A DNA stretch of 64,000 nucleotides, taken from positions 1 to 64,000 of the forward strand of contig JAALGZ010000024.1 in the NCBI GenBank assembly GCA_015227615.1, written 5' to 3'. How positions within the stretch are numbered: the first letter of the stretch is position 1; every line of letters begins with the position of its first letter. This document shows, in pieces, positions 1 to 64,000 of the stretch. Source of the DNA: Labyrinthula sp. Ha. Its lineage: Eukaryota > Sar > Bigyra > Labyrinthulida > Labyrinthulaceae. The translations under genes and the position numbers were made by a program. A model generated the notes under the pieces. The model searched no databases. It was not told the DNA's origin and saw nothing but the letters and a program-made list of their open reading frames with translations.

Positions 1-1070
1 GTATCCCACGTGCAAATTTAGTTAGTTTTTTGAAGAGATATCTGTCAATTTCTAATTTTTAATGGATCCTCATCAATGAATTGTTTACTCTTACAATTAC
101 ATTTCAAAAGAGTTTTTAATTTCCTAAACGCAATGATACAGATACAATACCATTATTCAGACAACAATTGAATCCTGCAACCTGCGACCTGTCACTTTAA
201 TGAGAGAAATATTCCTAAATCTATGATTATACAATGGAGGTTAATTCAGCTAAAAAACCCAATAAATACTAATGGTTGGCAGCTCGACTTGAACACATAG
301 ATTTGGCTAAAGATAAACTAGTATAGATTTTCTTCCAAGGGGATTTCGTATATATAAATTATTCTAGTACATTGACATGAACCTTATCACCACCATTTCC
401 TGCCAAGAGCACACGCCTTCAGAGTTTTGAAATTAATCAAGAATTCACAGGGAAAATGGTGTAAAAGTGTTTCGTGCCATAGAAAACTAGATTATACACT
501 CTAGAGAATACTGTTACCAGTTACTTAACAAGTTTTTGTTAGAAACCGAATTACCCCATACAGGTCAGAGATTAGGAACCATTTGCGGTCTATCTCTATA
601 CCTCTCACAAGTCGGGCAACTGCTCCATCATGGCATATTAGTGGCTCATCTTTTCTGAGTTTGTGCCCAATGACACATGAACTAGGGTCCTTTTAAAGAA
701 AATCCTGAAAACTGAGTTTAAATTTTGCTTATGAGATCAAATTGCACCCAGAGCAACGCAAAACAAAGCCAGCCAGGAGAAATCTGAAGTCGAAACCTGA
801 GCTGTGCTAGGTTTTCTTTTTTAGAATCTATTCTGAATAAAAGAAAATTTCTATACTCGAATATCAAACTATGGAAGAAATGAAATAAGAAATATGAGCA
901 ATAGACAGCTACTCATGAAAAGTATCCATCAGAAAGAGATCTTATGGTCTTAACTAATACGCGTCTCAAACGAATAATGCATAAATGTAGATGTCTGAAA
1001 AAGACATTCCAAAGTCCCGAATTTTATCGTACGAAACAAACACAAAAGAGAAGAAACCCAAACGATCATA
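1..1070. other. Gene-poor 5' edge
   Basis: No convincing coding region, RNA gene or repeat is seen. Open frames are short and lack family signals. The last part is presumably the promoter and 5' UTR of the polycystin gene that follows; no TATA box or other element can be assigned with confidence. Confidence 0.5.
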
Positions 1071-3063
1071 ATGTTAGAGAGGTTTAAAAGTGCAAGAAGC
1101 AGTATTTCAAGTAATTGGTATAATTGAATTTTTATCCTAATTCCTAGGACAAGCACTGAAACTGAAGAACTCAAAAGTGTTGAGGTAATTCTAATTAGAT
1201 CCAAGGAGGTCTACAAGTTGATCAAGCGTTGGCAAGCCTTGGTTCCATTTCTTGTTTCTTTTTTACTTTTTGCTTATATCAACTTGTACACGCTCGATTT
1301 AGAGGTGACTCATCGAATTGAGCAGTCAATTTACTCATCTCTCGTGTTCCCAGAAACTTCGGGAGGTTTCACTCATAGAACCATTTCTAGTAAGGAACAA
1401 TGGTGGGAATGGTTTGATGAAGTTATTTTTACTCAATTATTTACAAACGAAACAGATCTTCAATATACTTATCTTTTAAAAGATTCAAATCTTTTAATGG
1501 GTGGGGTTAAATTAGAACAAGGTTTTGCTAACAGACCAGGAAGGAGATGTTATAAGAGTAGTCTTTCTGCAATATTTCCCAACTGCTTGGGCAACGTTGA
1601 AGTACTTTTTATTTGTGAGGATTAGTTCTTAGGAATCCAGATCAAGACCACTTCCGGAGTACTTGAAAGAAATCTTAGATGAAGATTCCTCGCTTGCAAG
1701 AACGGAAAGCGAAAACTTTGTACCTTTTTTTCTTAAGACCCTCATTTTCTAGTTTCAACTGCAATTTGGACAAACGAATTATAAAACACAAGTTAAAATT
1801 GTTGAACTCCTGAAAGAAAATAATTGGTTGGATGAAAAAACAAGAATAATTGATCTTGAAATAGGTTTTTTTAACGGTCATACGCGTGTTTTTGGTGTAT
1901 TGGATTTAAGTGCTTATTTTTATTCTGAAGGAACAGTTCAAACAAAAGATACAGTTTCATTTTTTCGTGTTGATCCTTATAATTTAAATTTTCCACAGAA
2001 TAAAATTCAACTTTGTTTTGAAATATTTTGGATGGTTCTATTAATTGCACAGTGTTGGTATAATATCAGACTTTATCTACAAAGAAAACTGAATTTAAGA
2101 ATAATCAAAGTTCATAGGGTTCTAAGAATTTTACACATGTTTGTTCATTTTGTTTTAATTGCACATTTTATTTATTATATTCAAGATGAAACACGATTAG
2201 GTTTGAGTAACTTGAACGCATCTTCAACAAGCAGTAGAGAAGATTTAGGTGCTCTTTCTTATCACATAAATTTTCAAAATTTTGCTACTTGGGCAGACAC
2301 AAGAGAAAAAATACTTTTTGTAGAAATGTTTTTTTATACTGTTCGTAGTATTAACTTTTTTAGAGTTACAAAAAGAGGTGATATTTTAGTTAATTCTTTA
2401 CTTCATGCTCTTCCTGAGATAGTTTCTTTTCTTCCAATATATTTTGCTGTTGATTTAGGTTTTGCTTTAACTGGAATGATTCTTTTTGGATCAAGTTATT
2501 CAAATTGGAGTAGTTTACAAAATGCAATGTTTACAGTATTTGAAATGAACTTAGGTGCTTATGATATAAATACTCTTTTTCTTGAACAACAGTTGTATGA
2601 AAATAATCCTCAATTAGGTAATCAAGGTGTTCAAGAATCAAATTGGGTTGTTATTGTTTTTTTCTATACGGTTTTGATTGTAAATAGTTTGATTCTTGTT
2701 AATTTCTTTCTTGCTATAGTTGTTGGATCTTTTGATTCGATTACAGAAGAAAAAGAAAAAGTTAGAAAAGAAAAGAAGCAACATTTGCCGGAGATTAAGA
2801 ATTGGAGGATTGTTTGTTTTGCAGCATGTTTGGGTAGAACTAGAGAGTTTTTTAAAATGACTATTGCTTTTCTAGATGTTGAGGTAGAAAAAGTTAAAGA
2901 AAGTGAAGAAAACAGTGATACGCTCGTGAAAGATAATTCACTTGCAGTAAAATCCACTTATACTGAAGATAGTTTTATGATTTGGTTAAAGGAACTTCAC
3001 GCTGGGGACAGTTATCCAGAATGGTTTTTTCATTTCTTGTGCAGATTTATTTGGAAAGAGTAG
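1071..3063 (+). CDS. Polycystin-2-like (TRPP) cation channel, four exons
   Basis: Predicted non-selective cation channel of the PKD2/TRPP family, acting in a ciliary, ER or surface membrane. Proposed exons are 1071-1117, 1148-1601, 1633-1719 and 1753-3063, giving 632 residues; all junction phases agree. Segment S1 lies at about residues 43-62. The extracellular polycystin domain follows, with WWEWFDEVIF near its start and NNWLDEKTRIIDLEIGFFNG near its end (human PKD2 has WLDRGTRATFIDFSVYN there). Membrane segments S2-S6 follow, with a pore-helix/filter region NLGAYD at about 462-467, comparable to the LGDF of PKD2. The C-terminal tail of about 95 residues has charged, helical stretches but no clear EF hand. 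The ATG at 1071 was chosen because the frame that opens at 1128 has no ATG and becomes continuous with 1071 once a 30-nt intron is removed. The family call is firm; exact junctions are inferred. Confidence 0.88.
1118..1147 (+). other. Mini-intron 1 of polycystin-2-like gene (30 nt)
   Basis: GTATAA donor and TTCCTAG acceptor, phase 2. Removing it joins an ATG-led exon (1071) to the S1-containing exon, which has no start codon of its own. CTAAT just before the acceptor could be the branch site. Confidence 0.65.
1602..1632 (+). other. Mini-intron 2 of polycystin-2-like gene (31 nt)
   Basis: GTACTT donor, TTCTTAG acceptor, phase 0. It removes the stop codons at 1623-1625 and 1630-1632 and keeps the polycystin domain in frame. 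A GTGAGG inside it at 1615 is a possible alternative donor but gives no matching phase with a nearby acceptor. Confidence 0.7.
1720..1752 (+). other. Mini-intron 3 of polycystin-2-like gene (33 nt)
   Basis: GTACCT donor, TTTCTAG acceptor, phase 0. Its length is a multiple of three, but it contains the in-frame stop formed by the terminal TAG at 1750-1752. Its removal restores the expected run into the WLDEKT segment of the polycystin domain. Confidence 0.75.
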
Positions 3064-3285
3064 TCTTATTGTCATCCTCAAAGTTTTAATTTGTTCCTTT
3101 CTCATATATTATATCTAGGTTGTCTTTATGTGCTTAAAAACCAGTATACAGTTAATAATAATACGTTTAGCGCTTTCACTCAGGCAAATGATCTTTTGTA
3201 GTCCAGCAAGAAAAGATGCCAAAACCTGAGCAAAGATGTCTATACTTCTCAGATGTACTATTCTTAAGAATACCAGTCCCACTTC

Positions 3286-5102
3286 CTATATCCTATGAGA
3301 TCCTTCGTCCTTTTTCTTTGTAGTTATAAAGTATGCCAAGATTATGACAGTGGCACACAGGATACCAAGAAAACTATAAAGCACTATAAACTCATCACCC
3401 TCTTTGTCATCTATAAAAATCTCATGTACCCCTTCTATTCTGGATAGTGCTTCATCGCATGCACCACAACTTAAGGGACAGTTACTCCGAACAAATTCAA
3501 GGACACAGTACAAGGTTACATCAGGGCAAGGAGTAAGTACACCACCAATGTTAATCCCTGATGGCACACTGTCGAAGCAAGTTGGTGATGGAGCTGGAGT
3601 AGTGGCTGCACTAGGAGATGGACCTGGAGTGGTATTCTCAGTAGGAGATAATCCAAACGCTGTTCGAGGAGTAAGAAAAAATAAGCCTCTTTCAATCGAA
3701 CTTACTGCGAGAGTTCCAGATGGGTGCATGTAATTTGACCAAGTGCCATAGAAGAAATTTCCACTAATATCTGGAGCTACGTCAAAACTGGCAACTTCTG
3801 TGGCCTCTGGAAGATTAGAGATGTCCAATACTCTAATCCCAGAAGCGTAGTTTGAACAGTAGGCATAGTTGACATCTGGATGGTTCACAAGGGGTGGGTT
3901 TCCCGCAAGGCCTCTCTTATGGATAGCACCCCATATATATAAATTATGATCAATTGAATTTTGAGTCGAGGTAAAAGTATCCGCCAAGAACGGATTGGAT
4001 AAGTCGGAAACGTCGAAGATGTAAGTTGTTTGAGTTGAAACAGTTCCTCCCTGCTCATCAAGCTCATCGTTTAACAGAACATATCTTCTATCATCAGTTA
4101 TACCTAACTGATGCGTGTATCTAGATCCACTATACCCAGTTCTACTCAACATCACTGGATTGTCCATGTCATCAAGCAACCAGACTGTCAAGGTATCCTC
4201 ATTGGCCGCAAATACAATCTCGCTAGAGTTGAAATTAACATCAGGATCCTCCTCCGTGTAATAAATGGCCTCTGCGTCGTGGGTACTAAAAATAAACCAG
4301 TAACAAGAAAATACTATCCGTCTCCCGAAATGCATGTTACAAACTCGGGCTCCATCGGAGAAGACAGGTCGACTACGTGCAGACCTCCACTACAAGTATT
4401 TGACCCAACGGAGTACAGGAAGCCAGTTTCGGTATTGATTATAACATTATGACTATTTCCGTGTTCTTGATATACGAAATCCGGAGTGAAAGCAACCAAT
4501 GCGTCGAAAACTAGCCCATTTAATCTGTTCAGATTGAAGACCTCAATTCCGTAAGATGCTTGAGAGCCACTATCTTTGACTATGTAGGCCGTATCCTCAT
4601 ATACTTTCACATCGCACCATGCACTCTTGTCTCTTCCTGAAACCATAGATGCGAGTCTACGAGGGTTTTCGGGATCGGATCCGTCAATAAACCAAACTCC
4701 ATTGTCAACACACATGATAGTAATCTCTCTTCCATTAGGATCTAACCACCCCCAAATATCACTCCCTTCGGAGGTCCCGCCATTTCCTGAAATGTACAAG
4801 TCGCTTAAAGAGATAAAACTTTCAAAGTCTATGTTTGAGCACGGGAAGGCTTCACCGTTGATGTCAACACTTCCATCAGAACAGCTGGCACGAGAGCTAG
4901 TCTTACTTTGATACTGCTTCCACTTTCCTTCTTCAATTCCTTTCTTCCAGAAATTTTGTTTCTCAACCATTAAGGCCTTCATACGTAAGTGTGCAGCATC
5001 ATTTATTTCCACATTCTCTTTAACAAGGTTATATTTTGGCTCTTGCAGCACAGTGGAAGAAGTCAACTTTACAAGAGCAACTGCAATAAAAATTTGTTTC
5101 AT
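3286..5102 (-). CDS. Choice-of-anchor B family protein with ShK-like module and C-terminal membrane anchor
   Basis: Secreted or surface protein of the choice-of-anchor B family (LVIVD-like, probably beta-propeller). Function is not known; adhesion or ligand binding is likely. Exons are 5102-4315 and 4285-3286, giving 595 residues. MKQIFIAVALVKLTSSTV is a signal peptide. Family signatures include SDIWGWLDPNGREI, GNSHNVIINTETGFLYSVGS and, across the splice site, DGYTHDAEAIYY, matching the DGYTHDxQ motif of the family. NHPDVNYAYCSNYASGIRVLDIS follows in the later blades. Residues about 475-498 are a short Thr/Pro/Ser linker, about 499-539 a six-Cys ShK-like module (CPLSCGAC at its end), and about 562-583 a membrane segment followed by a short basic tail. 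It is transcribed towards the polycystin gene (tail to tail, 222 nt between stop codons). A downstream ATG at 4335 is inside the intron region and is not the real start. Confidence 0.85.
4286..4314 (-). other. Mini-intron of choice-of-anchor B gene (29 nt)
   Basis: On the minus strand: GTATTT donor, TTTTTAG acceptor, phase 2. Its removal rebuilds the conserved DGYTHDA motif exactly across the junction, which makes this one of the best supported introns in the window. Confidence 0.88.
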
Positions 5103-6480
5103 ATTCTTTTTGTTAATTTCTGTTTAAACGAATAGATTACTAATCTACCACTGATTTCTGTTTTGAAGCTATGAAAATACTTCACCCTTCCTATCTGCAG
5201 ATCATAAAGTGCTGAACTTATGGTAATGCCACCTTGTTTTTGTGTAAGGAGTATCTTGGTGTAACATTTTTGGGCAGCGAAAATCAGGAGAAAAAGAAAT
5301 TTTAATACAGGAAAACTCAAAGACTTCCTTTGATAGTTACATACTATTATATCACAGTATGACATTACTGTAAACACCGCCTAACAATTAACCTATCAAT
5401 CAAAGACACAAACTTACAAATTATTCATTGACTCGTATCTGAACAAATACTGCGAGTTAGAAGACATTATTTACTTCAATTTAAAGTTCTAAACTTTAAC
5501 TTAAAGCTTTTGCTATTTTATCACCACTTATCTAAGTCTCTACTTAGTATACACCTTTTCTTTTCTCTCACTGGAAACGCTTGCCAGAGCGCCAGCGAAC
5601 AGTTCCCTGTCCTCCAGACATAGAATTTCTGTTCTATAAAAATTGAAGTATTGAATGCTGCCCGCCTATAAGCCCCGTAAGGTTACACTGGGTGAGCACT
5701 ATGCCCTTAATTCACATGTAAACGTCCTCGCACTGCAGAAAATTGGAATCAATTGAGCAGAATGACTGAAAAAGAGAAGATACTCAATCTTGAACCGGGT
5801 TGATAGTGATACATTGAATCATACAAATTCAGCGAAGCGAAAAAAGAATGATTACAGCAAAAGCCCTTGATAAAAACTTAAAGAAACACGCTCAATAAGT
5901 GTTTGACGTTGATATAACTCTAGGTGTTAAAACGAACATAAATGACAAGCTTTTTTACTTTTTCAATATCCAGTCACTACAGTCTATAAACTTTTTAAGC
6001 AATATAAATTTGATTTCTAACATAATAGAATTTCCTTTCACTAAAAATAAGAATGCTTCCCTCTTAATCTCTGGTGATTGAATGCACAAAGAGAGATGAA
6101 TGAAGTAGCAGCCAATGGCAAATTTTGATTGAATACAAGAAGAAATAAAAACAACAAAAGATTAAATATGTGTCTAAGAAAGTTTAACGTGTGTATTCAA
6201 AATTCCTACTTCATAACATGAACAAGCAAACATAAAAAATATGTTACTTAGTAGAAGAAAAATTTAAACTTAAAAAGAAGTTCAGAAATAAACTTCACCA
6301 TAACGTATGATAACCTCATTCAAAATGAATAAATCTCAGTTCTAAAATGCACAATATAATTGACTCTGATTGTCAACCCTTAGAAATATAACTTTGATGA
6401 AAAGTCAATAAAATGTCACCCTTCAAATACACTAACAGAAAACCCCCGCAATTACCGCCAATTCCTGATAATAATAGCAA
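5103..6480. other. Intergenic; promoter side of the minus-strand gene
   Basis: The proximal part must hold the promoter and 5' UTR of the choice-of-anchor B gene. An 88-codon minus-strand frame led by an ATG at 5365 ends within the start of that gene; it has no recognisable feature and I take it as chance or leader sequence. Nothing else is seen. Confidence 0.4.
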
Positions 6481-6499
6481 ATAGTGAAAACTTAATTGA

Positions 6500-7560
6500 T
6501 TAATTTCAACTGGAATTAAAAACAGAAATAGCTAAGTCTTTATCTAAATCTTTGATCACAGGTAGGGATGATAGTCCTAGAAACGTTCAACAAACTAGTT
6601 CAGGAAATAAACCAAAAAATACCCCTTTAGCAAATTATTCTAAGTTCAAAAGGAAACTTCTTTAAGAATTGGATTAGTATTTAAAAGATACCACCAACTA
6701 TGGAAGAACTAACCAACATTGAACTAGATTCCTAAATTAAAAAATTGTAAGTAGCAACCTAAAGGGTTACGTTGACCAACTTTACCTTCAGGTTCGTCGG
6801 ATAAACTTTTTATTAGTGTGATACTATACCCACTTAGCTTACAGACTCACCAAAATTATTACTGAAAGTAAAGAAAAAATAACCCAAAATCATAAAGTTT
6901 GACAAGGTTGAAATAAAGATGCAAATTAAGTAAGAATCTGCGAAGAGTTTATATTCAAACCGAATACTTTCTTGAGCAGCCTATGGAGAGCTAAAGGATA
7001 CCAATGCATAAAGTAGGAGAAAATTCTACCAAAGTACCTTCACCAAGCGCTGAAAAAGTAGATATAACGATCAGAAAATTAAGAAAAAAAAAGCTCCAAG
7101 GCCTTATTATTTTCCCTAGGCAAATTTTAAAACCTTCCAGTCATGAAAGAAAATACCAAACAAGTTGCAAAAAAGAAACCTTTCTTGTAACCATATAAAC
7201 TTGACCATAGAGACCTCACTGAAGATTCCACAATGACAACGAATTTCTTTTCAGAAATGGCAGTCGCCAACTGCCAAGTAACTATAGAGCTATTCTAGTT
7301 TCATAGCATTCTACGAATTAACAACATGAAAAAATGAAATCGGCCTATTGCATAAAAACTATCCCTTCTTATTAAGATGGATTTAGAAAAAAGTAATGCA
7401 ACGTACAGAAAAGTAAGACTTCGGTTTAACAACTATAAAATACATCAATTTAGGTTACCTATTAGCGAGCTTTAAAAGGGTAATATACTCAGTTAAATAT
7501 TTCTGTCTCACGAGATCGCTTGAATAAAGGAGAGTGTCATCTAATTTTATACTAAATGCT
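6500..7560 (+). mobile_element. Decayed LINE (non-LTR retrotransposon) reverse transcriptase region
   Basis: Frame-broken but readable LINE reverse transcriptase signatures occur in order and at sensible spacing. At about 7060-7135 two frames together give IRKLRKKK, then KAPRPYYFP, then RQILK, the usual KKAPGPDxIPxQILK block. At about 7240-7305 there is FRNGSRQLPSNYRAILVS, matching the FKKGxRxxPxNYRPISL block. At about 7362-7390 there is DGFRKK, matching QHGFRKxRS. Several stops and frame changes separate these, so this is an old, dead copy. Upstream and downstream limits are not visible: no target duplication or poly(A) tail could be assigned. The flanks at 6,590-6,900 give weak LINE-like text only. 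Confidence 0.62.
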
Positions 7561-10500
7561 TTGTACCATTGCGAACACGCCGGCGCTTGATTAAGGCTAG
7601 GAAATAAACAATCAGAGTAATTCGAATCACTATAGTTGTTGTGAAGATTCTCTCATTTACTTTAGCCTTATTTATGATTATCTTAGACTCACTTTTAAGG
7701 AAACAGTTAAGAACTGGCGTGGGTGCTCCCATCCTTGAACCTCATATTTTAAAATACTAGTAATATTTTCAACGATTGCGGTATATTTCATGGAAACAGT
7801 AATATTTTCTGACGCTTTATCAAATTGTTTGAGAAACTTTAGAAAATAGTAGGCCTAAAATAAGTATAAAGAAAATGAAAATAAAGGACTTTGCCTGAAA
7901 AGAAATCTAATTTTCTCGTATATCTTACCAAAGATTATAAGTTCTAGTCAATGAATACACATACAGCATGTGTCCCAGAACTTTCCTAACTAAAGACCCC
8001 TTATTGGTTACGACTCTTGGCGCCTTGGCACAGGTACATATGTAGTAAGAAATAGAAGAAGAAATATCTGAAGTAAGAGTGACATGATAGATTTTAACCT
8101 TTATAACAACGGAGACTCTACAATATTTCGTAATACCTATCAGCAGTAACCAAGGCATGACAATTTTCTAACAACTTGAACTGAAAGTTTAAGCAATTGA
8201 ACTTACTGACTTGAATCCATTGGCCGTATTCGTGATGTACAAGCCGCTCTAAAACAGCTAAAATTGATCTTGAAAAACACCAATAAATCCATGAAAAACG
8301 ATAAGATTAACTAAGCCTTGCGATACTTCAAATAAAGTATTCCGAAAAAATTTCTGGTACCTAAAGGTTAAGTACATGAGAAAATGTTCATATCAAATAA
8401 GAATAAACACCAACTTTCCCTCAAGCTCTTTAACGCAACCGAACTGATAAATCCAGTAATAAAGATAAATACAATAACTAAAAATGACCTGAACCCTCTA
8501 AAAACAATTCTAAAAACATATTTAAATGGATCAAAAGACTGTGAAGACCTAGCAAAGATATAGAAAAAGAATCATTTTCAACCCCACGCAATTATTTGAA
8601 TACCCCCTCAAACCCAACATTGTAATAGACGTCAACAACAACACAAATAACCTCATCCATATAAAAACCAATTCTTCATCCGTACATAAAAACCTAGCGA
8701 ATCTACCTGTGCAATACACACATGTATATATATATATAAAAAGGATTGCTGCTAATCAACTCCTCCAACATACTCTCGTTTTCTCCAATAATTGAGAAAG
8801 ATTCTGTGCTCTAAAACTTGAAATCTGAAGAAAACTCCGAACTAGTTCAAGAACCCATGAACCAAACAGCCAAGATACATAACAGTGTTGTTTGGCATTT
8901 CTTCCAATATCCTTGAAGTACTTAGTAGTTTATAAACCCTTATTTCCAAACTCTAATTTATATACTCAAGCAGTTGGCTATAAAGATGGTCTAATTTTTG
9001 TGCATAAAAACAAACAGCAACAGAAATTATCGCAAGAAGAATTTCCTCTATATATCTATCATAATTTTCGCAATTACCTATGTCTGATACCATAAGCAAG
9101 GCACCAAATTGACTTTGGCCATAGTATATGCTCTATCCTTATCATTTCTTTAACTTGGACTTAACTTGAATTGACAACTTGGAAAATTATAAAATTACAA
9201 GGGTTTCCGCGATGCAAATTTCATTCAATCAATCCACATTAAGCATCGATATTATCAAACCAAGGTTCAATGTAGCGACTGCAGGTTCACAATGAAAAAA
9301 TTCTCACTCGAGAAGCATAGAGTGATCAGGGCTCCTCCGCCAAATCCGAGTAATTTAAGTTCCGTGGTACCGCACTCCCACCTCATTAGTCAAGTTAACT
9401 TTCCAGGTGTAGGTTTTTACTGGCTAGTCTGTCATAGTTAGTACGCTGGGTTAAACTTTTTCATAATTCATCGATACATTTTAATCCTCATTTTTCTTGT
9501 CTAGTATCAATAACATAAATAAAAAAATGATTGTTTGATTATTGATTACCATGACTAAATTGAGCTACGTAAACTTGGCTCATTTGGATAAAATATATTT
9601 TTTTTGCAACATATAACAGCCTATGCAAACTATCAATATTTTGTCGAAACAACCCAGGAGCTGCGTACACTTGGGTATAATTACCCATTTTCTGAAGGTT
9701 ATCATATGGCACAACGGTGAGATAACTTTGTTTTTTTTTGCATATGACTCGAGACAGTGTGGTTGGTATTATTATGGTAATCAGATGATGATTAAAACGA
9801 AGCCAGAATTCTTTGATATGAATAAAAATCCTAAATCTATTGTTGATGATCAGAATTAAAGCAAATACCAAGCATTTATTGATAAATAACATTAAATCGG
9901 ATGTCTTCTTACAGGTTATTTTCTCCGTCTAAGAAAATTTTCCAAAATACAACACCGAGTATCATTAAAATAAAAAATTAAGAAAAAACTGAAATTGAAG
10001 AAAAAAGTAAAGCTATCGATATTCAAGAGGATTAAGTTGTTCTACGAGGAAGAGTACGAATAGTATGTATTGGGACTCTAAGATACTGAATATACTATAT
10101 ATCAAAAGCTTCTATGCTCAATAGTTAAAACCTGTGACTAAAATCAAAATTTATATCCGAATGAAATTAACGAGTCCTAGAGATTCTAGAAGAAGAGCTT
10201 ATATAAGTACAAAGAGCAATTTAATCATACATATTGGGCTACAAAACACAGTATATGTATTTGATATTACGATTTTATGATCCAAAGGGAAATCATGTTA
10301 TAAGAATTTAAAAATCAATTATTGGTGACAAAGCAAAGAGAGAGAGACACAGATACACGAAGTTTTCAAGTATAAAAAAAGTCTTAATATATAGCGAAGT
10401 TACAAAATACTGAAAAAGGGATACATCAAGTGGTTTTATATAAAACAATTTTAATCTTCTAGGAGACTTGAAATGCCCTAGCTAGATGATATAGTTGGAT

Positions 10501-11973
10501 CACACCTTTTGTGAGGAAAGAAATTGTCAAAGGCTAATCACCCACAAAGATGTATTGCGAACAATAAAAATTACATCAAATAGGGAACCGGGAGGCAATC
10601 AAAACAAGAACATAAGACCATGGATTTTCTAGAGAGAGAGAGGAATCATGGATTAAAAGGGGGTTATACAAGTTAGATTAAAGGTTTCCAAAATGAAGGG
10701 GTATTGGAATTGGGCTTTGATTTTTTTCTTACGATACAGAAAGGAAGTTAAGGTAAAGTTCAATATGGCTGGTGGTTTGCAAAACTTAGCTACATATGGA
10801 TCAGGTAGAAGACCTAGGACTGTGTGAAAGCCCAACCCCTTCCTGTAATCGCTCAAAAAATGTATGAGCCGTGCATGAACTATCAGATTAGGTATTTTTC
10901 AAATCTTATTATATTGGAACTAAAATATGGGTAAAATATAAGAAACTCTTTAAGAAAATTATGCCTCTGATATTTAATTTCTTATTTAATTTTAGAGTTA
11001 CACGGGTGTTTGTGAAGTTACTTATAAGATTGAGATGGCTTTGGTTAGATTGTGGTTCGCCTCTTCTTTTGACATACATTTCCGTTATGGCGATAGGTTG
11101 ATTCAGAATTCTATGATAATGACATCTCTAATTTTGAGAACTCTTCACCAACAGTATCTCTGGTTGTATCTATATTCTTTCAGAAAGCTATAAATACATA
11201 TTCTCATCCTTCATCACTGCTGCATTTAGCTTTGTATACAAGAATCTTACATGTATTGGATAGAAAGCAAATTCTAACACCTAAATTCTATTGAACACTT
11301 TTCGAATTAGATTTTGGTAATCTGCTAATAAACTCTAGGGGATATGATACTAAAGTTGCTACTATTTCACATTCCTTCAATAATATTCTATGAAACCTAA
11401 TTTTCCGGACGCGTTCCCTTGTAAATAAATTGATCTTCTAGAGTTGTTCCATTCCTTGTTTGATGCATATACGGGAGAAATGGCGACATGTGTGCTCAGT
11501 TTTTCCAATGGTTGAAAGGCACACTTGGGTAGAAGTAGATTAGATTTGCATTGGATTTTAGGTCAAAATTCTGTTTGTACTATGTTAGGCATCTTTACTA
11601 TAAATAAATCACTACTATTTCCATTAAAGTGGAGGAATCCATAATGAGTTTACTGGATTTCTTCCGATATCATATTATTAACTTCGTATAAAGCATAATA
11701 ACATTTGGCAATGAGCTTCTTGTTCACTATCAACAGTGATGTGCTTCATTAATGAAGCTGCATTATGTATATACACAATAAATTAGGTTTGTGACCAAGT
11801 CTTAACTTTTTGTGACAACTGCTTGCTCGCTCTGAGATCAGAAGAAAATTCTCATACATACTGGCTTGACATATTAACAAAGTTAAAACTTGACTCGCAC
11901 AGGCTGAACATTCAATTTTACAGTTTTTTAAGTTGGTTTCTTGATTGAAAGTGTAAAAAATTTTAAGTGCCAT
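7561..11973. other. Gene-poor AT-rich stretch
   Basis: No host gene can be supported. Short open frames of 60-120 codons occur on both strands (for example around 9.54-9.89 kb) but show no domain, signal peptide or plausible start context. The LINE at 6.5-7.6 kb may continue into the left part in unreadable form. A short TA run lies near 8,725-8,740. Confidence 0.45.
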
Positions 11974-12243
11974 CTACAGGTTAGCGCGTCGGGCACCTTC
12001 TGTTTGAAATGGATCGATGATGCATTGACTTAACTTGTATATGAACTCCGGCAGTGGTTTCCCACCTAGAGTTTTTACTGTAGCGCCGAAGGATGTTTTC
12101 AGATATTTCTTACCTTTTACATGCGTTGATACAAGTATTACAGGAACTTTGAAGAAAGAAAACGAACCATCTATCTTGATACCTCCAGGTGTTTCCAAAC
12201 CAAGACCCTTCAAGTAAGGTAGTACTTCATAAATATTATCCAT
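11974..12243 (-). CDS. Possible small hypothetical protein or gene fragment
   Basis: An ATG-led frame of 89 residues begins MDNIYEVLPYLKGLGLETPG and includes KVPVILVSTHVKGKKYLKTS. Its composition is that of a normal soluble protein rather than the Phe/Ile/Lys-rich text of chance frames in this DNA, and the codons look used. It runs to a TAG at 11974-11976, beyond which the same frame stays open for another 74 codons (to 11749), so the gene may be longer and broken, or may hold an unresolved intron. I do not recognise the family. A shorter plus-strand frame inside it is judged a shadow. Confidence 0.3.
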   Translation of the reverse strand: MDNIYEVLPYLKGLGLETPGGIKIDGSFSFFKVPVILVSTHVKGKKYLKTSFGATVKTLGGKPLPEFIYKLSQCIIDPFQTEGARRANL

Positions 12244-13814
12244 TTGAATTAGCGTATAGCTAAAACTCAAAGTCTTCTAGAACTAATCCATGCATATGTG
12301 AAACATACCAATAAAATGTGTTTTTTGACAAACCATGTGTAATATCGATATATATCGAATCAGAAGATAGATATCTTAGTATTTTTTGCAGCAAGTCCTG
12401 ACAATTTAGACCCTTAAGCATTAATCTTGTTTCAACAGCACCGCAGAATTACATCTGAAATAAACTTTCTCTTGCCACAAATTCTTGCCTAGTCCTAATT
12501 AATATTCCAAAATTTATATCTTCATTTTCACTCGTTTCGCCTTTATTTTTTGAGCGTTTCTTTTGTTAACAAAATTGGAAACAGTGACCGGCATAATCAT
12601 ACTTTAATATAACTTCAGGAGCAAATGCTATACATCTAATAGACCTAGAAACCGATTTATCTTTCAATTTAGAAGGTAATCTTCTTCTGGTTTAGTTTGC
12701 CCTAACTTCATACACAGCATGTTCAGGTAACTTTACCTGAAAATATGCCTGGTAGCCTTGAGAACAAACTTAATACTTAACACAAAGCCTAAGATAAAAC
12801 AAACAAACTAGGTTATATCTCCCTAACACTTTCTGATTAGAAATAAAGTTCATTTCTATTTACCCCAGTGAATTGTGATAGGGTGAAGTTGTTCTCTTTC
12901 AAAGATGTGATTCAACAACATTGTTGGTTACGTGGAGTATTGCTTCCGGTGTAGCACCTCAGCCGTGGATTCAGAGATCCCGTCTAAAAGTGATTTAGTG
13001 TTAGTTGACCTCTAGTGCACCTGGTAGAGCACCAGTGTCTGTACATTTCCATTTTATTATTTGTGCTCATTAGTACTAGTAGATTTGGTTCTTGTAGTGT
13101 ATAGTGTGATTTGACCAATCAAAATAATGGCATGTGACCTGTTCACCCGTTGAAAACCAATCCGAGATTTCCTCTTGAGAATCTTATACAGGGAATCTTA
13201 GCAGTTCATATCTAGTCTTCTTTGCAAGCCTATTAACCCACATATTTGATTCCAGTCTTAACCTAGTGTTCGAAAAAAATTGTATTGCATAACCAGCATA
13301 CAAGGGGTTCAAGCAAAGTCTATAACGGTTTTCGAAAAGTTTAAAGTTTTGAAGTTCCTAATTCAAATCGGACCTAGGTCAAGTGATGAGTCAGAGGAAA
13401 AACAAAAACAAATATTACTTGAGGCAATAGAAAAGAAGTGGAATAGCACTCGTGCACCTTAATAAAAGTCCCTAGATTTCATTTAGTTCATATTTTCTTC
13501 TTTAATCTAAAAAGACACTCGACAGAGGGGGTTCTATTGCCAGCTGCACTCGAAACATGTTTTTCTTGAGACTGTTAGAGGCTTTGCAGTTTGCCACTCC
13601 CCTAAGTCGCCTTGTTACAGTCCCTGTTTCTTCTAAAGAAAAAGTGCATATACTTGAGAAGCGCCATAGTTTTGAAACCTGCATGTTATGCTTGTGTGCA
13701 TCTAATTATTAATATGTAGCGTTATTGGACCTAGCAAACGGCAGGAAGGGTGCTTAAATCCATGGTACTACTTTTTGGTTTATAAGTTTTGACATATTAG
13801 AAAATCGGTAAAAA
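12244..13814. other. Intergenic, no gene seen
   Basis: No gene, RNA gene or clear repeat is supported. A 60-codon plus-strand frame at 13,280-13,462 has no recognisable content. Confidence 0.4.
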
Positions 13815-13819
13815 GATCT

Positions 13820-14026
13820 TGTTAAACGTAAGTTTTTATTTTATTATTTTAATAGTTAAAGTTTGGTTGGTATTTAGTTGAACTTGCTACCTTCCTTTCT
13901 CAGAACAAGCAGCTACCTTCCTCACTTAGAACAACTTCACTACCTTCCTCTTTTAGAACAACTAAATACAACAGAATAGTATTCACCTCAAAACAACTAA
14001 CCTCTCAACGCAAACAACTCTCAACA
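13820..14026 (-). repeat. 3' LTR of the copia element
   Basis: 207 bp, TG...CA ends on the given strand. Nearly identical to 18219-18425 (about two differences). It is AT-rich and contains a short near-repeat of CTACCTTCCT on the plus strand. Confidence 0.93.
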
Positions 14027-17000
14027 TACAATCCCTGTTCTTTTACATCTCTTTCTTTTTCTTTTCTTCTTCAACATTTACTAACCACTTCTTGCAGTTT
14101 CTTAAAAATATGTTCCTTGCAACTGGCTTTGTTAATACATCTGCATCATTTTCTTTAGAACTAATATATTGAATATTCCACTTTTCATCTTCTAAAGTTT
14201 GTTTTGAAAAATAGTGTTCAATTTCCAGCTGCTTTATTCCCGAGTAACTCTCTCTTACTCCCATTTTATTACAGGTACCTTGATTATCGCATCTAATATT
14301 GACTTCATTCAATTTTAAGTTCATGAATTGTAAATTTATTTTCAACCACTTCAGTTCCTTGATTAATGTAGCACAGGTAACTATTTCTTCCTCTGTAGAC
14401 GACGTTGCAACCTTCTTTTGCTTCTTCGTTTTATATAGTAAAACTGCATTATTAACCTTCACAATAAAAACGGTAACAGAACATCTTTTGTTCAAGGACG
14501 CATGGGAGGCATCACAAAAACCTTCAATATTTATTCTTGTTTCACCCTTGCTGTATTTTAATCCATGTTTCTTCGTATTTAGTAAATAGCCACTAACTTT
14601 CTTTGCAGCATTGAGATGTTTTATTGTTGGTGTACTTGCACATTGAGCCAGCATATTCGTCTGGAAAGCAATGTCAGGGCGACAAACCCTGGCAATGTAT
14701 GTTAGAGAACCAACAATTGATTGGTATTTTCTAATAAACTCTAACCTTCTGGAATCATCTGGTTTATCAATATAGAAATTTACAACATGTGGAATAACAT
14801 TTCTTTCATCCTTTTTTACCTCAAATGTTTCCGCCAATTTTATAATATACTTTTCTGCAGTTAAGAAAACAGACTGTGTATTTTCTAATATCTCGAAACC
14901 AACATAATTTTTAACTTCTGCTGTATTTTTAACATCATAAACTTCTTTCAGTTTATTTAAGATCCAAGTGAGTTGAAACTCTTCATCTGACGCGAACAAC
15001 ATATCATCTACATAAAGTAATATAAGAATGCTTCTTTTTCTGTGAATAAAAATGGTATTTTCTTTCAAGTTTACTTCAAAGTCCAGTTTTTTTAGTGTAT
15101 TGCTTATTTCTTTACACCAATATAAAGGGGATTCTTTTAGTCCATATAAAGCTTGTTTGGACTCCCATACATAGTTCGGGTACATTCTTCGTAACTTCTG
15201 AGGTAACACATAATAATACAACCTGTCAAGAGTTGCATTTAGAAAGGCGTTTCCTATATCCACCTGAATCCACTTCCAGTTTTTTGAAGCAACCACAAAA
15301 ATGAATAGTCTGATAAGTTCCATTTTTGCAGTTGGAGAATAATATTTTAAGAATTCATCTTGCATATCACCGCGTGCAACAAACCTGCACTTAAATATCT
15401 CCTCCTTTGAAATATTGTCTGTTTTTTTAGAATACAGTTCCATAATGGGAATAACATTATTTTCTTTAACTTCACTCTTCTTCTTCAGTTTCATTTTTCC
15501 AACGTTAATTAACTTGTTCAATTCTTTGTCGTAAGCTTGAAACCACTTTTCAGACTGTGGTTTATTTTTTATCTGGAAGTAGGACTTCGGAATCGTATTA
15601 TCTCTTACTACTAATGCAGCAGCAAAGTCGATTAGATTCGGTTGCATAAATAAAAAAGCTGCATCTTCAAAAATATATTTGGTGTCATTGTTGACTACTT
15701 GAGCATAAGTTAATCTTTCAGGTGGTTGAACTTTTCTACTTGACCGTCTTACAAATTGTTCCGCAGGTAACAGTGTTCCTGTTTCCTTATCTTTTTGACT
15801 TTTATTTTCTTCAATAGTTTTGTCGTTTTCTTTCGTTTTACTAATATCTTTTTCATTAACTACACCACTTTCAGGACAATAAGGAGAAATATTTTCAGTA
15901 TAAATATTTTTATCCAACCTTTTTTGTTCTTTTTCGGTTTTGCTTCTTTTACTAATTTTGAAATTCCGAGTCTTTACTAAGTTTCTTTTATCTTTGTCTA
16001 TAATAAGTGCTTCTCCTGTAATATAGTTATAGCCAGCAAAAAACCCTTCTTTTCCTTTGCACTCTATTTTTGAATCTGCTTCAACTAAATATACTACTAA
16101 AGAACCAAAAATATACATCTTTTCCAACTTAGGCTTTCTGTTAAATACTGTTTCATAAGCTGAAGTTGTATTCTTTCCTTCTGTTACTCTGTTTGATATA
16201 TAAATAGTATAAAAAGCAGCAAAGTCCCAATATAGTTTTCCATTTAGAACACTGGAATTTATCATCGATCTCATTCTTGTTAAAACAAATTGGTTACTTC
16301 TTTCAGCTATACCATTATGCTCAGGAACATAAGGTGCTGAAACCGTAAACTCAATTCCATGATCTTGACAGTATTTTTTGGTAGTAACGTTGAAAATTTC
16401 TTTGCCTTGGTCACTATGAATATTCTTTATCATAATGTTTGTCTGTCTTTGAAACCAGCGAAGAAATTTAACAATTTGATCCGCTATTTCAGACTTTTTC
16501 TTGTAGCAATATAGAAATCTGTATTTTGAGTTTATATCAGTAACTAAAACGAATCCAACATTTCCAGCTCTGCTAGTTGTTAAAACTTCTACAGAGTCAA
16601 TTACGAAGAATTGTCCTGGTCCTGAAATAAAACCTACTTTGTTTTTTCTCGATATATTTCCTTTTTTCATTTTAGTAAGTTCACATATTCTGCAACTGAA
16701 TTCTTTTAGTTTATTCATATCTACCTCTAGTTTAAAGTAATTCAATGTATTCTTAGACGACTCCATTCCTTGATGACCAAAAACATTATGGTAGTATTCT
16801 GTTTGAGATAAAGTATCTTTAAATAAAGCCACTATTGGTTGCACTGTATTTTCTTTAAGAACTTGGTCATAAGATGTTACTTTGTTGTCTTCTTTAGCCT
16901 TGCACTTTAGTAAAAATAAATTATTCATATTTCTTTTTGCTGCATATAGTAAATTTTCATTTTTGTAAATTGAAATTGTATCTTCTTTTGCATTTAAACA

Positions 17001-18218
17001 GATTCCTTTACTCATCAGTGTTGCCATTGATACCAAAAATAAGTTCAATTCATCAAAAATCACCACATCTCTTAAAATAATTCTTTGTCCATTGTCTAAA
17101 AAGGCGTCAAACGTTCCAGATTTTTTAGAAATATAGGTTTTTCCTCCAGCTGCATTTACCTTTTTAATTTCTTTTAGTTCTTTTACTTCTTTCATGTGAC
17201 ACAAGTAGTTTTTTCCACACACATGGTAGCTTGCTCCACTGTCCAAAACTAAAGTGTTGCTGTGATAAATAGAAGACTCCAACTTCAAGATTTTATCTGT
17301 GTCTTCTTTCCACCAAGCGATACCCATAAAAGCGTTAGCAAAGTCTTCTTTTTCGTTCTGTTTTTGATATTTCGTATTTTCGGTCGTATTCTGTCGTTTA
17401 CAAGTATAAGATGAATGCCCTTCGGTTTTGCAAATGGTGCAATACCACGCATTCTGACAATTGATTTTACGATGTCCAGGTTTATTACATTTGAAACAAA
17501 TGATTGACAAAGACCTCCCATTTGAATTGATTCTTCTCTTATATTCATCCTGAGCTTTCATAGCAAGTTGATGCATCTTTCCAAACACTTCATGATAACT
17601 TGGTTTCTTATTGGGTTCAAATCTAGCTGATAATTCCAACTCTTTTTTCAACAATAGAATGTCCATCGTTTTAGGAGCAAAAAGAAACATCTTGTGAATA
17701 ACTTTCTGTTCATTCAGTTCGCCATTTAGCATTTTGAAGTTTCTATATGATTTATTGAAGTCTGTTAGCTTTTCCAAGAAGTATCTACCATCAGGTTTAT
17801 TCAATTTATCCTCCAGAAGAAGTAGCATTTCAGCTCTGTTTCCAATACAATAGTTCTCAATAACTTTCATAGCTTCTTTTGGGTCCTTAATACCATGAAT
17901 TAGGTAATGAAGTAGAATATCCAGATGTTGACGAATAATTTTGAGTACCTTGGCTTTTGATGTCTTAGTACTTAATGTACTACTTCCTTCATTACCTGAA
18001 TTGATAGATGTGTTGGATGTACTTGGTTCAATTACATCTTCTCCTGTTAAAACATGCTCCAAATCTTTTGATTCAACGAGGTTGATAATATACTCTTTCC
18101 ACTTCATGAAGTTTTCTTTATCATATGACATTATTCTTGACTTATCTCTTACTTGATCCATATTCTTATTTCCTTGTACTTTAAAACTATCCTTTTGTAG
18201 CGTTTCGGCTGTTAACCT

Positions 18219-18425
18219 TGTTAAACGTAAGTTTTTATTTTATTATTTTAATAGTTAAAGTCTGGTTGGTATTTAGTTGAACTTGCTACCTTCCTTTCTC
18301 AGAACAAGCAGCTACCTTCCTCACTTAGAACAACTTCACTACCTTCCTCTTTTAGAACAACTAAATACAACAGAATAGTATTCACTTCAAAACAACTAAC
18401 CTCTCAACGCAAACAACTCTCAACA
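18219..18425 (-). repeat. 5' LTR of the copia element
   Basis: 207 bp direct repeat of 13820-14026. It is followed on the plus strand by the GATCT target duplication at 18426-18430. It would carry the promoter of the element. Confidence 0.93.
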
Positions 18426-18430
18426 GATCT

Positions 18431-20496
18431 TCTTTGACTGTTACTTGTACTCAGAGGAATGGCATTTTGAACCGATGGTGTAGATGTTGCTTTTCAAGAA
18501 ATTCACGTCAAACCAGCTGAGAAAGTTGGACAGTTATACCCGGTTAAAGAGCAGGCTGGTAAGATTTCTTCTACGAAAACTTTAGACAGTAGGGTTGATA
18601 CAGAAGTAATGGTAATTATGAGTTATAATACTAGTTTCCTCCATCTTGCCCGTACTCATTGGTTTATGAACTTAATTAATACAGTGTGTTTATGGTTCCA
18701 AAGAACTGACGGCTATAAAATATATTTTAAGACTATTCATTCTTCTAAGTGCTGATATCCGCCATTTTCGAATTATTTGGACCTTGTATTACAAAGTTGG
18801 AAACTGCATAGAAACGTTTGTTCACTCTAATGCTTGTTGCTATTTCCAACGAATTATATTTTTTCTTAGAATGAGTACAACATAATCTTTCCGGCTACCT
18901 AGTAGAATACATTTAATTCACAGTTGCAGCTAATCTTTTCTGGTAGAGGAAAAAATTAATGCAACAATCAGAAATTCATAAGCGTGATTTTTTATTTCAG
19001 TCAAACTTACTTCTGAGCATGTGTAGCTAATAATGTCTGATAAATGTTTTGGGTTTGAGGGAAAACATAATAGAAGGCCAGTTCTTGCTTTCCATTCGAT
19101 GAGTCGCTAATAGTAACCCATGTTCTAATCATCCTGATCCCTTCATAAGTTTATTAGTGCTGTATAGCGTAGACTGGAGTCTTCAACTCATCAGCGGGTC
19201 TGTTGATCTGCTTGAGATTTAGCCATATAATCTGCTTTATTAAAGAGTCTTCTAACTAATTACTTTCAGTTCCAGTATTTGGCGTTATGAGCATAATTTT
19301 TTTTGCTGTGTAGTTAATTTTCATATCCTTGACAGAATTGGCGAGTTTTTTTGAAAGATTTTTAAAGGACGCAATTATTTGATGAAAGTCTTCAGTCAGA
19401 GAGAAATGTCAAATGATGAAGAAGGGGAAGATTCTTGATCAAAATGCCAAATTAGAAATGGAAATCAGTGAAGAAATTTAAACGAAAAGAAAAAACTATT
19501 TAGTCAAAAGCATTGCATCAGAGAAGTGTTGAGGCTGGTTCGCAACCCTTTACCTTGAAAGAGTAGTTATTGAGTTAGCTATATTTACCAAGTTTCGTGC
19601 TTTTTTTTTTTTGAAAGCCTTTGTACTAATCAGTACTTTGTAAACCTGTCAGAAAAAGAAAAGAATAAATTCTATAGATAGATAGTATTAAGTAGATGGT
19701 GCGACTGGGTTAAACGATCAACTATCCACAGAGCACGCTGTTTGTGTTGTACTTTTTCTACTAGTTCGGCAAGCTTAAGTCTTTTTCGGGTTTAATTCAT
19801 AGAACAATAAGACAAGTCTGCGCTCCTTCTGTAGAGCTCTAACATATTACAATGGTTGAAACTTAATAGATTTTCTGGAGAAAGGTTTGTGTCTTGATAC
19901 ATCAAAGAGTATGCCGGTATATTCTTTCACACATAGGAAGAATTTTCTTCCCTTCTTTCAAAGAAAGTAAAAAAAAAACTTATGGTTTTGTTCTTAAAAC
20001 AAAAATATTTGTTTTTCACAATTGGTACTCATAAGCCAAACTTCTTTGCATCTAGAATGCCAAGAAGAGAATGTGTTTCTTTGTCATACACGTTCTAATA
20101 ATGCATTTATCATCTGGGTGTGAAAATATACAGGATCATTTCATGCCCAGCTGAAGTGACTTTTTCAGACAGTATAACATCTATTTTTGGGCAATTTGTA
20201 GTTCAACACGATAATACGCAGTTTCTATCGTAAACTTATGTACCAACCAAATAAATGAGCAGTAACAACATTACACAAAAGTCCCAATAAATACTGGAAA
20301 TTAACTTACAAACTGATACTGTGCAAATAGATTCTTATACCAGTACATTACCAGAAACTATTATTGATACCACTATCCTATTTCACTTCAAGGTTGAAGT
20401 AACAAAATATCAAGTGAATCATTTAAATGGAACCTTTTGATGTTGTCCTGGGCGTAAGCCGGGATATTCGTTATATCTTCAGGCATAAACTAAATC
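18431..20496. other. Intergenic upstream of the polycystin-1-like gene
   Basis: No coding signal is visible. The distal part may include the promoter of the polycystin-1-like gene at 20497, but no element stands out beyond A/T runs. Confidence 0.45.
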
Positions 20497-23400
20497 ATGA
20501 AGACCACATCTTGGTTAGTGTTAGTTTTATATCAAGTTCTGCAGTTGAATGGACAAGAAACGACCTCTTCTCCATCTCAAAGTGGTGACACTCCAGAACC
20601 CACCTTCTTCCCCACACAGATTCCCGTTGAGATAAACAGCCCCGGTTTTCAAAACACCCTGTCCCCGACTGTTATATTGGGCACTGACTCTCCATCCCCA
20701 GTACCCACTCCTTCACCTACCTTCAGGCCTTCTGCAAGCCCCACTGCAGTTGCACAGAGTTTCACAGTAGATCCACAATTATACGCAGAGATCCACATTT
20801 CTTTTCCTACACCACCTGATTACGTATTTTCGCAGATAAACAGTTGTTCCGTTCTGACAATTAGGTACACTGAGAATTTGGATGCTATACCGTCGACAAC
20901 GTTTCCCCTGATCTTTTGTATTGGCGACCTTGTGTCTCAAACTGAGGAAGAGACTGTAATTTCTTGGTATGGAAGAGCTAATCCGTTTTACAATTTCAGT
21001 TCTGATGTTTTGTATAGTGTTCAAATTAATGACCCATCAATTTTACCAATTTCTTCAGAGGTGGTTGTTAATTTTACTTCCCCATTTGGCGGAAGATATG
21101 CTCCACTTTTGAATTCAGATCCGATAATCAAAAGCGTCTCGAACGCAGGAGTTGTAAATAATGCTTTACAATTAGATGTGGAAGTACAAGGAAGTATCAG
21201 AGAAATTGCAAATTATGGAACAAGCAGTCGGCGTGAGCTTGAAATATATACTATTGATGTTAAAGAATATCTTGGTGGTACAGATATTAGTGGATTTAGA
21301 ACTAGACCTGGACATGGTGCAACTCCTCAAGGGCCTGCAAATTTTATAAGATTTCGAATTAACACCGGAATTTTTTATGATTATGATGAAAATACAACTT
21401 TTATTTACCATAATGACTATACTGGTCAATATAGGTATATAGAACCTGTTCCTGAAGATTTATATGCAGCTCCTAATTTACTGAAGATAATTGCTGTTGG
21501 TTTCAATATTTTAGAGTTAAGTTTTGATCAACCAGTTGGGATTGTTAGTGAAAGTGAGTTTATTCCCTGCAATGAGTACATCCGCGTAATTCCTGTTGAT
21601 GGAAATTTGGAAGAGGAGATCGTTTCCTCAAGCAGTTTGTGTAAATTTGAACACGTTTTTTCACACGAGTATAAATTAAGAGTTACTATTAATGAAGAGA
21701 AGTTTAGTCAGTTCGCGAGTGATGAAGGATTTTATGAGATGCTTGTAGAAAGCGTACCTGAAAAACTTTTGAATGGAAGAAATATAATTGTCGGATTAGA
21801 CTCTCCAGAAGCAGTTAATGAAACTTATCTCAACTATGCTTCATTTTCGTCTGAAATTTCTACACTTATTTTCAATGAAAGTAGTATTGATATCGCTCTC
21901 CAATCTTTGGACAATGGTTCGATCTCCTTGATAATTAATTTTATCCCAGATATTGCTGGATTTGCAAGTGATGAAGATTGCCGGTTGGATGCATTTGTTC
22001 TTGAAAAATATGATTCCGTAAGTGGTGTCTTTTCAACTTTTGAACCTGATCAATGCAGCCAAAATGAAGGATTTTCCTTTATTTTTAATACCTCATCTTT
22101 TGTAAATGTAGATGACCTGACCGATACGACAAAGATTTATGGAATACAATTTCAAAAAAATTACTTTCAGGAGAGAAACATTGTAGTTCCAGAAAATTTC
22201 CTCTACGTAAATAAATATACTCCGAGTGATTTGTTACTGCTTTCAGCTACAGTAATTTCGAAAACGGAAATTGCTGTGTTGTTATCAGAAACTGTTTTTT
22301 TAACATCAGATGGCCCATTTTATTCTTGTTTCGACTTTTTTTCACTTGAATCATTGGAAACAAGTCCCGCATTAACAAGAAAACTCCAACGTTCTTTCGT
22401 GCCCTGTGATTTCGTAATTGAAGGAGAGATGTTAATCCTTACTGTAACTGATTCAGACAGCGATGATATTGATATTATTGACTTAAGTCTTGTAATTACC
22501 ATTGGTGGGGAATCATCTTTATATGGAATTTCTGATCCTTTTTTTACTACTCCTTTGAAAAACACAGTCAATGGAGATAATGTAATTGATGTGCAACCAA
22601 TTCAAACTGATTTTCCTACTGAATCACCATCTCCAGCCCCAACAGATGCTCCATCACGATATGAAATTTCTTTTGAAGCTATGATCGTGGATACCGCAAC
22701 TCGTTTTGCTTTGAACTTTTCTGATGACGTTGAAGTTTTAGGTAATTTAACTTTTCGGTGCAATTTGTTCTTTGAGTATCTTTTTGATAACGATGCGACT
22801 TGTAAGATTGTAGAAAACTTGGAGTTTCCCAGAAGTACTGTATTTATCTCTCACAACTCTACTTCTGTTGATTTTCGAGTAGCATTAGATGAACCAATTC
22901 AGTTTGCTTTGGTTGAAGAAAAGTTTTCTAGTGTTGGGGGTAATTATATTGTAGCCGCTAGATCTGAAGCTGATACTATATTACCTCCTTTCCCGGTTTC
23001 AGTAGATTTAGTTGATAACGTGTTGCGGTTAAACTTTGACAGATCTGTTAAGATTTCTGGAGTCGACGGAAGTTTTTATTGCATAGATCTGTTTTTTCTC
23101 TTTCCTTTTTACCCAAATACGTATGATTTGGGTGACATAATGTCAGATGGTTATATTTGTGAGATTTCAAGGTTGGAGGGTTCAATTATGGATATTAGCT
23201 TTGTAAATTTCGTTCCATACAATGGTGGTGGAGTAAATCATTATGTATCATTTGAGGAAAATGTCATTGGAAAGGTTCTTGATCAAAGTGGGATTGGTTC
23301 TGTATTTGGAGAAGTTTTCTTGTCAACGAATAATGAACAACCTTTTAGTTTTCTTATTACACTGTTATCTTTAGAAGAGATCTCGGTTTGCAATGACGAA

Positions 23401-26400
23401 ATTATCATAAAGATAGAACAGAATGGATTACTTTCCTATTTTTTTGAAGTTTTTTATACTGTTTCTGTACTAGAATTTAACAAAAGTTTTACCACCACTG
23501 GTTCAATAATAACATCTCTCTCATCTATTTTTAATGAACTAGATGAACTAAGAGAGTTTGAGGAAGATTATGAATATAATTTTGGAAATATAAGTATAGA
23601 AGGTGCAATACAGTATCCTTATGGAACATCTGTGTTTCAAACATTTGCATTCGAGTTTACTTACGTTCGAGATTTTGCCTTCTTGCCAATTATTTTTCCG
23701 GATGGTGATTCAAAAACAATTTACTCAGTTGAACCTTTTAAACTTGTTGCTGAATTGGGGACCCTTGGATTTGGATGTACTGAAGACTTTTTACACGCTG
23801 GTGGACTTAGCAATCTGAATTTTCACTGGAAGGTAAACGAATCAGAAGTTTCTTCCACATCTAATATATTTTCTACTACTCCTGGTGAACTTTCTCCTGG
23901 ATTATATAACATTCAACTTACTGTAAATCCACGTAACGATCTCGATGTAACAACTGGATTTGGACAAACTTTCAAATTCTTTCAACTTACTGTTCTTCCA
24001 ACTGCACCAGTACTTAAACTTCCTGCTGAAACTATCACAGTAAACTTAGCGAATGAAACCATAATTTCTGCGGGAAGATCTTGTAAACCAACAGCTGATA
24101 ATATAGGCTCTTGTGATATTTCCCTTGGATTCCTTGGTGAAGAGGGAAATATTGAAACAATTGAAGAATTAGGATTTACTTCAGAAGATGAGTTTGTTTG
24201 GTCTTGTCTCTCATGCGAAGAAGAGAATGAGGTAGTTTTTATTATAGAATCTAATCCTTTGACACCAATTTTGTCTAATCTGGCACCAAATCAAGACTAC
24301 GAAATTCAACTCGCCGTAGTAACCGCTGATGATAACATCGAAGTGGAACCTGTTAGTATGTTAATGAGTACTATTCTCTCTGAAACTTGTCTACTTCCAG
24401 AAGTTCAAATCCTGCCTATGGATCCAATAGTAAATGTTGGTGATTTTACTGTGTTTACCAGTATTACTGGAATTGATGTTGATGAGCTTGTTGTTGAGTG
24501 GAGTATATTTATTGATGGAGAAGACAGGGTTGAAATTCCCCGCGCAGAATTCATTTCTACAAGAAAAGATCTATTTGTTCCACGAGAAATTCTACTTCCA
24601 GGTGAACGTTTTTTATTTCAGGTCAATGTAACGAATATATGTTTCAATGAAACACTTTCTGCATCAACTGAAGTTAGTACCTTTATTAATTCAGCCCCTA
24701 GTGGTGGAGTTACCGATGTTACTCTAATTGGCTCGAACGCTTTGTTACCAGTATACACATTGGAAGCTTCTCTTTGGGTAGATGTGGAATTAAATATTCC
24801 TATGCAGTTTTCTTTTGAATATCTCTTTGTCAGTAATACAGAGTTTCAATCCATAGCAAACAATCCAGATGCAGAGTTTCTGTCTTCAAGAACCATTCCT
24901 TTAACAAGTTTCTCTTCAAGTACTATTGCGAGATCTCCTTTACCTCTTGCACCTGAGGGGTTTAATTTGGTCGTGATCAGTGTTGCTAGAGATTCCCTTG
25001 GTGCTGTTTCTCGGCGTTTTTTTTCTAATGCTGCAACAGCTATACCTCAAGTAAATCCCTTTGTCGATGAAAGTGGTGAGTTTTCGGTAAATGTCTCTGT
25101 TGGACAAGTCGAAGAGGTTCTGGATGAGGTTCTAAATTTAGGTCAACCAGAAAAAGTTGCCTCTTTGTGTAGTGTGATTGCATCTAGCCTTAATGACGCT
25201 AATTCTAGTGTTGACACAACATCTACAGATATTCGTGAGCTATGTTTTTCTTCAACTGCAAACGCACTGGATCAAATTGCTGGAGAAGGAGCTGTGGACA
25301 TCTCTGTTCTGAATTCTGTTGCTTCTAGTTTTAATTTACTTACATCCGCGGGTGAAGATCTGTCTCCAAAGGTTTTATCTGACTTTTCTTCAAGCGTGGA
25401 AAGTTTAACTCGTGTGCTTATTTCAACAGTGTCTGAAGGTTCAAGAGGTGAAAATGATCCTAAAGCTGGAAGTATACTTGATAACTCAGTAAGAGAGAAC
25501 ATATTCGGTGTATTGTCAAACTCAGTTAATCTTCTCTCTGTAGAAAGAAATCCGGTTACATCTAATTCTTCACGCTCACTTCAAGAACAGATTTCTCCTT
25601 GTGATATTGCACTGGATTCAGAGAATATTATGAGATTATTGAGTAATCTTTCAAATTCTGTAGTTGGTAATGGAGCACCTGCTTATGAAGTTGAAACTGA
25701 GAACATTCACTTTGTCACTAGTAGAGAGCGTAATCGAGACATCGGGAGAAATGGAAGACTTCAGGATTTTAATTTTGAGGGGACAAACAATAAAGTGTCT
25801 TTTGGTCAAGGTGTGAGTCAAATGGCTGAGAAGCTATTTCCTGACGACGAGGATGTGAATGTTTATGCTGTAAAATGGGACATAAATATTAGATGTGATC
25901 GCAGTGATATTTTTTTTCCTGATGGATACTGTCAGCCAAACATGAGCTATTCTGGCCCGTATAACAATGAAGCCTCTTCCATTTCCAAAACTATCAGTGT
26001 GGAAATTCTTACTCGAGGAGAGAAAATAGAAAAAATTAATGTTGAAAATATTAATGATACTGTTTCTCTGGTATTAGATGTACATGAGAGCTACTCTGAA
26101 GTTTATTTGAATGAAACATGTCAAGATAAAAGTGAATGCGAGATAACTCTTGGAAAGGAAACAGTTTGTGGTGCTTTTGCAGAGAGGTTGGACGACTGGA
26201 CTTCAGATGGGTGTGAGATTGTAACTGACGCACACACTCCTCCAGGTACAGTTTTATGCAACTGCTCCCATCTCTCATATTATGGTTCTTGGGAAGCATT
26301 TGAAAAAGATATTTTTGAAATTGGTGATCCAGTTGTTTGTGAAAGTGAGTTTGCCAATCTTCAAGCTTCTTTTGGTTTTTCACTGTACTTTTTGTTTTGT

Positions 26401-27927
26401 GGTTGTTTATTTGGTTGGGCAACATTAAATGACAAGACAGATTCAAATAAAATTATGAAAGCATCTGTTGCTCGCATTACACTATTGCGGATTATTAAGA
26501 AGCACAAGAAGAAAAAATATTTTAGAAAACTACGTGACGAAGCCTTCCCGATATTAAATGATGAACCTTCTCAATTGGTAACACACAGAGGAAAGCTTTA
26601 CTGGCTTAAGACCTTGTCGTTTAACTTTATTATGTCACTTCGTTATGAACATTCTATTTTTAGTATTGGAAAGTTTGATCCGCATTATAGTAAAGTACAG
26701 AGAATAGCTGTGTTTTGTACCGTTGTCTTGGCTAATTTTGCTGTTTCTGCTGTGTTTTATAATTTAGTTGTTGAGGGAGATGATTTACCCCCGTGGTTTA
26801 TTCTTATTGTTGGAGTTGTTTGTGCACTTTGTGTTGGTTTTCCTGTGAAAGTTCTTATGAAAATACTTTTTCGATCTACTGAGAACAAAATAGGATCTGT
26901 TAATGACATCTGCGCTAACTCCAACAAGATTTTGCTTCGTTTAGAAAAAGGCGATGGAAACCTCTTGCGTTCAGATGAAAAGTTGGTTGATAGCTACAGG
27001 CGATTGCTATGGGCATCTCAGTGGCTGGAACGAAATCAAGCTGCAAATTATTCTTTGAGTCAAGTCAAAAGAAATAGTGATAAGTCATTAGTTAAGAATG
27101 TTGAACCGTGGGATGAAGAAGAAGCAATGGTTGAAATAGAATATGAGGCGCCTAATAGGAGGACCATATCGCCCGAAGAACTGAAAACTATTTTTAATGA
27201 AGTTAAAGTTGCGACTGTTGAAGCAAGACGTGTTTGGCATAGTTCCCGATCCTTGAACAGCCAAACTCCTGTTGTAGAAGCTATACTCGTTGATGATCCA
27301 TCTGATGAAGAGAGTGCACCCGGTGAACGCGAGATTCCAGTTGCATTTTATACGATGGAATGGGAAAGAGTGATCCTTGCAGAGAGTCAAGGGGAAAGCC
27401 GCGTTAAGAGATTAGCAGCACTAATCGCGGACACCTCTACTCCAAAAGCTCGCCCAAGAACATCCTTATTGCCTAGTTCTTTCAATGTATTAACCTGGCT
27501 GCTCCTTGCAATGCTGGTTATTGGGCTTTCGTATTTGTCAATAGATTTTATCATTAGAAGGTTCCAGGACATTGCAAGAGAGGGTAAAGAGGATGGAGTA
27601 AAATATAGTTACAAAGAAATAAATGAAATTCGATACTTGGAGTCTGTCGAGTTGGAAAATTGGGTGTTTGCGTCTCTGATTGGGATTGCTCTGTCTTATC
27701 TTGTTGCAGAACCCTTAGCTTTGTTTCTTAGGTTCTTCTTAGCTCCTATGTTTCTTATTCTTTTTGGAGAAAGCAGATTTGTAAAAACTGAAAAGGAGCC
27801 TTTGGAGACTCAAATGGATAGGACGACACAAGCTCTAGAAAAAATGAGAGATCCGCCCTCTGTTGCAGCAAGATCTAGCGGGATGTTGCTGGATTTCATG
27901 GCAGATTTTATGGAAAATGTTCTTTAG
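20497..27927 (+). CDS. Polycystin-1-like receptor: REJ-type ectodomain, GPS motif, about five membrane segments, no channel half
   Basis: Single uninterrupted frame of 2,476 residues. A signal peptide (MKTTSWLVLVLYQVLQLNG) is followed by a Ser/Thr/Pro-rich linker to about residue 90 and a second at about 701-725 (PTESPSPAPTDAPS). The large ectodomain contains a REJ-like region at about 1300-1830. A GPS motif ends in CNCSHLSYY at 1921-1929 with paired Cys before it (CGAF...GC), so self-cleavage between Leu1926 and Ser1927 is expected from family knowledge. Membrane segments lie at about 1957-1978, 2068-2092, 2099-2126, 2328-2353 and 2387-2425 (the last could be two). Between segments one and two, EHSIFSIGKFDPHYSKVQR resembles the RPPRSRFTRVQR stretch before TM2 of polycystin-1. 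No PLAT domain is seen. The protein stops where polycystin-1 would continue into its six-segment channel domain. Likely role: surface adhesion or sensing receptor, perhaps partnering a polycystin-2. Confidence 0.87.
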   Translation: MKTTSWLVLVLYQVLQLNGQETTSSPSQSGDTPEPTFFPTQIPVEINSPGFQNTLSPTVILGTDSPSPVPTPSPTFRPSASPTAVAQSFTVDPQLYAEIHISFPTPPDYVFSQINSCSVLTIRYTENLDAIPSTTFPLIFCIGDLVSQTEEETVISWYGRANPFYNFSSDVLYSVQINDPSILPISSEVVVNFTSPFGGRYAPLLNSDPIIKSVSNAGVVNNALQLDVEVQGSIREIANYGTSSRRELEIYTIDVKEYLGGTDISGFRTRPGHGATPQGPANFIRFRINTGIFYDYDENTTFIYHNDYTGQYRYIEPVPEDLYAAPNLLKIIAVGFNILELSFDQPVGIVSESEFIPCNEYIRVIPVDGNLEEEIVSSSSLCKFEHVFSHEYKLRVTINEEKFSQFASDEGFYEMLVESVPEKLLNGRNIIVGLDSPEAVNETYLNYASFSSEISTLIFNESSIDIALQSLDNGSISLIINFIPDIAGFASDEDCRLDAFVLEKYDSVSGVFSTFEPDQCSQNEGFSFIFNTSSFVNVDDLTDTTKIYGIQFQKNYFQERNIVVPENFLYVNKYTPSDLLLLSATVISKTEIAVLLSETVFLTSDGPFYSCFDFFSLESLETSPALTRKLQRSFVPCDFVIEGEMLILTVTDSDSDDIDIIDLSLVITIGGESSLYGISDPFFTTPLKNTVNGDNVIDVQPIQTDFPTESPSPAPTDAPSRYEISFEAMIVDTATRFALNFSDDVEVLGNLTFRCNLFFEYLFDNDATCKIVENLEFPRSTVFISHNSTSVDFRVALDEPIQFALVEEKFSSVGGNYIVAARSEADTILPPFPVSVDLVDNVLRLNFDRSVKISGVDGSFYCIDLFFLFPFYPNTYDLGDIMSDGYICEISRLEGSIMDISFVNFVPYNGGGVNHYVSFEENVIGKVLDQSGIGSVFGEVFLSTNNEQPFSFLITLLSLEEISVCNDEIIIKIEQNGLLSYFFEVFYTVSVLEFNKSFTTTGSIITSLSSIFNELDELREFEEDYEYNFGNISIEGAIQYPYGTSVFQTFAFEFTYVRDFAFLPIIFPDGDSKTIYSVEPFKLVAELGTLGFGCTEDFLHAGGLSNLNFHWKVNESEVSSTSNIFSTTPGELSPGLYNIQLTVNPRNDLDVTTGFGQTFKFFQLTVLPTAPVLKLPAETITVNLANETIISAGRSCKPTADNIGSCDISLGFLGEEGNIETIEELGFTSEDEFVWSCLSCEEENEVVFIIESNPLTPILSNLAPNQDYEIQLAVVTADDNIEVEPVSMLMSTILSETCLLPEVQILPMDPIVNVGDFTVFTSITGIDVDELVVEWSIFIDGEDRVEIPRAEFISTRKDLFVPREILLPGERFLFQVNVTNICFNETLSASTEVSTFINSAPSGGVTDVTLIGSNALLPVYTLEASLWVDVELNIPMQFSFEYLFVSNTEFQSIANNPDAEFLSSRTIPLTSFSSSTIARSPLPLAPEGFNLVVISVARDSLGAVSRRFFSNAATAIPQVNPFVDESGEFSVNVSVGQVEEVLDEVLNLGQPEKVASLCSVIASSLNDANSSVDTTSTDIRELCFSSTANALDQIAGEGAVDISVLNSVASSFNLLTSAGEDLSPKVLSDFSSSVESLTRVLISTVSEGSRGENDPKAGSILDNSVRENIFGVLSNSVNLLSVERNPVTSNSSRSLQEQISPCDIALDSENIMRLLSNLSNSVVGNGAPAYEVETENIHFVTSRERNRDIGRNGRLQDFNFEGTNNKVSFGQGVSQMAEKLFPDDEDVNVYAVKWDINIRCDRSDIFFPDGYCQPNMSYSGPYNNEASSISKTISVEILTRGEKIEKINVENINDTVSLVLDVHESYSEVYLNETCQDKSECEITLGKETVCGAFAERLDDWTSDGCEIVTDAHTPPGTVLCNCSHLSYYGSWEAFEKDIFEIGDPVVCESEFANLQASFGFSLYFLFCGCLFGWATLNDKTDSNKIMKASVARITLLRIIKKHKKKKYFRKLRDEAFPILNDEPSQLVTHRGKLYWLKTLSFNFIMSLRYEHSIFSIGKFDPHYSKVQRIAVFCTVVLANFAVSAVFYNLVVEGDDLPPWFILIVGVVCALCVGFPVKVLMKILFRSTENKIGSVNDICANSNKILLRLEKGDGNLLRSDEKLVDSYRRLLWASQWLERNQAANYSLSQVKRNSDKSLVKNVEPWDEEEAMVEIEYEAPNRRTISPEELKTIFNEVKVATVEARRVWHSSRSLNSQTPVVEAILVDDPSDEESAPGEREIPVAFYTMEWERVILAESQGESRVKRLAALIADTSTPKARPRTSLLPSSFNVLTWLLLAMLVIGLSYLSIDFIIRRFQDIAREGKEDGVKYSYKEINEIRYLESVELENWVFASLIGIALSYLVAEPLALFLRFFLAPMFLILFGESRFVKTEKEPLETQMDRTTQALEKMRDPPSVAARSSGMLLDFMADFMENVL

Positions 27928-30900
27928 CATACGCTATTTGGTATTATTTCACTTAATTTTTGATCATCTACAAGTTAAACTATCTTCACATTACATAATA
28001 CTACTACACGCCATAATTGGAAATCTGGAAGTCTCTTTATGTATTACATTTCTTACTATTATTCCCTTAGGTGAACATGAATTCTTGTGCTCACCATTAA
28101 TAGGCTTATAATTAGGCAGAAATAAGAAACTTGATAAGCTTAGGCCTAACCATATATTCTATAAAATACATACCTGCCAACTCTACTTCTTTTTTTGATC
28201 TACAGAACATAAGCAAGCAAAATAGATCTGGAAATGATAATCTCGTTGTCTCATTGAAAGTGGAGAACTCACTTTTCATCTAGCTTGAGAAAGATTAACT
28301 TGCCCAACGAGATTGAGTTCGCCTCAGTCCCGTATTGCAAGAAGCTTCTCTAAACAAAAATTTGTAATTTCACTGGTCAAGCAAACGTATTACTAAACTT
28401 CTGCTCTTAGCCATAGGTATAGTCATACAATCTCAGAAAAATTCAAACTCGGTTCAGAAGGCTGCACAAAAATTGAATGGGATATTTTAATTCTAATTTA
28501 TTTAAGTGAAGAACATCGCATATGGTAACCTAAATTTTCCCATATTTGCTACCTATACTCCCATGCTAATTTTATATGAGTTATCTTCTGACCAGTTTGC
28601 GGGAATCACAACGTGAATCTTTAGGAAGGCGATGAACCTCTGTATGAGCTGCAAACTTAAGTTTAATGGCTAATTATATTCATTTTCCATCAGTTCATCA
28701 TGCTGGATGGTGTCACCTATAAAGGCTTACTTTGATCTCTTTTCTGGTTATGGCATTCCCCATACTAGTGCACAATCTTCAAAGTCTCCATTTTTTCTTG
28801 ATGGTTCTGAGAGAAGTTTAGAAAAATACTCCCTTAAAACTCTATTAGAAATGGAACCCTAAACGAAAATATCTTACAAAAAGCGCCTCAAATTCTTTGC
28901 TACCATATCTAGACAAATAACGAGCTCGGGGCGTCATGATAAGGCAGGATAATGCAAGGCAATCCTTACTCAACAAACTAGTATAGGTTCATATATACTT
29001 AAGCAGGTTTCTTTTCAATTTTCTAGTTCTTCTTAACTTCGATAAAGTTTGAATAAATCAGAAGTTTATTAACTAGCCTTAGACAAGCATGAGAATTGAT
29101 TCAAGATGAGACCAAGAAAAATCTATCATATGAATCAGAACAAGCACACTCTTAGTTTATATTTAAAAAAAAATTTTATGTGGAGTACAGCTGAATAGGA
29201 AATTTCTCCAAGTTTAACAGCGCAAGTGGACAAGGATAGGATTAGTTTAACTGCAAGGCAGATTAATGCCAGAAGGCAACAAAGTCTTGAATTTGTTAGT
29301 GCAATAACATTCCTATATTCAATATGTTTATGAACATCGTATTCTAGATTTTTATTAGAACAGTAGATTTTCTTAAATTGGAAATATCGAACGAAATCCA
29401 TATTCTCAAAGATTTCCTAGACGTGCAATTATCCTCTTACATTTTTGGCAAAGAGCAATACTTAATGTTTTGGTTGAAATGGTAAAATAGCTTATAACTA
29501 AATAAGTTGCAAGCTTGTTTCATAGCTTGTCCAAAATTAAAATCGGTTTCTTGTCAACATGTGTTCCTATGCCCAGAATCTTATCACTCCGTTGTAACTA
29601 GGTGCCCATGTCCACTTATTCCATAGGTTTCTATCTCTAATGATATAGAAAATAGAATGTATGAACGCTTCGTGTTGTTGATTGTGTTGTGATACGATAA
29701 ATTACTGGTGATATTTATCTCGGTTAAGCTATCATTTCAATAAATATGGATAACTCATCAAATTTGCTACCTTATTAGTATTTGTCAAAGTTAAATTTTC
29801 AAGTCACCCGGGATGACGCAAGTTCAAGGTTTTCACCAGAGATTAGTTTTAAGCCATTTTTCTTCAATAACATTGTTCTTATTTTATTATGAGTTAAGTG
29901 ACACAATTCAAGACCAAAACAATTCATAGATATCTTAACAGCTCGACAGAGATGTAAACAATTAGTGGCTGTTACTACTACAAATTTATCAAGTATTACA
30001 GGTAAGAGCAATTTTATGAGATATTAATTATCTAGTTTAAGAGACCGTGATAGACCCAGCATCAAGGTAAAAGTTATGTTTCCTATTGGGAGCGATAATT
30101 ACTTTTAGACAATACCTTAATCATGATCATCATTAGATTTCAAACGTAACTTGTGGTACTAAATCGCGGTTACATTAAGGTCTACTCTATAAAACTCTTA
30201 ATTAGCTTTTATTAAACTTTAATTATTAGCAATACCAAATATCTCGTCATTCTAAAGAAAGGTTACACTCTTATTCCTTCTAAGCGTAAGAGATAGCGTT
30301 GAGATTATAGAATATAATCAATATCTGTGTCAAATTTCTTCAGTTTAAGGATTGAACTATCTTTTCATTAACCTCGTATTCTTTTAAAGGTGATATGGTA
30401 AATTTGGACAATCTTTAGGCTCGTCTATGGAAAACAAATGAGTACCTTTCTAATGGAGAACATCACTTGAGTTCTACCTCTGATGATGCTATTATCTCCG
30501 TACATAGCCCTTCCATATTTGAAACCAATATAAACGGAGGCTGGTAACTTTATAAAGACAAGAAATGTTCAAATAGAAATTGATATCCAAACTACAACCT
30601 ATTAGTAAATGCGAAGTCAGAGCAATTAATAAGGGCTAAATAGTTACGCTCATGACTTAGAGAAAGTTATTTTGTTTTTACATTTGATGCTTTGAGCTTA
30701 AATAACTACTACATCTCCAAATTTTCCTTCAATCACAATGAACACTTTTAACATTTTCCTTTAAGATGTTGTCACTTCTGATTGGCAAGATTGCGGTTTC
30801 TTTAATTAGATATGTAACTGTTGTTTTGTAGTTTAGGGGGTAAAATGAAAAGAGAATAAAGTTTGGTTTATTGTTGCTTTTATTTGAAAAGTATCCCTTA

Positions 30901-32637
30901 GTTGAGTTATTAAAAAAGAGCTGATTGCTGTACCCCTAATACATTCTACGGCAACAAACTAGTGTATGATTTATCTGTTTTCAAGCATTCATAGGTTTAA
31001 ATAGAGATAAAACATTAATTTGCTTAAGACATTGCATTTAACCTCTAGACGGGAATGTTTTGAAATCACACTCGATTATAACCGTAACAGATACTATTGC
31101 TCAATTTGAAAGAAAATTGTTAACTAATGTAGGAAGTTTCTTAGCTTTCCATAATCGTAAGATTATATATATAAATACAGTGGGTAAACAACTTTGTATT
31201 CACTGAAGCAAAATTAAGATAATAAAATCAATAACACAACAGACTTAAAGCTTTCCTCGTCTATCGTATTATAACAGTAGAATTTATATCTAATTATTTA
31301 TTAGAGTTTAGGCGGGGTTAGTTCAAACTTTCAGTCAATACTCCTCGTAAAACACCAGAATGATTTGTCTATAATAAAAGAGGTAAAAACGTATCTTTTA
31401 TCGCTTCACCCTCCTATAACTTATTTCCTAACACGAATTTTCCATGACATTCTCTCTCTACTTTAAACCAATAATAGCTTCTATGAAGCAACCAATGTTG
31501 TAATTGAATCACAAGATGGTGCCCGAGAGAGCTTCTAAACTAAATTGAAGTTTAATTACTAAGTATTTTGTTTCCTATGTGATAATTTTATCTTCATAAG
31601 ATTTCCATGTTTTTAGCATAGTCTTTTTTCGTTAGTTTAATTGCGAAACATGTAACTGCACTCTCTCTGGCAGATCTAACGCCTTGAATATTATCCACTG
31701 AATAGCACAGCAACTAATTTTAAAGTCTTTGCAAGTAGTTAATTTTTAGACACTGTAATTTTAACTAGACAGTGATGAACTTCATTATAACGATACCTAG
31801 TTGACATGACCGCAAATTTAATTATCTTCACAAAAAAGTTAACTCAAGAGACAGAGTTTAACCATTTTGAGACCTCCCTGTAAGTAACAAAAAAAACCAA
31901 TAGTGGTAAGAACATTTAGGTTTTGATAGTTTCCCTGAAAAGATTAATTGTGGCATTTCAAACCTGTCAAGTATTTTTTAGTATCCTTTAGTTCAGATCT
32001 TCTCCTTATGCTTCAATTTAATGAGAATGGTTGATTTAAATATACTGGGTTTTAAGGTTAACCCTAGTTTAAGAAATAAAAAAAGTATCTGCAAGATCTG
32101 CAAAGGTTTTGAAGTCAGTGTCCTAGTCATTTTGCCATCTTGAATGGCTAGATAAATCTTTACGTTACAAATAAATTAATTGTTAGACCAAGACTTTTGT
32201 CCGGTTTCTCACTGAGTTTCTAAGAAAGCCCAAACCTTTCTCGATGAGTTATAACCTTACTTAAAACTGTGAATACAGGATCTAAGTGAGTCTTTGCTCG
32301 ACAGAGTTATGGTCTTTTTTCACTTTGCTGGCCTACCCGTTACATGTCTTAGGTACAATCAACTATTGATATACTTGCTCAATACCGGGCCTCTTATTCT
32401 ATAAGACCTATCAACCACAAATTGATAAATTTCTAGTTCTGATTGACAATAATAAAATGATATGTGCTCAAATTTGTTTTAGACCAAATAATAAAATATG
32501 GAAATTTGATTATTGGTTTAATTTCCAATAAATCAAATCTGATCTTTTGTTATTTTACGCTACGCTTATTTTCCTAATCACACATATAAAAAAGGAAGGA
32601 AATCTTTTACTACTACGTGATTTTTTATTTTAATAGC
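27928..32637. other. Gene-poor AT-rich stretch
   Basis: Nothing beyond short open frames (88 codons or fewer, on either strand) is seen. None has a domain or a convincing start. No structural RNA or repeat was recognised. Confidence 0.45.
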
Positions 32638-32832
32638 ATGGCTAAAAGACAGAGTACAAAAGGAAAGTATTTTTATACAGCCATTGCAACTACGAGTTTT
32701 CCCTTTGATAGTTCAGAACCGTTAGCAGACTTAGATGAAAAAACATTAGTGTACCTTTTGGGAATTGCAATACATAGGAGGAAATACCAAGAAATACTTT
32801 TAATTTCCTATAGGCTCAGGATATTGTCATGA
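32638..32832 (+). CDS. Possible small hypothetical protein (64 residues)
   Basis: ATG-led frame beginning MAKRQSTKGKYFYTAIATT with an ordinary soluble composition (LADLDEKTLVYLLGIAIHRR). No family recognised. With introns of about 30 nt in this genome the frame may be one exon of a larger gene: GTACCTTTT...ATAG at about 32752-32778 would fit an in-frame 27-nt intron, but nothing decides this. It could also be a chance frame. Confidence 0.25.
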   Translation: MAKRQSTKGKYFYTAIATTSFPFDSSEPLADLDEKTLVYLLGIAIHRRKYQEILLISYRLRILS

Positions 32833-33700
32833 ATTGTTATATCCTAATCTTTTAGCTTACATATATTATAAATTACTGGTTTAAGTGCCAAACACCTTGT
32901 GGTTAGAGTTGCTAGTTAGTTGCGATAACTTGTAATAACTGTATTGTTGGTTTTCAATAAGTTGCTACCTGGAATAAGAATTTATATCAGTTAAACAGTT
33001 AATTTTGAGTGAAATATATTATTATATGCTCTGAGTCTCGACCTTCGGATATTGATAATAGCACTGTTACGAAAGAGATATCATCATACTTTCTTGTTTA
33101 AGCTAAGAGTTATTACGCGTACGATACCTTAGAATATCAACATCCTGATTTTAAAAAGGCATGCGCACGTAAAACGTCCATATATATATAATGCTTCTCC
33201 TAGAAGAATATAAGGATGAGATGAACAACTACAAGACACATACGTAACTTTACGAAACTTTGTAGAACTTCTCAGAACAATTTTCTCACAATAGGAAACA
33301 GACTACTTCGAATGTAATTTGACGTTTCAGTTCTAGGCTTTTCTGTTGTTAACCACACATAAGTTTCCCTTTGTCCATAAGTTCTTAAAGCTTAAGTCTC
33401 TTCTATTGACTCTTTTGCTTCAACCAATAGAATCCTTTCATCTAACCAATCACATATAGCTTTAGCTATTACCTTCGAATAAGGTCACTTTCACATACCT
33501 AATTGGACATTAATCATGCTCTTACCTTCCAATAGTTCAAAGTAGGTATATCAGGATTTAGAGGGTAAGAACAATCTGAGGATTTTCTTCATTATATCAG
33601 TGTCTGAAAAACTTATATCATTCTATTAGCTAAGACCAAATAATATCCAAAAAATCTCACGAAATATGGAGAAATTAAATCCAAAAAGTTTTCTAGTACA
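32833..33700. other. Intergenic, no gene seen
   Basis: No supported feature. A short TATATATATA run lies near 33,181. The right end is the presumed promoter of the gene starting at 33701. Confidence 0.4.
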
Positions 33701-34720
33701 ATGGGTGCAAAAACATTTGTAAATTCATTCTACATTTTCAAAGTTCTAGCAAGACAAAGTTACAAGATGTATTTAATTTCCAAGTTGACTCTCGAGACGG
33801 TATGGTATTCAAAAAATTTAAATATTTAACTTTAGTTTGTCTGCACAATCAATCTCATACCAGATTATGCTGGTGAAAAAATTGGTACAGGATCTTTCCC
33901 CTTAGAGTTTGTTCCAGTTGTTGGAGATCCTTCAAGAGGAAAAAAAGTAACAACAACAAGAGCTACAGAAAAATTACTTATTAAGTTATCAGAATATTTT
34001 ACAGATATTCCAAAAGATGAAAAAATGTCTGAAGTTGATGAAAATAAACAAGATAAGAATAGTTTAAATCAATATAAAACAAAACTTGCGGAATATGCAC
34101 AAAGGTCTGGACAAATATTTTTTGATAGGTTTGATATTCATATTAAAGAAAAAGATGAGCAATTTCAAGCTACTATTATAGATAAAAAGAATCAAGAAAG
34201 AAAAAGTTCAGGTAACTTTTTTTATAATAAGAGAGTTGCTATTTTTCATGCATGTAGGGCTCTTTGGTTAAACCATATTGGACCTAGTTTGGAAACTGAA
34301 CCTGAATCGAGTAGAACTGCTATGAAAGTTAATGCTCTTCTTGGAGATAAACTTCTGGATTTTTTATTGTGTAGATATTTAATTAGGTTGAGATCTTTGA
34401 AATCTGAGCAATCTGGAGAGAAAAAAGAAGCAACAGATGCTTCTAAGATTGGCGCACTTGTTAGTAACGAAACATCAAACGAGAATTTAAGAGATAAAAT
34501 GGAAAATTTTGGGCTGGAAAAGAGTAAGCATTCTGAAGTTGATGCTAGTCAAGTTGAGGAGTGGTTTTGGATACGTTTTTCTGAGTTAGGCGAAAATTTA
34601 GATGCAATGACAAAAGAAATTGTAGAGAAACTTACAAACATGAAGTACAACTCAAAAGTAGAAGACCGACTAGAGTATAATAGCTATTTTAAAGAAAAAC
34701 AAAAACCTGAATCAGGGTAG
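33701..34720 (+). CDS. Unrecognised soluble protein, two exons
   Basis: I do not recognise this protein. Proposed exons are 33701-33799 and 33836-34720 (327 residues), starting MGAKTFVNSFYIFKVLARQS. The coding signal clearly continues upstream of the first ATG of the long frame (34025), reading IPDYAGEKIGTGSFPLEF and RATEKLLIKLSEYF, so the start was moved to 33701 across a 36-nt intron with matching phase. It is Lys/Glu-rich and mostly helical, with no signal peptide or membrane segment. NALLGDKLLDFLLCRYLI at about residues 204-221 faintly recalls the LEFLGDAVLD block of RNase III folds; this is weak and other acidic residues of that site are not obvious. It lies 146 nt upstream of the acyl-AMP ligase gene on the same strand. 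Confidence 0.6.
33800..33835 (+). other. Mini-intron of the unrecognised gene (36 nt)
   Basis: GTATGG donor, CTTTAG acceptor, phase 0. It removes a TAA in the upstream frame and links an ATG-led exon to the long exon. It has no homologue-based support, so it is less certain than the other introns. Confidence 0.5.
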
Positions 34721-34866
34721 TATTTAGTTGGTGATATTTTTTTGAGTTGTTTGTTGTCTTGTCTCACTCTATAGCACTAATTTTTGAAAAGGTCTCAGGG
34801 TAATCTGATATTGAGTTACTGAAACTAGGAAAACTCCCAAAATCAATATATTTCGTATCAAATCTT

Positions 34867-37153
34867 ATGCTAAGAAAAGAAACAAGAGAGAAGGAAAAAG
34901 TTGAATCGATGAACCTTCCAGACACTCTGCTTAATCGGTTGTCTAAGCATGCTAAAAATATGCCAGACAAGCTTCTTTTTCAGTTTCATAAAACAAAAGG
35001 GGAAATTGAATCATCATACACCTATGCCGAGTTCGATAAGAGAACTTCCTCCTTAGCCGCAGTGCTGATGGAAAAAACAGCCACTAAAACAACAAGAAAT
35101 GTTTTACTCGTATATCCTCCTGGGTTAGAATTTATTGTGACTTTTGTTGCATGTCTTAAGGCGAAGTTAGTAGCAGTTCCCGTGTACCCTCCTTTGCCAA
35201 ACAAGATGAAAGATGTTAATTCATTCGTCTCCATTCAGGAATCCTGCAAAGCTGAAATTGCATTAACAAACTCTCAGTATAATATGGCGAAAAATCTTTC
35301 TAAAGTAAAAGATATTTTTTCTTCTAAAAAAAAGCCATGGCCAGAATTGACGTGGATCACAACAGATAGTTTGGGCAGAGAATCAACTGAAGATTTTGAA
35401 GTTGGGGAGGAAAATTTTAATGATGTCGCGTTTTTGCAGTATACATCTGGCTCAACTTCAAAGCCCAAAGGAGTTATGTTGACTACAGGGAACTTAGCTT
35501 ATAATGTTAGAGCAGTTGTAACAAATCTCGGTGCGGATGAGAATGCAGTTGTCGTTACCTGGCTACCGCAGTATCAGTACTTTTTTTTTATGGTTCATTT
35601 TCAGTGATATGGGGTTGATTGGAGGATTCCTAGGTACTCTATATGCTGGAGGAACCGGTGTGTATACTTCTCCTATTAGCTTTATTAAGAATCCTATCAT
35701 TTGGTTACGTTTAGCAAGCAAATATAAAGCTACCCATCTTGCCTCTCCGAATTTCGGGTTTAAATTTATAATACGGAAGTTTAAGGAGTTTAATAGGTTA
35801 GATGCAAAAAAGCAGGAAGACAAATTCAAAGGCCCTTTAAAGAATGTAAAAATGGAGCTTGGAAGTATTATACATGTTTTTAATGCTGCGGAGCCTATTG
35901 AAGTAAATGCGATTGACGAGTTTATAACAATATTTGGAAAATTCGGATTTAAGCCCACATCGATGAAACCCGGATATGGGTTAGCTGAAAATACTGTTTA
36001 TGTTGTTGATGGTGGAGTTGAGCGGATAACCTTGGATAAGGAGAGTATGAGTAAAAAAATTGTTAAGGAAGTAACGGCAGATTCAGAACAAAAACAAACT
36101 TCAGTAACCCTTCAGGGTTGTGGACCTATATCCAAGTATCCTGAGATAGAAGTGAAGATAGTTTCTACTGATGATGGAGACGCTTTCAAAGAACTTGGAT
36201 CCGACTCGATTGGGGAAATCTGGGTTGCTGGGCCTTCGAAGGCTTCCGGTTATTTTAGCGAAGCTGAACTAACGGAAAAGAACTTAAAAGCCAAGCTGGA
36301 AGGGTCCGACAATGATTGGCTTCGAACTGGAGATTTAGGATTTATACATAGCGGGGAGCTATTTGTCTGTGGCAGAATAAAAGATCTTATTATAATACGA
36401 GGAAGGAATCATTATCCTCAGGATATAGAGCGCAGTGTGGAAAATGCTTTTGCAAGCAGCTCGAAGGATAGTGCTGATTCTGAATTCAGCAATACCCTTC
36501 GACCAGGTTGTTCAGCAGCTCTTGAAGTTGAAGGTGAGCTCGTTTTTGTGGTTGAAGTCAGGAAAAATAAAGAAAAACAAGTTGATGGATTGATTGACAA
36601 AATTAAGCAAGTTATAGTTGTTGAGCATGAAATAGCTGCCCAAGATGTGGTATTAATACAACAAGGTTCTATAAACAAGACTACATCAGGAAAGATAAAA
36701 AGATATGGTGTGAAGAATGCGTATACTGGAGGGACATTGAAAGTCCTTAAACGAGCTTCTACGCCATCAAAGGAAGGTAACAAACCAAAGACAAAGAATG
36801 TCCCAGCTGATGATAGTGATATCTTGAAGAAAGTGAAAGAAGAAATAGGAAAACTTCTTGGTTTGGAGTTTGAAGAATTTTCTAACTTGTCTAATTCGGA
36901 TCCATTGCTTAATCTAGGACTGGACTCATTGGCAATCACGCAGTTAAAAGCAGCTGTGGACACTACCTTCGAGATTGAGCTGGAGGATGAAATTATGTTC
37001 GACAAAGGCATGAATTTAGAGGTACTAGAAGAGGTTATTAAACTCAAACAAAAGGGCGAGGAGGTTGATCTTGAAGCATTGACTAGGGAAGTGGAACAAC
37101 CCGTGAAGGAAGCAACTGTAAAGAAAAAAGCTAAGTTCTTTTTTTGCTGTTGA
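34867..37153 (+). CDS. Fatty-acyl-AMP ligase fused to an acyl carrier protein domain
   Basis: ANL-superfamily adenylate-forming enzyme, closest in text to FadD32-type fatty-acyl-AMP ligases; expected to activate a fatty acid with ATP and load it onto its own carrier domain. Exons 34867-35576 and 35605-37153 give 752 residues. Motifs in order: YTSGSTSKPKGVMLT (192-206), WLPQYHDMGLIGG across the splice site (232-244), KPGYGLAENT, GEIWVAGPSKASGYF, DWLRTGDLGF and GRIKDLIIIRGRNHYPQDIE. The carrier domain at about 640-720 has LGLDSLAITQL with the phosphopantetheine Ser at about 678. The C-terminus is KKKAKFFFCC. No reductase, thioesterase or ketosynthase follows, so the acyl acceptor is unknown. 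A phosphopantetheinyl transferase would be needed. The two frames look broken until a 28-nt intron is removed. Confidence 0.9.
35577..35604 (+). other. Mini-intron of the acyl-AMP ligase gene (28 nt)
   Basis: GTACTTTTT donor side, ATTTTCAG acceptor, phase 2. Joining CA to TGAT rebuilds the highly conserved WLPxYHDMGLIG motif of acyl-AMP ligases exactly, so this intron is strongly supported. Confidence 0.93.
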
Positions 37154-40100
37154 ACATGGGTGAACTTCGTTCTTTCACTAAGCACTTTATGCTTTTCTAT
37201 TTATTTAAAATACAATTTTCTATCTGTTTTATTTGGATATTTTTATAAATAAGTATTATCGAAAATATTTGATAACAGTGACATAATGTTGTCAATAATA
37301 TTTTTTTCTTATCATAGGTTTTGGGCAGCTGACTGTTAAGCTAATTGGAAACGATTACGAAATAAAACTAACCAAATCATTCTTGTTCAAGCAGAAGTTG
37401 TTCTACCTTCAATTAATAGCATTCACAATACCTGCCAGTCAGTATAAACAAATCTAAACCATATGCTTTCTCTGTACCTCTCCTATCTCTTCATCGGAAT
37501 ATCTAAACTAGTGCTATGAGTCTCAAACGCGAGAAAAGCAGTTAGTAAGGAGCCAATCGACCTAGTATGTTAAGTGCTAGTTGGCCTACCTCTCAAGATG
37601 TTGCGATCTGACGAAAGGTGATTTTTCTCTCTCTGGAAAATAATGAAGGTGATTGACCTATCGTTCTTCTTAGCATGGGGTTCTGAACAAACTGACAAAT
37701 GTAAGAATTAGTACCACACACCATATAAACTTTCATATATTTCGTTCAAATGTAGAAATGAATAATATTTTAAGAGGTTTTAAGTTTGCCAAACTCCATT
37801 TTGCGATGAGAAAGAAGGATAATAAGCACTTGACAATATCACAAAGGTAGCGAAGAAAAAGCAAGCATCATGTCTAGCGGGTGGGCTCAATATGCCAGTT
37901 AATATACTATAGAACGCTAATGGAGTTGTCATAGGCTTAGGGAAAACAGATTAATTCCTATTAATACTTAATATTTTCAACTCTGTGAAGGCAGCTGAAT
38001 GATCTAGCATTCTCATATTAAGCTTGCTCTCAAAGTACATGCAGCCCATGAACGTCTAAGAATAATTTCTTATCGCTGAGTCGACTGTAAGTTGCTGTTT
38101 TCAATTCGAGGATGAGAATGTACTCAGGCCAGGTGAAGCCGACGTATAGCCACCCATCCAATACTGGAAATGATATCAACCCCCGCAGCAGGAAAAGTTT
38201 TATTTCTCATGGGTTTATTTCAGTTTCGTATTTACCCTTTTTGTTTCACAGTCGCATTCATTAGCGGAATCAAATTACAATGATCTGATTGAGCGACAGC
38301 TTTGTCAGAGAATCGTAGCCTTAACGAGAAAAAGGTTTTACCGTACAAGGTTCATACGTTGCAGGCTGAGGTTGCCACAAAATTGACTCGAAACTCTTTT
38401 CCTCCCAGGATAGCCGAAAACTGGAAGTGTCTTCTCAGCCTAACGGTTAACATGTCCTAGAGTCTCCAATTAGTAAATGCCAAAAAGAGTCGATGTCGCA
38501 AGCACCGGGATATAGAGAATTATATACGTCTACGCAAAAAGAAATAGACAGCTGCAAGAAAAGAAGTTGTATACAAGTCGTTAAAGAAAATTACAGTTTG
38601 CTCTCTAAGCGAATCTTTCTTTTCATATGAATTAGTGCTCTTCTAACTCGTGTTAAGTTCAATGTAGACTAAGAAAGGTGATGAAGTACTTAGGGTAGTA
38701 GCAGAGATCCTGTTTTCATGCTCCAGGTCAAATTCTCCGCTAGATTTGATTAAATAAAGCTCTTGACCGAAATTAGAGATTCCATAGCCTAAATCAGCAA
38801 TTCGCAGAAGTGCAATTTAACCATACTTCATCAGAATGAGCGATATACATAATGACCATTTTCCATAACTACATAAAATATATAGGGTGTTGGGAGCTAA
38901 GTGAAGAGCACTAGAAGATAGCAAGTAAACAATAAAAGTTCAAAAATTAGTGTTAAAGTGTCTTCTTCTACTTTGTCTATGGAATTACATCACTGCTGCC
39001 TTTAATAAAACTTAATACTTCAAGTTTGGGTTGGCGTAGGCCTTTAGCAATGACCCCCATGACTCTGTCCTTGATGAAGATGAGGGTGAATTTAGATCTT
39101 TTCCATATCTCGATTACTGATACGTTCAATTACATGTAAGAGTTGATCAACATAGGTTCCGCGTAAGGTGCTAAAGTAGTAGGAGCATTAATTTTTGAAT
39201 ACCAAAATTGAGAAGACTTTGACTGATGTCCAAATCAAGTAAAACTGCTAGAGGTAAGTGCTCTTAGAGCGAAATAAATATTTTAATGCTATTTCCAGAG
39301 CTTATCCTTCAAAACTTCGTTCTTGGATTGAGAACGCATATCTTCATTGCCTTTTGTTTCTTTTGAAACATTAACCCAAATTCCCGAACCCTTTTTCCAG
39401 AACTTGTCATTTTGTTTCTTTAAAGAAAATTTCAAAAATCTACCTATCACTGATATTATTTACATTGATTTACTGGTTTTTTAATTTGTGAACTATATTT
39501 CGTAAGATTTAACTTTGTACAGTTACTGTGATCAATCACAAGCGAGGAGTGTTTGACTCCAAAGTTAAGAAAATCTTCCTGCTCTGGTAGTAGGTTTTAA
39601 CAGCGAGTTCTTCTAAAAATATATTTTGGTCAAGTAGGTTGTACTAATAGGAACAAAATTTAGGAAAAAAGAATTTGAACAGCCCAACGATAAAAAAAGT
39701 TAATTAAATATTCAAACAAAGGACTTTGGAGCGACAAAATGTAAGGAAGAGTATTACTTGCCATTTGGTTAGACACTGTAAAACTCGTTCCATCATTAGA
39801 ACTTTTAAAAAGTTTTCTTTATTCGAACTAGATTAATTATTCCTACTAACAGGCCTGAGTTTTCTTACTACAGGGAGTTCTGTCATTAAATCAAGTATGA
39901 AGGATCAGATATCTCTAAGAGATATATAGTAAATGGTTCAATCCTTTAATTTTATCATGTTAGTGGTTACATTTCTTTCCAGAAATGGACATTTATACAA
40001 GAAGCGCGTTAAATAGACTTAACTATGCTCATTGAAAAATTCATACTGCGCGAATGGTATATCAACTAATAACCAGTACGTGTTGTAACATCTGTTACCA

Positions 40101-42310
40101 ACGCTTTTTGTGAAATAAGAGGATTTTTGCAAGTCTTAGGTTGTTTGCATTTACTAAATTGTGTCAAATAGAAATATATTTGAGTTCTTCAAGCAGTTGA
40201 AGAGGATAGAAAGTTTCTTTAGATTAAATCTAAGCTAGAGGATAATGATCTTACTAACTTTACCGAAAGAATAAAGCTCTGGGGTAATCATAAGAGAGAA
40301 TCATCATGCTAAAAAAAGAAATAATACTGCAAGAATTATGACCTGTCTCTCAAATTATTTTTTCGATGGGGGCATACTAGATCATTATTGTTGTGATAAA
40401 AAAGAAAAAACCACTGAGCACTGGCCTGAGCTCATACTGAAGGTTAAGAGAAAGAAAACCAAGGCAATGTATAGGGGAGCTATATGATTAAACTGAAAAT
40501 ACGAGAAGGCAAAACTGTTCAAAGAACTTCGATTTTATTTAAGTTAATCTAAGATTTAAGTAAATGTTTTGCAAACATCGATCATAGAGTGATTTTTTTC
40601 ATAAGGGAGCAACACCCTGAAATAGAACCACCAGAGTCAAGGAAAAAATTGAGTCTGGAAAACTGTTTAAGTGTGGTTACTAGGTGTTTGCAATAGAGAA
40701 TGTAGTCTCAAGATGAAAAATTTCCAACACGAAGTGTCACAAGGTGCCAAAGACCTAAAAAAATAGAAGCCAACCTGAAAGAACCAAAGAATTCCAAATA
40801 TAAAGCAAGAAACCCGAATTTGTTCTAGCTCATACACTCATGCCATATTTGCACAATTTATCTGATCCAAATAGTACAAACATTGAACACGTACAAAAAT
40901 ATGTCTTTCTCAATAACTACTGAGATAACCAGCATCAATACCAATCTCTGTTTGTGGACCACCTGATCAATTTTTACAATTAAACCAGAGAACTACAATT
41001 TTTCTAAACCCACAATATTTTAGAATCGGAGTTAGCACCCAAACATTAGGTAATATCATCAATTCTTATGCTTTTATCTTATAATTCACCTGATCCATAA
41101 TTTTCAAACAGATTGGAGAAAATCAATGTAACCAGTAAACTGACTTTAGAGCTTCAGAGCAGCGGAAACCTGCCCCTCCTATAAACCAATGTCGATGTGG
41201 CTGGCTGCGCAAGACACCACACAGAGACAGTTGTTTAAGACATCCCATCGTATGACTTGTAGTATTAAAGACTATGTAGCGACCCTTCGCTGTAGAGTGA
41301 ATACCCTTTCTTTCACAGTTTTATCCTCCATCACTGAGTCGTTTTCAAAAGAAAAGGAGTCATTTCTTTAATGATTAGGAGCAGATAATCTCAGCGAGAA
41401 TGTTGGGCAGAGAGAACCAACAACACCAGATTTATCCACGTTGCTTGTTACTGATAGCTTCCCATACAAACCTCTTTGTTTCTCCACCAGCTAAATATTA
41501 GACCCGCTGTTACTAAGAAATCCGTAAATCATAACCACCACTGGACTCATGATCAATCATCAACTATCAAAACTCTGAGAAAACGAGGTACGTATATCTC
41601 TAGACTTGAATTACCTCATTAATAATACCTGCTTTGAAGCGCTAAAGGGAAGGTGAAATCCGGACATCAAATGTTTCCCAATACTTTTTTCTTTTTCTTT
41701 TTACTCTGATTAATGTCCTATTGGAGCATTATATTTAATTAGTTAGTACTTGTGTTGGCTAGGCATAGGATTTGGCACGAGTTATTAGTACTGAAATTGT
41801 TCATATTTTGATATCATTACCAATGAAAAAAATTGGTGTGCTCACATCAAATGATTTTGATTTTCCTTTTATTATAAACTTATAATGAGTAAAAATTGAG
41901 GCTATGTGACTTTTCGCTAAGCCATGCAAAAAATAATTATTCAATTATTCTACCGTGTGAAAACGTTTTTAAATTTGGGCAGCGAAATGTGCTGGAATAG
42001 CTCAGGAGTAGACTATACCGCGTTCTTGTTACCAGTTCCTGTGAGATCCATCTGCAGTGCCAATATCGAGATAAGAAAATTTGATTTTAAGTCCAGTGCG
42101 ACGTGGTCTATTTTTTATTGACAATCCATGAAAAAAGAAATACTCAACAAAATTAGATAAATAATATTAGGTATACCTTTACAAGATAAATTTAACCAAG
42201 AAATGTACAAGTAAATCAAACCCGACTTCAATGGCGACTGCCGGTTCAAGGAGACCTTCTATGAGAGATAGGTAACTGGGTATCTATGCAAATATATGTA
42301 TGGGCTCTTA
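37154..42310. other. Gene-poor AT-rich stretch
   Basis: No gene can be supported over 5 kb. Short frames (for example 41,189-41,371) have no recognisable content. No repeat structure was found by eye. Confidence 0.45.
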
Positions 42311-42536
42311 TAGGAATGTCCATCTGGTATCGAAAAATTTTAGAATGGCGAGCACACATGTTCTCGAGAGTCTCGATCTAAAATCAAGAATAGACTCAAG
42401 TTTGGAGATTCTAAGCTTTTCATTTTCTTGTTTCTCGTTATTTTAGGCAAGACTTTTCTCGAAATCATAAAAACAAGATGGAGATTGATTATATTAATAA
42501 TCCAGATGTCTTAGGTCCCTTAGTATGGTTAAAGTG

Positions 42537-42569
<33 letters not shown>

Positions 42570-42777
42570 AACAGTGCTTTATTTTCACACAAGGATCAGG
42601 TTGGTACCCGGGAAACCAGGTCAAGAATACACGACAAAACAAAGCTACAGAAATGTTGAAGTATAATTAAAATTACCTAGAATCTCGAAAGGAAATCGAG
42701 AATGAGGTAACTATAATCGAGACCATCGAGAAGAAACTAGTGAAATGCTAACTCGAGATTCTAAATGGACATCCCTA
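42311..42777. mobile_element. Candidate MITE (non-autonomous DNA transposon), about 467 bp
   Basis: Imperfect terminal inverted repeats read TAGGAATGTCCAT at the left end and TAGGGATGTCCAT as the reverse complement of the right end (12 of 13 positions). Both are flanked by TA (42309-42310 and 42778-42779), the target of Tc1/mariner-like elements. Both subterminal regions carry TCTCGAT/ATCGAGA-type words (42361-42377 and 42711-42733). There is no coding capacity; the centre holds an AT microsatellite. Only one copy is visible, so the call rests on the terminal symmetry. Confidence 0.5.
42543..42569. repeat. (AT)n microsatellite
   Basis: 27 nt of perfect AT alternation, inside the candidate MITE. 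Confidence 0.95.
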
Positions 42778-42871
42778 TACTAATACTAGTCAAACCTAAG
42801 CTAAATGATAGTAAATCCCCGAAACAGCTTTACCGCGGTCGCATATTTTATATATTTACGCTACCCTTGAT

Positions 42872-42924
42872 ACCGTTTCGGAAGTTCATCCTGTCGAATA
42901 GGGTTGATGAACAGCAGAAACGGT
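42872..42924. repeat. Imperfect hairpin, 19-nt arms
   Basis: Left arm 42872-42890 and right arm 42906-42924 pair at 15 of 19 positions: ACCGTTTC and GTTCATC both match, separated by a four-base internal mismatch, with a 15-nt loop. It lies 95 nt to the right of the candidate MITE. Function unknown. Confidence 0.6.
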
Positions 42925-45650
42925 AACTACCGGGAAATTTTTAACCAAAGTATTTTTGCCCTACATTACCGGCAATATTTTCGTTGTTACGCTAAGTTTT
43001 TATAGTGAAAATCACCCATGTCGATATTACCCTGTTTAATTCCAAGTAAGTGGCGTCTTGAAGTGCTCAAGATAAGTATTGATACAGATTTCAACCCTAA
43101 GGCACAACTGGGTATGTAACTAGTAGAAGTTTGGAGATATATTCGCACTCTTTCACCTACACTTAACCCTACTTGATCGATTTATTCGTTAAACCTGCTT
43201 ACTGGAGATGAGTACTTCATAATGTAGCGTCATTAATGCATTAACGCTAAGACAATGGTCTATAGCTCGCCTCAATTGTTGGTTAGGAGAGTTTAAAGTA
43301 GATAATTAAAAGTGTGTTCTTATTTTTTAGGAGGTCATGAAACACGATTAATCTTCTTTCAAACTTAAGTTGGGGTTATATATTGTATTAGCTGAATTTT
43401 TTTTTGATAAATTAACATTTTGAAATGATTGCCCGTAATAGGAACTTTCCTACGAGGGAATTTGGTACTTATGAACCAAAAAAAATACTAGCCACTAAAA
43501 CAAATTGAAACTACAGTGAAATTATTCTACCTTTAGCGCTCAAATAATTTTCTGTCCCATATTTTGTTTAATATATTTTGTGGAATGATATACTGACTTC
43601 AAGTGATCAATTTCCGCTTACTGAATCACAGTCTGTTTTCATTTGCAACCCACGCAAAGAATATTTAATTTATTATTGAAACAAGAAAAAAAATCTTACT
43701 ATTTTAAGCTTTCATCATCTTAATGTACTCTTCTACCTAATTCTCTCCAGGTCATCTTTTACTTTAGATGAAACAATTCAAAATTATAATACTCTGTTCT
43801 CAGCAATTTTTTTTAATTAGGAGAAGGCAAGTTAATTTTCTGGAAATTCGAAAATATATTTTTCCTGATTTAAGACATTTTATGGTTAAGAGAAATGAAG
43901 CTGATGACACAGAGAAAAAAAACATTTAAAATTTGGCATATTAAGTCTGTCTTCACAGTGAACAAATGAAAAAACATATTAACAAACATGTGTTATTCTC
44001 TAGGTTTTTCTCTCCTAACAAATGTATGCCCTCTGTGCAATAGTTTTTCCCGCTGATTTCTTATCATAGGCTACTCACATCCAACAGGAAGGTATTTTCT
44101 ACATTGCAGTATAGTAGCCATGATATCTAACCCATATGCCCAACTCTTTGAAAAAGGTCCATAAATATTACAGAATAAATCTAACTGTTCCAGATACAAC
44201 AATATCGATAATTAAAATAGTATATACTTAAGACAAAAACATAATTCCTGGAAAAATGTATAGATTAGCTGATAGTTTTTGTGATATAGCTCCCCCCCAA
44301 TAGAAAAATGCACCCCACCAGGTACTTCATAGATAAAATATCTATTAAATCATGTATTTTTTCAACTTAATTAAAAAACATAAATACTTTAAACCCTAAG
44401 AAAACCTTATTTTAAAATCCTTTTCAGCTACTTTGCCTATCTTCATTAGGAACCCTATTCAGAATAGTTTAACTCTCAAATGGTCTTTCTTCCTGATACA
44501 AATTTTTCCGCTCTTTCCACTATCAGGGTCTGTTTATGATATAAATGGTTCTTAGGTATTACAGAAATTGAAGCTGAGAGAAACAGCATTTTCCCTGCTA
44601 TCGACTTTGCTTTAGGAAATCTTAAAAACTTCCTCAAGAGTAAAATTAAAGATGATGCTCAGCGTTTTTTAATATTTGGAGGTTCTCCACAACTAATATT
44701 TATAGGATAATACCAAAACTGAGAGATTTAGTATTCTTAGATGTGTTGATTTTGGATATTTCACTTTTCTGAGTGAAGTTTAGCCCAGTAGCAGTTAATC
44801 ACAGTAGAATAGCCAGGAACGGAAACTTAAGACGTCAAGTTTAGTGACTCCCTACATTCTCAGAAGAGTTAATTCGTCTAGGTATTTGAGGGTCATGATG
44901 TTTCATTTAAATGCATACATTTTTAAATATCCTAGTTCCAGTGTCTCGGGAACTCTGAAAAAGGATGCTGTTTAATGTATAATACTTCTGAATGAGTCTT
45001 ACCAGGTAAAGAAATAATATTGCCATAATTGGCAGTTTAAGGTATAAGTAATTCAGGCTAACTTTGCTTCTTGTTCGAGAAAATTTCAGAAACGTCCGCC
45101 CAAACTGGAGCTGTGGATATTTTACTTATAATCAGTTGATCACAAAATGAAATATGATATAGTCAGCACAGAGTTTTGTTTAGTGAGATACTACAAAACT
45201 GAAGGAAACCTTTATCTGAAACCTATTAGAAGTAACTTAGAATATGAAACCCTTTAGTTCGAAATATTTCATTTCTGTTTTTATCAACCTGTGTCACATT
45301 CAATCAAAGCCCTACATGAAAATGTGTGCTTTTAACTTTTTCGGCTATTAAAACACCAGCATAACAAAAAATGTAGTCAAGATAATGGTCTGAAAGAGAA
45401 TCTAAATGCTTGTTTCATGAAGAAACTCTTATTACATGCGTTTTTCTGATGTACTTAAGACTACAAAGTGTCAATCTTAAAATTATGCAAGCAGTAGTGG
45501 TTTTTGTGTTATAGAACTTGTTTCTCACGCATTACCAAGTACATTTTTTTATTTTCACAAGTAATTTTTCAGAGTTTTTGGTTGAACTTGTTTTACTTGA
45601 CTTCAAGTAGAAAAGATGTAAGCTTTGGTTCATTGCCCAAAAAAGACGGT
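42925..45650. other. Gene-poor stretch
   Basis: No gene is supported. One patch at about 44,554-44,707 (plus strand) reads without a stop for about 50 codons in a protein-like composition (FPAIDFALGNLKNFLKSK) but has no start and no recognisable family. Confidence 0.4.
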
Positions 45651-45653
45651 ATA

Positions 45654-45907
45654 TATCGGCATACCAGAATTTTATCGGAATAACGGTACTCGCCGTGTAC
45701 TCACTTTTCCAAACGGATATTGCTATTATAGTTTTATCGAAACTTACCAGTAATTACCGATAATTTTTTCCGATGAAGAAACCTAGCTATTGTCCCTTTA
45801 GTACAGTATAAAACACACTATATCTTCAAACCGGTATCTTCGTAATATCTCGTTTTAGAACTATTTTCCGATTGCCCAAAATAAAACCGTAATTTTTTTA
45901 CTATCGG
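45654..45907. promoter_or_regulatory. Cluster of TATCGG/CCGATA words upstream of the REEP/HVA22 gene
   Basis: TATCGG or its complement, or the core CCGAT, occurs at 45654, 45673, 45757, 45770, 45868 and 45902 within about 250 bp. The cluster ends 57 bp before the ATG of the REEP gene. A near-direct repeat of ATTGCCCAAAA marks both ends (about 45632 and 45870). This could be a promoter-proximal binding array or a degenerate transposon end; the sequence alone does not decide. Confidence 0.35.
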
Positions 45908-45963
45908 TTAAACTGCAAAACAAAAAGAAATTGAAAAAGAGTGAAACAAGGAGAAAAATTAGA

Positions 45964-46629
45964 ATGCCGAAAGAAACCTTATCTAAGTTAGATTATAAAC
46001 CATGGGATTCACAGACAAATATTCAATATAATATGGGCTTAGCCGGTAATTATATGGAGAAGAAGACCTCTGAATTACTAGTTTCCGAGGCTACCCCGGA
46101 TTTTGTCAGGAAGTTGCATGACATGGGAGTTCCGAAAAACGTTCTTTTCTCGGGCATGTTCACAGGAATATTGATTTTGTCTTTGATTATTGGTGTTCTC
46201 TATGGAGCTAAGATATTGTCTGTTTTCGTTGGTCTACTGCAGCCTTTGTATTATAGCTTCTACGCACTTGAATCTGAAGAAAAGGATGACGATACTTTCT
46301 GGTTGACATATTGGATGGTGCATGGTCTTTTCTATATGGCAGAAAATACTGTGTTTTTGCTCATTAGTGAGTTGTTTCCTTTTGTGTTCTTTGTGGCAAA
46401 GATGGCTTTGCAGGTCTGGATGGTTAATTTTGGAGGTTCAACCATTGTTTATGAAAAAGTTTGTGCACCCTTTTTAAGAAAGAATAAAGATAGGTTTGAA
46501 GACATTGTAGATGATGTAAAAGAGGGAGCAAGAGAAGTAGCAGATGCCGTTAATGATGAAATCGGATCTGTATTGAGTGATCTAAAAAAGGGTAAGGAGA
46601 CTGTAGATCCTGCAGAAAAAGATATCTAA
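45964..46629 (+). CDS. REEP/TB2-DP1/HVA22 family ER-membrane protein
   Basis: 221-residue membrane protein of the TB2/DP1/HVA22 (REEP/Yop1) family, which shapes tubular ER through hairpin membrane segments. After a soluble N-terminus, residues about 62-85 (VLFSGMFTGILILSLIIGVL) are the first hydrophobic hairpin and about 86-165 the TB2/DP1 domain: QPLYYSFYALES, then DDTFWLTYWMVHGLFYMAEN, the family's DDTQWLTYWVVYSLFSLVE block, then a second hydrophobic region and STIVYEKVCAPFLRK, the family's YEHFVRP-type end. The acidic C-terminal tail (about 170-221) may form an amphipathic helix. The ATG at 45964 was chosen because the frame upstream has only a TTG. It is tail to tail with the CobW-type gene, 64 nt between stop codons; AATAAA words at about 46651 and 46676 could serve as its poly(A) signal. 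Confidence 0.9.
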   Translation: MPKETLSKLDYKPWDSQTNIQYNMGLAGNYMEKKTSELLVSEATPDFVRKLHDMGVPKNVLFSGMFTGILILSLIIGVLYGAKILSVFVGLLQPLYYSFYALESEEKDDDTFWLTYWMVHGLFYMAENTVFLLISELFPFVFFVAKMALQVWMVNFGGSTIVYEKVCAPFLRKNKDRFEDIVDDVKEGAREVADAVNDEIGSVLSDLKKGKETVDPAEKDI

Positions 46630-46693
46630 GACTTAATGTGTTTGTTAGAATAAAAGTGAAATACCTTTTAAACTAAAATAAAATGAAGGAAAA

Positions 46694-47767
46694 TTATGTT
46701 GAGAAAGTCATATTCTCCAAGTTCTTTCCAATGAAAATGAGTTCTGTTCTAGGTCCTTTCTCATCCCACGGAATCTCAGTTTCAACTAGCTCAAAAGTAT
46801 CATAAACACCCTGGACAATGCACACGAAATTTACCTCTTTTAGCTGGATAAAACCTTTTATCCGAAAAATTTCAACTTTCTCCTCATCTGCTTTTTCCCA
46901 TAAATACTCTCCTAACATTCTCTCAAATTCTTTTTTTTTTAATTTTTCCTTCGAACGAAGTACTATAGAACTAACCGTTAACTCATGCGAGTGCTCAGAG
47001 ATTTTTGACTGTTTAAACTTTTTTTCTAGAAAAGAAAACTTTTTCTCTGAAAAAGAGTTTGTTTGAAAAAGATTAAGAAGCTGCTGAGTCAAAAGAGAAG
47101 AAAACTTTGTTTGCAGAATAGAAGCTACGGGGTTCAATGTTTCTAATCTGAGTTTCAGTCTTTGTATTTGAGCGTGAGGTGATTCTAAGAGATCTATTTT
47201 ATTTAACAAAATAATATCAGCATAAGCAGTTTGCTTCTGGAAAATTTTATTGGGCAACAAAAGTTCAAAGTTTTTGGAATCAACTATCGTGATAATAGTA
47301 TTCAACGATATTTTTGACAAAAGTTCTTCATCTAACCAGAGTTTCGTCGCCAAAGGACCTGGATCAGCTAATCCACTTGTTTCTATGATTATGTGGTCTA
47401 CTTGATAATTTTGGATTAATTGTTCTAAAGAAAAAACAAGATCAGATTTGACAGAGCAGCAAATACAGCCATTTGAAAGTTCAATCATGGGAACCTTTTT
47501 GTCCTGGACACTCAAAGTAGAAAGAAGTTTTTCAACTCCAATCTGTTCACCAAATTCGTTTTGGACAACAGCAATTTTTAACTTGTGTTCTTGATTAGAG
47601 AGGATATTGTTCAGAAAAGTTGTTTTACCACTTCCTAAGCTTCCTGTTAGAATGGTAACGGGAACTTTTTTTATGTTCAATTCTTCCGTCATCATTATTT
47701 TCAAAACAGTTCTTCTTTTGGTTTGCTCTTTTCGCTCTAGTTTCTTAGAGTTGCAAAAGGATATCAT
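46694..47767 (-). CDS. COG0523 (CobW/CBWD/ZNG1-like) metal-chaperone GTPase
   Basis: 357-residue G3E-family GTPase of the COG0523 group, predicted cytosolic metallochaperone that delivers Zn (or another metal) to client enzymes with GTP hydrolysis. Visible motifs: Walker A GSLGSGKTT (42-50), the metal-binding CxCC as GCICC with Cys at 101, 103 and 104, Walker B/switch ETSGLADP (129-136) and guanine-specificity NKID (189-192). A HSHE at about residues 258-261 could add metal ligands. The C-terminal CobW_C domain ends near the stop (IQLKEVNFVCIVQGVYDTFE). The usual N-terminal CPELVPI-type client motif of ZNG1 is not seen. The first ATG (47767) adds about 25 basic residues before MMTEELN; translation might instead start there. 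No intron is needed. Confidence 0.9.
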   Translation of the reverse strand: MISFCNSKKLERKEQTKRRTVLKIMMTEELNIKKVPVTILTGSLGSGKTTFLNNILSNQEHKLKIAVVQNEFGEQIGVEKLLSTLSVQDKKVPMIELSNGCICCSVKSDLVFSLEQLIQNYQVDHIIIETSGLADPGPLATKLWLDEELLSKISLNTIITIVDSKNFELLLPNKIFQKQTAYADIILLNKIDLLESPHAQIQRLKLRLETLNPVASILQTKFSSLLTQQLLNLFQTNSFSEKKFSFLEKKFKQSKISEHSHELTVSSIVLRSKEKLKKKEFERMLGEYLWEKADEEKVEIFRIKGFIQLKEVNFVCIVQGVYDTFELVETEIPWDEKGPRTELIFIGKNLENMTFST

Positions 47768-50700
47768 TTTGGGTAATCTCTCTAATGGCTTGTCAATTGG
47801 CTCATCCTACTAGAATGATGATCTGGTGTATCATTTATGCTAATAGAATTTACCCAGACTGTTTTTGAGATTCTAATGCTTACGATGAGCAATACTGATT
47901 TTTCTTCTGTTAATGTGAGTAAATAGTGATGTTATTATGAACATTTTATGAGCTTTTCATCATGTGACCCATTGTTCTTTCTTATTCCTTTCTTGTTTCT
48001 TTCTTTACATTCGGATTTTGAGTATCTCTTAGCCTCTTTTGGTACCCCTCCGTTCCACAATTACTATTTTTTTTCACTCCAGGGAATCTGAACTGATACT
48101 TTTAGCATTTATTAGCATCAATTCACGAAATCAACCACGACGAATATAAAAGGCACTTGAACTATGGTAGTTGAATCGTTTTCCCAGAGTATGTGGCCCA
48201 TATTAAGACTTTTTACCTTTGCTTTTCCGTTTTTTTTTGTCTGTTTGAATTTTTTTCATCTGTGTAACTTATTCAAATACTCACATTGGCCACACCCAAG
48301 TTGCACTTATCAGAGTCCCTTGCACTTCACAAATTCAATATAACCATCTTCTTTCTTGCTTCATTTAGGAAAATTAGCTAAGAATTCAAACGTTAGATGC
48401 AATTGTTGGAATGGAAAATAATCTGTTTTAATCAAATACTTGAGCATTGGGGAAAGGTTCTTACATGATACTGGTGAGAGTTTGATAAAAAATGATTTAG
48501 ATATCTGCGAAGCATGTTAGCAGAATAAGAAAAAGAAACCTTCTAAATGAAACTTATATTTGGTCTAACATATTGTAAATATTAATTCCATAGTAAATTG
48601 GATCATATACTTGAGGCAAATGTTGGATCCTGTGTCTTTAGGTCGATACTGAAAATAATGAACGTTTACCTTTAATTGCAAAACTCGGTATGATTTCCCC
48701 GGATAATTTATTACTCAAGTCAATAGGAGTGACCTACCCATATCCATGGTCATAACCTACTAAAATAATAAACGTTAAAATCAAGAAACGAACAAGTGTC
48801 TTTAGCAGTCATCCACTTAAAAGCAGTTACGAAGTATAGGGAGTTAGTTGCTTACTTGAATGAGAGTTGGGAAAATTATTCAAAGGGAAACGACCGTAGC
48901 AACCATCTTACATAAAATCGGATTAAAAATGTCCTGAACGGAATCAGCTTCTATTTGTGATAGCTATACTTAAAGAAGATACATAGCACCGAGCAGCATG
49001 TATCAATACCAATGAAAAAAAATTGTTCAAGATTTAAAGTTAATAAAGGTTTTTGGCTCCAATATCCAAGCATTGCTATGACGATTGTTAGTTGCATATG
49101 ATCTTTACAAACTCCTTTTCTACAACCTAACTATCTGCAGCTTTATGTTGTTTTAGAAAGTTATAGATCCAATCACCAACTAAATAAAAAAAACGAGATC
49201 TATTAGATTCATATGATCAAGAAGTCTTTCAGGTGGACTTGCATTCGGTAATTAAACTCCTAGCTCAGGGGAGTCTTAATGAGGAAAATATCTTCAGTCC
49301 TTCTTCCTTTATATACATTAAATTTTGAATTAAACTTATTTTAATAAGCCAAAATGTATTGCGATTCTTGTAAATTTATATTTCCAATGATTAAATCATG
49401 TCAAAAAGTCTCTATCCATTCCCAAAATCTTAGTGAAATAATAGGATTTGAGCTTCCATTCCGAAAAAATAAGTGATTTCATAATGTCAAATTTAGACTC
49501 ACAGAAATAAAATGCACTTATAGATTCTCTCTATTTTTACTTTACTGATGTTTAAAACATTACAGGAATTCTAATTTTATATTTGAAATAACTTAGCAAA
49601 CTGCGGACATAGGGTAGAAATGGTATATTATAACAGACAAATCAATTCTCAGGATTTAATGCCAGATTTACTATCAATCACAGTCTTAGCCGATATGAGC
49701 CCTGGGGTTAAAAAAACAAAATTACAATCAAAATAAATTTCTCTCCAACAAAGGTATTGGGGCTTTAGTTTTTTAACGCATCACTTTTTCACAATCTCAA
49801 GAGAAGTGTGTATGTCTCCACGTATGGCACTCGAGCAAATCCATTAAAAAACACTAAGGTCCCAGTTTTTGAATATCAAAAATTTAGTTTCAATGACTAA
49901 CTCCAATTATGCAACTTAGATTCCCAGGGATTCAATGGAATGTGTGTGCTGAGTTTTTCCTAAGTGTAACACGTTCTTATTTTAAGTTATTGAAAGAATG
50001 TGTGAGGTTGCTGATAGTAAGGAAATACTTAAATATGTTCCTCGCCAAAATACATTCTCGAGATGATATAGACATGTTCTATAGGAAATTCCAGCCAAAA
50101 CTCTTGCTGAAAAACGAACATTATTCATTCACAGACAGAAAGCACCACGAACTTTGTTCGAGTTATTTCAAGACATCAACCCTGCACTCATCGTGTATTA
50201 ATGAATAAATTAAAGAGATTAACTCAAACTCAAACTTGGTATCTGGTTTGGATCATGAGTGTGGAAGTAAGGATAGGAAAAAATGGTGATATAGTACCAG
50301 AAAAAGCACGTATGGTAACGAGCTGGCTAATGCGGGAAATATATGTATATTAAACTAAGAGAGTAGATAACAATTGAATCTGTAATAGTCTTAAGGTTAT
50401 ATATATATATATATATTCAAACAATGTCTAATGGTAGGGAAAATAGTGATCAAGAAGCAAAGTTTGAATTGTATAGAAGTCAAATTTCAAGACTGTAACT
50501 ATGAAAGGTAGTATTTTAGTTAGCTACCTGCTTGAACACCCACTGTGTTCTTGGAACTAGAGTTTAACACGTGTTTAGAAATATTTATTTCATTTAGAGA
50601 CTTGTAGTCTACCCTAGATATTCAGAAAGGGAAGGGTTATTTTATATAATATTTTTTAATGCTAACTGAGGCGCCGATATCTACATTCACCTTTCCGTAT

Positions 50701-53250
50701 AATCTACATGAAGCTCCGAGGTTCCAGAGAACAGATCCAGGACCCGTGATATTGTGGTTTTCCTATGCACCATGTGGCTTAGTAGTATTTATTTTTATTA
50801 GATTTAAGAAAAAGAATCAAATCTTAAAACTTTCCTGAAACGATACATAATTAAGGGACATTATAGATAATTACTTGTTATTGAAATAAAATAAGAATAG
50901 TTTAATTAAAATCAAGATACTACTCTTCCAGTGGGTACTAAAAACTCAAACAAATAAGTCATCGAGAATTAAGAACTTACCTTGAATCTCTTGGCTAACA
51001 ACTTCGTATTTAATAAACATTAACTCCGTTTAATAAAGGTTAGAATATATAGAAAATATAGCAAATTTCATTATTCCTAACCTATAATATTTTGATTTGG
51101 CTTCTCTTCTATTAAGCACAATCCCTTGTACTCAGCACATAAGAACTGGGTTGATCTTGTATTTAATTGTTGATAATATAGATGTAATTATGCGTTAAAT
51201 TCATAGAATATTAATTAAACTAGGTTCATTAAACCATTCGTACCCAGCTTAGAGTGTATTAAACTTTCTATGATGTATCATAAATTACAATCCCATTTGT
51301 ATCACATTCAGAAAAAAACATGTTTATCAATCTAAGGAACGACTTTGGAGTAGTTGGAACCAGCGTACTGATCAAGATACTACGGGGCCAGGTAGTAAAT
51401 GTTGATGTTAACATGAAATCGTATTATATCGCCTCAACCCAATAAAACTAATCCACCTCAAGGACTGTTTAAATTTTATCGATATAATGGTAAATAGAAC
51501 ATGATAAATATGGTCCAATATGCCCAATATATATATGTTCAAGTTCTAACTACTCTAGAGTTTCATGAATCATTCTTGCTATATGTGCATGGAACTATGT
51601 TAAGGAGTTGGATGATGACGATATATTCATCAAATGTTTATGGTTAAATATTAAAGTTATCAGTTTAGATCTTCTTAATCCTAAGTAAATAATACTTTTC
51701 TTGCCTCAACTTTTTTCTCTGTGTTTCTTAAGGAACAGCCAAATTTTTACACTTGCAACAGATATCTTTGATTAATATATAAATCCAGTTCAAATTAATC
51801 TTTACTATTGATAATTTGAACTTAAACAATTGTTTGTACTAAGCTTGAAGGCTGGTTTTCATGTATAAATATAAACTAACTCTTCTTTTGGGATGAACTA
51901 ACTTTCAGAAATCTGGTTTCTGCTTCCTAGGGTAGTAGAGTAGAGACATACTCAACCATGAGCTAAAGTTAGTCAGCAAAAGAATAGGTATTAATGAAAT
52001 ATCAAACAGATCCAAAAATCTTATTCGAGTAGTAGATTTGGAATTATACAACTGCTTAGTCTTTTGCCATATCATATAATAAAGAACTATGCGCTACTGG
52101 TGTTCATAGTCAACATGTTCTTGTAAACATAGTTTGACTTCATTAATACTTTAAGGAGAATTCAAAAACTGTTTTGGATCCTAATATTATAATGTTATCT
52201 ACGGCCTACACGCTGTCTCCAAATAACACCATGTTATCGGCAGAACTAGAATGCTGTTCTTATAGTCCCAACGGATATACAATGAATTTGATATGAGGAT
52301 GTTGCCTCAAAATATTGACTGCTTAGAGTATTTGATATTACAATACATATAAATTGAGCAGAAAATTTAAAGGTTAGCGTAAAAGTAAACAATTTAAGCG
52401 AATTAAGTTCTACCACTATGGATGTTTCTAAATTAGCACGTTTTCATATAAGCTTAATAATTGGATACCAGATAAAAAAATAAGTGCTTATTAATTTTCA
52501 CTCGCGATCCATCAAACTCAATGCTTCTTGTTTTCTATCTGAATCTAGGTCACATCTTTTCTTTTACTTCTACAAGTCTTCTTCAAATACATTTTCTTTG
52601 TTTCTTGTATAATTTCGAATTCTTGCGGAATCTTTGAACAAAAAAATGGAATTACATCGTCAAGCTGTTAATTTAAGAGCTCTAAATGTTTGCTTCAAAG
52701 TAGCGAAAAACTATTGTACACATCAGTAGATATGAAGATATCGATCAAATATTCTGTACCAAGAATAACTCCAGAATAAACTTTCTAAATAAAATGACGT
52801 GAGAAGAAGTTAAGTTGCAAGTAACTTCAAGTACTTTGAATTCGGTCTGACAACAATGCATGAAACCTAAAATACGCCATATTTTTTAGCAAAAGCTGTG
52901 CATGTGAACCTGAAACGACTAGTGCCACTCATGTAAATTAATACTATAACCTCAAACAGAAATAAGAACATAGTAAAGACACTAGTAGCTCTAAATGTAC
53001 AATCTGGGATTAGTTTGTGGAACTTCAAAAACAGAAATACCGGTAAGAAACTCAAATCTCTCCTTATATCAGAGTAGCCTTTTCTGTCTTAACATAAATA
53101 AACCACTTGAACGAACCAAGAAAGTAAGAATACTAAAAGGTGGCGATATCAACAGCTGAAGCAAAGAATAAAGAAAAACGAAGTGGTTGAATGATTGTAT
53201 GCGAACCAATGCTGAAGTAGATTTGGTTCTTAGAATAGCTTCAAGAAAAC
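47768..53250. other. Gene-poor AT-rich stretch
   Basis: No supported gene over 5.5 kb. A 99-codon plus-strand frame (49,909-50,208) is the longest and has no recognisable feature. An AT microsatellite lies at 50,399-50,418. Confidence 0.45.
50399..50418. repeat. (AT)n microsatellite
   Basis: 20 nt of perfect AT alternation. Confidence 0.95.
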
Positions 53251-54533
53251 ACTAACCATATATCATCCCCCAAGAGTCACCTGTACCTCTTGACTTTGAG
53301 GAACACCTCTAGTACTGTGAACCTTGTACTCAGTTTTTCCCGATACCACCTGTGAGAAAGCCCTTCCCCACCACAAGAAACTTCTTTCCGTGAGACTGCA
53401 AGCCCAATACCGCTTCAATAGAACAAGAAAAGAGATAATGACATCATTTTAAAACCATCAGGATCACATCTGAAAACGTACTATTCTATCTTTCTGTACA
53501 CCTCCTAGCTGAGCTTGAAGTAGCTTCGAGCCTAACCCACTCCCTGGGCACCCAAGTGTAGTAGTTTCATCTAGAAGTCTTCTTACACCACGTTTATCTT
53601 GTAATATATGACGAAGAACAGCAGAAAACTCATGAATTGTAACCAAGGCTCCAATAAATGAATAATGGACCCTGGAAACGCTTCTTTTTTATATGGAGCA
53701 TTAGGTATGTTCTCTTGCAATATTTCATTTCTCTCCATGTTCTCTTACGGTACTTGTCAGTTTCAGTTGATATTATTCACAAATTGTAGAAAATCACTAT
53801 TTTGGGAGATCAAACGTGATAGATGAGTATATACAGAAAACAATGATGAACAATTCTAGGTCAAAACGAAATTACGCTACCCAGTTCACTTAAGCGACAT
53901 TTGTTGCCCCAAACATAAAGCCTCCCTTGTGAGAGCTGAATCGATCTAGTTTCCTAAGATTAGCGGATGGATGGATTAGCAAATGTAATACCTTTCTACC
54001 ACTTTATCTGTTAACTTACGGTGTGAATTTGGTACCGCTCGGTCACTCGTTTCTGTGGCATTACATACTTCATTGGGTACGTGAGCACTTGCAATATGTT
54101 TCTTTTAATAAGCAATATATTGTGTGCTAGATATGGTTTGGAGCAAACCGATAATCACCAATTCATTGAAACAAAAACAGCTTGTAGTTTTGAATGCCAC
54201 AGGTTGAAAGATAATCACTTAGTGTGGTCTACTTTTTTCCTCATACAGGTTATGCACTATGTCAACCTATAGTATTACTGAAAGGTTTACGTTCTTGTGC
54301 TTGAGCTGCAACAAAAACATTTAACTATGGCCAAAAGGAGCTGGGCACGTTCTTTGGTAAGAAACCATATGTGTGGTCACATTTAAGGAGCTCATATCAC
54401 GTTTCTTGTATATAATTTTTCCAGGAAAGCTAGTTTCACTTGAGAAACATGTGTTAAAGCAAACCAAGTTCAAGTTCTCAGTTCTTCTCGACGATCTTTT
54501 CTTACTAACCAGATATCTTCTCCTATGTTTCAT
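53250..54533 (-). pseudogene. Coding-like minus-strand patches: unresolved multi-exon gene or decayed gene
   Basis: Less AT-rich than its surroundings. Several minus-strand stretches read like real protein in changing frames, listed in transcript order: about 54,533-54,321 (MKHRRRYLVSKKRSSRRTEN), about 54,100-54,020 (IASAHVPNEVCNATETSDRA), about 53,960-53,870 (SQGRLYVWGNKCRLSELGSV), about 53,850-53,780 (SSLFSVYTHLSRLISQNSDF), about 53,740-53,650 (MERNEILQENIPNAPYKKEA), about 53,660-53,464 (TIHEFSAVLRHILQDKRGVR) and about 53,415-53,262 (RYWACSLTERSFLWWGRAFS). LYVWGNK resembles the LYVWGxN core of RCC1 repeats, but there is only one such hit. Candidate short introns exist between patches (for example GTAAGT near 54,020), yet the phases could not all be reconciled. 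It may be a live gene with tiny introns, or a decayed one. No function is claimed. Confidence 0.35.
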
Positions 54534-54829
54534 TTATTCAGTTAACGGCTAGATTTTACTGAAATTCGGGATGAAGAATAATATTAATTCGAGAGCAATC
54601 GCCCAAAAATACACACATTGGAAATTAACTGTTGAAATTATGAATTTAAAACAAAGCAGACGAAAGCAAGATTCAACCCGGTAAAAGCAACCCGAATGTG
54701 GTGTACTGCAGGGAAAAAGATCGACTTCAAAATTATGATCCCAACGACATTACTTAAGGAGAACAGATTCACCGAAGATAGTGTTTGAACCTCCTCTGCA
54801 AAAACGAACTCAGAAACTCTGCTTTGGCA

Positions 54830-57800
54830 ATGTTCTCCTATTCTCCTCTTTTGTGTCTGTTGCCTCTCCTCTTGAACGCACAAGAAATACAAAAAGAGGA
54901 ACATATTCTGCGTTCTGCTACCATAGAAACCCTTCAAGAAAACGAAACTGCTCACTTTTTTCTTGAAACAGACACTTCGAAATTTTCTTGTAGAAATTTG
55001 TTAACGGTTAGCTACTCGTTGGGAGATTTTTGTTCGTTTGATGAAAATCTACGAGTTGAAATTCATGAAAATGGAGATTTTACTGTGTTGGATGTTGCAG
55101 ATAGTTTATGTGGAGGATTTGGAGGAAGTGGGAGACAGCTTAGAACTTCTAGGCAATATGTATCAGAAGATAAGTCTTGCTTCGTTACATATAATGAGGA
55201 CGGGTTTCATGGCGCTATGACCCTTAGGAACAAGCAAACACAAAAAGTTTCTCTTGTGAGTTTTGAGCAAGTTGCATGCAGCTTTGATAATGAACTAGAT
55301 TGTGTTGAACTAGTCACAACTGGTGGCGAAGAGTTCATATCCCGCAATCTTCAAGGTGTTGTAGAAGACGATTTATCACCATTTTACTTAGAAAGGGCGG
55401 ATGATTCTTGTTATGAAGAAATTACCTCTTCTCTTCCAAATAAGATGTTTTTCGGTATTACAACAACAACTGGGTTTTCTTCCTTCTTTTCAGATGATAC
55501 GCAATTGATCTTACAACACATCGACAAGTTGATTGCGACGGCTAACCTAGTGTTTATTCAGCAGCTTAACTTCCGCCTAGTTGTCTCTCATATTACAATT
55601 TTGTTGGAAAATCCGGATTTTATAGGTGCGGTGAAACCGGCACAAGCGTCAAGCAACTCGTACTCAAACTCTGTAGTTCGAAACTTGCAAGAAGACAGTA
55701 TTTGGACAAATAGAGATTTCTCTGGTTTTAACTCAGACAGTCAGTTTACTTGCAGTGTCAGTACTGTAAAATTTAATGCCTTCAATGATCAAGCACCGCA
55801 AAGGCTAGTGTCTTCATGGATCCTCTTAGCTGGATTTTGTCAAGGTTTTGCTGGACTTGCAAGTAAACCTGGAATCTGCCAGACTAGTGGAACTGTAGGG
55901 TCAGCCTATGTTCCGCTGTTTTCTACATTCTACGCTTATAACTTTATACATGAAGTAGGCCATCTGTTTGGGTCTTCACACTATTCAGAGCTGGGTGTGA
56001 TGCAAGCATCTGGGGTAAGTCTTCGGGAAGGTGAAACTCAGTTTCCACCATCAGCATTAAACGAAATCTGTACCACGCTTGAGAGTAAAATTCATTTCTG
56101 CGAAAGAACTGATATTGAAGGTTTGAGGGCAGTTGAAATGTTTCCTGGAAGTGATGGATCGGGTTTCATGGACGGGGGACTTGATGCTGGATGTGAGTGC
56201 GACCCGCGAAATGAGTGCTGTCGAGTAGATTGTACGCTGGCAGATAGCAGTGTCACATGCAGCACAGAGTCAGGAAGTGGTTACTGTAGGAATGGGGCGT
56301 GCGAGGGGGCTAATGAAATGTGTATGTTGTTTCTATCGGGGATTGTTGACTATTGTGGTGTTGAGGATGATAACCCTTGTCAGGGAAAATGTTCCCAGAC
56401 ATCTGGAGGTGTTACTACCTGCTCGACACACTTCTCCGCCGAGATCAAGGATGGCACGAAGTGCTCTGTAGCCGGGGAGGACGGGCTGTGCTCTTTAGGC
56501 AGTTGCCTTATTTTTGAGAACCCGAGTGGAGGTGGTTTACCTCCAACAAACGCCCCTACAGAAACGAGTACTTCTTCTCCTTCTAATTTACCAACAAACT
56601 TACCTACCCCAAACCCGACGAGATCACCTACGAAGTCCACCAGATCTCCTACTCTAAGGCCCAGTGCAAGTCCGTCAACTTCTCCCTCACAGGCCCCTAC
56701 ACGCTCTCCTTCCACAGGTCCAACTCTAAAACCTACACTTCACCCATCACACTCGCCCACAATTAGACCAACTCTTAGTCCAACAAACTCACCATCCCCC
56801 CATCCAACAAGAAATCCTTCAGTTTCACCCAGCAGCAGCCCAACTATAAGGCCGACCAGGAAGCCATCTGCATCACCTACCTTGAACCCTACTTTGCACC
56901 CGTCTATTTCCCCAACACAGTTTCCGACGAGGTTTCCGTCCAGGCAGCCCTCTATTTCACCCACAGTAAACCCTTCTTCGCAGCCAACTGATTCCCCGTC
57001 TGAGTCTCCAAGTTTATCCCCTACATTTTCACCTTCCGGAGCTCCATCCCTTAGACCTACTGCGTCGCCGACCAATGAACCATCAATTTCTCCCTCTGTA
57101 ACACCATCGTTTCACCCAACCGTGTCGCCCTCCGTTTCTCCAACCGTGTCGCCCTCCGTTTCTTCAACCGTAGCACCTACTCTTAAGCCATCTGCTTCCC
57201 CAACTTTTTCTCCTACACTTGGTCCGAGTATTGCTCCCTCTGTGCGACCTACATTTCATCCAACCCTCCAACCAACAATCTCCCCCTCAGTTCAACCATC
57301 CATTTCTCCCTCATTTTCACCTACTGGAGCACCTACTGCTAGACCAACTGCCTCTCCCACACTTTCACCTACTTCCGGACCAAGTGTTTCTCCCTCAGAA
57401 GGTATTACTAATAGGCCCACGGGAAGTCCCACATCGAATCCAACGTTCAAACCTTCAATTTCTCCTTCACTCACCCCTTCAACATCACCATCGGTCTTCC
57501 CAACTTCCAGTCCAACAAACTTCCCAACGGGCTCTCCGTCCTCCTCCCCAACTGAATCCCCCACTCATGCTCCATCTAAGTCACCTGTTGTAGCACAAAC
57601 TGCAAACCCAACTACGAGCCCAAGCAATGCACCTACTAATACTCCCACACCTCAACCAACTAATCGGCCTTCCGCCTCCCCGACTTCTTCGCCATCAAAT
57701 CATCCTACAAGCGCACCTACCAAATCACCAACAAAATTTCCAACAAGCTCCCCAACGCTGAACCCTACGCAGTTCCCTAGTTCCCAACCAACAATTTCAC

Positions 57801-58873
57801 CAACAGAAGCTCAAACAATTACAACATCTTTACCTACTGTTTCCCCTACTCTGTCACCAACAAATTCACCAATTAGAACCAATAGGCCAACACAACAACC
57901 GACGGAAACCCCTACTAAAAAACCGTCTTTTTCTCCATCCCAAAGTCCTACCCAGGCACCTTCGAATAGCCCTACCGTCATTCCAACAAACCAACCAAGT
58001 GAAGTACCCACATCATCTCCTTCACTTCATCCAACGCTAAAACCAACAAATTTACCCACACAACTTCCAAGTACGGGACCTAGTTTCTCTCCATCACAGG
58101 CGCCAACTGAAGCTCCCACAGATCCTACAGCTAGTCCATCAACATCACCAACCCCAATATTTTTTACACCTCTTACTACAATACCAACAAGCTCTCCAAC
58201 TTCTGGTGAATTGGGCAATGGAACCTCCGAGGGTACAAGTTCAAACGGAATACCTGGTGAAGATAATGGAATGGGGGGGGCATTGGTTGTCTTAGGAGTA
58301 GCCGCTGCAACAACCCCATTTGTTTTGTTAGCAGCAACTCGATACACGGAGAAAAGGAAACATGAGAAGAATACGCGATTGTCCTGGTTAAGACAAAAAT
58401 CCTTAGCGAACGATGATATTCCGGGACTGCCTCTCGAAGGCCAAAGGCAAAGGCAAGCAACAGTATTCAGTCGAGCTTCAGCAATGCGGCTGCCAAGTGT
58501 CATGCGTCGAAAAAATGATACACCAAATTTTCCAGATGAAGAAAGTGAGCTAGAAGATGATTTGATACATTTTCAAGGGCAAACCCCTGCCAATAGGGGA
58601 TTTTTAACTAGAGTTTCTTCAATGAGAGTACCCAGTGTAAGAAGAAATGGCAGGAACAATGTTGATTTTTCTGAAGAGATGAGTAGTGATGAAGTAAAGA
58701 ATCACTATCGCGGCAAAGGACCTACAAAGGCCCCGCTACTGAGTAGATACTCTTCACCTAGATTACCCAGCATAAGAAGAAAGAAAAAAGATCCATTTGA
58801 TTTTCCTGACGAAATTATAGAAATGGATACAGAAACTGCTAAGAGAAAAAAAGAGATAGAAGACCTAATTTAA
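54830..58873 (+). CDS. ADAM/reprolysin-like metalloprotease with PT-rich stalk, membrane anchor and repeated tail motif
   Basis: Type I membrane protein of 1,347 residues, predicted zinc endopeptidase of the metzincin (M12-like) group that would cut extracellular or surface proteins. Signal peptide about 1-24 (PLLCLLPLLLNAQ). A pro-like region follows. The catalytic helix is HEVGHLFGSSH (374-384), the HExGHxxGxxH zinc site, with VMQ soon after as a likely Met-turn. A Cys-rich, disintegrin-like module runs from about 455 (CECDPRNECCRVDC) to about 560. Residues about 568-1123 are a Ser/Pro/Thr stalk of SPTxxPS-type steps, probably heavily O-glycosylated. Membrane segment about 1148-1170 (ALVVLGVAAATTPFVLLAA), then a basic and acidic cytoplasmic tail with three copies of a RxSxxRxPSxxR motif. 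The upstream TTG-led frame adds 15 residues that would spoil the signal peptide, so the ATG is preferred. One exon. Confidence 0.87.
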   Translation: MFSYSPLLCLLPLLLNAQEIQKEEHILRSATIETLQENETAHFFLETDTSKFSCRNLLTVSYSLGDFCSFDENLRVEIHENGDFTVLDVADSLCGGFGGSGRQLRTSRQYVSEDKSCFVTYNEDGFHGAMTLRNKQTQKVSLVSFEQVACSFDNELDCVELVTTGGEEFISRNLQGVVEDDLSPFYLERADDSCYEEITSSLPNKMFFGITTTTGFSSFFSDDTQLILQHIDKLIATANLVFIQQLNFRLVVSHITILLENPDFIGAVKPAQASSNSYSNSVVRNLQEDSIWTNRDFSGFNSDSQFTCSVSTVKFNAFNDQAPQRLVSSWILLAGFCQGFAGLASKPGICQTSGTVGSAYVPLFSTFYAYNFIHEVGHLFGSSHYSELGVMQASGVSLREGETQFPPSALNEICTTLESKIHFCERTDIEGLRAVEMFPGSDGSGFMDGGLDAGCECDPRNECCRVDCTLADSSVTCSTESGSGYCRNGACEGANEMCMLFLSGIVDYCGVEDDNPCQGKCSQTSGGVTTCSTHFSAEIKDGTKCSVAGEDGLCSLGSCLIFENPSGGGLPPTNAPTETSTSSPSNLPTNLPTPNPTRSPTKSTRSPTLRPSASPSTSPSQAPTRSPSTGPTLKPTLHPSHSPTIRPTLSPTNSPSPHPTRNPSVSPSSSPTIRPTRKPSASPTLNPTLHPSISPTQFPTRFPSRQPSISPTVNPSSQPTDSPSESPSLSPTFSPSGAPSLRPTASPTNEPSISPSVTPSFHPTVSPSVSPTVSPSVSSTVAPTLKPSASPTFSPTLGPSIAPSVRPTFHPTLQPTISPSVQPSISPSFSPTGAPTARPTASPTLSPTSGPSVSPSEGITNRPTGSPTSNPTFKPSISPSLTPSTSPSVFPTSSPTNFPTGSPSSSPTESPTHAPSKSPVVAQTANPTTSPSNAPTNTPTPQPTNRPSASPTSSPSNHPTSAPTKSPTKFPTSSPTLNPTQFPSSQPTISPTEAQTITTSLPTVSPTLSPTNSPIRTNRPTQQPTETPTKKPSFSPSQSPTQAPSNSPTVIPTNQPSEVPTSSPSLHPTLKPTNLPTQLPSTGPSFSPSQAPTEAPTDPTASPSTSPTPIFFTPLTTIPTSSPTSGELGNGTSEGTSSNGIPGEDNGMGGALVVLGVAAATTPFVLLAATRYTEKRKHEKNTRLSWLRQKSLANDDIPGLPLEGQRQRQATVFSRASAMRLPSVMRRKNDTPNFPDEESELEDDLIHFQGQTPANRGFLTRVSSMRVPSVRRNGRNNVDFSEEMSSDEVKNHYRGKGPTKAPLLSRYSSPRLPSIRRKKKDPFDFPDEIIEMDTETAKRKKEIEDLI
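56540..58190 (+). repeat. Degenerate tandem repeat encoding the SPTxxPS stalk
   Basis: About 1.65 kb of low-complexity coding DNA, with a loose 12-18-nt period (for example SPSSSPTIRPTRKPSASPT). Some blocks are near-identical neighbours, such as the doubled VSPSVSPTV around 57,120-57,165. The opposite strand gives long Gly/Val-rich open frames that are artefacts of this composition. Confidence 0.85.
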
Positions 58874-59662
58874 TAGTAGACAGTTTTGTTTCCATAGTTT
58901 AGATTCTTAGTAGTATAGTTTTTGTCAATGTTGTATTCTCTATTTATGTGTTGTTTGCTTTAATAAGAATATATCTTCAGTCTTTGCTTTCCTTCATTAA
59001 TAACTCAATTTCCCTAAAAACAAAAACTGCTCTGAATATAAAACTAGTTCCATTGCCAAAGTACTCTCAATATAATCTATACCATTGAGCTTTTTTTCCT
59101 CAGAAGTCGGTATCATAACAAAAATAAAGTTAGCTGGGATCTGGTTTTCAGAGACCAGCTTTTGGAATGCCATTTCCAATAAACGAAGCTGCGATCCATT
59201 GGCAATGAAGCCCAAAGAATATGTGAAGCTAGGAAATATTGAGGTTTTCCGTCCAGATAAACAAAATAAACAAGACGTGCGCAACCAGAACGTGTGAACG
59301 TAAAGAAATTATAAGCAGTAAAGTGTATTCTTGACAATAAAGTATCCAAATATAGCTTCAAAAAACAGTAAATAGTGAACGAAGACTTTCTTTATTCCAA
59401 ACTTAACTTTTATTACCACCGCTAACGGCTATATTTCACTATTCCTGAGTCACTCTTAATGACGTGTTCACGTAGTACTAGTTCCCATAAATCATAAATA
59501 CTCCAACTGCATAAATATGCACCCTTATTTCAGAATCAAGTCAGCTCAACTATTACACCTTTCGGAAATAAAGTGACACTTCCCAATAAACCCATTTTTA
59601 CTCAACACCACCTCCTCGCTTTATTGCCGTTTTTACTATATATCAACGTATAACATACCCAC
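58874..59662. other. Spacer between protease gene and retroelement coding region
   Basis: At 58,997-59,297 both strands are open: a minus-strand frame (MAFQKLVSENQIPANFIFVM) and its plus-strand complement, neither with a usable ATG for its full length. I cannot say which, if either, is real. About 59,578 downwards on the minus strand (TGTCACTTTATTTCC after a G-rich tract) might be the start of the retroelement's 3' LTR, but the second LTR lies outside the window and this is a guess. Confidence 0.35.
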
Positions 59663-60200
59663 TTATAACATAACTTCATCTCCTACTGACAACCAATCTT
59701 TCCTCAAATTATTATTTCTGGCAAACAAATCTAACTTCAACACTCCTTCTTTACACAAACTATCAATTCTTTCGTAAAACTCTACTGGCTTACACGAATT
59801 ACCTGCTCTCGTACCAAAGATAAGCTCTTTACCAAAAAATCTCGTTCTTAATTCTTTTGGAAATTCTCCCACAAGGCCTATAAGACATTCCTCCGTGCAA
59901 CTGCCAGTAACTACACCTTGTGATGAAACTATTTTTTCGTGTGTCGACATTTTTACCCACAGGAATCTCCCTAAGTGATCAATCTCATTTCTTTCCATTA
60001 ACTGCAAAATCATTTCTCTCTTTGAAGGCAAAGTCCAAATAAAAAACAGTACATTTCTACCCAATTTTTTCAAATTTAGAAGACCAATATCAGCATCGCT
60101 CATTGTGTTGTACACGATTTATGGACCTCTCACCGGATCTGAAGAAAAAATACGGTATGGTGGATCCATGGTAACTACTGGAAACCTCTCAGTGCAAGTG
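59663..60200 (-). other. MT-A70-type N6-adenine methyltransferase part of the Ty3-like element
   Basis: Part of the retroelement. The upstream edge carries FPVVTMDPPYRI, the DPP[WYF] catalytic motif of the MT-A70 class (METTL3/METTL14/METTL4 and ciliate MTA1 kin). Further along, YNTMSDADI, VLFFIWTLPSKREMILQLM, FLWVKM, SCTEECLIGLVGEFPKE, SCKPVEFYERIDSLC, LKLDLFARNNNLRKDWLSVG follow the family order: the YxTMSxxE block, the hydrophobic-Trp strand, WVK, the EHCLVGVKG block, the RKPDEMYxxIE block and the final KLELFARxxxxGWxSxGNE block. Substrate cannot be told from sequence: DNA 6mA or RNA m6A are both possible. The link to a chromodomain and a DNA-binding-like segment favours DNA or chromatin; this is inference. 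Confidence 0.82.
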
Positions 60201-61683
60201 GCCAGATAATCCTGAACCTTCATTCGACATGTTCTAGCACCCATTGGTTTTTTCCAGAAGTACATTCTCAACTTTCGTCCTATCACATCCAACTTCACCA
60301 AATTCGCAACAACAGCTTTTTCAAAACTACATTCCGCTACAACCAACTTGCTCCCCGTGAACTCGTTATCAACGATCTTCCTAGCTCTCTCTCTGTACAT
60401 CTCAATTTCCTTTCCTCTCTTCAACGACTTATCAATCAAAGTAATCACCACCTCCCTCAACTCCTTTATAGAACGAGACCATTTTGGTAAGCCATTCCAT
60501 TTGACCTGGCCTCCACGCATTAGCTCATTCAACTTGATGAGAACTCTTTTTAACCCTTCAATAGATAGGAAATTATACGCCTCGACCCCCTCAAACCGAT
60601 TAGCAGTTCTATCATTCTCTTCATGCATTCTAGTGTATCTCCATCTCATGAATATTCTCCGAATCAACTTTGCGTCTTTGTTCAAGGGTAGACTCAGGAC
60701 TCTATATTTATCTCCAAAATTGGTGATGTTCTGTTTTCTAACCTTCTCCAAATTCAACTTCAAACCATGGAACTCCTCTAGCGACTGCTTCCTAATATAC
60801 CTCTGGATTTTATTGTAGATCTGTTGTTTATTTTTACTCGGCAGATGCTTCCTGATCATTTCGAAGTTCCCCATTCCATACACTTTGATGCAGCATTTCA
60901 GAACTTCGAACTCGTAAATACTCCAGTTCCTTTGAACGATTCGACCGTCAGCCTCAACCACAATAAGATCCTTCTCTACTTTCCTGATTAAGTCTTCCAC
61001 CATCTCCACATCTCCTCGTTCGACTTTATTGACTTGCAAGTTCCCCCAATACACACTTTCTGGAAATGCCAGCCTTAGAAACTCCGTTACTTCTAGTTTC
61101 CATCCAGACGACGTTTTGCTCAAGAAATCTAGGACCATCGCAGGGATATCTTCAAACAGCGAGAACGCAGCCTCCCAAGTGTCTCTATCCATCGTGAAGC
61201 CTTTCCATCTTACCTTGAATTGGAACTCTCCACTTGTGGTTTTCCTTACATCTAGTATCTTCTCCACCTCCAAGCGATCATGGTCTAAGATACACACCGC
61301 GCGGGTATCTGCACTAGGCAAAAAGCTACTAGGTGCGTACGGAATAAGTAGGCTAGCATGCCTAACCTTTTCATTCCCCTCCAAATCCTTGATTTTGTAC
61401 AATGTGTTTCAGATAATTTCCACAACTTGAACTGGCCCTGTCCACCTAGGGCGACACTTATCCTTGTGCCCTGATTCAAAGCCTTTTTCAGAGAGTAGAA
61501 CATATTCACCCGGGTGGAAATTTATCGGTTTCAAACGCTTGTTCATCCTCTTGTTAGCTTGGTATCGGTATAGTAGCCCCTTCCTATATGCATCCTCCTG
61601 GTAGCTTCTTATCCTTTCATGTAACTCCTCCGATATTCTTTTTAGACTTAGGACATCACGTTCAGTTAATTGCAGCATCTCAC

Positions 61684-61748
61684 CTCCCATCAATGATACC
61701 CTAGGCTTCACTCCCATCAATGATACCCTAGGCTTCACTCCCATCAAT
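61684..61748 (-). repeat. 27-bp in-phase tandem duplication in the integrase end of the Ty3-like element
   Basis: The unit CTCCCATCAATGATACCCTA plus seven more bases occurs twice (61684-61710 and 61711-61737) and starts a third time (61738-61748). It encodes the nine-residue step SLMGVKPRV in duplicate. Confidence 0.93.
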
Positions 61749-64000
61749 AGTTCGACTGGGGATTTATTGCCTCCTCTACAGGTTAGTGGTGTAGAATTCA
61801 AGAAAGTTTGCACCATCAAAATAACCTCGCCCCATCGATTGGATGGCAATCCAAGTTCGGAAACAAGAGACCTCAAGTGTCGAAGAACCTCTCGGTTCTG
61901 TACTTCGACCGTACCAGTGGTCTGTGATATATACGCTGCGGTTACTCGATGAGTACCGTTGCAGCTCTTAAAGAAATCATTCACCATCTGGTTAACAAAG
62001 TGGCTACCTTGATCGGTAACAAGTAAAAATTCAGGCGCGAGATGAAAGTGCGCGTGCCACTTCCATAATGCTTTGACTACTTCTTTCGCTTCTACTTTCG
62101 GGCAAAAATGTAATAACGTCGTTCGCGTTAAGCTATCAACTACTGTAAGTATCCACCCTGACCTGTTGATGTACAAAAAATCACTATACAACACTTGGCG
62201 TGCTTCCCTTCCGAATTCCGTAACATTCAATGGCCTATTTATTATCAAGGAGCGTCGCTGGCAGTGCAGACACTGCCTCCTGAATTTCTTCAACGTTTGC
62301 AGAAACAGCGCTTTTAATCCCTTCTCAATGGTGTAGTGTTTTCTGATGAATTCAGCTTCTCGTTTCTCAGCTCCATGATTAAAGACCGCGTGTGCATGTA
62401 CTATGGCATATGGAATCAAATGTCTGGAAAGAACTATTTTTCCTCTCTCCCTCCATACTTCCTTCAGGTTCACATTTTCGAGCTGCTGTATCTTCAGAAC
62501 AAACAATTCATCCATCACCCCCCAAGATGCAGCAGGGCTACGATTCTTACTGGGGTGCCTCCCACTCACGTGGAAGCTGTCTACAAGTTTCCAATATTCT
62601 TCTTCTGCGCGAGTTACTATTTTTACCGGGATCTGCTCTTTCCCAGTAGCTCCTGGGTTCATCCAGGGGCTGATGATGTCTGGTGGGATGTTCCTGTAAC
62701 CAGGTAGATGGTAGACCTTCAAATTCATAGTCATGAAGTCAGCCGCCCAGCAACCCAGTCGCGCCGCGTATGCTTTTATGCTGACTTGTTTCGGCGACAG
62801 TATCCCCACCAGGTTTCGGTGGTCCGTGAACAAAATTGTTTCACGAAAATTATATAGCAGGTAGTAAGGGAACTTCTTAAGAGCCACCACTACTGGGAAC
62901 AGTTCCTTAGAACTGATGTGCCAGTCGAATGATAACCCCTTAAAGGTTCCGCTAGTCATGGAAATGATTCTAAAATTCGAAGCATACGGGTTCTCGGTAT
63001 TAACCTCCTCCTTTGTTTGCGCTAAAATTAAGCTCCAGTAGAAGTCACTAGCGTCACAAAAAATGTAAGTAGGTTCCAGGTGGTTATAATGACCCAGAGT
63101 TCGATGTAATGATTTTCTCAACACCTCTTTCAGTTGCTCAAAAGCTTCTCTCATCTCATCTGTCCATTTTATTAGCAGCTTCTTCCTCTCTAGTGTCTTG
63201 ATTTTCTCCGCTATGCTGCAGTTCTTTGTTATTCTGTGGCGTAATTTAGAGAATCCTGGTAGGATAGAACAAAGGAAATTGGCTGTGTAAATGAACTGAG
63301 CTAGCTCATGCACGTATCTCGGGTTCGCTCGAGATAATAGCTCATCTACATACGAACGGTCATACTGGTACCCTGAGCCATCCACTTTTCTTCCACAGAA
63401 GGTAGCAAATAACCCCACCAAGTGACATTTGTCCACATTCAATCGTAAGTTCAGCTCTTCTATCCTCTTCAAGTATCTCTCTAATATTTTGAATAGTTCT
63501 TCTAATGATCCAGCCATGATGACGGTGTCATCAATCCATTGCATGCAGTTTCTTGGCCATATCCCAGCCTTTACTAGCACATCGTAGATCTGGCGCATGC
63601 TAAATAATGATAGCGTGTTGTTCCACCCCTGGGGCGCTCCTTTAAAACTATACGCCACCCCTGAAGGTGTAGTGAAAGTGAATAAACGCCCTGTTTCCAT
63701 TGTGCAAGGCAAGTAATCAAAACCTGACAACAAATCAAAGGAACTAAAAAACTTCATCTCTCGGGCCCGCAACAACTGTACTTCTATTTTAGGTAGGCTG
63801 TTACGTACTTCCTGCGTTATTTTGTTCAGTGGGCGAAAGTCTACCACAAGCCTAAATTTTTTAGGCCCTTTCTTCGGTACAACCAGTACCGCCATTGCCG
63901 TAGTCGGATTATTGTTAACCCGAATGATGCCGGCCTTTAGCATCTACTTAAGCCTACGATCCAGAAATTCCTCCTGTTCGTAGCCTAGTGGGTGCTGGTT

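Follow-up and report, generated by a model that had tools for sequence, protein, structure and literature searches.

The MT-A70 methyltransferase and its genomic setting

Does the MT-A70-type adenine methyltransferase encoded near the end of this 64,000-nucleotide stretch of Labyrinthula sp. Ha DNA (the window) belong to a retrotransposon, and if so, what would the element use it for? Inspection of the locus reveals a complete Ty3-type LTR retrotransposon on the minus strand, whose whole insertion spans C71:59237-66619 and whose 3' part lies in the window (59237..64000). The first-pass annotation had placed the element at 59663..64000, which omits the 3' LTR (59237-59607, minus strand); its 5' counterpart, at C71:66248-66619, falls beyond the window. 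Aligned over 374 positions, the two LTRs show 99.2% identity, with two mismatches and one gap, and flank comparison identifies a TTTC target-site duplication at 59233..59236, with its second copy at C71:66620-66623. A purine-rich tract adjoining the 3' LTR (59608..59619, minus strand) resembles a polypurine tract, and such tracts also occur in the related copies L016, L018 and L027.

The protein-domain parts share one minus-strand reading frame in the Pfam scan. Ahead of the reverse transcriptase, a gag-protease frame ends in the window (63944..64000) and continues to C71:66151, with nearly all of its length outside; visual reading of this frame shows a zinc knuckle and an LLDSGA protease motif. 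There follow the reverse transcriptase (63416..63880, RVT_1 E 2.2e-18), RNase H (62741..63166, RT_RNaseH E 1.4e-15 and RT_RNaseH_2 E 2.6e-13), an integrase core (61931..62206, rve E 3.5e-7, 30.9 bits and thus just below the cut-off of 32.6), a chromodomain (61148..61270, Chromo E 1.8e-9), a p1-like Myb segment with a conserved extension (60632..60961, from its row in alignment A3 and a p1 query match) and an AMT1-like MT-A70 domain with a DPPY motif (59666..60190, upper end estimated from the position of DPPY). The Ty3-type enzymes, chromodomain and MT-A70 region that had been read from the sequence are thus recovered by profile. The annotation had allowed that no significant MT-A70 match might be found; the match at 59666-60118 scores 59.7 bits against a cut-off of 23.9 (E 4.6e-16).

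Three in-frame stops punctuate the window copy (63944-63946, 61409-61411 and 60119-60121), the last of which interrupts the methyltransferase. Programmed readthrough is not supported because the frames are clean in relatives. By our estimate, three stops may be rather many for a copy with 99% LTR identity, and chance could still account for them.

Class membership of the element

As in Ty3/gypsy (Metaviridae) elements, Pfam scans return the order reverse transcriptase, RNase H, integrase with a Ty3-type reverse transcriptase, and the closest solved reverse transcriptase is that of Ty3 (E 1.5e-16). All 15 scanned polyproteins have rve listed, seven of them above the cut-off. Up to E 0.1, these scans list no tyrosine recombinase of the kind that marks DIRS elements, so the polyproteins do not fit the DIRS pattern. 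The protease motif precedes the reverse transcriptase in L015-L018 and L027, and precedes the methyltransferase in eight frames of clade C (described below), among which only L012 and L014 span zinc knuckle to reverse transcriptase. Seven of the 20 frames show no such motif, three of them being cut off by the edge of the sequence covered. Neither self-priming nor canonical tRNA priming found a match in four copies: in a check of the element's own sequence, no TGG adjoins the 5' LTR and no self-complementary match of at least 7 bases was found. The window yielded no tRNA gene.

Chromo exceeds the Pfam cut-off in the window copy and in 8 of the 15 polyproteins, and is listed at E up to 0.1 in 13 of them. 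At what we take to be the cage positions, two of three aromatic residues are seen by eye in the window lineage and all three in L014 and L012.

Recurrence across the genome

Relatives encode protease, reverse transcriptase, RNase H, integrase, chromodomain, Myb and MT-A70 in one frame between LTRs, and two such frames run uninterrupted for 2061 and 2180 codons within LTRs flanked by target duplications. An LTR pair and target-site duplication enclose the methyltransferase in four resolved copies (the window copy, L016, L018 and L027, a set that leaves out L020). The search for further copies with the same domain order, proposed as a check in the first-pass annotation, places MT-A70 1.8-2.5 kb downstream of integrase on the same strand at 94 of the 150 integrase matches listed, with 1 and 0 in the controls. 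At least 353 places in the genome match MT-A70, fragments counted, and several element lineages coexist in this one genome.

A paired MT-A70 is missing at 56 of the 150 integrase matches listed, four of which were looked at. Among these four, L042 and L043 are Ty1/copia elements without MT-A70; so is a Ty1/copia element within the window itself (14046-18239), and L044 is a Ty3 element ended by the contig end. Separately, of 96 integrase matches with no MT-A70 partner in a first pairing, three picked for their long frames (L039-L041) all carry the domain, shortened within its frame in L039, so the missing partners there reflect the limited number of matches listed. In protein searches that depend on five-letter words in common, and so may overlook remote relatives, the element-like proteins found were gene models with the label eukprot and uniformly styled names; one matches L016 exactly across the searched region.

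A fused p1-AMT1-like module

AMT1/MTA1 is a eukaryotic writer of 6mA on DNA, and the MT-A70 family also includes the mRNA writers METTL3/14. Among solved structures the element methyltransferase ranks nearest AMT1/MTA1, ahead of METTL3, METTL14 and METTL4-type enzymes; for the window copy, the best solved match is MTA1 (E 2.4e-21, with METTL3 at 2.3e-9). METTL3 is second in every sequence ranking and ties by fold in one fold comparison, which is dominated by the methyltransferase part. The DPPY motif noted at first pass is present in the window copy and is shared by only 3 of 20 relatives, the remainder having DPPW (13), DPAW (2), DAPW (1) or DLPF (1). That is to say, 16 of 20 relatives have DPPW or DPPY, the exceptions being L014, L020, L023 and L024. 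The active-site aspartate is kept in all 16 aligned rows, and SAM-site positions are conserved. Where dS is at least 0.2, dN/dS of the methyltransferase is 0.05-0.10, which indicates purifying selection like that on reverse transcriptase and integrase, with a constraint resembling that of reverse transcriptase in two groups; the methyltransferase therefore probably serves the element.

The Myb segment finds its best solved match in p1, the DNA-binding subunit of the AMT1/MTA1 6mA complex. The A3 profile aligns with p1 over 97 positions (E 8.9e-21), and among the 60 rows listed the match extends well past the Myb core for just two proteins, the complex's p1 and p2. A Myb/SANT-like segment had been proposed earlier: as a p1 relative it stands, since a Tetrahymena p1 segment used as query matches C71:60722-60928 (E 7.8e-8), and as a generic Pfam Myb it falls below the cut-off in this copy (16.8 against 24.4 bits). 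A p1-like segment lies between integrase and methyltransferase in all 23 other polyproteins. With a p1-like DNA binder joined to an AMT1-like methyltransferase, the elements carry what is, by sequence, a fused p1-AMT1-like module. The earlier proposal, which combined a chromatin reader with a DNA binder and an adenine methyltransferase, thus holds in outline, and its last two parts can be specified as p1-like and AMT1-like, relatives of two subunits of one 6mA complex. No AMT6/7-type partner was identified within the element. The host genome has its own AMT1, a separate gene on C91, and two p1-like genes.

Origin of the module

The methyltransferase phylogeny suggested at first pass separates the elements from METTL4 and prokaryotic rows (96/89). 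In the first tree three changes were required. One group of elements, clade C (92/86), joins METTL3/14 with moderate support (88/83); once p1 is added it no longer does so, in a tree where the METTL rows are the outgroup. With host AMT1 included, the elements fall on one side of a branch with a support of only 50/82, which 43% of 200 bootstrap trees recover; neither constraining the elements to stay together (p 0.22) nor a single clade of elements and AMT1 (p 0.205) is rejected. The tree of p1 plus methyltransferase requires two changes; a single clade appears in 8% of its bootstrap trees and is not rejected (p 0.25). Element and cellular p1 split at 100/96 in an unrooted tree, and cellular AMT1 stands apart as a group in the tree of p1 plus methyltransferase (100/99). 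Both observations suggest that the capture is old and perhaps happened once; the trees demonstrate neither one capture nor several.

Proposed role and alternatives

We favor, at a probability of about 0.6, a role in which the fused module of this Ty3 lineage writes 6mA on element DNA; that it writes 6mA on DNA at all is likely. The module would be produced together with integrase, be guided by p1 and the chromodomain, and be active, perhaps with a host AMT6/7-type partner. Its target would then be adenine, probably in the ApT context, in DNA of the element itself, whether newly made or already integrated; the arrangement suggests self-labelling. The gain would likely be an active, silencing-resistant state for the copy, because in other eukaryotes the 6mA that AMT1 deposits is a mark of transcriptionally permissive chromatin. 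This analogy suggests an active-chromatin or anti-silencing effect, and we regard an active-mark role as possible but somewhat short of probable. More broadly, and tentatively, a whole Ty3 lineage may have captured the cell's 6mA writer (AMT1 plus p1), come to depend on it and used it to stamp its own new copies with the mark of active genes. If true, 6mA, usually regarded as a fixed label that the host puts on expressed genes, would also be an offensive tool of retrotransposons.

The module might instead be mainly a tether that directs integration through binding of p1 and the chromodomain to DNA or to active chromatin of the 6mA type, with catalysis secondary or lost. Its position directly behind integrase and chromodomain, the invariable p1-like domain and the altered catalytic motif of four relatives fit this idea, whereas the conserved aspartate and the RT-like constraint on the catalytic domain make it unlikely. 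Action on RNA, with m6A on the genomic RNA aiding export, packaging, translation or evasion of RNA-based silencing, draws on METTL3's second rank and tied fold and on the clade C grouping. That grouping is lost when p1 is added, AMT1/MTA1 outranks METTL3 in sequence comparisons, and the attached p1-like domain belongs to a DNA-methylating complex, so we consider this alternative improbable. It is more doubtful still that the module disturbs the host AMT1 complex by swapping in, or disturbs competing mobile DNA by methylating it: the host's retained AMT1 and p1-like genes and the coexisting element lineages would allow this, but direct evidence for interference is absent and a benefit to each copy is simpler. 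A host MT-A70 gene merely beside a retroelement, the annotation's own alternative, or an assembly chimera is ruled out for practical purposes by the LTRs, the target duplications, the long single frames, the like order and spacing downstream of integrase genome-wide, and the separate host AMT1.

Relation to known systems

Among solved structures, the catalytic and DNA-binding domains of the element are closest to the ciliate MTA1c/AMT1 complex (AMT1, AMT6/7, p1, p2). In contrast to that complex, the element fuses both parts in one retrotransposon polyprotein behind integrase and chromodomain. A methyltransferase is likewise joined to a chromodomain part in the bdelloid N4CMT, reportedly a host gene that came from bacteria. 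In Ectocarpus, the Sola1 transposon pairs ParB with a predicted N4C/N6A methyltransferase (PMC12477816), a similar joining to a DNA-binding part; Sola1, however, belongs to the DNA transposons, and its enzyme is of prokaryotic type. Chromodomains have been captured by several stramenopile Gypsy lineages (PMC5348765, PMC12477816). Such Ty3/gypsy elements (chromoviruses; Chronos of oomycetes; Ectocarpus Gypsy) share the RT-RNaseH-IN order and C-terminal chromodomain, with no p1 or MT-A70 domain named in the available portions of these two sources. Retroelements with other methyltransferases include DIRS elements with a Dam-like adenine enzyme and retrotransposons of dinoflagellates and charophytes with cytosine DNMTs (PMC5890265), the DNMT carriers including Ty3/Gypsy (PMC6338049). 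These are Dam-like and C5-cytosine families, not MT-A70, and the portions available name no p1 partner.

In keeping with the first-pass remark, which knew of no described Ty3 element with MT-A70, we found no report of one, nor of one with an added p1-like module, in the open-access literature. A survey published in 2025, covering 231 eukaryotic genomes and transcriptomes, describes MT-A70 families as relatively static after early duplications and, in the portion available, mentions no capture by mobile elements (PMC12695648). Here, the Ty3 elements of one genome contain hundreds of AMT1-like sequences, often fragmentary, that are fused to a p1 relative and strongly constrained where measured. 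They amount to a natural experiment on 6mA, with many divergent writers that come with targeting domains and in some cases have changed catalytic motifs, inside a host that has retained AMT1 and p1-like genes of its own. So compact a fused writer may tell which parts of the complex suffice for DNA methylation.

The window copy is a complete but interrupted insertion

Inspection of the minus strand confirms the array of domains that the first-pass annotation had read at 59663-64000, all of them present in one frame by Pfam: reverse transcriptase (RT; RVT_1, 2.2e-18), RNase H (RT_RNaseH, 1.4e-15), integrase (rve, 3.5e-7, slightly below cut-off), a chromodomain (Chromo, 1.8e-9) and the methyltransferase (MT-A70, 4.6e-16). 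The Myb/SANT-like part proposed alongside them falls below cut-off with Pfam Myb (0.0073) and is recovered by the Tetrahymena segment of p1 (E 7.8e-8), a DNA-binding subunit of the MTA1 complex, the eukaryotic 6mA DNA writer. The insertion is complete, with an LTR pair at 59237-59607 and at 66248-66619 of C71 (the window's contig extended beyond 64,000) that differs by two mismatches and one gap over 374 aligned positions and is flanked outwardly on both sides by TTTC. Three in-frame stops are present (63944-63946, 61409-61411 and 60119-60121), the last within the methyltransferase; together with the near-identical LTRs, these indicate a young but broken copy.

Elsewhere in the window are an uninterrupted 1398-aa Ty1/copia-type polyprotein frame lacking MT-A70 (14046-18239, minus strand), a 2477-aa frame in which a REJ domain and, weakly, a GPS motif are recognised (20494-27924, plus strand), and a Reprolysin-like metallopeptidase that ends in a long tail of PT repeats (54782-58870, plus strand).

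The methyltransferase recurs as part of the element

The MT-A70 module had been taken as part of the element rather than a neighbouring host gene, and this reading holds, as the module lies inside LTRs and duplications in the four copies with resolved borders and recurs downstream of integrase genome-wide. In locus L016 (contig C62), a single 2061-codon frame runs from protease through the final MT-A70 residues, ends 22 bases from the 3' LTR counting the stop codon, and is bounded by 700 bp LTRs (5 mismatches) and CCGT duplications. L018 has 2180 codons with a zinc knuckle in front, 360-bp LTRs with 0 mismatches and a GTGC duplication; L027 has 263-bp LTRs with two mismatches and a CATA duplication; the LTRs of L020, whose exact end was not located, align at 96.5%. 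Several copies thus carry identical or nearly identical LTRs, which points to recent activity.

Across the 50.8 Mb genome (153 contigs), all 150 scored MT-A70 matches (from 354 candidates) passed the cut-off. When the genome searches are pooled, some entered whole and others only for rows appearing new, the distinct MT-A70 places number at least 353 and are spread over 95 contigs; this count includes fragments and the host gene, and the surrounding element was checked for part of the places. For 94 of 150 scored rve matches (from 549 candidates), an MT-A70 place follows downstream, on the same strand and 1846-2493 bp away; as controls, an upstream MT-A70 was seen in 1 case and one on the opposite strand in 0. 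Seven unpaired rve loci were inspected: three are Ty3 elements with MT-A70 after all, three are Ty1/copia without it, and one is a Ty3 element ending at a contig end.

The Myb segment is p1-like

The general Pfam Myb model lists 5 of 15 polyproteins and exceeds cut-off only in L010, whose Myb region, compared with solved structures, is closer to p1 of the MTA1 complex (8.5e-10) than to telomere-binding Myb proteins (2e-4) or to p2, the other DNA-binding subunit (0.011). A profile built from 11 regions, the window copy among them, aligns with p1 over 97 positions (8.9e-21), and the alignment takes in a conserved stretch beyond the Myb core. SNAPC4 ranks second (6.8e-17), a sum over four Myb repeats of which the best reaches 7e-6; among the best 60 of 84 rows, only p1 and p2 match far past the core. 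The profile matches 23 of 23 polyproteins, always after integrase and before MT-A70 (an order taken from separate integrase, frame and MT-A70 searches for L039-L041), and in the 13 absent from profile building E is 2e-15 or better in a small sequence set. The Tetrahymena p1 segment alone also matches all 23 (5e-20 to 1.3e-4), a set to which the window copy does not belong. By this profile similarity, the Myb part of the elements is p1-like.

The host has its own AMT1, the catalytic subunit, in a single frame at C91:220353-221273 (320 bits; next match 151 bits), and two stand-alone p1-like genes. One, at C1:1284470-1284778, lies in a frame of 384 codons that also matches Agenet and, more weakly, Tudor, so joining p1 to a possible histone reader; the other, at C100:136003-136305, has 227 codons. 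An unrooted tree with 24 rows, from which L013, L019 and L040 are left out, separates cellular from element p1 (100/96). A METTL3 query finds host AMT1 first and a METTL4 query finds weak matches only, so that no METTL3 or METTL4 host gene is seen in the six-frame search, where introns could conceal one.

Codon comparisons indicate constraint

Nei-Gojobori comparisons, in which many pairs were saturated and gave no ratio, show the module to be under constraint at the sequence level. For L012 against L013, L019 and L036, dN/dS is 0.06, 0.05 and 0.07 in the methyltransferase, 0.06, 0.06 and 0.11 in RT (the last over 49 codons) and 0.05, 0.04 and 0.02 in integrase. Set against L034 and L035, themselves broken by 11 and 7 stops, the window copy has values of 0.08 and 0.07 in the methyltransferase, 0.09 and 0.06 in RT, 0.08 and 0.10 in integrase, and 0.07 and 0.07 in the Myb-linker. 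Pairs that have hardly diverged give noisy ratios (0.26 and 0.33 in the methyltransferase at dS 0.03), and the L014 group, without RT for comparison, gives methyltransferase ratios of 0.08-0.32 at dS 0.07-0.16.

A possible role in self-methylation

The analysis establishes the anatomy of the element, the kinship of its module to p1 and AMT1, and the constraint on that module. Excerpts of PMC12695648 describe AMT1 as a 6mA writer acting chiefly at ApT, p1 and p2 as DNA-binding proteins co-occurring with AMT1 only, and 6mA as found on permissive chromatin bearing H3K4me3. A fused p1-AMT1 produced along with integrase and chromodomain would probably methylate the DNA of the element itself, either ahead of integration or once integrated, and this self-methylation may keep copies transcribable. 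Alternatively, the module could methylate RNA, act in tethering, or interfere with the host complex.

Retrotransposons with DNA methyltransferases are already known, and the parallels named in the first-pass annotation are borne out by excerpts of PMC5890265 and PMC6338049: DIRS elements carry Dam-like methyltransferases, and dinoflagellate and charophyte elements carry DNMTs. The likeness is that of a retroelement encoding a DNA methyltransferase. The open-access literature searched yielded no description of a Ty3 element with MT-A70 and, above all, none of a Ty3 element that unites catalytic and DNA-binding subunits of a single host writer complex.

Lineages and variant anatomy

The methyltransferase tree defines clades A (with the window copy), B and C, which RT and integrase trees recover in part. 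Clade C is united in the RT tree (97/94); clade B is split in both trees and L029 falls outside A, though the joins are weak and the branches long. Going by this partial recovery, the module has for the most part travelled with pol, with exchange possible for L025 and L029.

All eight clade C frames (L010-L014, L019, L020 and L028) place an aspartyl protease motif immediately before the methyltransferase. The motif is absent from its usual place before RT in L012 and L014, the two of the eight frames that span zinc knuckle to RT. Of 20 relatives, four (L014, L020, L023 and L024) have a catalytic motif changed to DPAW, DAPW or DLPF. A canonical primer-binding site was not found after the 5' LTR in L016, L018, L027 or the window element; L016, L018 and the window copy share the leader TTGCAATATTG at this position.
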